Of a DNA stretch of 64,000 nucleotides, positions 1-64,000 are shown piece by piece (the stretch's first letter is position 1; the number at the start of each line of letters is the position of its first letter). Source of the stretch: Aromatoleum diolicum (GTDB lineage: Bacteria > Pseudomonadota > Gammaproteobacteria > Burkholderiales > Rhodocyclaceae); the NCBI RefSeq assembly GCF_012910955.1, contig NZ_WTVQ01000007.1, forward strand, positions 1 to 64,000, read 5' to 3'. The notes under the pieces were generated by a model. That model was given only the letters and a program-made list of their open reading frames with translations, made no database searches and was not told the DNA's origin. A program made the position numbers and the translations under genes.

Positions 1-10
1 GTGATGCCCC

Positions 11-748
11 ATGCGCGACCCCGCCGCCCGCCCGCCTGCCCCTGAAACCCGCGACCGCATCCTGGATGCGGCCGAAGCCTTGTTTGTCGAGCATGGCTTC
101 GAGGCGACCTCGATGCGCATGATCACGGGCCGCGCGGAGGCGAATATCGCGGCGGTGAACTACCACTTCGGCACCAAGGACGCGCTGATCCAGGAAGTGT
201 TCCGGCGCCGGCTTACCGAGTTGAACCGGCAGCGATTGGCCACGCTGGATCGCCTGGAAGTCGAAGCCGGCGGTGCACCGCTGAAGCCGAGCCGCATCGT
301 CGAGGCCTTCTTTGGCACGGCGCTCGAGATGGCGGCGGATACCGAGCATGGCGGGCACACTTTCATGCGATTGCTCGGTCGAACTTATACCGAGCCAAGC
401 GGCTTCGTGCGCCAGTTCCTCGCCGAGGAATACGCCGAGGCCGTGGAGCGCTTCCTTGCGGCGCTGTACCGCGCGCTGCCTGAGGTGCCGCGCGAGGAAA
501 TCCTGTGGCGCTTCCATTTCATGATGGGGGCGATGTCCTACGCGATTGCCGGTACCGACGCGCTGCAGTTGTTCGCCGGAAAGTTCGATGACGCGGTGCC
601 GGAACGCCTGATGCCGCGCCTGATGTCCTTCCTGCTCGGCGGGTTGCGTGCGCCCTTGCCGGGCAACGGTGCCGATTCCGCCAACGGCGAGAGCGGCGTA
701 CCGGTGGCAATGGGAAAAGACCTGCAGCGCGTGCAGAAGCGGAAATAG
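11..748 (+). CDS. TetR/AcrR family transcriptional regulator, probable repressor of the fatty-acid genes
   Basis: A 245-residue one-component regulator. Residues about 15-60 form the TetR helix-turn-helix: a first helix around TRDRILDAAEALFVEHGF, then a recognition segment ending in the family hallmark NYHFGTKDAL. The rest is a longer ligand-binding domain typical of TetR proteins that sense acyl-CoAs or other lipids. It is the first gene before fadE on the same strand, about 90 bp away. By analogy with PsrA- and FadR-type TetR regulators of beta-oxidation, it probably represses the downstream fad genes and is released by a long-chain acyl-CoA. That role is inferred from position; I found no clear palindromic operator in front of fadE, fadL or the 8666 gene. 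Start ATG at 11; an earlier start outside the window cannot be excluded. Confidence 0.85.
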   Translation: MRDPAARPPAPETRDRILDAAEALFVEHGFEATSMRMITGRAEANIAAVNYHFGTKDALIQEVFRRRLTELNRQRLATLDRLEVEAGGAPLKPSRIVEAFFGTALEMAADTEHGGHTFMRLLGRTYTEPSGFVRQFLAEEYAEAVERFLAALYRALPEVPREEILWRFHFMMGAMSYAIAGTDALQLFAGKFDDAVPERLMPRLMSFLLGGLRAPLPGNGADSANGESGVPVAMGKDLQRVQKRK

Positions 749-841
749 TTTGAACACGACATTCGGCCCGGCCGACGACCGCGACGCAGAGCGTGGCGCA
801 GCCGGTGTGTGGGCCTGATACAGATGATCGAGGAGACGACA

Positions 842-3331
842 ATGATCTGGTGGTTTATCGCTTTGCTCCCTCCCTTGGCAATCGCGCTCGCCTACGGGCG
901 AGCGCCCTTTTTTGCCTGGGCCGGGACGGGACTGGTGTGGCTGGCGGCGTTCGCCTGGCTGGCGGGTTGGTCGCCGGCCGTTGCGAATACGGTGCTCGTG
1001 GCGTATGCGGCGCTGGCGGGGCTGTTCCTGATGCGGCCGCTGCGCCGTGCACTGGTGACCGCGCCGGTGTTTCGCGCCTTCCGGGGGGCGCTTCCGTCGA
1101 TGTCGCAGACCGAGAAGGATGCGCTCGAAGCCGGTACGGTATGGTGGGAGGGCGAGTTGTTCGGCGGCAAGCCGGACTGGTCGAAGCTGCTGAGTTATCC
1201 GTGGCCGACCCTGACCGCCGAGGAGCGCGCCTTTCTCGACCATGAAACCAGCGAGCTGTGCCGCCTGACGGATGACTGGAAGTCGACGCAGCGCCAGGAT
1301 CTGTCGCCGGAAGTCTGGCAGTACATCAAGGACCGGGGCTTCCTCGGCATGATCATCCCGAAGGAGTATGGCGGGAAGGGCTTTTCCGCCTACGCACATT
1401 CGCAGGTCGTCACCAAGCTGTCGACGCGCTCGTCGGCGCCGGCGATTACCGTGATGGTGCCGAACTCGCTCGGGCCGGCCGAGTTGCTGCTGCATTACGG
1501 CACGCCGGAACAGAAGTCCCATTACCTGCCGCGGCTCGCGAAGGGCTTGGAGATCCCGGCTTTCGCGCTGACCAGTCCGTGGGCGGGCTCGGATGCGGCC
1601 TCGATTCCGGACGCGGGCGTCGTGTGCAAAGGGACCTGGCAGGGGCGCGAGGTGCTGGGCATGCGCGTGTCCTTCGACAAGCGCTACATCACGCTCGCGC
1701 CGGTGTGCACGGTGTTCGGGCTGGCGTTCCGCCTGTACGACCCGGACGGGCTGCTCGGCGCGAATCCGGACCTGGGCATCACCTGCGCACTGGTGCCGCA
1801 CGATCATCCGGGTGTTGATATCGGCCGCCGCCATTTCCCGCTCAACGGCATCTGGATGAACGGGCCGGTGCGCGGGCGCGACGTGTTCATGCCGCTCGAT
1901 TTCATCATCGGCGGGCCGGAAATGGCCGGGCAGGGCTGGCGCATGCTGATGCAGTGCCTCGCGGCGGGGCGCTCGATCTCGCTGCCGGGCTCGAACACCG
2001 GCATGCAGAAGATGATCGCGCGTGCGGTCGGTGCGTATGCGCGGGTGCGCTACCAGTTCAAGACCGCCATCGGCCGCTTCGAGGGCGTCGAGGAGGCACT
2101 GACGCGCATCGGCGCGAACACCTATCTGAGCGATGCGGCGCGGGTGATGACGGCCGGCGCGATCGACCTCGGCGAGAAGCCCTCGGTGGTGTCGGCGATC
2201 GTCAAGTACCACGTCACCGAGCGCGCGCGCCAGACGGTCAACGACGGCATGGACGTCGTCGGCGGCAAGGGCATCTGCCTCGGGCCGCAGAACATGCTCG
2301 GGCGCGCCTACCAGCAGATTCCGGTGGGCATCACCGTCGAGGGCGCGAACATCCTGACGCGCAGCCTGATCCTGTTCGGCCAGGGGGCGATCCGTTGTCA
2401 TCCCTATGTGCTCGACGAGATGCACGCGGCGCAGGACAAGGATCTCGCGGCGTTCGACAAGGCTTTCTGGGGTCACATCGGCTACACCGTGTCGAACGCC
2501 GTGCGCGCGCTGGTGATGGGCATCACCGGCTCGCACTTCGTGACTATCCCGGACAACGTTGCGCCGGAAACGCGACGCTATTACCAGCAGCTGACGCGCT
2601 TTTCGACGGCGTTCGCCTTTCTTGCCGACATCTCGATGGGCACGATGGGCGGCGCGCTGAAGCGCAAGGAAAAGCTCTCGGCGCGCCTCGGCGACATCCT
2701 GTCGCTGATGTATCTGGCGTCGGCGACACTGCGCCGCTACGAGGCCGAAGGCCGCCAGGCGGCCGATGCGCCGCTGATGCACTGGGCGATCTGGGACTGC
2801 ATGTTCAAGGCGCAGAACGCCTTCGAGGGCGTGATCGCGAACTTCCCGAACAAGCTGTTCGCGACCCTGCTGCGCCGCATCGTGGTGTTCCCGCTGGGGC
2901 GGCCCTACGTTGTGCCGTCGGACCAGCTCGGCCATGAAGTCGCAAGGCTGCTGATCGAGCCGTCAGCGACGCGTGACCGGCTGACCTCAGACGTGTATCT
3001 GCCGGACGACGTCGAGGAGCCCGCCGGGGCGCTGGAGGCGGCGCTGCTGGCGACCATCGCGGCCGAGCCGATCGAGGCGAAAGTGAAGCAGGCGCAGAAG
3101 CAGGGGCGTTTCGATCCGGGGCTGCTGGTCGGCGGCGGTGTCGATGCACTGTGGCAGCGCGCTTTTGAGGCCGGCGTCATCAGCGCCGAGGAATTCGCGG
3201 TGCTCGCGCGTCGTGGCGAGCTGCGCGACAAAGTCATCCGCGTCGACGACTTCCCCTACGACTTCGGCCTGCGCGAGGCACTCGCGGATGTCGACACGAA
3301 CGATTCGCGCCCGCTGCGTGCGGTGGCTTGA
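842..3331 (+). CDS. fadE: FadE-type acyl-CoA dehydrogenase
   Basis: FAD-dependent acyl-CoA dehydrogenase (829 residues, against 814 for E. coli FadE) doing the first oxidation of beta-oxidation. The N-terminus carries two to three hydrophobic segments (residues about 1-65), as FadE proteins have, so it is probably attached to the inner membrane. The dehydrogenase core follows, with YGTPEQKSHYLPRLAKG and FALTSPWAGSDAAS in the middle domain, and the catalytic base is expected at Glu500 in TVEGANIL. The C-terminal 250 residues are the FadE-specific extension (DUF1974 type). ATG 842 is preferred over an upstream in-frame ATG at 809 because AGGAG (831-835) stands 6 nt before it. It leads an operon-like run with the thiolase at 3356. 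Confidence 0.95.
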   Translation: MIWWFIALLPPLAIALAYGRAPFFAWAGTGLVWLAAFAWLAGWSPAVANTVLVAYAALAGLFLMRPLRRALVTAPVFRAFRGALPSMSQTEKDALEAGTVWWEGELFGGKPDWSKLLSYPWPTLTAEERAFLDHETSELCRLTDDWKSTQRQDLSPEVWQYIKDRGFLGMIIPKEYGGKGFSAYAHSQVVTKLSTRSSAPAITVMVPNSLGPAELLLHYGTPEQKSHYLPRLAKGLEIPAFALTSPWAGSDAASIPDAGVVCKGTWQGREVLGMRVSFDKRYITLAPVCTVFGLAFRLYDPDGLLGANPDLGITCALVPHDHPGVDIGRRHFPLNGIWMNGPVRGRDVFMPLDFIIGGPEMAGQGWRMLMQCLAAGRSISLPGSNTGMQKMIARAVGAYARVRYQFKTAIGRFEGVEEALTRIGANTYLSDAARVMTAGAIDLGEKPSVVSAIVKYHVTERARQTVNDGMDVVGGKGICLGPQNMLGRAYQQIPVGITVEGANILTRSLILFGQGAIRCHPYVLDEMHAAQDKDLAAFDKAFWGHIGYTVSNAVRALVMGITGSHFVTIPDNVAPETRRYYQQLTRFSTAFAFLADISMGTMGGALKRKEKLSARLGDILSLMYLASATLRRYEAEGRQAADAPLMHWAIWDCMFKAQNAFEGVIANFPNKLFATLLRRIVVFPLGRPYVVPSDQLGHEVARLLIEPSATRDRLTSDVYLPDDVEEPAGALEAALLATIAAEPIEAKVKQAQKQGRFDPGLLVGGGVDALWQRAFEAGVISAEEFAVLARRGELRDKVIRVDDFPYDFGLREALADVDTNDSRPLRAVA

Positions 3332-3355
3332 CGGGATCCGAGGAGCGCACAGGGC

Positions 3356-4639
3356 ATGAGTGGCAGCATCTACATCATCGACGGCGCACGTACGCCCTTC
3401 CTGAAAGCGAAGAACGCGCCGGGGCCGTTCGCGGCGTCGGACCTCGCGACCGCAGCGGGCGCGGCGCTGCTGATGCGTCAGCGTTTTGCGCCGGACCAGC
3501 TGGATGAAGTCATCCTCGGTTGCGCCAGTCCGTCGCCGGACGAGGTCAATATCGGCCGCGTCGTCGCCCTGCGCATGGGCTGCGGGCACAAGGTGCCGGG
3601 CTGGACCGTGATGCGCAACTGCGCGTCGGGCATGCAGGCGCTCGATTCCGCGATCGCGAACATCCAGGCGGGGAGGTCGGACCTGGTGATGGCCGGCGGC
3701 GTCGATGCGCTGTCGCGTGCGCCGCTGCTGTTTTCCGATGCAATGGTGCGCTGGCTGTCGGGCTGGTACGCGGCGAAAACCGCCGGGCAAAAGTTCGCCG
3801 CGATCCGCCAGTTCCGGCCGACTTATCTCGCGCCGGTGATCGGCATCATGAAGGGGCTGACCGATCCGATTGTCGGCCAGCTGATGGGCCAGACGGCGGA
3901 AAATCTCGCGCATCGCTTCGATATCTCGCGCACGGACATGGACGCGTTCGCGGTGCAGAGCCACCGACGCGTGCTTGCGGCGCAGGAGCGCGGCCATTTC
4001 GACGAGATCGTGCCGCTGATCGATCGCGACGGTACGGTGTACAAGGACGACGACGGCGTGCGCCGCGATTCGTCGATCGAGAATCTGGCGAAGCTCAAGC
4101 CTTTCTTCGACCGCAAGTATGGTCGCGTGACGGCGGGCAACAGCTCGCAGATCACCGACGGCGCCGCCTGGCTGATCCTCGCCTCCGAGACCGCCGTCGC
4201 GCGCCATGGCCTGACGCCGCTCGGGCGCATCGTCGACAGCCAGTGGGCGGGGCTGGATCCGGCGCAGATGGGGCTGGGGCCGGTGCATGCGGCGACGCCG
4301 ATCTTGCAACGCCACGGGCTGGGCGTGAACGACCTCGATGCGTGGGAGATCAACGAAGCCTTCGCGGCGCAGGTGATCGCCTGCCTGCGCGCGTGGGATG
4401 ACGCCGATTACTGCCGCGACGAACTGGGACTGGGCGGCGCGCTCGGGCGCCTCGACGAAGCGCGTCTGAACATCGACGGCGGTGCGATCGCGCAGGGCCA
4501 TCCGGTCGGGGCGAGCGGTGCGCGCATCGTGCTGCATCTGCTGAACGTGTTGCGCCGGGGCGGGCTCAAACGCGGTATCGCCAGCATCTGCATCGGCGGC
4601 GGCCAGGGCGGTGCGATGCTGGTGGAGGCGCTGCCATGA
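3356..4639 (+). CDS. fadI: acetyl-CoA C-acyltransferase (FadI-type thiolase)
   Basis: A 427-residue thiolase, close in length to E. coli FadI (436), which cleaves 3-ketoacyl-CoA to acetyl-CoA and a shortened acyl-CoA. The nucleophilic Cys89 lies in RNCASGMQALDSA; NEAFAAQ, the GHPVGASGAR histidine motif and the second catalytic cysteine in SICIGGGQGG are all present, so the enzyme looks intact. AGGAG at 3341-3345 precedes the ATG. It is 24 bp after fadE, and its stop overlaps the next start as ATGA at 4636, implying translational coupling with the hydratase-dehydrogenase partner, as in alpha-beta trifunctional complexes. A second thiolase at 11074 is only distantly similar and probably has a different chain-length preference (inference). 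Confidence 0.93.
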   Translation: MSGSIYIIDGARTPFLKAKNAPGPFAASDLATAAGAALLMRQRFAPDQLDEVILGCASPSPDEVNIGRVVALRMGCGHKVPGWTVMRNCASGMQALDSAIANIQAGRSDLVMAGGVDALSRAPLLFSDAMVRWLSGWYAAKTAGQKFAAIRQFRPTYLAPVIGIMKGLTDPIVGQLMGQTAENLAHRFDISRTDMDAFAVQSHRRVLAAQERGHFDEIVPLIDRDGTVYKDDDGVRRDSSIENLAKLKPFFDRKYGRVTAGNSSQITDGAAWLILASETAVARHGLTPLGRIVDSQWAGLDPAQMGLGPVHAATPILQRHGLGVNDLDAWEINEAFAAQVIACLRAWDDADYCRDELGLGGALGRLDEARLNIDGGAIAQGHPVGASGARIVLHLLNVLRRGGLKRGIASICIGGGQGGAMLVEALP

Positions 4640-6642
4640 GCATCAATTACAGGCACCTCAGCCTGGTGCGCAAGCATGATCCGGACGGCATCGCGTGGCT
4701 GTATCTGGACCGCGCGCAGTCGACGACCAACACCCTGTCGCGCGATATGCTCGATGAGCTGGCGGGGGTGTTTGCGGCGCTCGAAGCGAATCCGCCGAAA
4801 GGGCTGGTCATCGCGTCGGCGAAGCCGGCCGGTTTCATTGCCGGCGCCGACATCGAGGAATTCACGCGCATCGACTCGCCGCAGGCGGCGCGCGATCTGG
4901 TCGAACGTGGCTGGGAGCTGTTCAACTGGCTCGCGCGGCTGAAATTCCCGACGCTGGCGCTGATTCGCGGCCATTGCATGGGCGGCGGGCTGGAGCTGGC
5001 GCTGGCGTGCCGCTACCGCATCGTCGTCGACGAGCCGGGCACGAAGCTCGCGCTGCCGGAAGTGATGCTGGGCATTGTTCCGGCGTGGGGCGGCATGATG
5101 CGCCTGCCGGCGCTGATCGGCCCGGCCGCAGCGCTGGATCTGATGCTCACCGGCAAGAGCGTCGACGCACGCCGTGCGAAGGCGTTGGGGCTTGCCGACG
5201 AGTGCGTGCCGCCGCGCGTCATGGAGAACGCCGCGCGCATGTTGGTCGGCTCCGGCCAGCGTCCGCGTGCGCTGCCCTTGATGCAGAAGCTGCTGAACGG
5301 GCCGCTGAAGGCAGTCGTCGCCGCCAGCGCCCGCAAGCAGGTGGCGGCGAAGGCGCGGCGCGAGCACTATCCTGCGCCCTACGCGATCCTCGAGATCTGG
5401 CAGAAGTTCGGCGGCAATGCGCTGGCGGTGCCGGCCGGGCACCCGGCCTCGCTGGAGGCGATCTTCCGCTCGCCGACGGCGAAGAACCTGGTGCGCGTGT
5501 TCTTCCTGCAGGAGCGGCTGAAAGGCTTCGGCAAAGGTGATGGCAAAAGCGGCGATTTCGCGCCGCGTCACGTACATGTCGTCGGCGCCGGGGTGATGGG
5601 CGGCGACATCGCGGCGCTGTGCGCATTGTCGGGCATGACGGTGACGCTGCAGGACCAGTCGGTCGAGCGCATCGCGCCGGCGATCGCACGGGCGGCGAAA
5701 CTGTTCGAACGCAAGCTGAAGCACGATGCGCGGCAGGTGCGCTTCGCGCTCGACCGCCTGATCCCCGACCCGCAGGGGCATGGTGTGGCCGGCGCGGATC
5801 TGATCATCGAGGCAATCTTCGAGAACCTCGACGCCAAGCGGACCTTGTTCGCGGATCTGGAGCGCCGCGCAAGACCGGATGCCGTACTGGCGACGAACAC
5901 CTCGAGCCTGCGCATCGAGGATATCGCCGGCGCCCTCGCCGAGCCGCGCAGGCTGGTCGGCATCCACTTTTTCAACCCGGTGGCGCTGATGCCGCTGGTG
6001 GAAGTGGTGCGCGGCGAGGTTTCGGACGCCGAGGCGCTGCGCCGTGCCGCGGCCTTCGTGCGGCGCATCGACAAGCTGCCGCTACCGGTGAAAAGTGCGC
6101 CGGGCTTCCTCGTCAATGCGGTGCTCGGTCCTTACATGCTCGAAGCCTTGCGTTGCGTCGATGAGGGCATTGCGCCGGAAACGGTGGATGCGGCGCTGGT
6201 CGCGTTCGGCATGCCGATGGGGCCGGTCGAACTGGTCGACACCGTCGGGCTCGACATCGCCGTCGCGGCAGGCAAGGCGCTCGCCGGCAGCGCTGCCCAG
6301 CCGCCGAAACGCTTGATGGAACTCGTTGCCGCGGGGCATCTTGGTCGCAAGACCGGACAGGGTTATTACCGCTGGGCCGACGGCAAGGCGCAGAAGGCTG
6401 CGGCGGCGGCTGTGCCGGCGGGGCTCGCGGATCGCATCGTCGCGCCGCTGCTGGCCGCGACGCGCCGCTGTGTCGAGCAGGGCGTAGTCGCCGATGCCGA
6501 TCTCGCGGATGCTGGTGTGATATTCGGGACTGGTTTCGCGCCCTTCACGGGCGGGCCACTCAGTTATTCCCCTGATTCGGGTAAAACAATGACTGACGAG
6601 CTGTCGCGTCCGTCCGATGGTGCTATGGTTAATGCTGGATGA
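4636..6642 (+). CDS. fadJ: bifunctional enoyl-CoA hydratase / 3-hydroxyacyl-CoA dehydrogenase (FadJ-type alpha subunit)
   Basis: A 668-residue fusion catalysing hydration and NAD-dependent oxidation in beta-oxidation. Residues about 15-200 are the crotonase domain: GADIEEF oxyanion region, GHCMGGGLELALACR and LPEVMLGIVPAWGG, which supply the two hydratase glutamates. From about 312 comes the Rossmann dehydrogenase (VGAGVMGGDIAAL), with the catalytic histidine at His444 in HFFNPVALMPLVEVV. It is a little shorter than FadJ/FadB (about 715-730), mostly at the C-terminus. The start overlaps the thiolase stop by 4 bp, so the two probably form an alpha-beta complex. Domain order is hydratase first, opposite to the enzyme at 8666. 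Confidence 0.93.
   Translation: MSINYRHLSLVRKHDPDGIAWLYLDRAQSTTNTLSRDMLDELAGVFAALEANPPKGLVIASAKPAGFIAGADIEEFTRIDSPQAARDLVERGWELFNWLARLKFPTLALIRGHCMGGGLELALACRYRIVVDEPGTKLALPEVMLGIVPAWGGMMRLPALIGPAAALDLMLTGKSVDARRAKALGLADECVPPRVMENAARMLVGSGQRPRALPLMQKLLNGPLKAVVAASARKQVAAKARREHYPAPYAILEIWQKFGGNALAVPAGHPASLEAIFRSPTAKNLVRVFFLQERLKGFGKGDGKSGDFAPRHVHVVGAGVMGGDIAALCALSGMTVTLQDQSVERIAPAIARAAKLFERKLKHDARQVRFALDRLIPDPQGHGVAGADLIIEAIFENLDAKRTLFADLERRARPDAVLATNTSSLRIEDIAGALAEPRRLVGIHFFNPVALMPLVEVVRGEVSDAEALRRAAAFVRRIDKLPLPVKSAPGFLVNAVLGPYMLEALRCVDEGIAPETVDAALVAFGMPMGPVELVDTVGLDIAVAAGKALAGSAAQPPKRLMELVAAGHLGRKTGQGYYRWADGKAQKAAAAAVPAGLADRIVAPLLAATRRCVEQGVVADADLADAGVIFGTGFAPFTGGPLSYSPDSGKTMTDELSRPSDGAMVNAG
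6601..6629 (+). promoter_or_regulatory. possible internal promoter before the thioesterase gene
   Basis: CTGTCG at 6601-6606 and TATGGT at 6624-6629 are 17 bp apart, and TGC just before the -10 gives an extended -10. The site lies inside the end of the preceding gene, about 33 bp before the thioesterase ATG. The -35 is weak, and in GC-rich DNA such matches arise by chance. Confidence 0.28.
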
Positions 6643-6661
6643 GCAAAATGAGGAACTGCCG

Positions 6662-7069
6662 ATGAGCGATGCTTCCGAAGCGCCGGCGCAGCTGCCGGAA
6701 CACAAGCAGCCCGCCCTGCGGGTCATGCCGATGCCCGGCGACCTTAACCCTTTCGGGGATGTATTCGGCGGCTGGATCATGGCGATGGTCGACATTGCCG
6801 GCGCGATTCCGGCGCATCGCCGCGCGCGCTGCCGCGTTGCGACGGTCGCGGTGAATTCCTTCGTCTTCAAGCAGCCGGTTTCGGTTGGCGACCTTGTAAG
6901 TTTTTATGCCGAAGTAGTGTCGGTCGGCCGCACTTCGATCACTGTGGACGTCGAGGTGTTCGCCGAGCGCGATCCCGAGAATCCCGTGGTCGTGAAAGTC
7001 ACCGAGGCGACGCTGACTTACGTTGCGCTCGACGACAAGGGACGTAAACGGCCGGTTCCGGCCGCGTGA
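6662..7069 (+). CDS. acyl-CoA thioesterase, hotdog fold (YciA/BACH type)
   Basis: A single hotdog domain of 135 residues, close to YciA (132). The family motif runs from NPFGDVFGGW to the aspartate in MVDIAGAI, the usual catalytic Asp of this hexameric thioesterase group; later strands (NSFVFKQPVSVGDLV) form the CoA site. It hydrolyses acyl-CoAs in the cytoplasm, which here could release CoA or prevent overload during fatty-acid degradation. ATG 6662 is chosen over 6617 because AGGAA (6651-6655) lies 6 nt upstream and family proteins start shortly before NPFGDVF. The gene follows the hydratase-dehydrogenase by 19 bp. Confidence 0.9.
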   Translation: MSDASEAPAQLPEHKQPALRVMPMPGDLNPFGDVFGGWIMAMVDIAGAIPAHRRARCRVATVAVNSFVFKQPVSVGDLVSFYAEVVSVGRTSITVDVEVFAERDPENPVVVKVTEATLTYVALDDKGRKRPVPAA

Positions 7070-7192
7070 GGCGTATCTGAAGTAGTTCGCGGGTTCTTCG
7101 CGATGCCGGAGAGTTCGCGCAAATCCTGGCAAGCCGTGGTGGCGCTCCGGAGATGCTGCGCCCGGATTGCACAGACAATTCAAGAGGAGACG

Positions 7193-8509
7193 ATGTACAT
7201 GAAGAAAACGACGATTGCCCGCCTGCTTCCCGCGGCCCTGCTCGCATTGGGCGCCGGGACCGCGTCGGCCGCGGGCTTCCAGTTGCTCGAGCAGAACGCC
7301 AGCGGCATCGGCAATGCCTACGCCGGTTCGGCCGCGGTGGCGGAAAACGCCAGCACCATCTTTTTCAACCCTGCCGGCATGACGCAGCTGCAGGCGCGGG
7401 AGTTCTCGGTCGGGGTCTCCGCGGTACGGCCGAGTTTCGAGTTCAAGAACAAGGGCAGCGTCATCCTCAATGCCCCCCGGATCGCGACCACCGGCGGGGA
7501 CGGCGACGACGCCGGCTCGTGGGCGGCGCTGCCGAACGGCTATCTGTCGTGGGCGCTGAACAAGGATTTGTATGTCGGTGTCGGCCTCGGCGCGCCCTTC
7601 GGCCTGATCACCGAGTATGACGATGACTGGGTCGGTCGCGCGCAATCGATCAAATTCGATCTGAAGACCTACAACATCAACCCGTCGATCGCGTATCGCG
7701 TGAATGACAAGCTCTCGATCGGCGCGGGTGTCAGCTGGCAGCGGCTCGAAGCCGAATACGAGCGGGTCGCCACGGTTCTGCCGACCGGGATCTCGCCGGT
7801 GCCGGGGTTGAGTTCCACGTTCGCGACGCTGGACGCCGATTCGGACGCGTGGGGCTGGAACGTTGGTGCATTGTTCACGCTGTCGCCGGCGATGAAGGTC
7901 GGCGTGTCCTACCGCTCGACGGTCGACCACACGCTCGAGGGCGATCTGAAAGTCGAAGGCCCGGCCGCGGGACTCGCGCCGACCCTGCAGTCGGTCAAGG
8001 CCGAGGCGGATGTCGAGTTGCCCGACACCTTCATCGTTAGCGTGACGCAAAAGCTCAACGACCGCTGGGAGATGCTCGGCGACCTGTCGTGGACGGGCTG
8101 GAGCAGCGTCGATCAGGTGCATATCGTGAGAACGTCCGGTCTCGCGGCGGGAACCGTCGCGCAGACGCTCGAGGCTGACTTCAAGGACACCTGGCGCGTC
8201 GCGCTCGGCGCGAACTACCAGCTGAACGATGCGTGGAAGCTCAAGTTCGGCATCGCCTGGGACCAGACGCCGGTGAAGGACAAGGAGCGTCGCCTCGTCG
8301 CGCTGCCGGATAACGACCGCACCTGGCTGAGCGTCGGCGGCCAGTGGAAACTCAGCAAGACCAACACCGTCGATCTCGGTGCCGCCTGGCTGTATATCCC
8401 GAAGACCAAGATCGACAACGACCAGAGCACGCTCGGCCGCGGCCGCGTGACCGGCGAGTACGATTCCAGCGTGTGGATCCTGGGCGCTCAGTACTCGATG
8501 GCGTTCTGA
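7193..8509 (+). CDS. fadL: FadL-family outer-membrane long-chain fatty-acid transporter
   Basis: An outer-membrane channel of about 438 residues. The signal peptide (residues 1 to about 26) ends before AGFQLLEQNASGIGNAYAG, the conserved N-terminal plug of FadL proteins, and is followed by the family signature IFFNPAGMT. The remainder is a run of alternating beta-strands ending in an aromatic residue (QYSMAF), as Bam substrates do. It should admit long-chain fatty acids or other hydrophobic substrates. GAGGAG at 7184-7189 serves ATG 7193 or ATG 7199, and the choice changes only two residues. It sits between the two beta-oxidation gene sets and is followed by a hairpin at 8527, so it probably ends a transcript. 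Confidence 0.93.
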   Translation: MYMKKTTIARLLPAALLALGAGTASAAGFQLLEQNASGIGNAYAGSAAVAENASTIFFNPAGMTQLQAREFSVGVSAVRPSFEFKNKGSVILNAPRIATTGGDGDDAGSWAALPNGYLSWALNKDLYVGVGLGAPFGLITEYDDDWVGRAQSIKFDLKTYNINPSIAYRVNDKLSIGAGVSWQRLEAEYERVATVLPTGISPVPGLSSTFATLDADSDAWGWNVGALFTLSPAMKVGVSYRSTVDHTLEGDLKVEGPAAGLAPTLQSVKAEADVELPDTFIVSVTQKLNDRWEMLGDLSWTGWSSVDQVHIVRTSGLAAGTVAQTLEADFKDTWRVALGANYQLNDAWKLKFGIAWDQTPVKDKERRLVALPDNDRTWLSVGGQWKLSKTNTVDLGAAWLYIPKTKIDNDQSTLGRGRVTGEYDSSVWILGAQYSMAF

Positions 8510-8526
8510 CCGTCGCATCGCGCGTC

Positions 8527-8558
8527 GGGCGGCGGTGCGCATGCCGCCGCCCTTCTTT
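8527..8558 (+). terminator. rho-independent terminator after fadL
   Basis: A perfect 9-bp stem, GGGCGGCGG (8527-8535) with CCGCCGCCC (8544-8552), has an 8-nt loop and is followed by TTCTTT. It lies 17 bp after the fadL stop and before the next gene, separating the two beta-oxidation transcripts. Confidence 0.7.
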
Positions 8559-8616
8559 CCAGCAAACGCCGGCCTGATCCGCTAAAACGATAACGGGAGA
8601 GCGCCCGGGGTGGTGC

Positions 8617-8645
8617 TTGCTTCGGGTAAATGACAAATGGGTAAT
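8617..8645 (+). promoter_or_regulatory. candidate promoter for the second beta-oxidation set
   Basis: TTGCTT (8617-8622), a 17-bp spacer and GGTAAT (8640-8645), in the 156-bp gap between the fadL terminator and the next start. The upstream terminator makes a promoter in this gap likely, but the -10 is poor and so close to the ATG at 8666 that the leader would be only about 15 nt. Confidence 0.3.
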
Positions 8646-8665
8646 CCGGAAACCGGAGAAATGGC

Positions 8666-11047
8666 ATGAGCAATTTCATCATCCGCAAGGTCGCGGTGCT
8701 CGGTGCGGGCGTGATGGGCGCGCAGATCGCTGCCCACTGCGCCAACGCCGACGTGCCGGTGCTGCTGTTCGATCTGCCGGCGAAGGAGGGCAAGCCGAAC
8801 GCGATCATCGACAAGGCGCTCGCCGGGCTGAAAAAACTCGATCCGGCGCCGCTCGCGGCGAAGGACCGCGCGGGCTATATCGACGCGGCCAACTACGCCA
8901 GCGATCTCGACAAACTGCGCGACTGCGATCTGATCATCGAGGCGATCGCCGAGAAGATGGAGTGGAAGCTGGACCTGTATGCGAAGGTCGCGCCCTTCAT
9001 CCGCGCCGATGCGGTGTTCGCGTCGAACACCTCGGGGCTGTCGATCAACCGCCTCGCCGAAGGCATGCCGGAACAGCTTCGCGGGCGCTTCTGCGGCATC
9101 CATTTCTTCAATCCGCCGCGCTACATGTCGCTGGTCGAACTGATCGCGACGCGTGACACCGAGCCGGCAATGCTCGACCAGCTGGAGAGCTGGCTGACGA
9201 CGCGGCTGGGCAAGTCGATCGTGCGCGCAAAGGACACGCCGAACTTCGTTGCGAACCGTGTCGGCGTATTCTCGATCCTTGCGGTGATGCATCACACCGC
9301 ACGTCTGGGCATGGGCTTCGACGAAGTCGATGGGCTGACCGGCCCGTTGATCGGCCGCCCCAAGAGCGCGACCTACCGCACCGCCGACGTCGTCGGTCTC
9401 GACACGCTGGCGCACGTGATCGGTACGATGCAGGCGACGCTGCCCGACGATTCGTGGCACGCGTACTTCAAGTCGCCCGACTGGTTGCAGGCGCTGATCG
9501 CGAAGGGTGCGTTGGGGCAGAAGACGCGCGCCGGCATCTACCGCAAGGAAGGCAAGCAGATCCAGGTACTGGACCTGAAGGCCCAGGACTACCGGCTGAG
9601 CGCGGGCGACGTGGTGTCGGAAGTCGAAAGCATTCTGAAGACGAAGGACCCGGTCGAGCGTTTCGCGCTGCTCGCCGCGAGCGAACTGCCCGAGGCGCAA
9701 TTCCTGTGGTCGATCTTCCGCGACGTGTTCCATTACTGTGCGGTGCATCTGGGCGACATCGCCGACAACGCGCGCGACGTCGATCTGGCGATGCGCTGGG
9801 GCTTCGGCTGGGCGCAGGGGCCGTTCGAGACCTGGCAGGCGGCGGGCTGGGCGGACATCGCGAAGCTGATCAAGCTGGACATCGACCACGGCCGTGCGAT
9901 GGCCAACGTGCCGCTGCCGGCGTGGGTCTTCGAGCGCGAGGGTGTGCATGAGGTGGCAGGTTCGTACTCCGCGACCGACACGGCGCTGAAGCCACGCTCG
10001 ACGCTGGCGGTGTATCAGCGCCAGCTGTACCCGGAGCAGGTGCTGGGCGAATCCGCACCGGAGCGTGGCGAGACGCTATGGGAGAACGCGGGCGTGCGCC
10101 TGTGGACGCGCCCCGATCAGGATGCGCGCATCGGCATCCTGTCGTTCAAGTCGAAGCAGCACGCAATCGGCGGCGAGGTGGTGGACGGCTTGCTCGAAGC
10201 GCTCGCGCGTGCCGAGACGGACCTCGACGGCGTGGTGCTGTGGCATCCGGCGCCGTTCGCAGTCGGCGCGAACCTGCAGCAGGTGGCGGAGGCGTGCAAG
10301 GCCGGTCAGTTCGACATGCTCGAGCGCGGCGTCGCGACGTTCCAGCAGGCATCGATGCGCCTGAAGCACGCGCAGGTGCCGGTGGTCGCGGCCGTGCAGG
10401 GCCTGGCGCTGGGTGGCGGTTGCGAGTTTGCGATGCACTCGGCGCACCGTGTGCTGGCGCTGGAAAGCTACGTCGGCCTCGTCGAAGCGGGTGTCGGCCT
10501 GATTCCCGCCGGTGGCGGCAGCAAGGAGTTCGCGCTTCAGGCGCACATGCTGGCGCAGAAGACCGCCGGGGGCGACGTGTTCCCGTACATCCAGCAAAGC
10601 TTCCAGACGATCGCGATGGCGAACGTGTCGAAGAGCGCGCTGGAGGCGGTGCAGCTGGGTTTCGCGAAACCGACCGACGACGTGCTGTTCCATCCGCAGG
10701 AGTTGCTGTACGTGGCGATCCGCCGTGCGCGCGCACTGGCGGAAGCCGGCTATCGGCCGCCGCTGGTGCAGCGCGCGGTGACGGTCGCGGGGCGCAACGG
10801 CATCGCAACCTGCGAGCTGATGCTGGTGAACATGGCCGAAGGCGGCTTCATCTCGCCCTACGACTACAAGGTGGCGAAGGCCGCGGCGACAGCGCTGTGT
10901 GGCGGCGAGGTCGAGACGAATTCGCGGGTCAGCGAGCAGTGGATTCTCGACGTCGAGCGGGCGCAGTTCGTCGAACTGCTGAAGCAGGAGAAGACGCAGC
11001 AGCGCATCGCCCACACGCTGGAAACCGGCAAGCCGCTCAGGAACTGA
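8666..11047 (+). CDS. 3-hydroxyacyl-CoA dehydrogenase / enoyl-CoA hydratase fusion, dehydrogenase first (FadN type)
   Basis: A 793-residue multifunctional beta-oxidation enzyme. The dehydrogenase comes first: Rossmann motif VLGAGVMGAQIAAHCAN near residue 10 and the catalytic histidine His146 in HFFNPPRYMSLVEL. The hydratase domain is C-terminal, with Glu587 in GGGCEFAMHSAHRV and a second glutamate in GLVEAGVGLIPAGGG. This order is known from Bacillus FadN and many proteobacterial FadB-like proteins, and is the reverse of E. coli FadB and of the gene at 4636. It is followed 26 bp later by its likely thiolase partner, as fadN-fadA are. NAD is expected as cofactor because no NADP-type basic patch is seen after strand 2 (weak evidence). 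Confidence 0.92.
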   Translation: MSNFIIRKVAVLGAGVMGAQIAAHCANADVPVLLFDLPAKEGKPNAIIDKALAGLKKLDPAPLAAKDRAGYIDAANYASDLDKLRDCDLIIEAIAEKMEWKLDLYAKVAPFIRADAVFASNTSGLSINRLAEGMPEQLRGRFCGIHFFNPPRYMSLVELIATRDTEPAMLDQLESWLTTRLGKSIVRAKDTPNFVANRVGVFSILAVMHHTARLGMGFDEVDGLTGPLIGRPKSATYRTADVVGLDTLAHVIGTMQATLPDDSWHAYFKSPDWLQALIAKGALGQKTRAGIYRKEGKQIQVLDLKAQDYRLSAGDVVSEVESILKTKDPVERFALLAASELPEAQFLWSIFRDVFHYCAVHLGDIADNARDVDLAMRWGFGWAQGPFETWQAAGWADIAKLIKLDIDHGRAMANVPLPAWVFEREGVHEVAGSYSATDTALKPRSTLAVYQRQLYPEQVLGESAPERGETLWENAGVRLWTRPDQDARIGILSFKSKQHAIGGEVVDGLLEALARAETDLDGVVLWHPAPFAVGANLQQVAEACKAGQFDMLERGVATFQQASMRLKHAQVPVVAAVQGLALGGGCEFAMHSAHRVLALESYVGLVEAGVGLIPAGGGSKEFALQAHMLAQKTAGGDVFPYIQQSFQTIAMANVSKSALEAVQLGFAKPTDDVLFHPQELLYVAIRRARALAEAGYRPPLVQRAVTVAGRNGIATCELMLVNMAEGGFISPYDYKVAKAAATALCGGEVETNSRVSEQWILDVERAQFVELLKQEKTQQRIAHTLETGKPLRN

Positions 11048-11073
11048 GCGTTGCAACGAATCGGGGAATGGAT

Positions 11074-12273
11074 ATGAGCAGACAGATTCAGGAAGCCTAC
11101 ATCGTCGCCGCGACGCGCACGCCGGTCGCCAAGAGGAACGGGATGTTCCGCAGCGTGCGTCCGGACGACATGCTCGCGCACGTGCTGTCGGCGCTGGTGG
11201 GGAAGGTGCCGGGCCTGGACCAGGGGGAAATCGGCGATGTGATCGTCGGCTGCGCGATGCCCGAGGCCGAACAGGGCATGAACGTCGCGCGCATCGGCCT
11301 GCTGCTGGCAGGCCTGCCCGACACGGTGCCGGGGATCACGATCAACCGTTTCTGCTCGTCGGGGCTGCAGGCGGTTGCCGACGCGGCGGCGCGCATCCGG
11401 CTCGGCGAGGCGGACGTGATGATCGCCGCCGGTACCGAGTCGATGAGCGCGATGCCACAGATCATGGGCAATAAGGTGAGCCTCAATCCGGCGATTTTCG
11501 CCAAGCAGGAAAACGTCGGCATCGCCTTCGGTATGGGACTGACCGCCGAGAAGGTCGCGCAGCAGTGGAAGGTGAGCCGCGAGGACCAGGACGCATTCGC
11601 GCTGCAATCGAACCAGCGCGCCTGCGCGGCGATCGCAGCGGGGCATTTTCGTGACGAGATCAGCGCCTACACGGTGCGGGCGCATGTACCGGGCGAAGGT
11701 GGCGCGGTGCGCGTGGTCGAGCGCGTCGCCGACACCGACGAGGGGCCGCGCGCGGATGCGTCGCTCGAATCGCTGGGCAAGCTGAAGCCGGTGTTCGCGG
11801 CGCGCGGCTCGGTGACGGCGGGCAACAGTTCGCAGATGTCGGATGGCGCTGGCGCGGTGCTGCTGATGAGCGAGGCGGCGGTGAAACGCCACGGCGTGAC
11901 GCCGATCGCGCGTTTCGTCAGCTACTCCGTCGCGGGCGTGCCACCGCAGGTCATGGGGATCGGGCCGGTGGAGGCGATTCCGCGGGCGCTGAAGGCGGGC
12001 GGCGTGGCCACGGCGGATGTCGGCTGGATCGAACTCAACGAGGCGTTCGCGGCGCAGGCGCTGGCGGTGATGCGGCAACTGGCGCTGGATCCGGCCAAGG
12101 TCAATCCGCTGGGCGGGGCGATCGCACTGGGCCATCCGCTCGGGGCCACCGGGGCGATCCGCGCGGCGACCTTGATGAGCGCGATGCAGCGCGAGCCGAA
12201 ACTGCGCTACGGCATGATTTCGATGTGCATTGGCACCGGGATGGGGGCGGCGGGGGTGTTCGAGCGGGTGTGA
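11074..12273 (+). CDS. fadA: acetyl-CoA C-acyltransferase (FadA-type thiolase)
   Basis: A 399-residue thiolase. Nucleophile Cys94 is in NRFCSSGLQAVADAA; NEAFAAQALAVMRQ, GHPLGATGA and the terminal SMCIGTGMGAAG with the second cysteine are intact. It cleaves 3-ketoacyl-CoA and probably pairs with the 8666 gene product. The start is ATG 11074, preceded 7 nt upstream by GGGGA (11062-11066); ATG 11068 two codons earlier is also possible. The stop is 3 bp before the next gene, so 8666-13633 looks like one transcript. It is of standard length and clearly a different subfamily from the thiolase at 3356. Confidence 0.94.
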   Translation: MSRQIQEAYIVAATRTPVAKRNGMFRSVRPDDMLAHVLSALVGKVPGLDQGEIGDVIVGCAMPEAEQGMNVARIGLLLAGLPDTVPGITINRFCSSGLQAVADAAARIRLGEADVMIAAGTESMSAMPQIMGNKVSLNPAIFAKQENVGIAFGMGLTAEKVAQQWKVSREDQDAFALQSNQRACAAIAAGHFRDEISAYTVRAHVPGEGGAVRVVERVADTDEGPRADASLESLGKLKPVFAARGSVTAGNSSQMSDGAGAVLLMSEAAVKRHGVTPIARFVSYSVAGVPPQVMGIGPVEAIPRALKAGGVATADVGWIELNEAFAAQALAVMRQLALDPAKVNPLGGAIALGHPLGATGAIRAATLMSAMQREPKLRYGMISMCIGTGMGAAGVFERV

Positions 12274-12276
12274 GGC

Positions 12277-12810
12277 ATGCGCCCGAAAATTCTCGACCGC
12301 ATCCCGCCGCGTTTCCGCGCCGCGCTGCTGCGCATCGGCTTTAATCTGTATCCGTCCTACCGCGCGACCGGCGGGCGGGTGATTCACGTTTCGCGTGACC
12401 TCAGGACGATCCGCGTGATGCTGCGGCATTCCTGGCGCACCGTGAATCCGGCCGGCGCACTGTTCGGCGGGGCGCTGTACGCGGCTGCCGACCCGATGTT
12501 TGCGATGCTGCTGGCGTTGCAGCTGGGCGACGACGTGGTGGTGTGGGACAAATCCGGGCAGATCCGCTATCGGCGCCCGGGGCGCAGCCATCTCTTCGCG
12601 GATTTCCACGTCACGGACGAAGACGTCGAGGCGGTGCGCCGCGCGCTGCGGGAAGGTGGCGAAACCGAGCGCACGTTCTGCGTCGAGCTGAAGGATCGCC
12701 ACGGCGAGACGCACGTCGAACTCGAGAAGACCGTCTACATCGCGACCAAGGCATACTACAAGGCCAAGATCGAACGCCGCGACGCTGCGCCCGGGAACGC
12801 AGCGCGCTAA
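12277..12810 (+). CDS. DUF4442-type hotdog-fold protein, putative thioesterase
   Basis: A 177-residue cytoplasmic protein. NPAGALFGGALYAAADPMFAM resembles the central helix region of hotdog thioesterases (N, G, GG, then D) and matches the DUF4442 group, whose members are annotated as YiiD/PaaI-like. A long charged C-terminal tail (TKAYYKAKIERR) follows. It begins 3 bp after fadA and ends 22 bp before the next gene, so it belongs to the beta-oxidation transcript and may release CoA from an intermediate. The substrate cannot be read from the sequence. The start ATG 12277 gives MRPKILDRIPPRF, a plausible amphipathic N-terminus. Confidence 0.75.
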   Translation: MRPKILDRIPPRFRAALLRIGFNLYPSYRATGGRVIHVSRDLRTIRVMLRHSWRTVNPAGALFGGALYAAADPMFAMLLALQLGDDVVVWDKSGQIRYRRPGRSHLFADFHVTDEDVEAVRRALREGGETERTFCVELKDRHGETHVELEKTVYIATKAYYKAKIERRDAAPGNAAR

Positions 12811-12832
12811 ACATCTCAGGGGATCCCCACTC

Positions 12833-13633
12833 ATGGCCAATACCGTATTGCTCGAAGTCACCAACCGTGTCGCCACCCTCACGCTGAACCGTCCGGCGCA
12901 GCTCAATGCGCTGTCGATGGAGATGATGGAGGATCTGCTCGTCGCAGTGCGCAAACTGCGCGACCTGAAGGACGTCGACATCGTGGTGATCACTGGTGCA
13001 GGCGATCATTTCATGGCCGGGGGCGACCTGAAGGACTTCGCGACGCAGTTCCATCTGGGGCCGGAGGCGCGCAAGGTAACCTTCCGTGCGATCGTCGAAA
13101 AGCACGTCAATCCGGCCGTCGAGATATTGCAGTCGCTGCAACAGCCGGTGATCGCGAAGGTGCGCGGCGCGTGCGCCGGCTTCGGCATGTCGCTGATGCT
13201 GGGTTGTGACCTGGCGCTTTGCGCGGATAACGCGAAATTCACGACGGCATACTCGTCGATCGGCCTGCCGGCCGACGGCGGCATGAGCTACTTCCTGCCG
13301 CGCGTCGTCGGTAGCCGCAAGGCGATGGAGCTGCTGTTGCTGGCCGAGCGCTTCGACGCGGCCGAGGCGCTACGCCTGTGTCTCGTCAATCGTGTCGTTG
13401 CGGCCGCCGATCTCGACACCGAAACCGCCACGCTTGTGAGCCGTTTGCAGAACGGGCCGCGTCATGCCTACGGGGAGGTCAAGCGGCTGCTCGCGAGTTC
13501 GTCGGACGCCAGGATCGAATCGCAACTGCAGAGCGAGGCCGAGGCTTTTGCACGTTGTAGCGCGACCGGCGACTTTGTCGAAGGGATTACCGCTTTCCTC
13601 GAGAAGCGCAAGCCGGGTTTCCGCGGCGCGTAA
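12833..13633 (+). CDS. enoyl-CoA hydratase/isomerase family protein (crotonase fold, PaaG-like active site)
   Basis: A 266-residue crotonase-fold protein. The oxyanion-hole strand is GDHFMAGGDLKDF. Where true hydratases have GGGxEL, this protein has CAGFGMSLMLGCD, so the first catalytic glutamate is absent. The second catalytic loop reads SSIGLPADGGMSYFLPR, with an Asp in the place used by PaaG-type isomerases (which read P-D-S-G-G). It may therefore be an isomerase or an auxiliary enzyme for unsaturated or unusual acyl-CoAs rather than a second hydratase (inference). It is the last gene of the fad transcript, with AGGGGA 9 nt before ATG. There are two glycine-loop signatures and the usual 260-residue length. 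Confidence 0.88.
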   Translation: MANTVLLEVTNRVATLTLNRPAQLNALSMEMMEDLLVAVRKLRDLKDVDIVVITGAGDHFMAGGDLKDFATQFHLGPEARKVTFRAIVEKHVNPAVEILQSLQQPVIAKVRGACAGFGMSLMLGCDLALCADNAKFTTAYSSIGLPADGGMSYFLPRVVGSRKAMELLLLAERFDAAEALRLCLVNRVVAAADLDTETATLVSRLQNGPRHAYGEVKRLLASSSDARIESQLQSEAEAFARCSATGDFVEGITAFLEKRKPGFRGA

Positions 13634-13677
13634 GGCGCCGGCGGTGCATCCGCGCTCGGCATTTCTGGCCGCGCTGC

Positions 13678-14595
13678 TCAGCGCGGCTCGGCCGCCGGTG
13701 GTGGCGCCTCCGGCAGCGGGATGAATTCGGTTTCGCCGGGCACCGGCGCGAAGCGCCCCGTGCGCCAGTCCTCCTTCGCCTGCTCGATGCGTTCGCGCGA
13801 GCTGGCGACGAAGTTCCACCACACGAAGCGGGGCCCGTCGAGCGGTTCGCCGCCGAGCAGCATCAGACGTGTCTGCGCCGTCGCCGTCAACATTACCTCG
13901 GCACCGCGGCGGAAGACGATCAACTGGCCGGCAGGAAAGATCTCGCCGTCGATATTGACCGCGCCCTCGACGATGTACGCGGCACGCTCTTCATGTTCCG
14001 ATGGCATCGACAGTTGCCGCTGTGGCCCGAGCGTGACATCGGCGTAGAACAGCGGTGAGCGGGTCGCGACCGGCGAGCACTCGCCATAGAGTTCGCCGGC
14101 GATCACGCGAACGGCGACGCCGGGTTCCGCGACAACCGGCAGTTCGGTGTCGCCGTGATGCACGAAAGCGGGCGCGGTTTCCTCGTCGCGTATCGGCAGC
14201 CCGACCCAGGCCTGCAGGCCGGACAGTTTGGGCCCCGACGGACGCAACTCGGGCGGTGTGCGTTCCGAATGGACGATGCCGCGCCCGGCGGTCATCCAGT
14301 TGAGTTCGCCGGCGCGGATCGGCTGCACGCTGCCGAGGCTGTCGCGGTGCAGGATCTCGCCGTCGAACAGGTAGGTGACCGTGGCGAGCCCGATGTGCGG
14401 ATGCGGCCGGACGTCGAGGCCGGTGCCGGCGGCGAGCTGCACCGGACCCATCTGGTCGAGGAATACGAAGGGGCCGACCATGCGCCGCTGCGCCGACGGC
14501 AGGGCGCGCAGCACCTTGAAGCCGCCGCCCAGATCGCTGCTGCGCGGGATGACGACCGTTTCCACCTTGGCTGCTGGCGTCGTGTCATTGCTCAT
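13678..14595 (-). CDS. pirin family protein (cupin)
   Basis: A 305-residue bicupin of the pirin family. The metal-binding N-terminal cupin has [13 protein letters not shown], then a conserved HRDSLG and a final His/Glu pair in GRGIVHSE, so the usual three-His-one-Glu iron site is intact. The C-terminal cupin ([18 protein letters not shown], with [23 protein letters not shown]) matches the YhhW/quercetinase-like group. Biological roles of bacterial pirins vary (quercetin oxidation, binding of metabolic enzymes), so no substrate is assigned. GAGGAG precedes the ATG. It is convergent with the fad genes and 48 bp downstream of the nitroreductase gene, so the two may be co-transcribed. Confidence 0.9.
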
Positions 14596-14643
14596 GAGTG
14601 CTCCTCTAGGGCGATGGAAATTGGATGTCCCGGTCCTTCGCGA

Positions 14644-15282
14644 TTAGAGCAGCTTGCACGCCTCGTCGAAGTCGAGCCGCGGACTGCGCGGGAAAAGCTT
14701 CGCCGGGTCGCCGTAGCCGAGGTTGCACAGGAAGTTCGTCTTCACGTGGCTGTCGGGGAAGTATTCGAGGCAGAACTCGTCGCCCTCCGATTTGCGGCCG
14801 GCGGGGAAGAATTCGTGGTCGACTTTCGCCTGGTCGAAGCCCGACATCGGCCCGCAGTCGAGGCCGACGGCGCGCGCAGCGAGCATGAAATACGCGCCCT
14901 GCAGCGAGCTGTTGCGCCGCGCGGTGACCTCGGCGAGTTCCGGCGTGTCGGCGAACCAGGAACGCGCGTCGGCATGCGGAAACAGCTTCGGCAGCAGCTC
15001 GTAGAACTTGCCGTCGTAACCGATGACCGCGGTCACCGGGGCGTGCAGGGTCTTGTCGACGTTGCCCGGCGCCAGCGCCGGAATCAGCCGGTTCTTCGCC
15101 TCGGGCGTACGCAGGAACAGGATGCGCGCGGGGCAGCAGTTGGCGCTCGTCGGCCCCCATTTCATCAGTTCGTAGAGCTCGCGCAGGGTGGCGTCGTTGA
15201 CCGGGGCGTCTAGCCAGGCGTTGTGCGTGCGCGCATTGCGGAACAGCAGGTCGCGTCCTTCTTCGTTAAGTACTGCGCTCAT
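14644..15282 (-). CDS. RutE-like nitroreductase family protein (putative malonic semialdehyde reductase)
   Basis: A 212-residue flavin enzyme of the nitroreductase fold. The N-terminal [12 protein letters not shown] and the FMN-contacting [18 protein letters not shown] segment match the RutE/HadB subgroup annotated as malonic semialdehyde reductase, which turns 3-oxopropanoate into 3-hydroxypropanoate. [14 protein letters not shown] and [26 protein letters not shown] are typical of the C-terminal half. No other rut (pyrimidine-degradation) gene is nearby, so the in vivo substrate may differ. The start ATG 15282 is set by AAGGAG about 7 nt upstream; longer in-frame extensions lack family similarity. 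Confidence 0.85.
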
Positions 15283-15438
15283 CGTTTTCTCCTTCGGGAT
15301 TCGCCGCAGGGCGTGACGTGAGGATGTCGTACGGCGTGCATTCATCGTAGACCGCGCAACGGCGGATGAATACCGCGGACGACGGCGATGTATCCGTTCG
15401 TCACCCATTTGCAATTGCACACGGCGCCGATCCCGGTG

Positions 15439-15578
15439 CGGCATATTTGTATCAAATGCCGGTAATTCGGCATATCCATCGAAAGTCGGGATTCGGTGAA
15501 TTATTTGCTTACCCGGATCGAATCCTTGATTTGTGCAATTTGGGCCTCTAAATATGAGGAATGCCGTTCATCGGCATT
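15439..15578 (+). repeat. repeated ATGCCG/CGGCAT dyads around a promoter
   Basis: The hexamer CGGCAT or its reverse ATGCCG occurs five times here: 15439-15444, 15456-15461, 15468-15473, 15561-15566 and 15572-15577. Four of them form two inverted repeats, ATGCCG-6-CGGCAT (15456-15473) and AATGCCG-5-CGGCATT (15560-15578). The centres are about 104.5 bp apart, close to ten helical turns. One dyad lies upstream of the promoter at 15526, the other in the untranslated leader directly before the ribosome-binding site. They look like operators for a dimeric regulator; the second could also fold as an RNA hairpin. Confidence 0.6.
15526..15554 (+). promoter_or_regulatory. sigma-70 promoter of the outer-membrane barrel gene
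   Basis: TTGATT (15526-15531), an exact 17-bp spacer and TAAATA (15549-15554) in a locally AT-richer stretch. The expected start of transcription is near 15561, at the downstream dyad, leaving a leader of about 28 nt. The 306-bp gap 15283-15588 holds this promoter and the dyads; I see no gene in it. Confidence 0.6.
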
Positions 15579-15588
15579 GGAGGTAGCC

Positions 15589-16872
15589 ATGTTTCGGAGA
15601 TATTTTGCATCCGTTTTGTTAGCGGTTATTTCAAATCTTGCAATTGCAGATGACGTGTTCAATATTTCGGCGACCGTCGGATCATTGACAAATTCGGCGG
15701 GTTTAACGACTGCCAGCGATACATTCGATTCGCTCACGCAAAGCGAACTGAATGCGTTAATTCCGACCTACACCGGGACGGAAATCGCCAGCGTCGATAT
15801 CGATTTCCGTGGCTTGGCGCTCACCGTGGCTTACCCCATAACCGGGGCGCCCGATCTCGTTCTGAATATTCCGAGTCTAGGCATTTCGAGGACCTTCGTC
15901 GGCAGCACGCGGGAGGAAAGCCGACGGCTGCTGCGCGATTTCTTCAAGGACGGAAGTATGCTGGGGCGCATCATGCGGGAACTGGCGCAGGTGTCACCGG
16001 TGGATCCGATGGCCGGCAACCCGAATAGCCTGCAGGCACGCATGATCACGGGTGCTTTCGAGCGCAATTTCCGTCGCCAGGTGAGCCGGATCAAGGGCGA
16101 GCGCGACACGCGCAGCGCGCTGCGGAACGAACCGCTGCGCTTCGCCGCGAATCAGCAGCGCGACACGATGACGGATGGTGTGGCAGCGAGCGCACGGCGT
16201 TCGTCGAGTGTGGACGTGGGGGCGACCGTGAGCGCTTTCCGGCAGGAGGGGCTGGGCACCGCGAGCGTCGATGTGCCTTTAGGCTATGCCTTTCCGCCGG
16301 ATCCGGGGCGTCCGTTCTCGCTCAACGCGGATCTTCAGGTGAGCGACACCGAAGGGGCTGCGAGCTATGGCGCGGACATAGGTGCGGCGTATCGTTTCGA
16401 CCTCAATGAGCGCTGGTTCCTGGCGCCGTCCGCCAACTTGGGTATTGTCGCATCCGAGGACCTCGGTTCACTGGGAACGGTCGCGTCCGCCGCGCTGACC
16501 AGTGCCTATCTGCTCTACGACGGCGGCTATTCGTTGTGGATGGGCAATGCGATCAATTATTCGCGAACGCTGCACACCTCGATTGCCGGATATTCATTCG
16601 ATTCGAAAATAGAGAATGTCGTATTCGTCAACGGCCTGTTGCTGTCGACGCCGCTCCCTGCGCTCGGGGCGAATTATTCGATCGAATATTCGCTGACCGA
16701 TATCCGTTATACCGGGACCGAGCTTTATAATAATTATTATGACGAAATCGGCGTCGCGCTTGGTCGCGGCTGGAATTCGGGCGGCGTCGAAAATAATCTC
16801 AGAGTCGGGTTGAGTTACCTGACGTCGGAGAATTCGCGCGGCTTCACCCTGACTTTGGCCTATTCCTTCTGA
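15589..16872 (+). CDS. unrecognised exported protein with a C-terminal outer-membrane beta-barrel
   Basis: 427 residues. A short signal peptide (MFRRYFASVLLAVISNLAIA) ends before DDVFNIS. Residues about 25-200 form a passenger-like region, the latter part charged and helical (REESRRLLRDFFKDGSM, then FERNFRRQVSRIKGERDTRS). From about 205 to the end, alternating aromatic strands (YGADIGAAYRFDLNERWFL, NNLRVGLSYLTSENSRGF) finish with TLTLAYSF, a classic Bam-recognition end with terminal phenylalanine. I recognise the architecture (autotransporter-like barrel) but not the family. GGAGG at 15579-15583, 5 nt before ATG, sets the start. The first part of the gene is AT-richer than its neighbours, suggesting acquisition. 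It converges with the FecR gene, leaving only 19 bp between stops. Confidence 0.75.
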   Translation: MFRRYFASVLLAVISNLAIADDVFNISATVGSLTNSAGLTTASDTFDSLTQSELNALIPTYTGTEIASVDIDFRGLALTVAYPITGAPDLVLNIPSLGISRTFVGSTREESRRLLRDFFKDGSMLGRIMRELAQVSPVDPMAGNPNSLQARMITGAFERNFRRQVSRIKGERDTRSALRNEPLRFAANQQRDTMTDGVAASARRSSSVDVGATVSAFRQEGLGTASVDVPLGYAFPPDPGRPFSLNADLQVSDTEGAASYGADIGAAYRFDLNERWFLAPSANLGIVASEDLGSLGTVASAALTSAYLLYDGGYSLWMGNAINYSRTLHTSIAGYSFDSKIENVVFVNGLLLSTPLPALGANYSIEYSLTDIRYTGTELYNNYYDEIGVALGRGWNSGGVENNLRVGLSYLTSENSRGFTLTLAYSF

Positions 16873-16891
16873 AAATCGCGGGGTTTTGAAT

Positions 16892-17581
16892 TTAGTACCG
16901 CCTTGGCGGCAGGCGCTGCGGCAGCAATATCAGCCGCTGTATCGTGCGAAGCTTCTGGCGGAATTCGGTGGCCATGCGTTCCTTTTCGAAGCGCGGGGGC
17001 TCACCCCCGCGCAGCGTATAGACATCATTTTCCTTGACCAGCACCGGGGTCCAGAGGCCGGATTTCGACGATAGGCGCACGCGTCCTTCGGTGACGCCGA
17101 CGGCCGCGTCTTGGTCCTTTTCCAGCTTGACCCAGAATTCCGTGCCTTCGACGCCGGCCGTGACAAATTGGGTCTCGACGCTGAACAGGCCCTTGGCACG
17201 CACGATCAGCTCGCCGAAATAGGCGAAGATCGAACCGACCCTGACGCGGCTGCGGGGCAGGACGAAGACTTCGTGGCCTTCGGGAAAACGGATGATGGCG
17301 GTGGCGTTCGCGCCCGAGTCGAGTTCGTCTCCGGTTTCGAGGGCCATCGGCAATTGTGCGGCGATGACCCGTCCCTTGCGTGTGACGGTGAGGTTGCGCG
17401 GGATGTCTTCGGCGCGCATGTCGTGGTACCCGCCCTCGGGGCCGGAATCGGCCGTGACGACACCCGTCAGCAGCGGGCCGGTCTGGGCACAGCCGCCGGC
17501 GAGTGCGCTCAGCGCGACGATTGCGAAGCAGCGTGACAAACCACCGCTGATGCCGGATGGGACTGTTCGGGGGATCGTCAT
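16892..17581 (-). CDS. FecR-domain lipoprotein
   Basis: 229 residues. A signal sequence ends in the lipobox LSALAGGC, giving lipidated Cys31, and the next residues (AQ) do not signal inner-membrane retention. Residues about 55-180 form a FecR domain: GDELDSGANATAIIRFPEGHEV, then VRVGSIFAYFGELIVRAKG and FSVETQFVTAGVEGTEFWV, the last being the FecR signature. Unlike classical FecR, there is no cytoplasmic helix for sigma-factor control, and no ECF sigma gene is nearby. FecR-domain proteins of this kind are often found beside CHASE2 proteins. It begins 33 bp after the TIR-CHASE2 stop, with AGGAA 5 nt before ATG, and is the last gene of the minus-strand run. Confidence 0.85.
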   Translation of the reverse strand: MTIPRTVPSGISGGLSRCFAIVALSALAGGCAQTGPLLTGVVTADSGPEGGYHDMRAEDIPRNLTVTRKGRVIAAQLPMALETGDELDSGANATAIIRFPEGHEVFVLPRSRVRVGSIFAYFGELIVRAKGLFSVETQFVTAGVEGTEFWVKLEKDQDAAVGVTEGRVRLSSKSGLWTPVLVKENDVYTLRGGEPPRFEKERMATEFRQKLRTIQRLILLPQRLPPRRY

Positions 17582-17614
17582 GCGGGTTCCTCGGCGGTGG
17601 CGGATATTGCACGC

Positions 17615-19354
17615 TCAGGCGGACGACTGCCCGGCGACATGAGCGCGGGAGTCGCGCGTTTCCAATAGACGCATCCGGCGCGCAATCTTGACCAGAGCGA
17701 CGTACGCGATGAAGAAGGCGCTGATGTGGTAGGGCTGATTGAGCAGGATGTCGGCCTCGACATACAGCAGAAGGGAGGCCGCGAAGTAGAGCAGGGGCAC
17801 TCCGACAAGGTAGACCCATCGCAGCGGGCGCGATTTCAGCACACCGGCCAGCCGCGCCGTGACGCCGAGTCCGCCCATGGCGATCATGATCAGGAATTGG
17901 TCGAATGGGTCGAGCGGATGGATGCGGGTGCCGTGCAGGATGGTGTTCAGCGTGTCTGCATGCACTTCGTAGCCGCCGCGCTCTTCGGTGGTGAGGCCGC
18001 GCAGCACCGCGATGCGGTCGTCACGCGCTTCGGACCCGACCAGCACGATGCGGTCCTTGAAGGCGTCCGGCGGGATCGCCGCGGGGTTCTGCACGAGTTC
18101 CTCGTAGCGGTGGCGACGGCGCGCGAGCTGATCGGGTGGGCGGAAATCGACGATCAGCTGTGCGACGGCGTCGCCCTTCTCAAGGATGGGGCAGGCCTTC
18201 TGGCCGCTCGTCAGGACTTCGTCGAGGGAGTACGCGATGCGCTTGAGGCCTGCCGGCGTGCGCAGCAGGATCGTGCCCGATCGCGTGTCGATTTCCTCGA
18301 CGACCGAGTTCGGCTCCGCGGCCAGCAGGCCCAGCGCGATCACGTCCTGCTTGCCGCGGACCGCAAGCGGCACGACCGTCGCGTAGCCGAGCCGGGTGCC
18401 CGCACACAGCATGCCGGTGCCGGCGACGACGTCGGTGAGTTCGGCGATGCGGGAGGGGCTGCCGGTGCGCGTGCCGAACACGACCGCGGTGCCGTTCTGC
18501 TTCGCGGCGCGGATGGCCTCGACCAGCATCTCGTCATCAGGACCCGGTTCGCCGAGGAAGATGTCGAAGGCGATGACGCGGGCGCCTGCGCGGGACAGTG
18601 CATCGATCAGCTGCGCGTGTTCGCGTCGCCAGCTGCGGTCGAACGGCCGCCCGATCTTCCGTTCGGTCTCGGCGTCGATCGCGACGATCTCGAGGCGTTT
18701 GTCGACCGGGCTCTCTCGGAGCACGTTGCCGAGCGCCATCGTGTAGCTGGCCATCTTGGTGTCGAGCGTCAGGAAATCGAACAGCGCCGTCCACGCGGCG
18801 AAGAACATCGCGATTGCGACGCTGGGTGCGATCCACCATGCGAGGCGACGCAACTTCATCCGCACGACGAGATCGGTGATGATGTTCGCCAGGCCCCGCT
18901 TTTCGATCGCGGCGATCAGGTTAGCGAGATCGGCCTTGAGCCGTCGCCCGCTGATTTCCGGCGCGTTCAGGGACGGGAGCGCCGAGATGTCCGCGGGGAG
19001 CGCGGTCGCATGCGGCATCTGCGCGCCTTCCAGCAGGACGGGAATGACGCGCTTGCCCTGGCGTAAGGCGCTGGCGATCTCCAGCCGGACGTAGTCGTCG
19101 GGGTCGTCGAGGCGTCGGATGCCGTCCTTCTCCATCGTTGCCCAGCGTGGAGTGATCATTACCAGCAGGACGGTGCAGTCGGCGATCCGCTCTTCGATCT
19201 CCTTGCGGAAGTCATCGCCGTAACCGATCTTCTCGATGTCCATGAACACGCGGTCCGCGCCGAAATAGTCCGCGAGTTCGCGGTAGATCAGTTCGGTATG
19301 GACGGTCGCGTCGTCCCGACGATAGCTGAGAAAGATCCGAGTCACTTCGGCCAT
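17615..19354 (-). CDS. TIR domain fused to a CHASE2 membrane sensor
   Basis: 579 residues. Residues about 5-150 are a bacterial TIR domain: RIFLSYRRDD at the start of strand A, FMDIEKIGYGDDF as the BB-loop region, TVLLVMITPRW, and DDYVRLEIASALRQGKRVIPVLL, where Glu92 occupies the position of the catalytic glutamate of TIR NADases. A membrane segment follows at about 170-195 (WWIAPSVAIAMFFAAWTALF). Then comes a CHASE2 domain of some 250 residues, starting LEIVAIDAETERKIG, with the conserved RAGARVIAFDIFL and DRIVLVGSEARDD. Three further hydrophobic helices end the protein. CHASE2 is expected in the periplasm and TIR in the cytoplasm. In known proteins CHASE2 is usually joined to cyclases or kinases. 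The activity is unknown: NAD cleavage or scaffolding. Confidence 0.85.
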   Translation of the reverse strand: MAEVTRIFLSYRRDDATVHTELIYRELADYFGADRVFMDIEKIGYGDDFRKEIEERIADCTVLLVMITPRWATMEKDGIRRLDDPDDYVRLEIASALRQGKRVIPVLLEGAQMPHATALPADISALPSLNAPEISGRRLKADLANLIAAIEKRGLANIITDLVVRMKLRRLAWWIAPSVAIAMFFAAWTALFDFLTLDTKMASYTMALGNVLRESPVDKRLEIVAIDAETERKIGRPFDRSWRREHAQLIDALSRAGARVIAFDIFLGEPGPDDEMLVEAIRAAKQNGTAVVFGTRTGSPSRIAELTDVVAGTGMLCAGTRLGYATVVPLAVRGKQDVIALGLLAAEPNSVVEEIDTRSGTILLRTPAGLKRIAYSLDEVLTSGQKACPILEKGDAVAQLIVDFRPPDQLARRRHRYEELVQNPAAIPPDAFKDRIVLVGSEARDDRIAVLRGLTTEERGGYEVHADTLNTILHGTRIHPLDPFDQFLIMIAMGGLGVTARLAGVLKSRPLRWVYLVGVPLLYFAASLLLYVEADILLNQPYHISAFFIAYVALVKIARRMRLLETRDSRAHVAGQSSA

Positions 19355-19399
19355 GTCCGCCTCGCGGGTTCCGCTCTTGTACGGCCCTGGCGGGTCATG

Positions 19400-20875
19400 T
19401 CACAGGGTTTTCAGATAGTCGACAAGCGCGTCCTTGTCGGCGTCCGGCAGCGTCGTGCCGAAGTCGTGCCCGCCATTGCCATTGCCGCGCAGACGGGTGT
19501 CATAGCGCGTACCGACGCGCTCGGCATCGGGGCCCGCGGTGACAAAACCACCTCTCTTCTGATCATAGACATCGTAGCCGCGCAGGAATTCGACCGGGCG
19601 CTGCGACGGCGGCTCCAACAGGTCGCGCAGTGTCGGCACCGAGCCGTTGTGCAGATAGGGCGCGCGCAACCAGATACCGTCGAGGAACTGGATGACGTAG
19701 CCGTCGAGCGTTTCCTCGACGAGGCCCTTGCGCTCGATGCCCATCTCGCGCACGACGCGGTTGGCGGCGATCGCAGCCTCCTTGTTCCAGCTGTCGAGCC
19801 GCCCGCGGTCGGTGCCGATCTCGGCCAGCGGCAGGCGCGTGCCGGTGCGCTCCGACATGTGGCAGGCGGCGCAATGCGCATCGAACACCGCCTTGCCGGC
19901 GGCGGCCTTGTCGGCGTCGATCGCGAAGGGGTACTTCGGCGCCGGCAGTGAGCCGAGGTACGCGTGCATCCAGTCGACGTGGCCGAGGAAGGCCTGGCGG
20001 TCCTTCGGCGGGGCGCCGAGTACGCCGAGCGCGGAGTCGATGATCACCGAGCGCGCGTCGTGGCTGTCGCCGGCGAGGTTCATGAAGTGCCCCTTCTCCG
20101 GCTTGTATTTGTTGAGGTTCCACAGCGACGGCATGTCGGTCGGGCCGAAGGTGTCGTCCATCGGCGCCTTGATGAGGAAGTACTTAGTGAGGTTCATCGA
20201 GTCGTCGCGGCCGCGCCCCCAGTCGGGAAAATCGGGCCGGTAGATCCAAGCGAACTGCGCCTCGCGTTCGAGCAGGCGCTTCTTCGTGAGCGGGATGATG
20301 AGGAAGCGCCACGCGAGGCGGTCGAGCCAGTCGAGTTCGGTGACCAGCGCGATCTCGCGCATCAGCACGTCGGCGTTGAAGCGCGGGTCTTTCGCGCAGT
20401 CGATCAGGTAGCGGAAGAAGGCTTCGAGGTTGAGCGTGTGGCCCGGCCCGGCGACGACGTAGGTGGGGTTCTCGTCGTGGCGGCTGCGGTAGCTCGCGGT
20501 GTGGCAGGCGGCGCAGGTGTTGGCGACACGTGGAAAGCCGATGGTCTTCTTGGTGAAGCCGATCGGCAGCTCCTGGCCCTGTTCCCAGGCGACGCCGAGC
20601 GCGGCGTAGCCGCCGGCGCCGGGAAGCTTCTCCGGAAAGAGGCGTGGCAGCACGTAGAAGATCCAATAGGGGATGCCGGCATCGTTCTCGGCGCCGATCG
20701 AGCCATACTTGAAACGCATTTCGGGCGTCGCGGTGACCCATGCGGGCTGCGGCTCCTCGCGCAGGAAGCGGTACCAGCCGACGTAGGCGAGGACGGCGCC
20801 GAGCACGAGCAGCAGGGTCAGCGCGAGCCAGAACCAGTGATGCTTCGGCCGCCCGGATAGCGGATCGGTGCTCAT
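19400..20875 (-). CDS. membrane-anchored di-haem c-type cytochrome (MauG / cytochrome c peroxidase / RoxA-like)
   Basis: 491 residues. One membrane anchor (residues about 13-35) places the rest in the periplasm. Two haem-binding motifs are visible, Cys121-Ala-Ala-Cys124-His125 and Cys335-Ala-Ala-Cys338-His339. LRAPYLHNGSVPTLRDLLEPP is characteristic of the di-haem peroxidase and RoxA-like group, and the C-terminus ends DADKDALVDYLKTL, as small cytochrome domains do. Members use peroxide or oxygen, or pass electrons; the substrate cannot be inferred. It is clearly a paralogue of the next gene (20913), sharing FKYGS, FWIxxVLP, the C-terminal half and the spacing of the haem sites. The start ATG 20875 is set by AAGGAG 7 nt upstream. 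Confidence 0.87.
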   Translation of the reverse strand: MSTDPLSGRPKHHWFWLALTLLLVLGAVLAYVGWYRFLREEPQPAWVTATPEMRFKYGSIGAENDAGIPYWIFYVLPRLFPEKLPGAGGYAALGVAWEQGQELPIGFTKKTIGFPRVANTCAACHTASYRSRHDENPTYVVAGPGHTLNLEAFFRYLIDCAKDPRFNADVLMREIALVTELDWLDRLAWRFLIIPLTKKRLLEREAQFAWIYRPDFPDWGRGRDDSMNLTKYFLIKAPMDDTFGPTDMPSLWNLNKYKPEKGHFMNLAGDSHDARSVIIDSALGVLGAPPKDRQAFLGHVDWMHAYLGSLPAPKYPFAIDADKAAAGKAVFDAHCAACHMSERTGTRLPLAEIGTDRGRLDSWNKEAAIAANRVVREMGIERKGLVEETLDGYVIQFLDGIWLRAPYLHNGSVPTLRDLLEPPSQRPVEFLRGYDVYDQKRGGFVTAGPDAERVGTRYDTRLRGNGNGGHDFGTTLPDADKDALVDYLKTL

Positions 20876-20912
20876 CTCTTTCTCCTTCGCGGATTGCATC
20901 GCGGGCCTCCGG

Positions 20913-22442
20913 TCAGAAGGTCTTGAGGAATTCGACCAACGCGGCCTTGTCCTCGTCCGGCAGTTCGGTGCCGTAGGCCTTGCCTTCGTGGCCGGCGTTG
21001 CCGTTGCCGGGTACTGCGGTGTCGTAGCGGAAATACTGGCGCGCACCTTCCTGGCACACCTCGCTGACGAAGCCGAGCTTCGCCTGGTCGATGAGGTCAT
21101 ACCCGCGGCAGAAGCGCGCCGGGCGCGTCGCGGCCGGCTCCAGGAGGTCGCGCACCGTCGGCACCGAGCCGTTGTGCAGGTAGGGTCCGCGCAGCCACAG
21201 GCCGTCGAGGGGCATGTTGGCGTAGCCGAAAGTCTTGCGGAAACCGGTGAAGCGCCACGGGTAGCCGGCATACACCGAGCCGAGGTTCTGCGCGAGCTCG
21301 GGCGTGAAGGAGTCGAGGCGGTGGCGGTCGGTGCCGATGTCTGCGAGCGGCGTGACGTGGCCGACGCGCGCGCCGCCGAAATCCTGCCCGCTGGCGCCGT
21401 GGCAGTCGGCGCAGTACTCGGCGTAGAGCGGCGCGCCGCGCGCGGCGAGCGCCTGGTCGATGTCGTACGGGTACTTCGGCGGCGTCGCGTCGAGCAGCCA
21501 TTCCTCGAGGCGGCCGATCGCCACCAGGTCTATGGTCGGCGGCGTCGTGCCGGTGCCGAAGGCGGCGTTCTTGTTGCGCTCCTCGGCCTTGGTGTTGTTG
21601 CCGTCCCAGTGCAGTTGCATCGGCTGACCGTCGTCGCGCGTCTTGCGTTTGCGTTGTTCCCAGATCGACGGGAAGTCGGTGGTGCCGATGCGTTCTTCGG
21701 GCGACAGGCGCGCGGACGGGAAGTTGAACAGCGCCTTCGACGGGTTGAAGGTATCGACGCGCCCCGGGCCCCACGGCGGCTGCGACAGCGACCACGTGAA
21801 GCGCTCGCGCAGCATCAGCAGGCGCTCGCGCATCAGCGCGATGGCGACCGGATAGACGAGGTAGCGGTCGAGCGGCCCGAGCTTGCCCGCCTGTGCGTCG
21901 ATCTCCGGGATGATGTAATCGGGGCTGAAGCGCGCATCGGCCGCACAGTTGAAGAAGAAGTTCTCGAAGCCCATCAGGTTCAACTGGTGGGCGGGCATGC
22001 CGAGGTACACGCGCGGCGCCGATTGCGGCGTGTCGCGCACGGTGCCGGCGTGGCACGCGGCGCAGTTGAGGAACACGCGGTCGAGGCCGAGGCTGCGGCG
22101 CATCGACACGCCGACCGGCAGCGTGCGCCCCGGTTCGTAGAGCATGCCCAGCGACGCGTAGCCTTCACCGGGCAGGTACTTCGCGCACACTTTCGGCAGC
22201 ACCTGCCAGATCCAGAACGGAAAGCCCGACGCGCGCTCGCCGCCGGTGGAGCCGTACTTGAAGTGACGCTCGATGTCCGGGTAGGTGACCGGCTCGTCGG
22301 CGCTGAAACGCACGTACAACCCGACGGCGATCGTCACCGGCACCAGCAGCAGCGCGAGCAGCGTCGCGAAGGCCGGGCAGCACCAGCGCTTGCCCTGTGG
22401 CGGGGGCGGGGGGGGATTCGAGGACGAATGTGGAGCAGGCAT
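20913..22442 (-). CDS. membrane-anchored di-haem c-type cytochrome, paralogue of the neighbouring gene
   Basis: 509 residues. After a proline-rich N-terminus, one membrane helix (about 24-44) anchors a periplasmic body with haem motifs Cys127-Ala-Ala-Cys130-His131 and Cys344-Ala-Asp-Cys347-His348. RGPYLHNGSVPTVRDLLEPA and the closing DEDKAALVEFLKTF match its paralogue at 19400. The duplicate pair shows divergence but no loss of haem ligands, so both are probably active, perhaps on different substrates or as a heterodimer (inference). AAGGAG lies about 8 nt before ATG. There is a 37-bp gap to the paralogue and a 12-bp gap from the gene before it, so co-transcription is likely. Confidence 0.87.
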   Translation of the reverse strand: MPAPHSSSNPPPPPPQGKRWCCPAFATLLALLLVPVTIAVGLYVRFSADEPVTYPDIERHFKYGSTGGERASGFPFWIWQVLPKVCAKYLPGEGYASLGMLYEPGRTLPVGVSMRRSLGLDRVFLNCAACHAGTVRDTPQSAPRVYLGMPAHQLNLMGFENFFFNCAADARFSPDYIIPEIDAQAGKLGPLDRYLVYPVAIALMRERLLMLRERFTWSLSQPPWGPGRVDTFNPSKALFNFPSARLSPEERIGTTDFPSIWEQRKRKTRDDGQPMQLHWDGNNTKAEERNKNAAFGTGTTPPTIDLVAIGRLEEWLLDATPPKYPYDIDQALAARGAPLYAEYCADCHGASGQDFGGARVGHVTPLADIGTDRHRLDSFTPELAQNLGSVYAGYPWRFTGFRKTFGYANMPLDGLWLRGPYLHNGSVPTVRDLLEPAATRPARFCRGYDLIDQAKLGFVSEVCQEGARQYFRYDTAVPGNGNAGHEGKAYGTELPDEDKAALVEFLKTF

Positions 22443-22454
22443 GATCGCGACTCC

Positions 22455-24239
22455 TTAGCTCGGTGCCGGCAGGCAGGGAGCGAGGGCTTCGTAGTTGTCC
22501 GGCCGGGGCAGGACGCCGCCGCCGGCGAGTTCCGCCGCGTAGGCCCGCAGCGTCGCAAGTTCGGCGCTCGCCGGCCAGCGTTCCGGGTCGGCGCCGAGCG
22601 CGCGCAGGGCTTGTTGGGGCGGCATCGGCGTCTTCGGGCGCGCATCGGGTGGCAGCTGCCACATCGCGAGGCGGTAGCGGATGCGCGCGGCGCAATGGGT
22701 CAGGCGGGCGCGCACGGTCGCGTCGTCGCCGTGCAGGAAGTTCGGTGGCGAACTTGCGGGCGTCTGGTGACAGGGGGTGCAGTAGCGCTGGAACAGGCCG
22801 GCGGACGGGGCGGGCGGGAACTGTGGAGCGTCGCGCACGGGCGGCGCGACCGCAAGGGTGGACGACGCGCTCGCGGGAGCTTGGCCGAGTTGCGCGAGCA
22901 GGGCGGGCATCAGCCGATCGCGCCGAAATGGCACCGCAGCGAAGGGTCCGCCATCGGCGGCGGCGAGGGCTGCGATCGCGCGGCTGACGCGCGCGAAATC
23001 GGCGGGCTCCGCGACACGTCCGGCGAATGCGGCATCTAGCCGGGCGAGATCGCGCGCGCCGAGAAAATCGGCAAGGCCCGCGACCGTGTCGTTAATGCGC
23101 GCGTCGTCTGCTTGCCGCCAGATTTCCAGCGGCGCCCGCGGGGCGAGCGGCTCGAAGGGCGCCGGGATGTTCGCGAGCAGCACGCCACCGGCTTGTGCAG
23201 CGTCATCGGGTAGCGGATCACGGCTCGGGATGTTGGGGTCCGGCAAGGCGAGGCCGCCGGGCCAGCGGGCCTGCCACGCGGCGGCGAAGGCCGACCGGAT
23301 CGCCTCGCGCCGCGTCGCGGCGTAGTCATGCCGGCCGGTGGCGCGGTAGTGCAGTGCGGCTTCGAACAGCGCCGCACGGCAGCGCACGCCGTGCTCGCCG
23401 TCACCACAGCCGATCTGCCACAGGGTTTGCCACAAGGCGAAGCGGGTCGCCCGCGCGGTGGCCGTATCGATTGCCGTGGGCAGATCGATGCCGCGCTGCA
23501 CTGGCACGCCATCGAAGCTCGGTTGCCGGGCGAGCAGCCGTGCCGCGACTGCCGGATTGGCGTTGGTTTCCTGCCACAGCGGGCGCGAGAAGATCGGTGC
23601 GTGGTTCTGGTGGCAGGACAGGCACAGCGCGCGCCGCGCATACACGACACGCGGGCTTCCGCCGGCGCGGTAATCGAGCACCAGCTGGAATTCGAAGCGC
23701 GCCGCGGCCTCGTTGTAGCTGATCACTTCGATGATGTCGCTGTTGCCGACGTGGCCGAGGTACAGCCGGTCGCGCTGCAGCGGGCCATCACTGTCCGGCT
23801 CGCCGGCCATCGCCGCGACGATGCGCGGGTGGTGGAAGAAATCCGGTGCGGCGGCGAGGCGTTGCAGCGAGCGACCGATGGGGATCAGCACGCGCACGAG
23901 GCAACGCCCGTCCGGCAGGTCCGCGCAGCGTGCGTCGCCTTCGACTCGCTCGAGCAGCTGTTCGAACGGGTAGGGCAGCGCCGCCGCCCCGCCGAGCGCG
24001 GCGACGCGCTGGTCGAACAGCGAGGTGCCGAGCGGTGGCAGGTCGTCGCCATATGCGTCGGGCGCGACCAGCCAAGTCGCAGCCGGCGGGCGCGCGTAAG
24101 GGCTCGCCACCGCGTGGTCCGGCGTCGGCGCAAGCGCGGAGTTGGCCGCCGCTGGCGGCGACTTGCGCCAGTAATCCCAGCCCGCCAGGGCGAGCGCCGC
24201 GGCAAGCATCAGGGCACTGGCCCGGGTGATGGCGCGCAT
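22455..24239 (-). CDS. exported protein with two c-type haem motifs
   Basis: 594 residues. The N-terminus (ALMLAAALALAGW) is a signal peptide or anchor. Haem motifs are Cys206-Leu-Ser-Cys209-His210 and Cys487-Thr-Pro-Cys490-His491. Between them the sequence is alanine- and arginine-rich without a domain I can name. It lacks the LHNGS signature of the two downstream paralogues, so it is a different, probably accessory, multi-haem protein. QNHAPIFSRPLWQETNANP after the first haem is distinctive and would make a good search query. No Shine-Dalgarno of note is seen before the ATG. It is 34 bp after the lipoprotein gene and part of the same run. Confidence 0.75.
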   Translation of the reverse strand: MRAITRASALMLAAALALAGWDYWRKSPPAAANSALAPTPDHAVASPYARPPAATWLVAPDAYGDDLPPLGTSLFDQRVAALGGAAALPYPFEQLLERVEGDARCADLPDGRCLVRVLIPIGRSLQRLAAAPDFFHHPRIVAAMAGEPDSDGPLQRDRLYLGHVGNSDIIEVISYNEAAARFEFQLVLDYRAGGSPRVVYARRALCLSCHQNHAPIFSRPLWQETNANPAVAARLLARQPSFDGVPVQRGIDLPTAIDTATARATRFALWQTLWQIGCGDGEHGVRCRAALFEAALHYRATGRHDYAATRREAIRSAFAAAWQARWPGGLALPDPNIPSRDPLPDDAAQAGGVLLANIPAPFEPLAPRAPLEIWRQADDARINDTVAGLADFLGARDLARLDAAFAGRVAEPADFARVSRAIAALAAADGGPFAAVPFRRDRLMPALLAQLGQAPASASSTLAVAPPVRDAPQFPPAPSAGLFQRYCTPCHQTPASSPPNFLHGDDATVRARLTHCAARIRYRLAMWQLPPDARPKTPMPPQQALRALGADPERWPASAELATLRAYAAELAGGGVLPRPDNYEALAPCLPAPS

Positions 24240-24273
24240 GGCTGGATGTCCGTCGGCGCACGCGCGGGGTGGC

Positions 24274-25146
24274 CTACTTCGCGGCGACCACGACCCGTTT
24301 CTGCGTGCCTCCCCAGCAGTCTTCCTGCACTGCGCCGGTCTTGTCGAACGCGGGGCCGTCGCGTTCGGCGATGTCCTTGTTGTACAGCACGAAGTTCAGC
24401 ACGAACACGCGGTCCATGTAGGCGCGGCCGAGGTAGAGGCCCGGCCGGATCATGCGAATCTCGTCGCGCACCTTGAGCCCGCGCCGGCCGGCGAGGAAGT
24501 CCGGTTTCTCCAGGTAACCCGGCAATTCGTCGGTGAAGGCGTAGTCGATGATGATCGATTCGCGGCGCGAGTCGATCAGGCTCTGGCCGCAGTAGAGTTT
24601 CGCCGGGAACAGCAGCCACGCGTCCTTGCGCCCGACGGCGATCTTCTGCGGTTCGCCCTCGACGAGGCCGGCCTTGCGCAAGGTCTCGAGATCCTCGATG
24701 CGATTCCGCAGCACGCGTTCGTTGCGGTAGAACACCTTGCCTTTCCACAGCGCCTCGCCGACCTTGTCGACAGCGATGCCCTTCAGGTGCAGCACGAAAC
24801 CGGCCAGCCCGCCGACGATCTCGCCGGCGCGCAGCTTGCCGCTCTCGCCCTCGGACAGGACGATGCTGCCGTCGAACGGGCCGTCCGGGATCGGGCCCGC
24901 GCTCAGGCGCGCGTAGATCTGGTCGAGCTGCTCCTGGTTCAGCAGCGCGAGGTTCTTGGGCGTGATCTTCGCGAGGTCGGCGGTGCCGAGAGGGTATTGA
25001 TACTCGACCTGGGCGAAGTCCGGCTTGCCCGAATACTCCGTCGAATACGGCGCGAACGGGATTGCCGGCGGCTCCGTCTTGCCGCAGGCGGCGAGCACGG
25101 CGGTGACGAGCACGGCGCTCGCGGCGAGAAGGATGCTGCGGGTCAT
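24274..25146 (-). CDS. lipoprotein of unknown function in the cytochrome cluster
   Basis: 290 residues. The signal peptide ends in AVLVTAVLAAC, giving lipidated Cys21 followed by Gly-Lys, which suits outer-membrane sorting. There is no haem motif and no domain I recognise. DGPFDGSIVLSEGESGKLRAG and LYLGRAYMDRVFVLNFVLYNKD suggest a mostly beta fold that could bind a lipid or substrate. Two later cysteines (in LYCGQS and EDCWGG) may form a disulfide. It sits between two di-haem cytochrome genes with gaps of 18 and 34 bp, so it is probably a partner of those enzymes. AAAGGAG stands 8 nt before the ATG. Confidence 0.7.
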   Translation of the reverse strand: MTRSILLAASAVLVTAVLAACGKTEPPAIPFAPYSTEYSGKPDFAQVEYQYPLGTADLAKITPKNLALLNQEQLDQIYARLSAGPIPDGPFDGSIVLSEGESGKLRAGEIVGGLAGFVLHLKGIAVDKVGEALWKGKVFYRNERVLRNRIEDLETLRKAGLVEGEPQKIAVGRKDAWLLFPAKLYCGQSLIDSRRESIIIDYAFTDELPGYLEKPDFLAGRRGLKVRDEIRMIRPGLYLGRAYMDRVFVLNFVLYNKDIAERDGPAFDKTGAVQEDCWGGTQKRVVVAAK

Positions 25147-25164
25147 GGCGCGGTCTCCTTTCGC

Positions 25165-27771
25165 TTACAGGGTCGCGAGGAAGGCGATCAGCGCCTTCTT
25201 GTCGGCGTCCGACAGGTCCTCGCCGAAGCGGTGACCCCCGTTCTCGATCACGTCCGTGCAGTTGTTGTAATGCTGGCGCAGCAACTCGCGCTGGCCACGC
25301 AGCAGGCCGGCGAATTCGGCCGGCGACGCGAGGATGTCGTCGGCGAGCTTCTGCATCTGCGTCGTCGTGTCCTTGCCGAGCCGCGTCTCGAGCTTGGCGG
25401 GATCGCGCTTGGCGAGGAAGAGATCGACGACCAGATCCTTGTGCCGCAGGCTGGTCATCGAGTTCGCCGGAATGCCCGCCGGAACACGCACCTGTCCAGA
25501 CCCGACAAGCGGCTTCTCGCTCGTGCCGTCCCAGTGGCGCGGGCCGAGGTCGAGCACCACGTCCTGGTCGGTGAGCGTCGCCTTCGGTTTCCGCGCCGCC
25601 GGGTACAGCAACTCGTGCATCGACGCGAGATACAGCCGGTAGCGCCCCTCGACGCTCGGATCGGTCTGGAAGCACTCGCTCTGCGTCGCGGCGATCTTGC
25701 CCTCGGCGTCGAGCTCGCGCGGCCGGAAGAAGTCGTTTGCGGCGTTCGCCGGCTTGCCGCACAGCTCCGGCCCGATCGCGTTGTTGTGCATGAAGGGCGC
25801 GTGGGTCCACAGGTTCAGCAGCGACACGTTGCGGTAGTAGCCGCGGCCGCCGTCGTTGGGCTCCTTGATATTGATGTCCGGCGCCCGCGCGCGCAGGGTC
25901 TCCGAGCCGTATTCCTGCCACACGTGGCCTGCCAAGTGGTTCGAGTGCAGTGCGCGGCAGCGGTTGGTGCCGACCTCGGCCGCGGGCGTTGCGACGTCGT
26001 TGCCCAGCCAGTCCGCGCGCAGGCCGTTGTCGGCCAGGGCGTAGAAATCGCGGTTCGCGAACGGCCCGCCGCTGCTTTCCGGGATGCTCGAATGGCAGCG
26101 CGCGCAGTTCGCCGCGAACACCGCCTTGCCGCGCGCCACGGCGCTGGCGCCGTGTTCCGTCTCGAGGTCCGCGATCAGCGCGTCGCGCGTGTACTCCGGC
26201 GCGGCCGCATCGGCGGCCTTGCGCACCGCATTGCGCGCGACGTGCAGGTCGGTCGCGTTCGACTCCGCGGACAGGAAGAACGCGAGGAGATCCGGCAGGC
26301 GGTCCTCGATCGCGCGGAAGTTCGGGCAGTCGCGCCGGCACTGGCCGATGTTGAACGGCGTCTGGCCGAAGCCGCGGCCCTGCGGATCGACCTGGCGCAG
26401 GTCGGTGAGGTGGTTCAGCCAGCACTGCTCGGAGCACGAGCCGATGTTGAAATACACGCGCTGGATCGCCTCGAGCGCGCCGATCGAATCCTCGCCGCCC
26501 TTCAGGATGTGATGCACGCCCGGCTTGCCGAGCGTCGTGTCGTCGCCGCGCACGCTCTTCTCCCAGCACTTGCCTTCGCGCCCTGGTTCGCACCAGCACT
26601 TCGTCTCGTCCTTCTCGGCGCCGCAGCTCGCGGACTTGCGCCACTTGGCGATTTCCTCGCCGGCGAAGATCGGCCGCTGCGCCACGTTGATCAGCGCGTT
26701 GATCGTGCCGGGATTGTTCACGCCGTCGTGCGGGATCGCCGAGGTGTCGGTGACGCCGGGCCGCGCATGCGCGAACATCTGCCATTCCAGACTGCTGTGC
26801 GGCATGCCCGAGCCGAGGATCTCCGACTTGCGGATGTACTGGTTGCCGACCAGTCCCTTGATGTTGGCCCACTGCGGATGCGCCGGGTCGGCCGGCGGAT
26901 TGAGCGGATCGAAGGCGATGTGGCAGGAGCCGCAGCTCGTGCCGATCAGGAAGGGCGGCTCGACCGACGCGTCGGCGAGCTTGGTCGCGCGTTCGTCGGA
27001 CGGCACTTTCGTCTGCTCGACCATGCGCTTGCCGAAGCCTCCCCACGTGCCGGGGCCACCGTTCACCTTCTTCCACTGCTCCGGATCGAAGCGCGGATTC
27101 GGGAACTTGCGGAATCCCAGCGCGCCGGTCGAGGTGCCGAAGCGCAGATCGCACGCGGAATGGCGCATGTCGCGGCCGTCCTTCGCATGCGGGTCGGCTA
27201 CATCGAGCGCGGCATCCTTCAGGCCGCAAGCGGGGTCCACGTAGCCGGGCTTGCCGACGTACTTCAGCAGCACGTCGTCACCCGGACACCAGTCGAAACC
27301 GTAGGTCTCGTCGCGACTCTTGGCCGGGCAGTTCGCCTCGCCGGGTGCGCAGCAGGACGGATCATTGATCAGCCCCCACGCGCGGAAGCGGTCGTCGCGC
27401 TGGTCGCTGCGCAGCACGCGGAACCAGTCCGGCAGCACGCCGACGCGCTGCTGGAAGGTGTAGGTATGGAAGCGCTCGTTGCCTGCCGTCGCCTTGAACC
27501 AGATCAGGCGCCCGACACAGGCCGACTCCGACAGCCCTTCGCGCGCGCAGGCCTCGAAGTACGGCGCGTCCTGATCCACCGACGTGCTTTCGGGCACCGG
27601 CTTGTCCGGTGCGACGACAGCCGGCAACTGAGGTGGCGACGGCGGTGGAAGCTGGGCCGAGGCGGTTGCGACAAGCGGGGAGGGCGAGATGTCCGGATCG
27701 CGGTCAGCCGAAACGAACACCATGGCGAGCAGCGCGCCGACGGCGACGCCGGCGGTGACGAGCAGTTTCAT
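25165..27771 (-). CDS. large exported di-haem cytochrome c peroxidase-like / RoxA-like protein
   Basis: 868 residues, well above the 350-700 usual for this superfamily. The signal peptide (about 1-25) shows export. Haem motifs are Cys280-Gly-Ser-Cys283-His284 and Cys556-Ala-Arg-Cys559-His560. LWTHAPFMHNNAIGPELCGKP is the equivalent of the LHNGS signature, and the tail DADKKALIAFLATL resembles the downstream paralogues. It also has many other cysteines (CCAPGEANC, KCWCEPGREGKCW, CSEQCW), which is unusual and points to several disulfides or metal sites. It is the first gene of the run behind the promoter at 27902. ATG 27771 is chosen from AGGAG 6 nt upstream and the signal peptide; an in-frame start at 27807 is less likely. 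Confidence 0.85.
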   Translation of the reverse strand: MKLLVTAGVAVGALLAMVFVSADRDPDISPSPLVATASAQLPPPSPPQLPAVVAPDKPVPESTSVDQDAPYFEACAREGLSESACVGRLIWFKATAGNERFHTYTFQQRVGVLPDWFRVLRSDQRDDRFRAWGLINDPSCCAPGEANCPAKSRDETYGFDWCPGDDVLLKYVGKPGYVDPACGLKDAALDVADPHAKDGRDMRHSACDLRFGTSTGALGFRKFPNPRFDPEQWKKVNGGPGTWGGFGKRMVEQTKVPSDERATKLADASVEPPFLIGTSCGSCHIAFDPLNPPADPAHPQWANIKGLVGNQYIRKSEILGSGMPHSSLEWQMFAHARPGVTDTSAIPHDGVNNPGTINALINVAQRPIFAGEEIAKWRKSASCGAEKDETKCWCEPGREGKCWEKSVRGDDTTLGKPGVHHILKGGEDSIGALEAIQRVYFNIGSCSEQCWLNHLTDLRQVDPQGRGFGQTPFNIGQCRRDCPNFRAIEDRLPDLLAFFLSAESNATDLHVARNAVRKAADAAAPEYTRDALIADLETEHGASAVARGKAVFAANCARCHSSIPESSGGPFANRDFYALADNGLRADWLGNDVATPAAEVGTNRCRALHSNHLAGHVWQEYGSETLRARAPDINIKEPNDGGRGYYRNVSLLNLWTHAPFMHNNAIGPELCGKPANAANDFFRPRELDAEGKIAATQSECFQTDPSVEGRYRLYLASMHELLYPAARKPKATLTDQDVVLDLGPRHWDGTSEKPLVGSGQVRVPAGIPANSMTSLRHKDLVVDLFLAKRDPAKLETRLGKDTTTQMQKLADDILASPAEFAGLLRGQRELLRQHYNNCTDVIENGGHRFGEDLSDADKKALIAFLATL

Positions 27772-27901
27772 GGTCCGCTCCTGTTGGGTTCCGGGCCGCC
27801 CGCTCAAATGACGGGGCTATGCCCGCGGCGCATATGCACTGCTGGTCGCGCGACGTCCTTCATGCGAGTCGCCGCCGCGATTTTCTTGTGGCGCTTAAGC
27901 T

Positions 27902-27930
27902 TCTATAGGCAAGCACAACCCGGAATGCAA
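27902..27930 (-). promoter_or_regulatory. sigma-70 promoter of the cytochrome / TIR-CHASE2 run
   Basis: Read on the minus strand: TTGCAT (27930-27925), a 17-bp spacer, TATAGA (27907-27902). The start of transcription would be near 27895, giving a leader of about 125 nt before the ATG at 27771. It is one of the best -35/-10 pairs in the window. Confidence 0.62.
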
Positions 27931-27936
27931 ATTCCG
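27921..27936. promoter_or_regulatory. 16-bp palindromic operator candidate over the -35 box
   Basis: CGGAAT-GCAA-ATTCCG is a perfect inverted repeat (6-bp arms, 4-bp centre) that covers the -35 box of the minus-strand promoter. A dimeric regulator bound here would block RNA polymerase. No dedicated regulator gene lies next to it. Confidence 0.5.
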
Positions 27937-27988
27937 ATACACGTTGTGAATTTGCCGGAGAGCCGTCAGGGAGGGGGCGCTGCGCCGA

Positions 27989-28768
27989 TCAGCGCCTCAG
28001 GCGGTAGGCGAGCAGACCCAGCCACTCGTGGGTCGCGTACCAGCCGGCATAGGCGGAGGTGGCGCCCGGCAAGGCGCTCAAGACCTGATCGCTCGCATCG
28101 AGCCCGCCCAGCCAGGCCGTCGGGGCGGGGATCACCTGCAGGCCCTGCGCCTCGAATTCGGCCTGTGCTCGCGGCATGTGCACCGCGTGCGTCACCAGCA
28201 GAACACGTTGCACCCCGGCGGCACGCAGCGGAATCGCCGAAAACTGTGCATTCTGCCGCGTGTCGAGCGAAGCGTTTTCGACCCAGCGGACCGCAACGCC
28301 GAAGTCCTCCTCCAGCGCGACCTTCATCAGCTCGGCTTCCGCCTGTTCGCCGGTCGGCGCACCGCCGCTGACCAGCACCGGCAGGCCCGTGCCGCGCGCC
28401 AGTCGCGCACCGTAGCGCAGGCGTTCGAGGGCCAGGCGGTTCACCGTCTCGCCGCCGTATTCCGGAGCGTAGCGCCGCTTGCCCGCGCCGAGAATCACGA
28501 TCGCCTGGGCCGCGCGGATCGCATCGGCGCCGGCGACCGGCGCCGTTTCGAGATCGCGCAGCACCCAGCCGACGCTGGACGGCGTTGCCAGCAACAGCGC
28601 CAGCAGCAGACCCAGCCAGGCTAGCGCGAGTCCGCTGCGCCGCCGGCGCTTCAACAGCAGCAGGCCGAACGCGATCAGCAGCAGCGGCGCAAGCGGCGGC
28701 AGCAGCACGATGGAGGTCAACTTTTTCAGCCAGAACAGTACGAGTGCGGAATCCAAAGCCATCTTCAT
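27989..28768 (-). CDS. YdcF/ElyC family membrane protein (DUF218)
   Basis: 259 residues. Two N-terminal membrane helices (about 12-60) precede a DUF218 domain with AIVILGAGKRR at its start, GLPVLVSGGAP and ENASLDTRQNAQFSAIPLR, the family signatures of the ElyC/SanA/YdcF group. E. coli ElyC influences undecaprenyl-phosphate-dependent envelope synthesis, and similar envelope roles are likely but not shown. ATG 28768 (MKMALDS) is preferred to a TTG at 28780; no strong ribosome-binding site is seen for either. The gene before it on this strand is none; it is divergent from the DUF2802 gene. Confidence 0.88.
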   Translation of the reverse strand: MKMALDSALVLFWLKKLTSIVLLPPLAPLLLIAFGLLLLKRRRRSGLALAWLGLLLALLLATPSSVGWVLRDLETAPVAGADAIRAAQAIVILGAGKRRYAPEYGGETVNRLALERLRYGARLARGTGLPVLVSGGAPTGEQAEAELMKVALEEDFGVAVRWVENASLDTRQNAQFSAIPLRAAGVQRVLLVTHAVHMPRAQAEFEAQGLQVIPAPTAWLGGLDASDQVLSALPGATSAYAGWYATHEWLGLLAYRLRR

Positions 28769-28953
28769 TGTCGGGATCAAGGGGCGCCAGTATTATCCTC
28801 GACTATTCCATCGCCGCGGCCCGTCCGGGTTGCCTTCGCCATGCAAGACCATCGTTCCGGCAGCTCCGGTCACGGACTGCACTGTTCCCGCACTTTCCGC
28901 CACCCGGCGCCGCCGGCCTTGTCCGCGCGTGGCGTGCACGGGGCGAGCTAGAC

Positions 28954-29532
28954 ATGGGCTTGCGCGAAGTCATCCTGCTTGCCATTGCCGTGCTCGCGGT
29001 CTATGTCGGCTATCAGCTCTATCGGGTTTCGCGGGGCGGTGCCGACAAGGTCCCGACCACGCCTGCCACCGACGTGCCGGACAAGGCGTCCGCGCCGCTG
29101 TCCAGCACCGCAGTGTCGGCCGAGGACGCGGAGGGCGATGATGACGAGTTGTTTCTGTTCGAGCGGCCGAGCCCGCCACACAGCGAAACGCCGCCCGCTG
29201 GCGACGCTGCGTCGCGCCCCGAAAGCTTTCAGCTGGAGCTCGAAGTCCGCCAGCTGCGCCGCGATGTCGCCCAGCAGCAGACCGAACTCGCCGACCTGCG
29301 CCGCCTGCTCGATGAACTCGGCGCCACCGTGCGCTTGCAGAAGGAACAGGTCGATGCCAGCCTCGCGAGCCACGGGGCGTCGCCGGAATACAACGAGGCA
29401 TTGGTATTCGCGAAGCGCGGGCTGGATGTCGAAGCGATCGCCGAACGTTGCGGCATAACCGTCGCCGAAGCTGCGCTCGTACAGTCGCTCGCGCGCAGCC
29501 AGGCCGGCGAATCCGGTAGCCAGCATGAGTGA
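28954..29532 (+). CDS. DUF2802 domain protein
   Basis: 192 residues. A single N-terminal membrane helix (VILLAIAVLAVYVGYQLY) is followed by an acidic, proline-containing linker, then a coiled coil around residues 90-130 (LELEVRQLRRDVAQQQTELADLRRLL, given here as a description of heptad spacing) and a C-terminal helix-turn-helix-like segment, AKRGLDVEAIAERCGITVAEAALVQ, typical of DUF2802. The function of the family is unknown; homologues often sit near flagellar or chemotaxis genes, which fits fliW 800 bp downstream. The stop overlaps the SPOR-protein start by 8 bp, implying coupled expression. Confidence 0.8.
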   Translation: MGLREVILLAIAVLAVYVGYQLYRVSRGGADKVPTTPATDVPDKASAPLSSTAVSAEDAEGDDDELFLFERPSPPHSETPPAGDAASRPESFQLELEVRQLRRDVAQQQTELADLRRLLDELGATVRLQKEQVDASLASHGASPEYNEALVFAKRGLDVEAIAERCGITVAEAALVQSLARSQAGESGSQHE

Positions 29533-30253
29533 ACGCGTTCCGGCGCGCGACAATTCCGTTGATTCCAGTCCCGATAGCCTGCGCAAGGCCGCACTGCAGC
29601 GCGCTGGCTTCGCGACGATCGCATTGCTGCTGCTGCTGGCGGCGGCACTGTGGCTGCCCGATACCGACGAGGTGACGCAGCCGCCGTCCGTGCCGGTTGC
29701 GGTGAGCCCCCAGGACGACTCGCAGGCAGCCGTCGAGGCGAGCCCCCCCGCAACGCTGTCGCTACCCGCGTCAGACCCGGTCGCGCCTCAGGCGGAGGCC
29801 GCTGCGGCTCCGCCGGATCCGCCCATGCTCACGTGGGTGCCGGGCGGCACCGTGTCCTCCGTATCGCCTGCCACGGCGCAGCCCGCTCCGGCGACAACTG
29901 AACCGACTGAACCGGCGACGACGGCACAGGTGCCGGCACCGGACGTCCCCGGCAATCCGGCTACCGTGACATCGTCCATCGCGCCCGCGCCGGCCGCCGA
30001 ACCGTCCGTGCCGAAGCTCCCCGCGAGCCCGCCGCCCGGCCCCGGTTACCTCGTGCAGCTCGGCGTCTTTCTCGACACCGAAAATGCCGAAGGCCTGCGC
30101 CGCGAACTGGCCCGCAAGGGCTATCCCGCGCATCTGCAGAGTCGTGTCGTGCTCGGCCCTTTTCCGGATCGTCAGGCGGCGCTGGCCGCACAGGAAAAAG
30201 TTCGCCGCGAACGCAAGCTCGATGGCATTATCCTGCAACCACGCAAGCCCTGA
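29525..30253 (+). CDS. SPOR-domain protein
   Basis: 242 residues. One membrane helix (about 30-47, IALLLLLAAALWLP) anchors a long proline/alanine/threonine-rich periplasmic linker (about 50-170). The C-terminal SPOR domain starts at GPGYLVQLGVFLDTENAEGL and ends near the C-terminus with the usual GPFPDRQAALAAQEKVR segment. SPOR domains bind denuded peptidoglycan at division septa, so it probably localises to the septum. It overlaps the preceding DUF2802 gene by 8 bp and precedes fliW by 74 bp. Confidence 0.85.
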   Translation: MSERVPARDNSVDSSPDSLRKAALQRAGFATIALLLLLAAALWLPDTDEVTQPPSVPVAVSPQDDSQAAVEASPPATLSLPASDPVAPQAEAAAAPPDPPMLTWVPGGTVSSVSPATAQPAPATTEPTEPATTAQVPAPDVPGNPATVTSSIAPAPAAEPSVPKLPASPPPGPGYLVQLGVFLDTENAEGLRRELARKGYPAHLQSRVVLGPFPDRQAALAAQEKVRRERKLDGIILQPRKP

Positions 30254-30327
30254 CGGCAGACGCCGCAGCGTTCACATGACCATCACGCGTGCGTGCGGCG
30301 ACACAAACTGAACCAGAGGAGAGACTC

Positions 30328-30765
30328 ATGAAAATTGAAAGTCAGGTGTTTGGTACCGTTGAGGTCCCGGAAGACAAGGTCATCGATTTTCCCGCCGGCC
30401 TGCCTGGTTTCGAGCATTGCAAGCGTTTCGCCCTGGCGCACGAGGAAGGCTCGTCGGCATCGCTGTTTCTGATGCAGAGCGTGGAGGATTCCGACGCAGT
30501 GTTCTCGATCACCGCGCCGGACAGCCTTGGCGTCAATTACGAGTTCAGCCTGAGCGACGAGGAAGCCGAAATGCTCAAGCTGGCGAATCCGGCCGATGCG
30601 TTCGTTGCGGTCATCGTGCGCAAGGGCGACGGCGCAGACCCCGCCAGCGCGGGCCTGAGGGCGAACTTCATGGCGCCGCTGGTCATCAATGTGTCGGCCC
30701 GCCGTGGCCTGCAGAAAATCATCAACAAGCTCGGTTGCGACGTCACCTTGCGCGCCGAGGGCTGA
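30328..30765 (+). CDS. fliW: flagellar assembly factor FliW
   Basis: 145 residues, the normal FliW length. [19 protein letters not shown] and [14 protein letters not shown] form the family N-terminal signature, and [18 protein letters not shown] is the conserved C-terminal strand. In known systems FliW binds the translational repressor CsrA and flagellin, so that free flagellin frees CsrA and lowers its own translation. No csrA, flagellin or other flagellar gene occurs in this window, so it acts at a distance. AGAGGAGAG just before ATG 30328 fixes the start; the 13 upstream in-frame residues do not belong to the family. Confidence 0.92.
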
Positions 30766-30886
30766 ATGCCCGGCTGAGCATCACGCTGTCCGGGGCAGCG
30801 CTCGCCGCCTGCCGCCGGGCAGGGATCCCGAGCCCCGGCGGCCCCGGCCGGTGTGCCAGTCGCCCCCTGCAATGAGGAAATCCGCA

Positions 30887-31267
30887 ATGAGCCGCAGCAT
30901 CATCTCCACCCCCAAAGCCCCTGCCGCCATCGGCACCTACTCGCAGGCCGTCAAGGTCGGCAACACCGTGTATTGCTCGGGCCAGATCGGACTCGACCCG
31001 GCCACCATGCAGATGGTCGAAGGTTTCGAAGCCCAGACCGTACGCGTGTTCGAGAACCTCAAGGCGGTTGCCGAAGCCGCTGGCGGTTCGCTCGCCGATG
31101 CAGTCAAGCTGACGATCTACCTGACCGATCTGGCGAATTTCGCCAAGGTCAATGAAGTGATGGCGCGCTACTTCGCCGAGCCCTTCCCGGCGCGTGCCGC
31201 GGTGGGCGTCAAGGAACTGCCCAAGGGCGGGGTGGTCGAGGCCGACGCCATCCTGTTGCTTGGCTGA
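30887..31267 (+). CDS. ridA: RidA family reactive-intermediate deaminase
   Basis: 126 residues of the Rid/YjgF family, which hydrolyses reactive enamine/imine intermediates released by PLP enzymes. Landmarks are [28 protein letters not shown] (positions 11-38, described by its Tyr, Cys and Gly residues), Arg in [15 protein letters not shown], which binds the substrate carboxylate, and the terminal Glu in VVEADAILL. All active-site residues are visible. GAGGAAA lies about 6 nt before the ATG. The stop is embedded in the proposed start of recG, which suggests translational coupling. Confidence 0.94.
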
Positions 31268-33305
31268 GGCGCAAGGCTGGGCCGGCGTCGGCCCGCAACT
31301 CGCAGGCCGGCTGGCGAAGCTCGACATTCGCCGGCCGCAGGATCTCGTCCTGCACCTGCCGCTGCGCTACGAGGACGAAACCCGGCTGACCCCGATCGGC
31401 ACCGCGCGTGCGGGGGCCGCCGTGCAGGTCGAAGGCGAGGTGGTCTCGTGCGAGGTCACGCTGCGCCCGCGGCGCCAGTTGGTGGCGCGGATTCAGGATG
31501 CCTCCGGCACGCTGGTGGCGCGCTGGCTCAACTTCTACCCTTCGCTGCAGAAGCAGCTCGAAACCGGGCGACGCGTGCGTCTGTTCGGCGAAGTGCGCGG
31601 CGGTTTCTTCGGCGACGAGATGGTGCACCCGCGCGTGCACCCGGTGGAGGCCGGTGAGCCCTTGCCGCAGGCGCTGACGCCCGTCTATCCGACCACTGCC
31701 GGGCTCGCGCAATCGGCCCTGCGCAAGCTCATCGGGCGAGCGCTGTACAGCGTGCCGCCGGATGAATTGCTGCCCGCGGCACTGCTTGGCGGGCTGGATC
31801 TGCCCAGCTTCGCCGACGCGCTGCGCACCCTGCACCAGCCGCCGCCGGACGTCGACCCGTACGCGCTGGAGGATCGCGAACATCCGGCCTGGCAGCGCAT
31901 CAAGTTCGAGGAGCTGCTGGTCCAGCAACTGTCGCTGCGCCGCGCCTACAATGCCCGCCGCACGCGACACGCCCCGTCGCTGCGCGACCGCGGCGGGCTC
32001 ACGGCGGCGCTACGGGCGCAACTGCCGTTCGCGCTTACCGGCGCACAGGCGCGCGCAGTCGCCGCCATCGCTCGCGACCTCGCCACGCCGCACCCGATGC
32101 AGCGCCTGCTGCAGGGCGACGTCGGCAGCGGCAAAACCATCGTCGCTGCATTGGCGATGCTGCAGGCGGCCGAAAATGGCTACCAGTCGGTGCTGATGGC
32201 ACCGACCGAAATCCTCGCCGAACAGCACTGGAAGAAGCTTGCGTCGTGGCTCGAGCCGCTGGGCATCGGCATTGCGTGGTTGTCGGGCAGTCGCAAGAAG
32301 CGCGAACGCGAGGCTGAACTCGCACGGCTCGCGAGCGGCGAAGTGCTGCTCGCAGTCGGCACCCATGCGCTGATCGAGGATCCGGTCACGCTGCCGCGCC
32401 TGGGGCTCGCGATCGTCGACGAGCAGCACCGCTTCGGCGTCCGCCAGCGCCTCGCGCTGCGCGAGAAGGGCGCCAACGCGCTGCACCCGCACATGCTGAT
32501 GATGTCGGCGACACCCATTCCGCGCACGCTGGCGATGAGCTACTACGCCGACCTCGACGTCACCGTGCTTGACGAGCTGCCGCCCGGCCGTACGCCCATC
32601 CTCACCAAACTCGTCACCGAGTCCCGTCGCGAACAGGTGGTAGCGCGCGTGCGCGATGCCTGCCTCGGCGGTGCCCAGGCCTACTGGGTGTGCCCGCTGA
32701 TCGAGGAATCCGAGGCCCTGCAGCTCAAGACCGCGCAGGAGACCTTCGACACCCTCAGTGCGGCATTGCCGGAACTGAAGGTCGGGCTGGTGCACGGGCG
32801 CCTCAAGGCCGACGAGAAGTCCGCGACGATGGCGGCCTTCTCGGCCGGCGAACTGCAGTTGCTGGTCGCCACCACAGTCATCGAGGTCGGCGTCGACGTG
32901 CCCAACGCCAGCCTGATGGTGATCGAACATGCCGAGCGCTTCGGCCTCGCACAGCTGCACCAGTTGCGCGGCCGCGTCGGGCGCGGTACCGCCGAATCCG
33001 CATGCATCCTGATCTACGCCCACCCTTTGTCGGAGAACGGTCGTGCGCGGCTGAAGGTGATCTACGAGCACAGCGACGGCTTCGCGATCGCCCGCGAGGA
33101 CCTGCGCATCCGTGGTCCCGGCGAATTCGTCGGCGCGCGCCAGAGCGGGCTGCCGCTGCTGCGTTACGCCGATCTCGAAGGCGACGCGGACCTGCTCGAA
33201 CCGGCCCGCGCGCTCGCCGAACGTTTGCTGCGCGAGTCGCCCGACACGGCGACGCGCCTGATGGAACGCTGGCTCGGCGGGCGCGAGGGGCTGCTGCGCG
33301 CGTGA
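31260..33305 (+). CDS. recG: ATP-dependent DNA helicase RecG
   Basis: 681 residues from a TTG start (E. coli RecG, 693). It has the N-terminal wedge OB-fold (about 60-150), then superfamily-2 helicase motifs: Walker [12 protein letters not shown], motif II DEQH in [23 protein letters not shown] as motif III, and the TRG-like C-terminal half ([26 protein letters not shown]). RecG remodels stalled forks and Holliday junctions. No ATG or GTG lies near the expected N-terminus; TTG 31260 overlaps the ridA stop (TTGGCTGA) and gives [18 protein letters not shown], which aligns with the start of RecG proteins. An ATG at 31194 inside ridA would add unrelated sequence. Confidence 0.93.
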
Positions 33306-33379
33306 GTCGCAGGCCCGGCCCGACTTGGGTGTGCCGTGTCTTGCCGGTATGATGCCCGACGTTCCAAAGCTTCCGTCCC

Positions 33380-33937
33380 ATGCGCACCCGTCCTCATCGC
33401 GAAACCTGGCTGAAGCGCCCGCCGCGCGCGACCACTCCGCCGCGGCTGCGCCCCTGGCTCACCGATCCCGCCTCACTCACCGCGCGCATCCGCATGCGCT
33501 GCGGAACGTTCTCGGTGCAGGTGCTGTGCCAGCGCCTTGCCGTTCCGCATCGCGACGAAGCCGCACTGCTTGGCCTGCGGCACGGCGAACTTGCGTGGCT
33601 GCGCGAAGTGCTGCTGATCGCCGATGCTTGCCCGGTGGTGTTCGCCCGCTCGATATTGCCGCGGCGCAACGTGCGTGGCGCGTGGAACCTGTTCCATGGC
33701 ATCGGTGCCCGCCCGCTCGGCGCCGCGCTGTTCGCCGACCCGCGCATCAGCCGCTGCGCGCTGGCCTGTGCCTGTCTCGACCGTCGCGACGCGCGCTATC
33801 ATCGTGCCGCGGCCGCCACCGCGCCGTTGCCCCTGCCGCCCGGCGTGTGGGCGCGGCGCTCGCTGTTCCGCCTGCGCGGCCGGGCGCTGCTGGTCAGCGA
33901 GACCTTCCTGCCCACGATTCTGGAGTTACCCGAATGA
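33380..33937 (+). CDS. ubiC: chorismate pyruvate-lyase UbiC
   Basis: 185 residues, converting chorismate to 4-hydroxybenzoate and pyruvate, the first committed step of ubiquinone synthesis. The family pattern is visible: [13 protein letters not shown] near the N-terminus, the active-site [20 protein letters not shown] and [17 protein letters not shown], and the terminal [11 protein letters not shown] with the conserved glutamate. Cytoplasmic. It overlaps ubiA by ATGA at 33934, a classical ubiCA operon. It lies 74 bp after recG. Confidence 0.93.
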
Positions 33938-34821
33938 TGTCTGCACCGCTCCCCCTGTCCGCGCGCCTGCCCATCTACCTGCGGCTGATGCGGCTCGACA
34001 AGCCCATCGGCATCCTGCTGCTGCTGTGGCCGACGCTGTGGGCGCTGTGGCTGGCAGCCGACGGAATTCCCCCGCTGCATCTGGTCGTGATCTTCACCGT
34101 CGGCACCGTGCTGATGCGCTCGGCCGGCTGTGTCATCAACGACTACGCGGATCGCGATTTCGACGGCCATGTCGAACGTACCAGGAATCGCCCCCTCGCG
34201 ACGCGCGCGGTCAGTGTCCGCGAGGCGCTGCTGCTCGCCGCCGGGCTGTCGCTGATCTCCTTCGCGCTGATCCTGCCGCTCGCTCCGCTGGTGCTGTGGC
34301 TGTCGCTGCCGGCGCTGTTTCTTGCCGCAAGCTACCCGTTCATGAAGCGCTTTTTCGCGATTCCGCAGGCCTACCTCGGCATCGCGTTCGGCTTCGGCAT
34401 TCCGATGGGCTTCGCCGCGGTGCAGGGCGCGGTGCCGGCGATCGCATGGTGGCTCCTCGTCGCCAACATCTTCTGGACGATCGCCTACGACACCGAGTAC
34501 GCGATGGTCGACCGTCCCGACGACCTCAAGATCGGCATCAAGACCTCGGCGATCACCTTCGGCCGCTTCGACGTTGCAGCGGTGATGCTGTGCTATGCGC
34601 TCGCGTTCGCGCTGTTCGCTGCGGTCGGTGCCGCAGCGGGGCGGGGCGTGTGGTTCTTCAGCGGGCTAGTGGTCGCGTGCGGCATCGCCGGTTATCACTA
34701 CACGCTGATCCGCGCGCGTGACCGGGCCCGCTGCTTCAAGGCCTTCCTGCACAACAACTGGATCGGTGCGACGATCTTCGTGGCGCTTGTCATCGACTAC
34801 ATTGCGTTTCCGGGGCTGTGA
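33934..34821 (+). CDS. ubiA: 4-hydroxybenzoate octaprenyltransferase UbiA
   Basis: 295 residues, an integral membrane prenyltransferase with about eight to nine hydrophobic helices. The two aspartate-rich motifs that bind the Mg-polyprenyl diphosphate are present: [15 protein letters not shown] (with NDYxDRxxD) and [16 protein letters not shown]. It attaches the polyprenyl tail to 4-hydroxybenzoate made by UbiC. The start overlaps the ubiC stop; a second ATG follows immediately at 33937. The length agrees with E. coli UbiA (290). Confidence 0.95.
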
Positions 34822-34900
34822 GCTAGGGTGAACCGACCGGAGCGAATGCGGTCGAAACAAGGCGCGGACCAGTCGCCGCGCATCACCCAAGGAGACCACA

Positions 34901-35149
34901 ATGAAGAAAAGCGTAATCGCGGGTCTGTGCGCCATGGCGCTGTCCGCCAGCGCGTTCGCGATGCACTGTCCCGCAGACATGAAGAAAATCGACGAGGCGC
35001 TCGCCAAGAATCCCGCGCTCACCGCCGAGCAGATGATGGAAGTGAAGAAGCTGCGCGCGGACGGCGAAGCCTTGCACAAGGCCGGCAAACATCAGGAATC
35101 CGTCGACACCCTCGCCAAAGCCATGAAGATGCTCAACATCGGCATGTAA
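34901..35149 (+). CDS. small exported protein of unknown function
   Basis: 82 residues. A clear signal peptide ([20 protein letters not shown]) would be cleaved before [10 protein letters not shown], leaving a mature protein of about 62 residues that is charged and helical, with lysine-rich repeats of the pattern AxKxxK and a single cysteine. Similar short proteins in betaproteobacteria are annotated only as hypothetical; I do not recognise a function. AAGGAGA lies about 8 nt before ATG. A hairpin terminator follows at 35171, so it is probably a single-gene transcript. Confidence 0.8.
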
Positions 35150-35170
35150 GCGGGTCATCCACAGCCAATC

Positions 35171-35194
35171 CGGGGCCGCCTTCGCGCGGCCCCG
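35171..35194 (+). terminator. hairpin terminator after the small exported protein gene
   Basis: CGGGGCCGC (35171-35179) pairs perfectly with GCGGCCCCG (35186-35194) over a CTTCGC loop. The trailing sequence is only moderately T-rich (CGCTATTTC), so termination efficiency is uncertain. Confidence 0.55.
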
Positions 35195-35286
35195 CGCTAT
35201 TTCGGCACGGCGTTCCCTGTTTCCCGGCGTGGGCGCACGGCGCCCATCCGGCTTATCATGCTGCCCGGACAATCCAGGACGCCCCC

Positions 35287-36102
35287 ATGCACTTCATGTA
35301 CGCCCTCCAGGCCGCCTGGCAGAGCCGCAACAGCCTGCTCTGCGTCGGCCTCGACCCCGATCCCGCGCGCTTCCCCGCCCACCTGCAGGGACGCCCGGAC
35401 GCCATCTTCGAATTCTGCAAGGGCATCGTCGACGCCACCGCCGATCTCGTCTGCTGCTTCAAGCCGCAGATCGCGTACTTCGCCGCGCAGCGCGCCGAAG
35501 ACCAACTCGAAGCGCTGATCGACCACATCCACGACCGTCACCCGCACACGCCGGTGATCCTCGACGCCAAGCGCGGCGACATCGGCAGCACCGCGACGCA
35601 GTATGCGGTCGAAGCCTTCGAGCGCTTCCGCGCCGACGCGATTACCGTCAATCCCTACATGGGGCGCGACTCGGTCGAGCCCTATCTCGAATACGCCGAC
35701 AAGGGCGTGATCCTGCTGTGCCGCACTTCGAATCCCGGCGGCAGCGACCTGCAGTTCCTCGAGGTCGGCGGTGGCGAGCGCCTGTTCGAGCGCGTCGCGC
35801 GCCTCGTTGCAAATGACTGGAACGCCAGTGGCAACTGCGGTCTCGTGGTCGGCGCAACTTTCCCCGCGGAGATCGCCCGTGTGCGTCAGATCGTCGGTGA
35901 CATGCCGCTGCTGGTGCCCGGTATCGGCGCCCAGGGCGGCGACATCGCCGAGACCATGCAGGCAGGCGGCAACAGCGCCGGCACCGGGCTGATGATCAAC
36001 TCCTCGCGCGCGATCCTGTACGCCGGCAGCGGCGAGGACTATGCCGCCGCGGCGCGTCGTGTCGCGCTCGAAACGCGCGACGCGATCAACGCCCACCGCT
36101 GA
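35287..36102 (+). CDS. pyrF: orotidine 5-phosphate decarboxylase, type 2
   Basis: 271 residues; it decarboxylates OMP to UMP, the last step of de novo pyrimidine synthesis. The catalytic Lys95 is in [18 protein letters not shown], and [12 protein letters not shown] plus [11 protein letters not shown] complete the phosphate- and base-binding loops of the long (type 2, Mycobacterium-like) PyrF group. The start ATG 35287 gives [15 protein letters not shown] 35296 is equally possible. It is 24 bp upstream of ubiD and may share its transcript. Confidence 0.95.
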
Positions 36103-36125
36103 ACCGCACCACCGGAAAGGACTGC

Positions 36126-37616
36126 ATGCGTTATCACGACCTCCGCGACTTCATCGCCCAGCTCGAACAGCGCGGCGAACTCAAGCGCATCGGTGTTCCC
36201 GTCGACACCTACCTCGAAATGACCGAGATTGCCGACCGTGTGCTGCGTGCCGGCGGCCCGGCGCTGCTGTTCGAAAAGCCGGTGACGCGGGGCGTCCCGC
36301 AGAGCATTCCGGTGCTCGCGAACCTTTTCGGTACGCCGCAGCGCGTCGCACTCGGCATGGGCGAAGACCTGCCCGATGGTGACTGGCAGACGCCGCTGCG
36401 CGAAGTCGGCAAGCTGCTCGCCTTCCTCAAGGAGCCCGAGCCGCCGAAAGGCCTCAAGGACGCGTGGGAGAAGCTGCCGGTGTTCCGCCAGGTGCTCAAC
36501 ATGGCGCCGAAGGAAGTGCGCTCCGCCCCCTGCCAGGAAGTCGTCTGGGAAGGCACCGACGTCGACCTCGCGCGCCTGCCGATCCAGCACTGCTGGCCCG
36601 GTGACGTCGCGCCGCTGATCACCTGGGGCCTCGTCGTCACGCGCGGCCCCGGCAAGAAGCGCCAGAATCTCGGCATCTACCGCCAGCAGGTTCTCGGCCC
36701 CAACCGCGTTGTCATGCGCTGGCTCGCGCACCGCGGCGGCGCGCTCGATTTCCGCGACCATCAGCTCGCGCATCCCGGCGAGCCGTTCAAGGTCGCCGTG
36801 GTGCTCGGCTGCGACCCGGCGACGATCCTCGGCGCAGTCACGCCGGTGCCCGACTCGCTGTCCGAATACCAGTTCGCGGGGCTGCTGCGCGGCGCCAAGA
36901 CCGAGCTGGTGCAGTGCCTCGGCTCCGACCTGCAGGTGCCGGCTTCCAGCGAAATCGTGCTCGAAGGCGTGATCCACCCCGACGACATCGCCCCGGAAGG
37001 CCCCTACGGCGACCACACTGGCTACTACAACGAGGTCTCCGAGTTCCCGGTATTCACGATCGAGCGCATCACGATGCGCAAGGATCCGATCTACCACTCC
37101 ACCTACACCGGCAAGCCGCCGGACGAGCCGGCAATGCTGGGCGTCGCGCTCAATGAAGTGTTCGTGCCGCTGCTGCAGAAGCAGTATCCGGAGATCATCG
37201 ACTTCTATCTGCCGCCCGAAGGTTGCTCCTATCGGCTCGCCGTCGTCAGCATTCGCAAGCAGTATCCGGGGCATGCAAAACGCGTGATGTTCGGTATCTG
37301 GAGTTTTCTGCGCCAGTTCATGTATACCAAATTCATCATCGTGGTCGATGACGACGTGAACATCCGCGACTGGAAGGAAGTGATCTGGGCGATGACGACG
37401 CGCGTGGATGCGACGCGCGACACGGTGCTGGTCGACAACACGCCGATCGACTACCTTGATTTTGCCAGCCCGGTCGCGAGCCTCGGCAGCAAGATGGGGC
37501 TCGACGCGACCAACAAGTGGCCGGGCGAGACGACGCGTGAATGGGGCCGGCCGATCGTCATGGATGCCGCGGTCAAGCAGCGCGTCGATACAATGTGGGC
37601 CGAGCTGGGTCTGTAG
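36126..37616 (+). CDS. ubiD: 4-hydroxy-3-polyprenylbenzoate decarboxylase UbiD
   Basis: 496 residues (E. coli UbiD, 497). It uses prenylated FMN to decarboxylate 4-hydroxy-3-polyprenylbenzoate in ubiquinone synthesis. [22 protein letters not shown] is the family start; the Arg/Glu/Glu catalytic network is represented by [12 protein letters not shown] and by [12 protein letters not shown] in the prFMN/metal region. No ubiX (prFMN synthase) is present in the window, so it must be encoded elsewhere. AAAGGA stands before the ATG. Together with ubiCA 2 kb upstream it gives three ubiquinone genes in one neighbourhood. Confidence 0.95.
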
Positions 37617-37676
37617 CGGGGCGCTTGCCGCGTGTCGCGTCCCGCATGAAATGCCACGATGGCAAAGGAGTTCCGC

Positions 37677-38105
37677 ATGTCACAGATTTCGCCCGACAGC
37701 GCCCCGGTACGCACCGGAGATCTCGGAAACCTCGTCACGCTGACGCATCTGATCTACGCCTTGCACGCCTTCGCGGTGGTGACCGGCGTCGTCGGTTCGG
37801 CGACCATCATCGGCAGTTTCGTCGCCAGCCTGCCGTCCATCGTCGCCGTCGTGCTCAACTACCTGAAGCGCGGCGCGGTGCGCGGCACCTGGCTGGAAAG
37901 CCACTTCCGCTGGCAGATTCGTACCTTCTGGTTCGCGCTGCTGTGGATCGTGATTGCGCTCTTCCTCGTCCTGTCGTTCATCGGTATCCCGTTCGCGCTG
38001 GCACTGGTGGCCGGTGCCGGGCTGTGGGTCATCTACCGGGTCGCGCGCGGCTGGTGGAATCTGCTCGACCGCAGCGGCATGCCGATGCCGCCGCCACAGC
38101 CCTGA
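37677..38105 (+). CDS. DUF4870-like membrane protein
   Basis: 142 residues with three hydrophobic helices: LIYALHAFAVVTGVVGSATIIGS, WFALLWIVIALFLVLSFIG and FALALVAGAGLWVIYRVARG, described by position as about 25-47, 83-101 and 104-123. The pattern RGTWLESHFRWQIRTFWF between helices is typical of DUF4870 and related small membrane proteins of unknown role. AAAGGAG (37664-37670) 6 nt upstream chooses ATG 37677 over ATG 37659. It ends 6 bp before the convergent dacB. Confidence 0.78.
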   Translation: MSQISPDSAPVRTGDLGNLVTLTHLIYALHAFAVVTGVVGSATIIGSFVASLPSIVAVVLNYLKRGAVRGTWLESHFRWQIRTFWFALLWIVIALFLVLSFIGIPFALALVAGAGLWVIYRVARGWWNLLDRSGMPMPPPQP

Positions 38106-38111
38106 CGCGGT

Positions 38112-39569
38112 TCAGGGCGCGGCGGCTGGCGTCGGATCAGCGATGCCCGCCCACACCCACTCCATCAGGGCATCCTGCGCGGCCTGGCTGCTGCCGGCCT
38201 CTACGTGATTCACCAGCATCACCACCGCATGGCGCCGCCCGTGGCGATCCAGCACATAGCCGGCAAACGCGCGCACGCCGTTGATCGAGCCGGTCTTGAC
38301 GTGCGCGTAACCGCGCGCCGGGCTGTCGTACAGCCGACCGCGCGCGGTGCCATCCTGTCCGGCAATCGGCAGCGCCGCCATGAACTCGGGCATGAACGGA
38401 CGTCGCCATGCGGCAATCAGGATCTCCCCCAGCGTGCGGGCGCTGACGCGCTCGATGCGCGACAGCCCCGAGCCGTTCTCGATCACCAGCCCGGCGGTCG
38501 TGATGCCGGCCGCGTCGAGCTGCGCCCGCGCGACTTCCGCGCCGCCCGCCACCATGTCGAGCCCGCCGGGTACGCTGCTGCCGAGGCTCGCGAGCAGCTG
38601 GCGCGCGATGACATTGCTCGACCACTTGTTCATCTCGCGCACCACGTCGGCGAGTGGCGGCGAGGTCTCGGTGAGCAGCGCCGCCGCGTCCGGCGGCGTG
38701 GTGCCGCTGCGCACGGCGCCCTCCACCCGGCCTCCGACATCTGCCCACAGGCTCGCGACCAGCGCCCTGCCGAACTGCTCCGGTGATAGCGGCGCCGTTG
38801 CCCAGTCGCGTTGGCCACAGCTCGCCGGCAGACTGCCGAACAGTACCAGGCGCGGTCCGCGCGGCCCCGCCTCCAGCGTCGCATCCAGATTGCCGTACCA
38901 CACGCCGCAGGCCCCGGCCGCGGTGGTGATGCGGTTGTCGATCTCCAGCCCGCTCAGCGCCGGGCTCGCCGCGAGGCCGACGCGCTGGCCGGCCTCGCTG
39001 GCGGGGAGCAGGCGCAATTGCAGGGTGTTGAAGTGCATCAGCAGCCCGTAGGCGCCGCTGTTGTAGGGCCGCAGCGCGCGCCCGTCGAATGCCGCGGGAT
39101 CATGCGGCGGCAGTTGCAGCGCCGAGCCATCCAGCACGATGTCGCCGCGGATCGTCGTGACGCCGAGCGTGCGCACCTGGCGCAGCAGCTTCCACAGCCG
39201 TTCGTAGCTCAGCATCGGGTCGGCCCCGCCGGTCAGGTACAGGCTGCCGTCGAGCACGCCGTCCGCCACGCGTCCGGTCGTCGCAAGCCGCGTGCTCCAG
39301 GTGTACGCCGGCCCCAAGCGATCGAGGGCTGCAAAGGCCGTGACGAGCTTCATCACCGAGGCCGGATTCATCGGTCGCCCGGCATTGAGCTGCAGCTGCG
39401 GCGCGTCGCTGTCAACCGCCTGCACCCACACCGATACGTCCGCGACCGGAATGTGTGCCGCGTCGAGTGCCTGTCTGACTGCGACGGGCAACTCCCCGCC
39501 GTGCGCATGGACCAGCCAGCCGCTCAGCAAGAAGGTCAGGAACAGACGGAGTGCAGTGCTTGCTGTCAT
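38112..39569 (-). CDS. dacB: D-alanyl-D-alanine carboxypeptidase/endopeptidase (PBP4, DacB)
   Basis: 485 residues, exported (signal peptide about 1-24 ending HAHGG). The penicillin-binding motifs are complete: Ser71-Val-Met-Lys74 in NPASVMKLVTAFAAL, SxN in MNKWSSNVIARQLL, and KTG in AHVKTGSINGVRAF. The large insertion between the first two motifs is typical of class C low-molecular-weight PBPs (peptidase S13). It trims or cleaves cross-links in periplasmic peptidoglycan. ATG 39569 is chosen for its signal peptide; the in-frame extension to 39650 is not needed. It is divergent from rfbB, with 158 bp between. Confidence 0.93.
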   Translation of the reverse strand: MTASTALRLFLTFLLSGWLVHAHGGELPVAVRQALDAAHIPVADVSVWVQAVDSDAPQLQLNAGRPMNPASVMKLVTAFAALDRLGPAYTWSTRLATTGRVADGVLDGSLYLTGGADPMLSYERLWKLLRQVRTLGVTTIRGDIVLDGSALQLPPHDPAAFDGRALRPYNSGAYGLLMHFNTLQLRLLPASEAGQRVGLAASPALSGLEIDNRITTAAGACGVWYGNLDATLEAGPRGPRLVLFGSLPASCGQRDWATAPLSPEQFGRALVASLWADVGGRVEGAVRSGTTPPDAAALLTETSPPLADVVREMNKWSSNVIARQLLASLGSSVPGGLDMVAGGAEVARAQLDAAGITTAGLVIENGSGLSRIERVSARTLGEILIAAWRRPFMPEFMAALPIAGQDGTARGRLYDSPARGYAHVKTGSINGVRAFAGYVLDRHGRRHAVVMLVNHVEAGSSQAAQDALMEWVWAGIADPTPAAAP

Positions 39570-39727
39570 CGGGTGTTCTTCAAACGCGTGCAGGATGGTT
39601 GCGTGCTGCAACAGGACGGGGCGGGCGCCGAATATTCTGGCGCGATACAATCACGCCCTTGCTCCCACCTTGCCGAGGCATTTTACGCCGCGCGGTGCGG
39701 AGGGATTTCCGGTAAAGAGGTGGATTA

Positions 39728-40786
39728 ATGATTCTGGTCACAGGCGGCGCGGGCTTCATCGGCGCCAATTTCGTACTCGACTGGCTGCGCGAGACCGGCG
39801 AACCGGTCGTGACCCTCGATGCACTGACCTACGCGGGCAACCCCGAAAATCTCGCGTCATTGCAGGGTGATGCGCGCCATGTGTTTGTCCACGGCGACAT
39901 CTGCGACCGCGCGCTGGTCGATCGCCTGCTGAGCGAACACCGGCCCCGCGCCGTCGTGCATTTCGCTGCCGAAAGCCACGTCGACCGCTCGATCCACGGC
40001 CCCGCGGCGTTCGTCCGCACGAATGTCGAGGGCACGTTCACGCTGCTCGAAGCCGCGCGCGACTACTGGACAATGCTGGCCAGCGACCCCAAGGCGGCTT
40101 TCCGCTTCCTGCATGTCTCCACGGACGAAGTGTACGGCTCCCTCGGTCCCAAGGATCCGCCCTTCGCCGAAACCAAGGCCTATGAGCCCAACAGCCCGTA
40201 TTCGGCCAGCAAGGCGGCCTCCGACCACCTCGTGCGCGCGTGGCACCACACCTACGGCTTCCCGGCGCTGACGACCAACTGCTCGAACAACTACGGTCCC
40301 TACCAGTTTCCCGAAAAGCTCATCCCGCTGATGATCGCCAATGCCCTTGCAGGCAAGGCGTTGCCGATCTACGGCGACGGACGCAACGTGCGCGACTGGC
40401 TGTACGTCAGCGATCACTGCGCCGCGATCCGCGAGGTGCTCGCGCGCGGCCGCCTTGGCGAAACCTACAACGTCGGCGGCTGGAACGAGAAGCCCAACCT
40501 CGAGATCGTGCATACCGTGTGTGCGCTGCTTGACGAACTGCGCCCCGATCCCGCCGGCGCGCATGCACGCCTGATCACCTACGTCACCGACCGCCCCGGC
40601 CACGACCGCCGCTACGCGATCGACGCACGCAAGATCGAACGCGAACTCGGCTGGCGGCCCGCCGAAACCTTCGAAACCGGCATCCGCAAGACCGTCGCGT
40701 GGTACCTCGACAATCAGGACTGGGTGGCCCACGTGCAAAGCGGCAGCTACCGCGAATGGGTCGATCGCAACTACGCACAACGCTGA
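39728..40786 (+). CDS. rfbB: dTDP-glucose 4,6-dehydratase
   Basis: 352 residues, an extended short-chain dehydrogenase. NAD-binding [15 protein letters not shown] at the N-terminus, the catalytic Thr-Asp-Glu in [11 protein letters not shown], and YxxxK in [12 protein letters not shown] are all present. It converts dTDP-glucose to dTDP-4-keto-6-deoxyglucose, step 2 of dTDP-L-rhamnose synthesis. It is first of four consecutive rhamnose genes (order B-A-C-D), followed 15 bp later by rfbA. AAGAGG lies just before the ATG. The rhamnose is probably for lipopolysaccharide or exopolysaccharide, but no glycosyltransferase follows. Confidence 0.96.
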
Positions 40787-40801
40787 CGGAGCAAACACGC
40801 A

Positions 40802-41686
40802 ATGAACGCGCGCAAAGGCATCATCCTCGCCGGCGGTTCCGGCACCCGTCTGCATCCCGCGACCTTGGCGGTTTCCAAGCAGCTGCTGCCGGTGTACGAC
40901 AAGCCGATGATCTACTACCCGCTCAGCACCCTGATGCTGGCGGGCATTCGCGACATCCTCGTGATCTCGACGCCGCAGGACACCCCCCGCTTCGAGCAAC
41001 TTCTCGGCGACGGCAGCCGCTGGGGCGTGCAGCTGCAGTACGCCGTCCAGCCCAGCCCGGACGGTCTCGCGCAGGCCTTCCTCATCGGTGAGGACTTCCT
41101 CGCCGGCGGACCCTCGGCGCTGGTGCTCGGCGACAATCTCTTTTATGGTCACGACTTCTCCGGCGACCTCAAGGAGGCCACGCAGCGCGCCCATGGCGCG
41201 ACCGTGTTCGCCTACCCGGTGAATGATCCCGAACGCTATGGTGTCGTCGAATTCGATGCCGAGGGCCGCGCCATCAGCCTCGAGGAAAAGCCGCTCCAGC
41301 CGAAGAGCCGATACGCGGTGACCGGTCTGTATTTCTACGACGAGCGTGTCGTCGACATCGCCCGTGCGCTCAAACCCAGCCCGCGCGGCGAACTTGAAAT
41401 CACCGACGTCAATCGCCATTACCTCGACGCCGGCGCGCTCGACGTGCAGGTGATGGGGCGCGGCCACGCGTGGCTCGACACCGGCACCCACGAAAGCCTG
41501 CTCGAAGCGAGCCTGTTCATCCAGACCATCGAAAAGCGCCAGGGCCTCAAGATTGCCTGCCCCGAAGAAATCGCCTGGCGCGCAGGCTGGATCGATGCCG
41601 CGCACCTTGCCGATCTCGCCCGGCCGCTCGCCAAGAACGGCTACGGTCAGTATCTGTTGCGCCTGCTCGAAGAAAGGGTGTTCTGA
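40802..41686 (+). CDS. rfbA: glucose-1-phosphate thymidylyltransferase
   Basis: 294 residues; it joins dTTP and glucose-1-phosphate, step 1 of dTDP-rhamnose synthesis. The nucleotidyltransferase signature [20 protein letters not shown] and the product-binding [19 protein letters not shown] are intact, as is [11 protein letters not shown] with the metal-binding aspartate. Such enzymes are feedback-inhibited by dTDP-rhamnose. The stop overlaps the rfbC start by one base (TGATG). Confidence 0.96.
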
Positions 41687-42231
41687 TGAAAGCCATCCCG
41701 ACCACCATTCCCGACCTGCTGGTACTCGAACCGAAGGTCTTCGGCGACGCACGCGGTTTCTTCCTCGAAAGTTTCAACGCGCGTGCCTTTCGCGACGCCA
41801 CCGGGCTCGACGAGCAATTCGTGCAGGACAACCACTCGCGCTCCGCGCAAGGCGTCCTGCGCGGCCTGCATTACCAGATCCGCCAGCCGCAGGGCAAACT
41901 CGTGCGCGTCGTGCGCGGCACGGTGTTCGACGTCGCCGTCGACCTGCGCCGCCGCTCGCCGACTTTCGGCCGCTGGGATGGCGTCGAACTGTCCGAGGAC
42001 AATCACCGCCAGCTATGGATTCCGCCGGGTTTCGCACACGGCTTCGTCGTGCTGTCGGCGTCGGCCGATTTTCTCTACAAGACCACCGACTACTACGCGC
42101 CCGAACATGAACGCTGCCTGTCGTGGAACGACCCCGCTGTGGGTGTCGAATGGCCGCTGGACGGCGAGCCGCTGCTGTCGGCCAAGGACCTCCTGGGGAA
42201 ATCGCTGACGGAATGCGAGGTGTTCGAATGA
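41686..42231 (+). CDS. rfbC: dTDP-4-dehydrorhamnose 3,5-epimerase
   Basis: 181 residues, a cupin epimerase. The catalytic His is in GVLRGLHYQIRQPQGKLVRVV, and the Tyr acid is in TTDYYAPEHERCLSWND. It is step 3 of dTDP-L-rhamnose synthesis. The start ATG 41686 overlaps the rfbA stop and the stop overlaps the rfbD start (ATGA at 42228), so the three are translationally coupled. The length is standard. Confidence 0.96.
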   Translation: MKAIPTTIPDLLVLEPKVFGDARGFFLESFNARAFRDATGLDEQFVQDNHSRSAQGVLRGLHYQIRQPQGKLVRVVRGTVFDVAVDLRRRSPTFGRWDGVELSEDNHRQLWIPPGFAHGFVVLSASADFLYKTTDYYAPEHERCLSWNDPAVGVEWPLDGEPLLSAKDLLGKSLTECEVFE

Positions 42232-43124
42232 AATTGCTCGTGACCGGCGCGAATGGCCAGGTCGGCTGGGAGCTTGCGCGCAGCCTGATGCCGCTCGGCG
42301 ACGTGATCGCGCTGGATCGCAGCCGCTGCGACCTGTCGCGGCCGGAAACGCTCGCCGGGCTCGTCGCCGAACTCGCGCCGGACGTCATCGTCAATGCCGC
42401 CGCCTACACCGCCGTCGACAAGGCCGAGGCGGAAGAAGCGCTCGCCACCACGATCAACGGCACCGCAGCGGGCGAACTCGCGCGCGCGGCGAAGGCCGTC
42501 GGGGCCTTGCTGATTCATTACTCCACCGATTACGTATTCGATGGCAGCAAGGCCTCGCCCTATACGGAAGACGATCCGGTCGCACCGATCAACGCCTACG
42601 GTCGCAGCAAACTCGCCGGCGAGATGGCGATCGGTGCGAGCGGGTGCGATCACCTGATCCTGCGCACCACCTGGGTGTTCGCCGCACGCGGCGGCAACTT
42701 CGTGCGCACGATGCTGCGCCTCGGTGCCGAGCGCGAACAGCTGCGTGTCGTCGCGGACCAGCACGGCGCCCCCACTTGGGCGAGAAACATTGCCGACGCC
42801 ACTGCCCAGGTCATCGCCTGCGCGCAGCGCGAACGGCAGCAGGGGGGCTTCACCTCCGGCGTGTTCAACCTCGCGTCGAGCGGCCATACCACCTGGCACG
42901 GTTTCGCCGAAGCGATTTTCGACGCGGCGCGCGCACGGCTTCCCGCTGTCGGGCTCAAAGTCGCCAGGGTCGAGCCGATCCCGGCCGCCGCCTACCCCAC
43001 GCCGGCGGCACGCCCGGCGAACTCCCGCCTGGCGCAGGAACGGCTACGGGCCCGCTTCGGTATCGTCATGCCGCGCTGGGACGAGGCACTGTGCCGCTGC
43101 CTCGACGAACTGTCTGGTCGCTGA
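42228..43124 (+). CDS. rfbD: dTDP-4-dehydrorhamnose reductase
   Basis: 298 residues, the NADPH-dependent last step of dTDP-L-rhamnose synthesis. Rossmann motif VTGANGQVGWELA, STDYVFDGSKASPYTEDD with catalytic Thr, and YGRSKLAGE with the YxxxK pair are present; VNAAAYTAVDKAE is the family signature. ATG 42228 overlaps rfbC and marks the true N-terminus. It is followed 10 bp later by a small gene of unknown function that may belong to the same transcript. Confidence 0.95.
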   Translation: MKLLVTGANGQVGWELARSLMPLGDVIALDRSRCDLSRPETLAGLVAELAPDVIVNAAAYTAVDKAEAEEALATTINGTAAGELARAAKAVGALLIHYSTDYVFDGSKASPYTEDDPVAPINAYGRSKLAGEMAIGASGCDHLILRTTWVFAARGGNFVRTMLRLGAEREQLRVVADQHGAPTWARNIADATAQVIACAQRERQQGGFTSGVFNLASSGHTTWHGFAEAIFDAARARLPAVGLKVARVEPIPAAAYPTPAARPANSRLAQERLRARFGIVMPRWDEALCRCLDELSGR

Positions 43125-43134
43125 GGCGAAGACG

Positions 43135-43509
43135 ATGAGCGGATTCGAACATTTTGCCCGCGATGCCTGCCAACTCGAGCGCGAGATCCTCAAGCGCGGC
43201 ATCCTGCTCGAGCTCGACTGGGACGACCGCGCCACGCTACGCGAACTCGCGCGCGAGGCACTGCAGGGCGGTGCCTCGCATACGCGCGCACTACTGGCCG
43301 ATCCGGATCCGCGCCTGCGTGCGCGCGGCGATCTGTTTGCACTCGCCGTATTGATGCTGCGTGTCATGGAAGAGAGCGCCGACACCGGCGTGCATACCCA
43401 CGGCGGGCCGGCGTGGAAATCCTTCGGCAGCGCCCTGATCGAAGAGGCGCATGCCAAAGGGAAGGGCGTGAATCCGGCCGCTCAGCTCAACGGCGACTCC
43501 AGCGCATAG
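43135..43509 (+). CDS. small protein of unknown function downstream of rfbD
   Basis: 124 residues, acidic N-terminal half and predicted mostly helical (LEREILKRGILLELDWDDRATLREL, described by its charged heptads). No signal peptide, membrane segment or motif that I recognise. GVHTHGGPAWKSFGSAL in the C-terminal third is the most distinctive stretch. It starts 10 bp after rfbD on the same strand, and its last 28 bp overlap the 3-prime end of lysA on the other strand. Codon use looks like its neighbours, so it is probably a real gene. AGGCGAAGACG before ATG is a weak ribosome-binding site. Confidence 0.65.
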   Translation: MSGFEHFARDACQLEREILKRGILLELDWDDRATLRELAREALQGGASHTRALLADPDPRLRARGDLFALAVLMLRVMEESADTGVHTHGGPAWKSFGSALIEEAHAKGKGVNPAAQLNGDSSA

Positions 43510-44744
43510 AGGGACTCCACCGTCTCGCGCTGGCGAATCAGGTGGACGCGCTGGCCATCCACCATCACTTCGGCGGCACGCGGGCGCGTGTTGTAGTTGG
43601 AACTCATCGCCATGCCGTAGGCACCCGCCGACAGCAGCGCCACCAGATCGCCCGGCTCGACGGCCAGACTGCGATCGTGCGCGAGGAAATCGCCACTTTC
43701 GCAGATCGGCCCGACGATCTCGTAATTGCGCGCCGGAACGTCGCGCGGCTGCACCGCCACCACCTCGTGATAGGCGTCATACAGCGCCGGGCGCGCCAGA
43801 TCGTTCATGGCCGCATCCACGATCGCGAAATTCTTTTCCTCACCCGGTTTCAGGTACTCGACGCGCGTCAGCAGCAGGCCTGCATTGCCGACCAGCGAAC
43901 GGCCCGGCTCGAAACAGATCTCCTCGGTCCGCCCGTCGAGCAGCTTCAGCAAGGGCCCCAGATACTCGGTTACCGTCGGTGGCACTTCGTCGCGGTAACG
44001 GATGCCCAGCCCGCCGCCGAGGTCGATGTGATCCAGCGCAATGCCTTCGGCCGCGAGACGGTCCACCAGGTCGAGCACCTTCGTAGCGGCCTCCGCGATC
44101 GGCGCCGGATCGAGCAGCTGCGATCCGATATGGCACGCAATCCCGCTGACGCGCAGATGCGACAAGCTCGCCGCCCGGCGGTACAGCTCCAGCGCGGTGT
44201 CGAAGGCGACCCCGAACTTGTTGCTCTTCAGCCCGGTCGAGATGTAGGGATGGGTCTTCGGGTCCACGTCCGGATTCACGCGGAACGCGATCGGTGCAAC
44301 CTTGCCGAGTTCGCTGGCCACCTCGTTCAGTCGGTCGATCTCGGCCGCCGATTCCACATTGAAGCAGCGGATGCCCGCCGCGAGCGCCTGGCGCATTTCG
44401 GCGCGGCTCTTGCCCACGCCCGAGAACACCACCTTGCCGGCGTCGCCACCGGCGGCCAGCACACGCGACAATTCACCCCCCGACACAATATCGAACCCCG
44501 CGCCCAACTGCGCGAACACCGACAGCACGCCGAGGCTCGAATTGGCCTTCACCGCGTAGCACACCAGCGCGCGGCGACCCGCGAGCGCCCGCTGATAGGC
44601 GGAAAATGCCTCGACCAGCGCGCGGCGCGAATACACATAGGTCGGCGTGCCGTAGGTCTCGGCGATCGCGGCAAGAGACACGTCCTCCAGCTGCAGGCCG
44701 TTGCAACCCTGGCTCAGGGTCGGGGTCGGAAAATCGGGGGTCAT
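43482..44744 (-). CDS. lysA: diaminopimelate decarboxylase
   Basis: 420 residues, PLP-dependent, making L-lysine from meso-diaminopimelate. The PLP lysine is Lys66 in VCYAVKANSSLGVL. HIGSQLLDP and the glycine-rich HIDLGGGLGIRY bind the cofactor phosphate, and CESGDFLAHDR plus GAYGMAMSSNYN close the active site. Cytoplasmic homodimer. The start overlaps the lptM stop as ATGA at 44741-44744, the lptM-lysA arrangement widespread in proteobacteria. Confidence 0.96.
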   Translation of the reverse strand: MTPDFPTPTLSQGCNGLQLEDVSLAAIAETYGTPTYVYSRRALVEAFSAYQRALAGRRALVCYAVKANSSLGVLSVFAQLGAGFDIVSGGELSRVLAAGGDAGKVVFSGVGKSRAEMRQALAAGIRCFNVESAAEIDRLNEVASELGKVAPIAFRVNPDVDPKTHPYISTGLKSNKFGVAFDTALELYRRAASLSHLRVSGIACHIGSQLLDPAPIAEAATKVLDLVDRLAAEGIALDHIDLGGGLGIRYRDEVPPTVTEYLGPLLKLLDGRTEEICFEPGRSLVGNAGLLLTRVEYLKPGEEKNFAIVDAAMNDLARPALYDAYHEVVAVQPRDVPARNYEIVGPICESGDFLAHDRSLAVEPGDLVALLSAGAYGMAMSSNYNTRPRAAEVMVDGQRVHLIRQRETVESLYALESPLS

Positions 44745-44911
44745 TTCGAGTCGCTCGGGGCGGAAGGGGCTTTGCTATGATCGACGCCTGTTGCCGGAGA
44801 TGCCTTGGGCGGCGAAGCGGGAATCTCGGGCAGATACAGCGGCCCCTTGATGCCGCATCCGCTCAGGATCAGGGCGCCGCACAGCGCGGTGGCTCTCAGG
44901 ATGGCTCGCAT
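44741..44911 (-). CDS. lptM: LptM (YifL-like) small lipoprotein
   Basis: 56 residues. The lipobox LILSGC gives lipidated Cys19, followed at once by GIKGPLYLP, the hallmark of LptM, which helps disulfide maturation of the LPS translocon protein LptD in E. coli. The remainder is a short proline/lysine/serine-rich tail. It overlaps lysA by 4 bp and is divergent from cyaY, leaving 46 bp between starts, so both promoters must be in that short gap or overlap the coding ends. Confidence 0.87.
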   Translation of the reverse strand: MRAILRATALCGALILSGCGIKGPLYLPEIPASPPKASPATGVDHSKAPSAPSDSK

Positions 44912-44957
44912 GGTGTCGTCGGCTGAAAAAACGGGAATGCTAACAGAAGGAGCGAAC

Positions 44958-45281
44958 ATGGAAGAGTCCGCATTCAATGCCCTGGCGGAAGCCGAACTGG
45001 TGCGCATCGAAGCTGCACTCGATGCCTGCGGCGCCGAACTCGACATCGAGAACAAGCCCGGCGGCGTGCTCGAAATCGAATTCGACAATGGCAGCAAGAT
45101 GATCATCAACCGCCACACTGCGGCACGCGAGATCTGGGTCGCGGCCAAATCGGGAGGCTTTCATTTTCGCCCCGATAGCGGACGCTGGCTCGCCTCCCGT
45201 GACGGCGCCGAACTCTACGCCTTGCTGTCCTCACTCGTCAGCCAGCAGTCCGGTACGCCGGTTGAACTGATCCCCGGTTGA
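44958..45281 (+). CDS. cyaY: iron-sulfur assembly protein CyaY (frataxin)
   Basis: 107 residues, the bacterial frataxin size. The acidic first helix (MEESAFNALAEAELVRIEAALDA, residues 1-23, rich in Glu/Asp) binds iron; EIEFDNGSKMIINRH and REIWVAAKSGGFHF are the conserved beta-sheet, with the Trp used for IscS contact. It modulates Fe-S cluster synthesis. GAAGGAG about 6 nt before ATG 44958 fixes the start. It converges with mrcA. Confidence 0.94.
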   Translation: MEESAFNALAEAELVRIEAALDACGAELDIENKPGGVLEIEFDNGSKMIINRHTAAREIWVAAKSGGFHFRPDSGRWLASRDGAELYALLSSLVSQQSGTPVELIPG

Positions 45282-45288
45282 ACGCCGG

Positions 45289-45302
45289 CGCCCGTCCGGG
45301 CG
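45289..45302. terminator. short hairpin between convergent cyaY and mrcA
   Basis: CGCCC (45289-45293) and GGGCG (45298-45302) flank a GTCC loop and are followed by TTTG. It lies 8 bp after the cyaY stop and 12 bp from the mrcA end. It may act in both directions but is short and weak. Confidence 0.35.
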
Positions 45303-45313
45303 TTTGCGCCGCC

Positions 45314-47677
45314 TCAGCGCTTGATCGGCGTCGGACTGCGTTCGACGACCGGCGCCGGGATCGCCTGTGCCGCCGGACGGGCCTGCGGCAAAGCCTCCTC
45401 GGGCGCCTCGGCGGGAAGCGGCAGTTCGTCAAGCCCGACCGGTGCCATCATCGGCTCGGGCGGCAGGTTCTCACGATAAATGAATTCCTCGCGTCCGCTG
45501 TCGGGCGCGTGCGTCGCCAATAGCCCGTCCGGCCGCGGCGGGAATTTCTCCGGCAGGCTCTTGAGGGCGGTGCGCATGTAATTCACCCACATCGGCAGCG
45601 CCGCCGAGCCGCCGGTCTCGCCGCGCCCCAGGTTGCGCGGCTGGTCATGTCCCATCCAGCTCACCGCGACCAGGTCGGGGTGGAAGCCGGCGAACCACGC
45701 ATCCACATAGTCGTTGGTGGTTCCGGTCTTGCCCGCCAGGTCGGGACGCTTCAGCGCCAGGGCCCGTGTGGCGGTACCGCGGCGGATCACGTCCTGCATC
45801 ATCGAACCCATCAGCCACGCATTGCGCGGGTCGATCACGCGCGGGGCGCTCTCGCCGGCAACCGGCGGATCCACCTTGGCGACGACGCGGCCTTCACCGT
45901 CGATCATCTCCTTCACGACATACGGATCGATGCGGAAGCCGCCATTCGCAAACACCGCATAGCCCGTCGCCATCTGCCACGGCGTCACCATCCCGGCGCC
46001 CAGCGCCATGGTCAGGTAAGGCGGATGCTGGGCCGCGTCGAAGCCGAAACGGGTGATGTAATCCTGCGCGTACTCGGGCGTGATCGACCGCAGCAGGCGG
46101 ATCGAGATCATGTTCTTGGAGCGCGCCAGCGCATTGCGCAGCGTCATCGGGCCTTCGAATTTGCCATCGTAGTTCTTCGGTTCCCAATCCTTGCTGCCGG
46201 TGATGCCTGCCGGGAAGAACAGCGGCGCATCCTCCTCGACGCTGCCCGGCGAGTAGCCGCGCTCAAGCGCCGCGGAGTAGATGAAGGGCTTGAAGCTCGA
46301 GCCGGGTTGGCGCTGCGCCTGCGTCACATGATTGAACTTGCTGCGGCTGAAGTCGAAGCCGCCAATCAGCGCCCGCACGGCGCCGGTGTTGGCGTCGAGC
46401 GCGACCAGTGCGGCCTCGACTTCCGGCAGTTGCGCGATCTCCCAGCCCTTGTCACCGTTGTTGCGGATGCGCACGATGGCACCGCGCCGGATGCGGCGTG
46501 CCTGCGGGGCGCGTTCATTGAGCATCGGCGCGGCAAAGCTGAGGCCACTGCCGGTAATGTTCAGCACTTCGCCATGGCGATACACGCGCACTGCCTTGGG
46601 CGTTGCGTCGATGACCAGGGCCCCCAGCAGATCGTCAAAGTCCGCAACCTCGGCCAGTAGCTCGTCGAGTCGCTCCTCGTCATCGAGCGCAACATCCTTC
46701 AGGTCGACAAAACCCTCCGGCCCGCGATATCCATGCCGCCGGTCATAATCCATCACTCCCTGCCGCACCGCCTTGTAGGCCGCAACCTGGTCCTCGCGCG
46801 TCACCGTGGTGATGATGCGGATACCGGACTGGTATGCCTCGTCGCCGAACTGTTCCACCGCGATCTGGCGCGCCATCTCGGCAACATAATCCCCACGCAT
46901 CGGACTTGCCGCCGAGCGCCCCGAGGCGAGCACCAGGGGTTCGGTGCGCGCTGCCTCGTGCGTCTTTTCATCTATGAATCCCGCTTCGACCATGCGACGC
47001 AGCACATATTGCTGTCGTTGTATCGCGCGTCGCGGGTTGGCGATCGGGTTGTACGCCGAAGGCGCTTTCGGCAAGCCGGCCAGCATCGCCGCCTCGGCGA
47101 TCGTCAAGTCCTTCATCGGCTTGTCGAAATAGGTCCGTGCCGCTGCCGAGAAACCGTAGGAGCGCTGCCCGAGATAGATCTGATTGATGTACAGCTCAAG
47201 AATCTGAGCCTTGCTCAGGCTCCGCTCGATCTTCAGTGCCAGCAGGATTTCATAAAGCTTGCGGTTGAACGTCTTCTCGCGCGTCAGGAAAAAATTGCGC
47301 GCGACCTGCATCGTGATCGTCGATGCACCCTGTCCGCGACCGCCCGAGACAACGTTCGCCAACGCCGCGCGTGCGATGCCAATGACATCGATTCCGGGGT
47401 GTTCGTAGAAGCGTTCGTCCTCGGCTGCAAGGATGGCCTGCGTGAGGGCTTGAGGGACCTCGTCGATCTTGACGACGAGGCGACGCTCCTCGCCAAACTC
47501 GCCCAGTAAATACCCATCCGACGTGTATACTCGCAGCGGAATCTTGGGCCGATAGTCGGTCAGGACATCGAGAGACGGTAGATTTGGCCAGGCCAGTGCG
47601 GACACCGCTGCCAAGGTAGCTGTGCCGAGGATGACCAGAGCGATCAGTCCGGCGAGGGGGTAAAAAACCCAGCGCAT
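45314..47677 (-). CDS. mrcA: penicillin-binding protein 1A (bifunctional transglycosylase/transpeptidase)
   Basis: 787 residues. One N-terminal membrane helix (about 7-30), then a GT51 glycosyltransferase: AAEDERFYEHPGIDVIGIAR with the catalytic Glu and GASTITMQVARNFFLTREKTF. An OB-like insert follows, then the transpeptidase with SxxK in RQPGSSFKPFIY, SxN in ALARSKNMISIRLL and KTGTTNDYVDAWF. It polymerises and cross-links peptidoglycan in the periplasm. It is divergent from pilM, an arrangement conserved in many beta- and gammaproteobacteria. The proline-rich C-terminal tail is unremarkable. Confidence 0.96.
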   Translation of the reverse strand: MRWVFYPLAGLIALVILGTATLAAVSALAWPNLPSLDVLTDYRPKIPLRVYTSDGYLLGEFGEERRLVVKIDEVPQALTQAILAAEDERFYEHPGIDVIGIARAALANVVSGGRGQGASTITMQVARNFFLTREKTFNRKLYEILLALKIERSLSKAQILELYINQIYLGQRSYGFSAAARTYFDKPMKDLTIAEAAMLAGLPKAPSAYNPIANPRRAIQRQQYVLRRMVEAGFIDEKTHEAARTEPLVLASGRSAASPMRGDYVAEMARQIAVEQFGDEAYQSGIRIITTVTREDQVAAYKAVRQGVMDYDRRHGYRGPEGFVDLKDVALDDEERLDELLAEVADFDDLLGALVIDATPKAVRVYRHGEVLNITGSGLSFAAPMLNERAPQARRIRRGAIVRIRNNGDKGWEIAQLPEVEAALVALDANTGAVRALIGGFDFSRSKFNHVTQAQRQPGSSFKPFIYSAALERGYSPGSVEEDAPLFFPAGITGSKDWEPKNYDGKFEGPMTLRNALARSKNMISIRLLRSITPEYAQDYITRFGFDAAQHPPYLTMALGAGMVTPWQMATGYAVFANGGFRIDPYVVKEMIDGEGRVVAKVDPPVAGESAPRVIDPRNAWLMGSMMQDVIRRGTATRALALKRPDLAGKTGTTNDYVDAWFAGFHPDLVAVSWMGHDQPRNLGRGETGGSAALPMWVNYMRTALKSLPEKFPPRPDGLLATHAPDSGREEFIYRENLPPEPMMAPVGLDELPLPAEAPEEALPQARPAAQAIPAPVVERSPTPIKR

Positions 47678-47844
47678 CGAGAGTCCAAAAAGGGTTCGGG
47701 GTGGCGATTATACGGTTGCGCGACCGGGGGGCTCCACCAGCGCTTGTCAAGGCTCCGCTTTACACTTGCAAGCCTTTGTTGCTAGCATCTCAGAAGCTTA
47801 TTCAGTATCTGCGCCTAACATAAAGAAATTTAAGGGTTTTCTTT

Positions 47845-48921
47845 GTGATTGATTTCTCCCTGTTTCGTCCGAAGGCGCGCCAGCTGGTGGGGCTCGATAT
47901 TTCATCTTCATCAGTGAAGATGGTCGAGCTATCAGAGGGCGAAAAGGGTGCGTACCGCATCGAACGGTACGCCATCGAGTCCCTGCCGCGCGATGCGGTG
48001 GTCGATGGCAATATAGCGAGTCTCGACGGCGTCAGCGAAGCCATCGTCCGCGCGCTGCGTCGCATGGGGGGCGGTATCAAGCAGGCGGCCGTTGCCTTGC
48101 CGGCGTCCGCCGTCATCACCAAGAAGATGATTCTCCCCGGTGGCCTCCGTGATCAGGAAATGGAGCTTCAGGTCGAGTCGGAGGCCAGTCAGTACATCCC
48201 TTTTGCGCTGGATGAAGTCAATCTTGACTTCCAGGTGGTCGGTCCCTCGCCGGGCAATCCCGACGAAGTCGAAGTGCTGATAGCCGCCTCGCGCAAGGAA
48301 AAGGTCGAGGATCGTGTCGCGGTGGTCGAGTCCGCCGGGCTCAAGGCCGTCGTGATGGACGTGGAGTCCTTTGCTGCAGAGGCAGCCTTCGAACTGGTCG
48401 CGCGGCAGCTTCCGGGCGATGGTGCGAACAAGATCGTCGCGGTCATCGACGTTGGCGCGAATGTCATGAATGTGAGTGTGCTGCGCAACGGTCAGCAGCT
48501 TTATGCGCGTGAGCAGGCTTTCGGCGGCAGCCAGCTGACTCAGGAAATCTCCCGCCAATACGGCATGAGCATGGAAGATGCCGAAGTGGCGAAGCGTGCC
48601 GGGGGCCTTCCCGAAGACTACGAGCGCGATCTGATGCGTCCATTCATGGACAGTCTCGCGCTCGAGGTCTCACGCGCGTTGCAGTTTTTCTTCACCTCGA
48701 CGCAATACAACCAGGTCGACCACATCGTGCTGGCGGGTGGCTGTGCAGTGATGCCGGGCCTTTCGGATGTCGTCGGCGGCCGAACCCAGGTCGCGACGAT
48801 CGTCGCCAATCCCTTTGCCGGTATGGCATTGTCCTCGCGCGTGCGACCCAAGAACCTGCTGGCCGATGCTCCGTCGCTGATGGTGGCCTGCGGTCTGGCG
48901 CTTCGGAGATTTGATTCATGA
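47845..48921 (+). CDS. pilM: type IV pilus inner-membrane platform protein PilM
   Basis: 358 residues, an actin-like (FtsA/SHS2) ATPase-fold protein on the cytoplasmic face of the pilus machine. VGLDISSSSVKMVELSE is the phosphate-1 loop, VIDVGANVMNVSVL the phosphate-2 region, and VLAGGCAVMPGLSDVV the adenosine motif. It binds the short N-terminal tail of PilN. The start codon is GTG 47845. The 167-bp gap to the divergent mrcA is AT-richer and should hold both promoters, but I could not pick a convincing pair. ATGA overlap with pilN. Confidence 0.95.
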   Translation: MIDFSLFRPKARQLVGLDISSSSVKMVELSEGEKGAYRIERYAIESLPRDAVVDGNIASLDGVSEAIVRALRRMGGGIKQAAVALPASAVITKKMILPGGLRDQEMELQVESEASQYIPFALDEVNLDFQVVGPSPGNPDEVEVLIAASRKEKVEDRVAVVESAGLKAVVMDVESFAAEAAFELVARQLPGDGANKIVAVIDVGANVMNVSVLRNGQQLYAREQAFGGSQLTQEISRQYGMSMEDAEVAKRAGGLPEDYERDLMRPFMDSLALEVSRALQFFFTSTQYNQVDHIVLAGGCAVMPGLSDVVGGRTQVATIVANPFAGMALSSRVRPKNLLADAPSLMVACGLALRRFDS

Positions 48922-49493
48922 TTCGAATCAATCTGTTGCCACATCGGGAGTTGAAGCGTCGTGAGCGGCGCAAGCAGTTCTATGCGTTTTCCGGTGTGAT
49001 GGTCGTTGTCGGCCTGGTCATCGGTGTGATCGTCCATACCGTCATCGCCGGCTACGTCGAGCGGCAGGAGCGGCGCAACGCCTTCCTGAAGACCGAGATC
49101 ACCAAGCTCGACGCCGAGATCGCGGAAATCAAGCGTCTGCGCGAGCAGATCGATGCCTTGCTGGCGCGCAAGCAGGTGATTGAATCCTTGCAGGCGACGC
49201 GGGCGCAATCCGTGCAATTGCTGAACGAGCTGGCCACCCGCGTGCCCGATGGCGTCTACCTGCGCTCGATAAAGCAGGCCGGCGCGAAGATTGCGCTGCT
49301 TGGATACTCCCAGTCCAATTCGCGCGTATCCAACCTGATGCGCAGTCTCGACGAGTCCGCCTTCCTTGAACAGCCTGGCCTGGTCGAGGTCAAGTCGGCC
49401 ACGCTCAACAAGCGCCGGGTCAGCGACTTCGCTCTCAATATCAACATCGAGCGTCCCAAGGCCGAGGATGAGGGCAAGGGAGCGAAAAAATGA
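48918..49493 (+). CDS. pilN: type IV pilus alignment protein PilN
   Basis: 191 residues. It begins IRINLLPHRELKRRERRK, the conserved cytoplasmic tail that docks into PilM, followed by one membrane helix (about 24-45) and a periplasmic coiled coil and ferredoxin-like domain. It forms a heterodimer with PilO. Translation is coupled at both ends by ATGA overlaps (48918 and 49490). Confidence 0.94.
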   Translation: MIRINLLPHRELKRRERRKQFYAFSGVMVVVGLVIGVIVHTVIAGYVERQERRNAFLKTEITKLDAEIAEIKRLREQIDALLARKQVIESLQATRAQSVQLLNELATRVPDGVYLRSIKQAGAKIALLGYSQSNSRVSNLMRSLDESAFLEQPGLVEVKSATLNKRRVSDFALNINIERPKAEDEGKGAKK

Positions 49494-50161
49494 AACTGGG
49501 TAATCTCCAAAGTATCGATTTCGAGCGCCTGTCACAGGATTTCAAGGGGCTGGACCCCAATGATCCGGGCGCATGGCCGCTGGCACCCCGTGTCGCCGTG
49601 TTCGCCGCGCTGCTGGTAGCGGTCGTCGGCCTGGCCTGGTGGTTCGACTGGAGAGACCAGGCGATGCTGCTCGAGCAGCGCGAGGCGGAGGAGGTTCAGC
49701 TGCGTCAGGACTGGCTGACCAAGAAACGTCTGGCGGTGAATCTCGACGCCTACAAGCTGCAGCTCGAGGAAACCGACCGTCAGTTCGGCGCCTTGCTCAA
49801 GCAGCTCCCGAATCGCGCGGAGATGGACTCCCTGTTGTCCGACATCAACCAGGCCGGACTGGGGCGCGGACTGCAGTTCGAACTGTTCAAGCCGGGTGCC
49901 GACGTGGTCAAGGACTTTTATGCCGAGATGCCCATCGATGTGCGCATCGTCGGCGCCTACAACGATCTCGGGGCGTTTGCGGAGGATGTTGCCCGCATGC
50001 CGCGGATCGTGACGCTGAACAACGTGGCAATCGAAGGGCAGAAGGACGGGACGCTCAAGCTGGAGGCGAAGGCGATCACCTACCGTTATCTCGATGAAGA
50101 GGAACTTGCCCAGAAACGGCAGCAGGAGAAGGCCGCCAAGGCAGCAAAGGGAGGCAAGTGA
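49490..50161 (+). CDS. pilO: type IV pilus alignment protein PilO
   Basis: 223 residues. A cytoplasmic N-terminus with DPNDPGAWPLAPRVAVFAAL leads into one membrane helix (about 32-50), then a coiled coil and a periplasmic ferredoxin-like domain (PADVVKDFYAEMPIDVRIVGAYNDLGAF region, residues about 137-165). It partners PilN and links the inner-membrane platform to PilP. The lysine/alanine-rich C-terminus is typical. The stop is 7 bp before pilP. Confidence 0.94.
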   Translation: MKLGNLQSIDFERLSQDFKGLDPNDPGAWPLAPRVAVFAALLVAVVGLAWWFDWRDQAMLLEQREAEEVQLRQDWLTKKRLAVNLDAYKLQLEETDRQFGALLKQLPNRAEMDSLLSDINQAGLGRGLQFELFKPGADVVKDFYAEMPIDVRIVGAYNDLGAFAEDVARMPRIVTLNNVAIEGQKDGTLKLEAKAITYRYLDEEELAQKRQQEKAAKAAKGGK

Positions 50162-50168
50162 AATAGCC

Positions 50169-50687
50169 ATGAAACGCCTTCTGATACTACTTGCGGGCAG
50201 CCTCGCGCTCGTCGCGTGCTCGAGTGAGCAGGAAGATATCCAGAGCTGGATGCTCGAGCAGGAAAAGGGGATGACCGGCTCGATCAAGCCGCTTCCCGAG
50301 GTCAAGCCATTTCCGTTGGTGAAATACGATGTCGAAGGCGGGCTTGACCCCTTCGCTGCGAGCCGCATCGAGCCGGAAACCAAGGCCACGACCCGGGGAG
50401 GGCCAGATCTCGACCGCCGGCGCGAACCTCTCGAAGCGTTCCCGCTCGAGTCGTTGCAGCTCGTCGGTGTGCTGACACAGAACAAGAAAGTGCATGCACT
50501 GGTAAGGGCGGACAAGAATCTCTTCCAGGTCAGGGTGGGGAACTACGTCGGACAGAATTTCGGTCTGGTGACCGGGATTTCGGAAAGCGAAGTTACCCTC
50601 AAGGAACTCGTTGAAGATCTGAATGGCGACTGGGTCGAGCGCATCAGCAAGTTGCTCTTGCAGGAGCAGCAGGAGGCAGGAAAATGA
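50169..50687 (+). CDS. pilP: type IV pilus lipoprotein PilP
   Basis: 172 residues. The signal peptide ends in LAGSLALVAC, giving a lipidated cysteine at about residue 18. The C-terminal beta domain (LESLQLVGVLTQNKKVHALVRAD onward, GNYVGQNFGLVTGI) is the PilP homology region that binds the N0 domain of the secretin PilQ. It connects PilNO to the outer membrane. ATG 50169 is set by the lipobox distance. ATGA overlap with pilQ at 50684. Confidence 0.94.
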   Translation: MKRLLILLAGSLALVACSSEQEDIQSWMLEQEKGMTGSIKPLPEVKPFPLVKYDVEGGLDPFAASRIEPETKATTRGGPDLDRRREPLEAFPLESLQLVGVLTQNKKVHALVRADKNLFQVRVGNYVGQNFGLVTGISESEVTLKELVEDLNGDWVERISKLLLQEQQEAGK

Positions 50688-52858
50688 AGCATAAAGGCAT
50701 GATTGCGCTGCTTTTCGCGGCGATTACCCTGGTAGCCCCGGCGACAGCAGTTTTCGCCCAAAGTGCGGCCGCTGCGACCAAGGAAGCGGCGAACCGGATC
50801 GAGAACCTCGAGGTGTCCCAACAGGGCGGTTCGGTGTATCTGAAAATCACCCTCAAGGACCCGCTGTCCAGTCCGCCGGCGAGTTTCAGTGTTGCGAACC
50901 CCGCGCGGATCGCATTCGATTTTCCCGGCACTAGCAACGGCCTCGGGCGCACTCAGCAGGTCGTGGAGCAGGGCGATCTGCGCAGCGCCAACATCGTTCA
51001 GGTCGGCGACCGCACGCGCCTGGTGCTGAACATGAGCAAGTTGGCGCCCTTCGATACGCGTGTTGATGGGCGGGATGTCATCATTTCGCTTGCTCCCGCC
51101 GGCAGCGACGTGGCCGCCAACACGCAGGTATCGCAGGCACTGGCAAATTTCGCTGCGCCGAAGCGACCGGATGGTGCCGCGGAAACCAGCAGTGTTCGCG
51201 ACATCAACTTCCGTCGCGGTAAGGATGGTGAAGGGCGCGTTGTCGTACAGCTTTCGAGTCCCGATACTGGTATCGATATCCGTCAGCAGGGCGGCAACGT
51301 CGTCGTCGAGTTTCTCAAGACTTCACTGCCCGAGCATCTGCGCCGTCGTTCGGACGTAACCGATTTCGCCACGCCGGTCACCTCGATGACGGCCCAGGCA
51401 CAAGGGGACAACGTCCGCCTGGTGGTGACGCCGAATGGCAAGTGGGAGCACAACGCATACCAGAGCGACAACCAGTTCGTGCTCGAGGTCCGTCGTGTGG
51501 TGGAAGATCCGAACAAGCTTGTGCAGGGCGGTCGGGGGCAGTACAGCGGCGAAAAGCTCTCGCTGAATTTCCAGAATATCGACGTCCGTTCGGTGCTGCA
51601 GGTCATCGCCGATTTCACCAACTTCAATATCATTACCAGCGATTCGGTGCAGGGGAATCTGACGCTGCGCTTGAAGGACGTTCCGTGGGATCAGGCGCTG
51701 GACATCATCCTCCAGTCCAAGGGGCTCGACATGCGCAAGTCGGGTAACGTGATCTGGATCGCGCCGAGCGAAGAGCTGGCGACACGCGAGAAGCTGCAGC
51801 TCGAGTCCAAGGCGCAGATCGGGGACCTCGAGCCGCTGCAGACCGAGAGCTTCCAGGTCAATTACCACAATGCCAAGGAGATTTTCGAGTTTCTCAAGAG
51901 CAAGGATCAGACAGTGCTCTCGAAGCGTGGCAGCGTTGTCGTGGATGAGCGCTCGAACCGCCTGTTCGTTACCGACGTATCGACCCGGCTCGCGGCGGTC
52001 GCGCACCTGATCAAGGAAATCGACACCGTGCCGCGCCAGGTAATGATCGAGGCGAGGGTCGTCGAAGCGAACAAGGATTTCGCCCGCGAACTGGGGGTGC
52101 GGCTCGGTTATGGTGACCGTAAGGACAAGAATCTCGGCGATGGGGCAAAAATCGGCTTCGGTAGCTCGGAATTCGGAAGCCTGGATCCGCAAAGCGGGGC
52201 GATTTCGACCGATCCGGATGCTCCGATCAGTACGATCATTCGTCGGGTCGGTGAGTCGGCAACGAGTGGCAGCGGCTTCCTGCCGGCCACGCCGTTTGGT
52301 GCGCTCAACCTGACCTTGTTCAATCGTACGCTCACGCGCTTTCTGAATCTTGAACTTGCGGCGCTGGAGTCCGATGGGCGCGGCCGCGTCGTGTCGAGCC
52401 CGCGCATTCTCACCGCAAACCAGGTCGAGGCGACGATCAAGCAGGGGCAGGAGATTCCCTATGTCACGCCGTCGAGCGGCACGGAGCCGCCAACGGTCAG
52501 TTTCAAGGATGCGGTGCTGATGCTCAAGGTGCGGCCGCAGATTACGCCGGATGGCCGTGTACAGTTGAAGGTTGAAGTGAGCAAGGACAGGGCTGACTTC
52601 TCGCGTAGTATTCTCGGCAACCCGCCGATCGACAAAAAGAGTGTAACGACCGAGGTCATGGTCGAGAATGGCGGAACGGTGGTTATCGGTGGCGTGTTCG
52701 AAGAGGAGGAGTCGAGTAACGTGGACCGTGTGCCCCTGCTCGGCGAGATCCCCTACCTTGGAGCATTGTTCCGGACGACGACCACGACGAGCGCTCGTCG
52801 CGAGTTGCTGGTGTTCATCACGCCGCGAATCGTTTCCGATGCGCTGACCTTGAAGTGA
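50684..52858 (+). CDS. pilQ: type IV pilus secretin PilQ
   Basis: 724 residues. After the signal peptide (about 1-26) there are two AMIN domains (about 35-260) that bind peptidoglycan, an N0/STN domain (LNFQNIDVRSVLQVIADFTNFN), an N1 domain (KEIFEFLKSKDQTVLSKRGSVV region) and the secretin core with VEATIKQGQEIPYVTPSSG and the signature VPLLGEIPYLGALFR near the end. It forms the outer-membrane pore through which the pilus leaves. It ends the pilMNOPQ operon; aroK starts 59 bp later, so read-through into aroKB is likely. Confidence 0.96.
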   Translation: MKHKGMIALLFAAITLVAPATAVFAQSAAAATKEAANRIENLEVSQQGGSVYLKITLKDPLSSPPASFSVANPARIAFDFPGTSNGLGRTQQVVEQGDLRSANIVQVGDRTRLVLNMSKLAPFDTRVDGRDVIISLAPAGSDVAANTQVSQALANFAAPKRPDGAAETSSVRDINFRRGKDGEGRVVVQLSSPDTGIDIRQQGGNVVVEFLKTSLPEHLRRRSDVTDFATPVTSMTAQAQGDNVRLVVTPNGKWEHNAYQSDNQFVLEVRRVVEDPNKLVQGGRGQYSGEKLSLNFQNIDVRSVLQVIADFTNFNIITSDSVQGNLTLRLKDVPWDQALDIILQSKGLDMRKSGNVIWIAPSEELATREKLQLESKAQIGDLEPLQTESFQVNYHNAKEIFEFLKSKDQTVLSKRGSVVVDERSNRLFVTDVSTRLAAVAHLIKEIDTVPRQVMIEARVVEANKDFARELGVRLGYGDRKDKNLGDGAKIGFGSSEFGSLDPQSGAISTDPDAPISTIIRRVGESATSGSGFLPATPFGALNLTLFNRTLTRFLNLELAALESDGRGRVVSSPRILTANQVEATIKQGQEIPYVTPSSGTEPPTVSFKDAVLMLKVRPQITPDGRVQLKVEVSKDRADFSRSILGNPPIDKKSVTTEVMVENGGTVVIGGVFEEEESSNVDRVPLLGEIPYLGALFRTTTTTSARRELLVFITPRIVSDALTLK

Positions 52859-52917
52859 TCCACCAAAGCTTGAAGGGCTGCGGGTGTGTTGGGCGGGGTT
52901 AAGTAACGGATGCCGGT

Positions 52918-53433
52918 TTGGTGTTAGTGATTTTGATTGGCATGATGGGCGCCGGGAAAACCACGGTCGGACGTGAGTACGCCCGGCGTCATCGCATGCG
53001 CTTTGTCGATTGCGATCACGAGATCGAGGCGCGTACCGGCGTGAAGGTGCCGACCATCTTCGAGATTGAAGGTGAGGCCGGATTTCGTCGGCGCGAGACC
53101 CAGGTGATCGATGATTTGACGCGCGAGACGGACCTGGTGCTGGCGACCGGCGGCGGAGCGGTGCTCGATCCCGGGAACCGCGCCATGATGTCCGAACGCG
53201 GGATCGTCGTTTATCTTAATGTTCCCACGCAGGTCTTGTGGGAGCGTACGCGCCATGACCGCAATCGTCCGCTGTTGCAGGTGCCCAATCCGCGCGAGCG
53301 GATCGAAAATCTTTACCGCGAGCGGGATCCGCTTTACCGTGCGGTTGCGGACATCGTTGTCGACGGGGGGCGCGGCAATCCCGGTGGAATGGTGCGCCTG
53401 ATCGAGAGGGCCATCGAAAATTGCAAGAAGTGA
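52918..53433 (+). CDS. aroK: shikimate kinase AroK
   Basis: 171 residues; it phosphorylates shikimate in the chorismate pathway. The P-loop is [11 protein letters not shown], shikimate-binding [11 protein letters not shown] and [13 protein letters not shown] follow, and the lid region has [11 protein letters not shown]. No ATG suits the N-terminus: starts available are TTG 52918 or GTG 52921, both just before [14 protein letters not shown]; the weak ACGGA at 52906-52910 fits either. Placement after pilQ and before aroB is a widely conserved order. Confidence 0.93.
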
Positions 53434-53434
53434 A

Positions 53435-54517
53435 ATGCGCACACTGAATGTGGCACTGGGTGACCGGGCCTATCCGATCCATATCGGTCGTGGCTTGCTC
53501 GCGGCCCCCTCGCTGATCCTCCCGTTTCTCAGGACCCCGCGTGTCGTCATCGTTACCAACGATGTTGTCGGCCCGCTCTATCTTGAGGGGCTGCAGGTGG
53601 CCCTCACCGGACACGGCGTGCGGGTCGATGCGGTGGCGCTGCCGGATGGGGAGCGGCACAAGGACTGGCAGACACTCAACCTGATTTTCGACAAGCTGCT
53701 GGCTGAACGTTGCGAACGTTCGACGACGTTGATTGCACTCGGCGGCGGTGTTGTCGGCGACATGGCTGGCTTCGCGGCCGCGACCTATCAGCGCGGCATG
53801 CCATTCATCCAGATCCCGACGACTCTGTTGTCGCAGGTGGATTCTTCGGTTGGCGGCAAGACAGCCATCAATCACCCGCTTGGCAAGAACATGATCGGCG
53901 CGTTTTATCAGCCCAGGCTGGTGCTCGCGGATATTTCGACGCTCGACACCCTGCCGGATCGCGAGTTGAAAGCGGGGCTCGCCGAGGTGATCAAGTACGG
54001 CCTGATTCGCGACCCCGCACTCTTCGAGTGGCTGGAGTCGAATATCGAGCGCTTGCTCGCGCGCGATCCTGATGCGCTCACTTTTGCTGTAGAGCGTTCG
54101 TGCACCAACAAGGCCGAGGTGGTGGCGGCGGACGAGACGGAGCAGGGTGAGCGGGCCTTGCTCAATCTCGGCCACACGTTCGGTCACGCGATCGAAACGG
54201 GCATGGGCTACGGCAACTGGCTGCATGGCGAGGCGGTGGCCGCCGGGACGATGATGGCTGCGGAACTGTCGCGCCGCCTCGGCTGGATTTCGGCTGAAGA
54301 CGTGGCGCGCATCGAGGTTTTGCATCGACGCGCCGGCCTGCCGGTACAGGGGCCGGTCCTGCCGGTCGCGACGTATCTCGATTTGATGGCTCATGACAAG
54401 AAAGTCGAGGCCGGGCGTTTGCGGCTGGTTCTGTTGCGCGCGATCGGTCGCGCCGTGATTCATGGCGATGCCCCGCCCGAGGCAATCGCGGCAGCGATTG
54501 AAGCGCGCTGCGAATGA
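53435..54517 (+). CDS. aroB: 3-dehydroquinate synthase AroB
   Basis: 360 residues, NAD- and zinc-dependent; it makes 3-dehydroquinate from [25 protein letters not shown] binds NAD, and [20 protein letters not shown] followed by [11 protein letters not shown] is the substrate loop. Metal ligands are in [11 protein letters not shown] (Glu), [11 protein letters not shown] (His) and [10 protein letters not shown] (His). It begins one base after the aroK stop and overlaps dgt by ATGA at 54514. Confidence 0.96.
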
Positions 54518-55638
54518 ACGTGCTTGCGCCCTATGCGGTGACGGAAATCAACTCCCGCGGGCGTCTGCACACCGAGCCCTCACCGGGCATTCGCAGCGAA
54601 TTCCAGCGCGACCGGGACCGAATCGTTCACTCCACGGCATTTCGGCGCCTGGAGTACAAGACCCAGGTGTTCGTCAATCACGAGGGCGATCTGTTTCGCA
54701 CGCGTCTGACACATAGCATCGAGGTGGCGCAGATCTCGCGCAGCGTTGCACGCGCACTCGGACTCAACGAGGACCTGGCTGAAGCGATTGCCCTGGCGCA
54801 CGACCTGGGGCACACCCCGTTCGGTCATGCTGGGCAGGAGGCGCTCAATGCCTGCATGAAAACGTACGGCGGGTTCGAGCACAATCTGCAGTCACTGCGC
54901 ACCGTGGATGTGCTCGAGGAGCATTACGCGGCCTTCGACGGGCTGAATCTGACCTACGAAACGCGCGAGGGCATCCTCAAGCATTGCTCGCGCGAACGTG
55001 CGCAGCACCTGGGCGAACTGGGGCGACGCTTTCTCGAGGGCGGGCAGCCCTCACTCGAGGCGCAGTTGTCCAATCTTGCCGACGAGATCGCATACAACAA
55101 CCACGACATCGATGATGGCCTGCGCTCCGGCCTGATTTCGCTGGAGCAGCTGGATGGCGTCGCGGTGTTCCGCGATACGCGACGCGAGGTCGAGTCTGTG
55201 TGGCCCGGACTTGCAGGACGGCGGCTTATCCACGAAACGATCCGTCGCATGATCAATGAGATGGCGCTGGACCTGATCGCGACGACGCGCGCGAACATCG
55301 TTGCCGCAGGCATCGCAACGCTGGCCGATGTCCATCGCGCGCCGCGCCTTGTGGCGTATTCGGAGGCTCTGATGCCGCGCTTGCGGGAGCTGAAGGGCTT
55401 TCTCCGCGAAAACCTGTATTCGCATTACCAGGTGCTGCGCATGACGGACAAGGCGCGACGCATCATTCAGGATCTCTTCGGCGCGTTCATGAATGATCCG
55501 CGCCTGCTTCCGCCGCAGTACCAGGCGCGTGCGCGTGCCGATACGCCGCGTGCAATCGCCGACTACGTTGCCGGAATGACCGACCGCTACGCCATGAAGG
55601 AACATCGGCGTCTCTTCGCGGTTGGAGAAATCCATTGA
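54514..55638 (+). CDS. dgt: dGTPase-like HD-domain triphosphohydrolase
   Basis: 374 residues. It begins with the family [22 protein letters not shown]. The HD metal site is made of [17 protein letters not shown] (His), then [19 protein letters not shown] (His-Asp), with the later Asp in [18 protein letters not shown]. Such proteins cleave dGTP or other dNTPs to nucleoside and triphosphate. It lies in the aroKB transcript, an old conserved association with no known functional reason. The next gene has its own promoter. Confidence 0.92.
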
Positions 55639-55671
55639 GGCATCATAGGCTTACCGCAACGCAAAAAAATC

Positions 55672-55700
55672 TTGAATCACGCGTTTCGCGCGGGTATATT
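55672..55700 (+). promoter_or_regulatory. sigma-70 promoter of gltBD
   Basis: TTGAAT (55672-55677), a 17-bp spacer and TATATT (55695-55700), in the 248-bp gap between dgt and gltB. It starts a leader of about 180 nt before gltB ATG 55887. The spacer contains a small GCG-TTT-CGC dyad. I see no open reading frame with coding character in the leader. Confidence 0.68.
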
Positions 55701-55886
55701 CTTAAGCCCGCCTGAAAGGTAAGCAGTGGCCGTGTGTTCGCGCACTGGCCGAACGGAGCCGGTGTGCGCGCGCACCCGGCTCTTTTTGACGCCTGCACAA
55801 TTTTGGTGCGTTTTTGCACGCGGCGCCCCGTCGCCCGATCAACGCCGGCGTTTTCCGGCAAACGTGTTGTGTCGAGGAAGAACGAG

Positions 55887-60560
<4,674 letters not shown>

Positions 60561-60563
60561 AAA

Positions 60564-62027
60564 ATGGGCAAGCCCACCGGATTTCTGGAGTATCAGCGTC
60601 TGTCGGAGGCCTACGAGCCGGTTGCCGAGCGGCTGAAGAAGTACAAGGAGTTTGTGCTGCGCCTGACCGACGAGCAGGCCGCAGTGCAGGGTGCGCGCTG
60701 CATGGATTGCGGCATTCCGTTCTGCAATAACGGCTGCCCGGTCAATAACATCATTCCGGACTGGAACGATCTGGTGTATCGCGGCCAGTGGCAGCAGGCG
60801 ATCGAGGTGCTGCATTCGACCAACAACTTCCCGGAGTTCACCGGCCGCATCTGTCCGGCGCCCTGTGAAGCGGCGTGTACGCTGAACATCAATACCGATC
60901 CGGTCGGGATCAAGTCGATCGAGCACGCGATCATCGACAAGGCCTGGGAGGAGGGCTGGGTACAGCCGTGTCCGCCAGCCGTCAAGACGGGCAAGAAGGT
61001 GGCCGTCATTGGTTCCGGCCCGGCTGGCCTGGCAGTAGCGCAACAACTTGCGCGGGCCGGTCACGACGTGACGGTGTTCGAGAAGAGTGACCGCATCGGT
61101 GGTCTGCTGCGCTATGGCATCCCCGACTTCAAGATGGAGAAAGGGCTGATCGACCGCCGCATGGCGCAGATGGAGACCGAGGGCGTGCGCTTCCGCACCA
61201 GCGTGCTGGTGGGGGCGTCAAACGTACCGGCGGGTATCGCCAGCGATGCGAAGGAAGTGGTCAGTGCCGAGTCGCTGAAGAAGGACTTCGATGCGGTGGT
61301 ACTGGCTGCAGGCTCGGAAGTGCCGCGTGACCTGCCGGTGCCGGGGCGCCAGCTTGCAGGCGTGCATTTCGCGCTGGAATTCCTGATCCCGCAGAACAAG
61401 GCGGTCGCAGGCGATGCCCCCAATCCGATTTCGGCCGCGGGCAAGCATGTGGTGGTGATCGGTGGCGGCGATACCGGTTCCGACTGTGTCGGCACATCCA
61501 ACCGTCACGGCGCAGCCAGCGTGACGCAATTCGAGCTGATGCCGATGCCGCCGGAAGAGGAGAACAAGGCGCTGACCTGGCCGTACTGGCCGATCAAGAT
61601 GCGCACTTCGTCTTCGCACGAGGAAGGTTGCGCGCGGGATTTCGCCGTGGCGACAAAGGAATTCATCGGCGAAAACGGGACGGTCACCGGGCTCAAGGCG
61701 GTGCGTCTCGAGTGGAAGGATGGTCGCATGGCGGAAGTGCCGGGCTCGGAGTTCGAGGTGAAGGCCGACCTCGTGTTCTTCGCGATGGGTTTCACCAATC
61801 CGCTCGGCAGCCTGCTGGAGGCCTTCGGCGTCGAGAAGGATGCGCGCGGCAACGCCAAGGCGGCGACCGATGGTGCAGGCTGTTATGCGACGAGCGCACC
61901 GAAGGTGTTTGCGGCGGGTGACGTGCGCCGCGGGCAGTCACTGGTGGTGTGGGCAATCCGTGAAGGTCGTCAGTGCGCCCGCGAGGTCGATCAGTTCCTG
62001 ATGGGCGAAACCGTCCTGCCGCGCTGA
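60564..62027 (+). CDS. gltD: glutamate synthase (NADPH) small subunit
   Basis: 487 residues. The N-terminal part carries cysteine groups for 4Fe-4S clusters ([14 protein letters not shown] and CPAPCEAAC). FAD-binding [20 protein letters not shown] and NADPH-binding [11 protein letters not shown] follow, and the terminal [18 protein letters not shown] is the FAD-binding signature. It oxidises NADPH and passes electrons to GltB. It lies directly after gltB and before a strong terminator, so gltBD forms the unit. Confidence 0.96.
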
Positions 62028-62050
62028 TCGCACGCCATATGCAATAAGCA

Positions 62051-62077
62051 AAGGGCGACCTGCGGGTCGCCCTTTTT
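62051..62077 (+). terminator. rho-independent terminator of gltBD
   Basis: AAGGGCGACC (62051-62060) pairs with GGTCGCCCTT (62065-62074) over a TGCG loop and runs into TTTTT. It is 23 bp after the gltD stop and 20 bp before the end of the convergent ackA, and could serve both strands because the AA/TT ends pair. Confidence 0.85.
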
Positions 62078-62097
62078 CATGCTCGCGCGATGTCGGC

Positions 62098-63288
62098 TCA
62101 ATGCGCGTGTGCGAGCAGATCCACCGTGTAGCGCGCGATCATGCCTTCCTCGTTGGTCGGAATCACTGCGACGGCGACGCGGCTGTCCGGTGCGTCGATG
62201 CGTGTGGCGTGGGCGGCATTGGCGCTGGCGTCGATGGTTACGCCGAGCCATGCCGACAGCTTTGCCACTTGTTCACGTACCGGCGCAGCGTGTTCGCCGA
62301 TGCCGCCGGTGAACACCAGCGCGTCCAGTCCGCCCGCCGCAGCCGCCAGTGAGCCGATTTCGCGCGCGATGCGGTAGCAGAACAGGTCGACGGCCTCGCG
62401 CGCTTCGCGGGCGTTCGAGGCGAGCAGGGTGCGCATGTCCTGGCTGATGCCGGACACGCCCAACAGTCCCGATTCCTTGTAGAGCAGGTTCGTCAGGGCC
62501 TTTACGTCCATGCCCTTCTGCTCCATCAGGTACAGCATTACGCCAGGATCGAGGCTGCCGGTGCGGGTGCCCATCATCAGCCCTTCGACGGCGGTGAAGC
62601 CCATCGTCGACGCCACGCTCTTGCCATCGCGCAACGCGCACATCGAGGCGCCGTTGCCGAGGTGGGCGATCAGCACCGCGCCGCGGGAGCGTTCGCCGAT
62701 GACGTCCGGCAATTTGCGCGCGACGTAATCGTAGGACAGGCCATGGAAGCCGTAACGTTTGACGCCTTCGGCGCTGATCGCGCGCGGCAGCGCATAGGCT
62801 TGGGCGAGGGCCGGCTGGCTGCGGTGGAAGGCGGTATCGAAGCAGCCGACCTGCGGGACGTCGGGCATCAACGTGGCGACCGCGCGCACTGCGCGCAGAT
62901 TGTGCGGTTGGTGCAGCGGCGCGAGCGGGATGAAGCCGTCGAGGTCGCGCAGCACGAATTCGTTGAGCTGGACGGGGGCGCTGTAGAGTTCGCCGCCGTG
63001 CACGATGCGATGGCCGGCCGCGACGATGTCGAGGTTCGGGTTGTGGGCGCTTAACCAGCCGAACAGGTGGTTGAGAGCGTCGCGGTGTTGTTCGTTCTGG
63101 CTGCCGCTGGCCTTGACCGCTTCGTGATAGCGCTCGCCGTGCGCGTCCTTGGCGGAGAGCTGTGGCGTGGCGCCGATGCCCTCGATCTGACCCGACAGCG
63201 CCGGGCTGCCGGCCAGCTCGGGCTCGGTGGGGAACAGCGCGAACTTCAGGCTGCTGGAACCGGCGTTGATGACGAGTACGGCTTTCAT
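62098..63288 (-). CDS. ackA: acetate kinase
   Basis: 396 residues, interconverting acetyl phosphate plus ADP with acetate plus ATP. VINAGSSSLKFALF starts the ASKHA fold. HRIVHGGELY, YGFHGLSYDYV, IAHLGNGASMCALRDGKS with the catalytic Arg/His region, and VFTGGIGEHAAPVRE near the C-terminus are intact. The start ATG 63288 overlaps the stop of the phosphate acetyltransferase gene by ATGA, so the two are coupled: Pta-AckA can make ATP from the acetyl-CoA of beta-oxidation or activate acetate. Confidence 0.95.
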   Translation of the reverse strand: MKAVLVINAGSSSLKFALFPTEPELAGSPALSGQIEGIGATPQLSAKDAHGERYHEAVKASGSQNEQHRDALNHLFGWLSAHNPNLDIVAAGHRIVHGGELYSAPVQLNEFVLRDLDGFIPLAPLHQPHNLRAVRAVATLMPDVPQVGCFDTAFHRSQPALAQAYALPRAISAEGVKRYGFHGLSYDYVARKLPDVIGERSRGAVLIAHLGNGASMCALRDGKSVASTMGFTAVEGLMMGTRTGSLDPGVMLYLMEQKGMDVKALTNLLYKESGLLGVSGISQDMRTLLASNAREAREAVDLFCYRIAREIGSLAAAAGGLDALVFTGGIGEHAAPVREQVAKLSAWLGVTIDASANAAHATRIDAPDSRVAVAVIPTNEEGMIARYTVDLLAHAH

Positions 63289-64000
63289 AGAAGCTTGGCC
63301 TCTCGCTTCTTGTGCGCCATCAGCTGGGCGATGGCACACGAGGCGGCGCGGGTTTCCGCGGTGTCGGCGCGGCTGGTGAGCACGATGGGCACGCGGGCGC
63401 CGAGCACGACGCCGGCCATCAGCGCGTTGGCGAGGTATTCGAGCTGCTTGGCGACCATGTTGCCGGACTCGAGGTCCGGTACGACGAGGATGTCGGCGTT
63501 GCCGGCGACCAGCGAGCGGATCCCCTTGGTCTTGGCGGCGACCAGCGACACGGCATTGTCGAACGCCAGCGGGCCGTCGAGCAGGCCGCCCGTGATCTGG
63601 CGACGGTCGGCCATCTTGCACAGCGCCGCGGCGTCGATCGTCGAGCGGATCTTGGAGGTGACGGTTTCGACTGCCGACAAGATCGCGACCTTCGGCTCGG
63701 CCAGCCCCAGTACGTGGGCGAGGTCGATGGCGTTCTGGATGATATCGACCTTGTCCTCGAGCGTCGGCTCGATGTTGATCGCGGCATCGGTGATCATCAA
63801 CGGGTGCGGGTAGGTCGGCACGTCGGCGAGGAAGACGTGGCTGATGCGGCGCGCGGTGCGCAGGCCGCCGACTTTGGAGATGACGGCGCTCATCAGTTCG
63901 TCGGTGTGCAGCGAGCCCTTCATCAGTGCTTCGACGACGCCGTCGCGTGCCAGCGCCACGGCGGTTTCGGCCGAGGCGTGGCTGTGGTCGACGTCGATGA
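63285..64000 (-). CDS. phosphate acetyltransferase, probably the C-terminal part of a bifunctional hydratase/phosphotransacetylase (partial)
   Basis: The visible 238 codons encode a phosphate acetyl/butyryltransferase domain. The gene is still open at the window edge, so its N-terminus is missing. DVDHSHASAETAVALARDG near the edge, LMKGSLHTDELM, HVFLADVPTYPHPLMITDAAINI and GIRSLVAGNADILVVPDLESGN are the family motifs. In betaproteobacteria this C-terminus (ending AHKKREAKLL) normally belongs to a fusion with an N-terminal MaoC-like enoyl-CoA hydratase; that part would lie outside this window. It transfers acetyl (or another acyl) from CoA to phosphate and feeds AckA, whose start it overlaps. 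Confidence 0.88.
   Translation of the reverse strand, partial: IDVDHSHASAETAVALARDGVVEALMKGSLHTDELMSAVISKVGGLRTARRISHVFLADVPTYPHPLMITDAAINIEPTLEDKVDIIQNAIDLAHVLGLAEPKVAILSAVETVTSKIRSTIDAAALCKMADRRQITGGLLDGPLAFDNAVSLVAAKTKGIRSLVAGNADILVVPDLESGNMVAKQLEYLANALMAGVVLGARVPIVLTSRADTAETRAASCAIAQLMAHKKREAKLL

Follow-up and report, generated by a model that had tools for sequence, protein, structure and literature searches.

A widespread operon of RoxA-like di-haem cytochromes in Aromatoleum diolicum, with membrane TIR genes recurring at its downstream end

A run of seven genes in Aromatoleum diolicum, here called A to G (positions 16892-27771 of the window, i.e., the whole 64,000-nucleotide stretch of DNA that was analyzed), is made up of two modules: a conserved operon, A-E, and a rare pair, F-G, encoding a TIR-CHASE2 protein and a FecR-domain lipoprotein. 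A-E is a widespread operon with three RoxA-like enzymes, of which we found no description in the literature searched, and in related loci genes for other membrane TIR proteins recur directly after E. Tentatively, we read A-E as a periplasmic lipid oxidation set with exchangeable membrane TIR sensors at the operon end, in the window a CHASE2/FecR pair driving a SARM1-like TIR domain, an interpretation that may well be correct.

Composition of the seven-gene run

As the initial annotation had described, all seven genes lie on the minus strand (Table 1) with intergenic gaps of 12-45 bp. Read from the sequence, these are 18 (A-B), 34 (B-C), 12 (C-D), 45 (E-F), and 33 bp (F-G), and the D-E gap is 13 bp with the E start codon at 20899 (an ATG behind GGAGG) or 37 bp with the next in-frame ATG at 20875. 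Its account of the products also held: four proteins (A, C, D, and E) carry two CxxCH motifs by translation, the lipoprotein among the first five is B (lipobox LAAC, zero haem motifs), F combines TIR_2 and CHASE2 domains by Pfam, and G joins a Pfam FecR domain to a lipobox (AGGC) recognized by eye. The next gene outside the run, on the plus strand (15496-16872), has a GC content of 58%, vs. 66-73% for A-E.

Table 1. Features of the seven-gene run, in window coordinates.
Feature	Coordinates	Strand	Description	Basis
Promoter-like element	27902..27930	-	TTGCAT-17-TATAGA, upstream of A	sequence read; kept in six Aromatoleum
A	25165..27771	-	868-aa exported di-haem cytochrome (CGSCH, CARCH)	C-terminal half related to E, RoxA-like
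B	24274..25146	-	290-aa lipoprotein without haem motif	family searches empty (Pfam, NCBIfam); model faintly like FABP-type beta barrels
C	22455..24239	-	594-aa exported protein, two CxxCH, no family assigned	translation, Pfam
D	20913..22442	-	509-aa RoxA-like di-haem cytochrome	PF21419 4.9e-14; NF040606 161.4 bits
E	19400..20899	-	RoxA-like di-haem cytochrome, 499 or 491 aa (start 20899 or 20875)	PF21419 3.3e-15; NF040606 161.5 bits
F	17615..19354	-	579 aa; TIR ~1-150, TM-like windows 179, 488, 514, CHASE2	TIR_2 3.2e-13, CHASE2 3e-22, hydropathy
G	16892..17581	-	229-aa FecR-domain lipoprotein, adjoins F	PF04773 2.8e-6

The single good promoter that had been proposed for the run is a more modest signal. 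Only 7 of 12 consensus bases match (counted by hand) and the element is absent from the promoter scan list, but it is conserved in six Aromatoleum, across whose regions upstream of A the strings TTTGC, GCTTGCCTATAGAA, and TTA are invariant. A terminator-like hairpin on the minus strand (27937-27920) overlaps the element; such hairpins were at chance level in the scan (10 found vs. 9.2 expected). The site scan gave zero minus-strand promoter-like or terminator-like sites in the E-F interval.

Among the haem proteins, D and E pass the curated 150-bit cut-off of NF040606, a di-haem CytoC_perox subfamily, A falls under it (29.5 bits), and C has no match. Among 14 control genomes this model matched in a single one, with a score under the cut-off, and it yielded no characterized relative. 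Searched as a single sequence against the PDB, E matched RoxA alone (4b2n, 6e-13), and its profile again placed RoxA best, with weak cytochrome oxidase subunits behind. A aligns with E over 111 columns (hhalign, E = 1.2e-12), and comparison of C with the E and A profiles found nothing similar except a haem motif; neither the A nor the C profile matched any PDB sequence. Export of D and E was judged by an N-terminal hydrophobic stretch. The AlphaFold2 model of B reached a mean pLDDT of 79.9 from 61 sequences and 67.5 (poor) from ten. Against the PDB it gave one match below E 0.001 (4mve, 1e-4), with fatty-acid-binding proteins only at E >0.01; the predicted barrel likeness is weak.

The TIR_2 score of F (50.7 bits) passes the Pfam cut-off of 28 bits, and residues 3-147 match human SARM1 TIR structures (best 6e-8). 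A glutamate column is retained in this alignment (SARM1 "wvhkEiv" to F "yvrlEia"), and 14 of 14 aligned TIR domains have E at that column, which we take to be the catalytic residue. Because it shares this glutamate with SARM1-type NAD hydrolases, the F TIR domain could cleave NAD+ or produce a signal derived from NAD. A FecR gene adjoins F in all four testable cases, i.e., the window, L070, L080 (FecR by tblastn, 38% to G; CHASE2 by Pfam), and L196 (FecR by Pfam; F by tblastn). Searching plasmids with F gave one match, confined to the TIR part.

Conservation of A-E and recurrence of TIR genes after E

Within the limits of each contig, the order A-E is kept in every locus of the relatives set, which comprised 80 of the 145 relatives confirmed. 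In L068 and L205, the stretch covered contains A-B-C but neither D nor E. FecR proteins are found inside three related operons (L068, L150, and L209). A profile search with A across 369 genomes of the class gave five at E ≤ 1e-30, including the window's own. Five congeners carry A (85-92% identity), and a full-length homologue of F is present in none of them; on the four contigs that extend past E, the gene after E encodes another TIR protein (G002 and G016), a pirin (G010), or a 190-aa protein followed by a pirin (G014). Because these five congeners carry A and are without F, conservation does not extend to the seven genes as an exact unit, and we rejected the view of the cytochromes, TIR-CHASE2, and FecR as one conserved system; relatives with such cytochrome clusters but without the TIR-CHASE2 gene are what the initial annotation had named as refuting its reading. 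F lies on a contig other than that of A in G052 and G540, and in L080 it is ~8 kb upstream of the operon on the opposite strand. A is present in three of the four genomes with F, vs. 19 of 399 overall (P = 4e-4; P = 0.006 when the genome of the window is left out).

What survives of the proposed tie between the di-haem enzymes and a membrane TIR protein is a broader pattern, in which a different TIR protein follows E at other loci above two controls. Of 63 loci other than that of the window, six have a TIR-membrane protein unlike F encoded by the first co-directional gene past E; five of these are TIR_2 by Pfam (L060, L067, L076, L096, and L108), and the sixth is L075, on the contig of L061, whose TIR protein is 91% identical to that of L060. 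In L145 a TIR gene sits between B and C. TIR proteins make up 6 of 22 close co-directional neighbors of E. The control region upstream of A contained two TIR genes in 724 kb, both at a distance of 5-10 kb (333 kb) and none at 0-5 kb (390 kb), giving Poisson P values of 3e-8 for at least six TIR genes and 3e-5 for four architectures, or 6e-6 and 5e-4, respectively, by a conditional binomial test; this excess test covered the TIR family only. On the tree of A (built without L107 and L134, which have no usable A protein), the TIR label needs six gains or losses, all forced by well-supported branches. Three pairs that are the same contigs (L059/L074, L061/L075, and L065/L097) were each counted once, as were the L067 and L076 proteins, which gave two domain envelopes each, and L199, L200, L201, and L208 were treated as the same loci as L127, L128, L130, and L145. 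Close kin remain among the loci, since doubles were removed only by contig.

Most A-E operons have no TIR gene in this place (57 of the 63 loci), and seven further loci in which 500 bp or more of sequence follows E (L197, L202, L203, L204, L206, L207, and L209) had none within 1 kb. Redoxin, GGDEF/EAL, and pirin genes are also found there. TIR genes are raised 1-4 kb after E as well (L081, L095, L099, L110, and L124; five loci in 167 kb, two on the other strand), which a hotspot fits as well as an operon slot does. The parts behind the TIR domain vary, comprising CHASE2, three LCCL, a DUF3108-like part, segments with no Pfam match (L076, L096/L108), and a Sad1/UNC-like part (L145), and each of these TIR proteins has a TM-like window at residue 159-179. 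We set this shared topology aside as evidence: TM-anchored TIR proteins are common here, occurring in 12 of 19 unlinked cases from the same or related genomes (nine by a stricter script rule; the 12 include three with a later TIR start, probably with an upstream in-frame start), so that an anchor in 7/7 operon-linked proteins is not significant (P = 0.08).

Lipase-type genes also accompany some related operons. A patatin-like family lies directly upstream of A in six loci and downstream of E in L209, a class-3 lipase gene sits between C and D in L202, and a Rhizobium plasmid combines a distant A/D/E set with a patatin above the Pfam cut-off. By Pfam scan, the patatin-like proteins of L149 and L209 scored slightly below the cut-off; for L152, L202, and L203 the scan returned no match.

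Possible function and relation to known systems

D and E resemble the rubber oxygenases RoxA, RoxB, and RoxC in matching PF21419 (RoxA-like_Cyt-c) and in having two CxxCH motifs each, but their scores (81.2 bits for D and 79.7 for E, both best to RoxC) lie well under the NCBIfam cut-offs of 900-1000, they are ~500 aa long, and three paralogues share one operon with B and C. FadCcp of P. aeruginosa (PA2077/PA2078) is likewise a neighboring periplasmic RoxA-type pair with two CxxCH each; the FadCcp literature (PMC4496055) groups RoxA with these fatty-acid oxygenases and puts PA2077 and PA2078 at 43% identity, and D and E are ~39-40% identical in tblastn cross-hits on congener loci. The A-E operon differs in also containing A, B, and C and in having a slot for accessory genes, and the likeness to PA2077/PA2078 drawn here is one of features. 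In F, the match to SARM1 structures and the retained glutamate are shared with SARM1-type TIR NAD hydrolases and bacterial TIR defense proteins, whereas the fusion to a periplasmic CHASE2 receptor is not; no Thoeris partner gene was found among the neighbors scanned (Pfam, NCBIfam, and PADLOC). EACC2 caspase proteins, whose variable C-termini include CHASE2 (eLife 2021, PMC8195603), similarly combine an effector domain with a sensor that can be exchanged, but F has a TIR instead of a caspase domain and adjoins di-haem cytochromes.

The reading that we tentatively favor is that two modules came to share one operon. A-E would form a periplasmic oxidation set, comprising the RoxA-family proteins A, D, and E, two-haem C, and the predicted-barrel lipoprotein B, that oxidizes or cleaves an unsaturated envelope lipid, either an isoprenoid or a fatty acid freed from phospholipid. 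The operon end would be a slot that repeatedly acquired genes for membrane-anchored TIR proteins and that in the window is occupied by the TIR-CHASE2 receptor F with the FecR lipoprotein G. CHASE2/FecR would sense periplasmic conditions, whether oxidized lipid, damage, or the reaction being lost, and then activate the cytoplasmic TIR domain, leading to NAD+ cleavage or an NAD-derived signal. We infer the lipid substrate, the signal, the NADase output, and co-transcription of the run; as in the initial annotation, a periplasmic redox product would serve as the signal and the TIR domain as the cytoplasmic output.

A-E could instead be a metabolic or respiratory cytochrome operon with no functional relation to F-G and the other TIR proteins, these being defense or stress modules that settled at a well-expressed, insertion-tolerant place. 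This is a serious possibility, in line with the A-bearing congeners that have no full-length F, the pirin, redoxin, GGDEF/EAL, and other genes that also occupy the place after E, the TIR genes raised up to 4 kb away on both strands, the separation of F from A in G052, G540, and L080, and the lower GC content of the plus-strand gene outside the run. Insertion tolerance alone, however, leaves unexplained both the share of TIR proteins among the close co-directional neighbors of E and the TIR gene between B and C in L145, and genomes with F are enriched for A even when the two are unlinked, on three or four cases.

Two further explanations seem improbable to us. One is an anti-phage or anti-predator system, in which envelope lipid that is oxidized or disturbed signals an injury caused by a phage, toxin, or competitor, and proteins of the TIR, caspase-like, and patatin-like types serve as alternative responses, as in conflict systems with exchangeable effectors. 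It would account for the effector-like neighbors: besides TIR and the patatin-like family, these include a caspase-like peptidase, encoded by the second gene past E in L090 and next to F in L195, and a convergent TIR-CHAT gene after E in L110. TIR NADases are described in the phage defense literature. Zero NCBIfam defense models were over cut-off (Thoeris ThcB4 at 38.4 vs. 220 bits), PADLOC matches were only weak (best ThsB, 27.5 bits), and the patatin-like proteins scanned from five loci gave no Pfam match over the cut-off, as noted above. Ordinary sensory regulation, with CHASE2/FecR and a non-catalytic TIR scaffold controlling biofilm or surface growth, is about equally doubtful. It draws on the BiofilmReg operon of Burkholderia, where a FecR-LysM protein adjoins a CHASE2 histidine kinase (PMC5192318), a pairing of FecR protein and CHASE2 membrane receptor also present in F-G. 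The output of F, however, is an N-terminal TIR domain, with no kinase domain in Pfam; the ten proteins scanned (the run and its neighbors) include no response regulator, G has no Pfam match to LysM, and the SARM1 glutamate column is kept.

Generalized, lipid oxidation by A-E coupled to TIR sensors would define an envelope surveillance class, so far undescribed, in which RoxA-type enzymes make an oxidized-lipid signal and exchangeable TIR receptors, or caspase- or patatin-type effectors, read it and respond with NAD+ cleavage or attack on membrane lipid, linking an oxylipin-like signal to a TIR response; we consider such a class unlikely. Even without the TIR link, A-E points to a testable substrate class, since it has lipase-type partners in several lineages. 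If the favored coupling is true, periplasmic haem-based lipid oxidation would be joined to bacterial TIR signaling, a link not found in the literature searched, and TIR receptors with CHASE2, LCCL, or other exported parts would gain a testable trigger.

Gene run and protein families

As the initial annotation described, the seven genes A to G lie on one strand with intergenic gaps of 12–45 bp, in the 5' to 3' order A, B, C, D, E, F, G. A TTTGC...GCTTGCCTATAGAA element upstream of the run is kept in six Aromatoleum genomes, and the site scan of the window placed neither a minus-strand promoter nor a terminator site at the E–F junction. The gene convergent with G has a lower GC content (58%), and its product had no Pfam or NCBIfam match and no tblastn match of at least 45 bits in the loci of 15 relatives.

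D and E belong to the RoxA-like di-haem group by Pfam and NCBIfam, above the NF040606 cut-off and far under the NCBIfam rubber-oxygenase cut-offs. Profile comparison related the C-terminal half of A to E, and the haem motif was the sole feature common to C and A, D or E. No family was assigned to B; its structural model (built from 61 sequences, mean pLDDT 79.9) matched 4mve (E = 1e-4). Barrels that bind fatty acids or retinoids matched only with E values above 0.01, and this at most hints that B may bind lipid. The TIR domain of F matches SARM1 TIR structures.

Genes of the run, TIR genes directly after E in related loci (L numbers), and neighboring features
Feature	Source	Coordinates	Strand	Length (aa)	Description
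Run A–G	window	16892-27771	minus		
A	window		minus	868	two CxxCH
B	window		minus	290	lipoprotein, without CxxCH
C	window		minus	594	two CxxCH
D	window		minus	509	two CxxCH
E	window		minus	499 or 491	two CxxCH
F	window		minus	579	TIR-CHASE2
G	window		minus	229	FecR lipoprotein
Gene convergent with G	window	15496-16872	plus		resembles outer-membrane beta barrel by eye
TIR after E	L060, Aromatoleum				TIR + three LCCL domains
TIR after E	L075, Aromatoleum				TIR + three LCCL domains
TIR after E	L067, genome G046				TIR with DUF3108-like end
TIR after E	L076, MAG named Moraxellaceae				TIR
TIR after E	L096, Dechloromonas MAG				TIR
TIR after E	L108, HGW-Betaproteobacteria-7				TIR
TIR-WD40 protein	L124, Cognatazoarcus halotolerans	4067-6469			upstream of A
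C-terminal-TIR protein	L124, Cognatazoarcus halotolerans	19416-21107			second gene after E
Relative of L124 C-terminal-TIR protein	L204, genome G787	10614-12518			after E
TIR-CHAT protein	L110, Zoogloea MAG	18510-21899			convergent, 19 bp after E
Three genes after E	L090	19175-22471			209-aa protein (no Pfam match), caspase-like peptidase, DUF7379 protein
Caspase-like gene and small ORF	L195, genome G428	2448-3724			beside TIR-CHASE2 gene (caspase-like gene upstream)
Distant A/D/E set	L211, Rhizobium leguminosarum plasmid p2	2832-15183			
Alpha-amylase-family gene	L150	16216-18060			between B and C (Pfam)
Alpha-amylase-family gene	L149	13516-15141			between B and C (by eye)

Conservation of A–E and occurrence of F–G

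Matches to A were found in 14 of the 61 genomes searched (the window's own counted), three of them weak and fragmented (G011, G030, and G039). Five congeners carry A at 85–92% identity, and their loci keep the order A-B-C-D-E as far as the contig extends; that of G001 stops after C. After E come a TIR protein (G002, G016), a pirin (G010), or a 190-aa gene and a pirin (G014). None of the five A-bearing congeners has a full-length F homologue, so the finding that the initial annotation named as refuting its reading, cytochrome clusters in relatives without the TIR-CHASE2 and FecR genes, applies to the exact F–G pair; the run consists of two modules, A–E and F–G. Two further loci, L068 and L205, carry A-B-C, with D and E absent from the fetched stretch.

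Full-length F homologues are rare: the 399 genomes searched in the order contain 4, and among 369 genomes of the class the window's genome alone has one (both at E ≤ 1e-60). A is present in 19 of the 399 (E ≤ 1e-100), and of the four genomes with F three also carry A, an overlap with a hypergeometric P of 4e-4 (0.006 when the window's genome is excluded). A FecR gene adjoins F in every testable homologue (window, L070, L080, and L196), in L080 as a FecR-like 276-aa ORF upstream of F (38% to G by tblastn); L195, where the contig stops at F, lies outside this count. The TIR-CHASE2 gene of L195 also has next to it a small ORF whose product looks, by eye, like the C-terminal portion of the TIR protein from L145. 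A FecR-CHASE2 pair is described in PMC5192318, a pairing common to F–G here, and PMC8195603 mentions caspase proteins that carry CHASE2; the main text of PMC7159879 does not mention CHASE2, FecR, or patatin. Titles and abstract openings of the open-access papers listed in literature searches gave no description of the A–E operon or of a TIR-CHASE2 link to cytochromes, an absence that is weak evidence.

TIR genes behind the cytochrome module

Among 87 loci with A surveyed for a TIR gene after the cytochromes, 63 were usable (E present, at least 500 bp behind it), and in six of these a TIR gene directly follows E on the same strand at a gap of 8–103 bp. L075 was assigned via L061 on the same contig, whose TIR protein is 91% identical to that of L060, on which Pfam was run. 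Upstream of A, the same script found, as a control, no TIR at 0–5 kb (390 kb) and two at 5–10 kb (333 kb). With TIR as the sole gene family covered, the excess after E has a Poisson P of 3e-8 for all six and 3e-5 for the four architectures only, and a conditional binomial P of 6e-6 and 5e-4, respectively. The next gene is co-directional and at most 150 bp from E in 22 loci, and is a TIR gene in six. In L145, a TIR gene lies between B and C. On a quick tree of A (62 rows, seven labeled TIR including the window), the TIR label requires six changes, each forced by well-supported branches, and its scatter is about that of shuffled labels. Against the recurrence stand seven further loci, each with at least 500 bp behind E, that had no TIR within 1 kb after E; the TIR protein of L204 begins 710 bp downstream of E, with the TIR domain itself some 2.1 kb beyond E. 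The pooled count is 6 of 70 loci.

The strongest rival explanation is that TIR modules merely settled behind a well-expressed operon. TIR genes are also elevated 1–4 kb after E, in five further loci (L081, L095, L099, L110, and L124) in 167 kb, two of them on the opposite strand, and this rise beyond E could be a hotspot.

The seven TIR proteins encoded within the operon or directly behind it all have an N-terminal TIR domain of ∼130–150 residues and a TM-like window at residues 159–179, behind which they diverge except for the pairs L060/L061 and L096/L108. This predicted layout would fit a membrane-spanning receptor. We rejected it as an operon-specific mark because 12 of 19 unlinked TIRs from the same or related genomes have it. 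A glutamate in the column of the SARM1 catalytic residue is present in 14 of 14 aligned TIRs.

Lipid enzymes in the operon and a proposed role

In some lineages, the A–E operon includes lipid enzymes. L149, L150, and L152 each have a member of a membrane patatin-like family near A, at distances of 13, −17, and 52 bp, respectively; members fetched only in part stand immediately before A in L202, L203, and L206, and in L209 the gene comes after E, with overlapping ends. These proteins are all homologous. The Pfam scan took in L149, L209, L152, L202, and L203; L149 (25.0 bits) and L209 (27.4) scored just below the patatin cut-off of 27.7, and the other three had no patatin match. The name derives from a relative in L066 (35.3 bits in Pfam, opposite strand, after E) and from the GGGxR and SDGG motifs of full-length members. 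L202 also has a class-3 lipase between C and D. On the Rhizobium plasmid, distant A, D, and E (27, 47, and 41% identity) stand in a row that includes an NADH:flavin oxidoreductase; behind them come a GMC oxidoreductase and a patatin, which belongs to another subfamily and scores above the Pfam cut-off. Three loci, L068, L150, and L209, encode a FecR protein between A and B, beside a beta-propeller protein (Pfam in the first two, by eye in L209). L102 has a redoxin after E, which the gene after E in L078, L079, L081, and L098 resembles by eye.

RoxA cleaves polyisoprene, and SARM1-type TIRs cleave NAD+. A–E is conserved and includes RoxA-like enzymes, a TIR gene after E is recurrent, and F stands beside FecR. 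The RoxA-like PA2077 and PA2078 are described as oxygenating fatty acids in the periplasm (PMC4496055). The working that we propose as most likely is that A, D, and E would oxidize an envelope lipid carried or presented by B, that CHASE2/FecR would report the oxidation product or damage, and that the TIR domain would give the response inside the cell.
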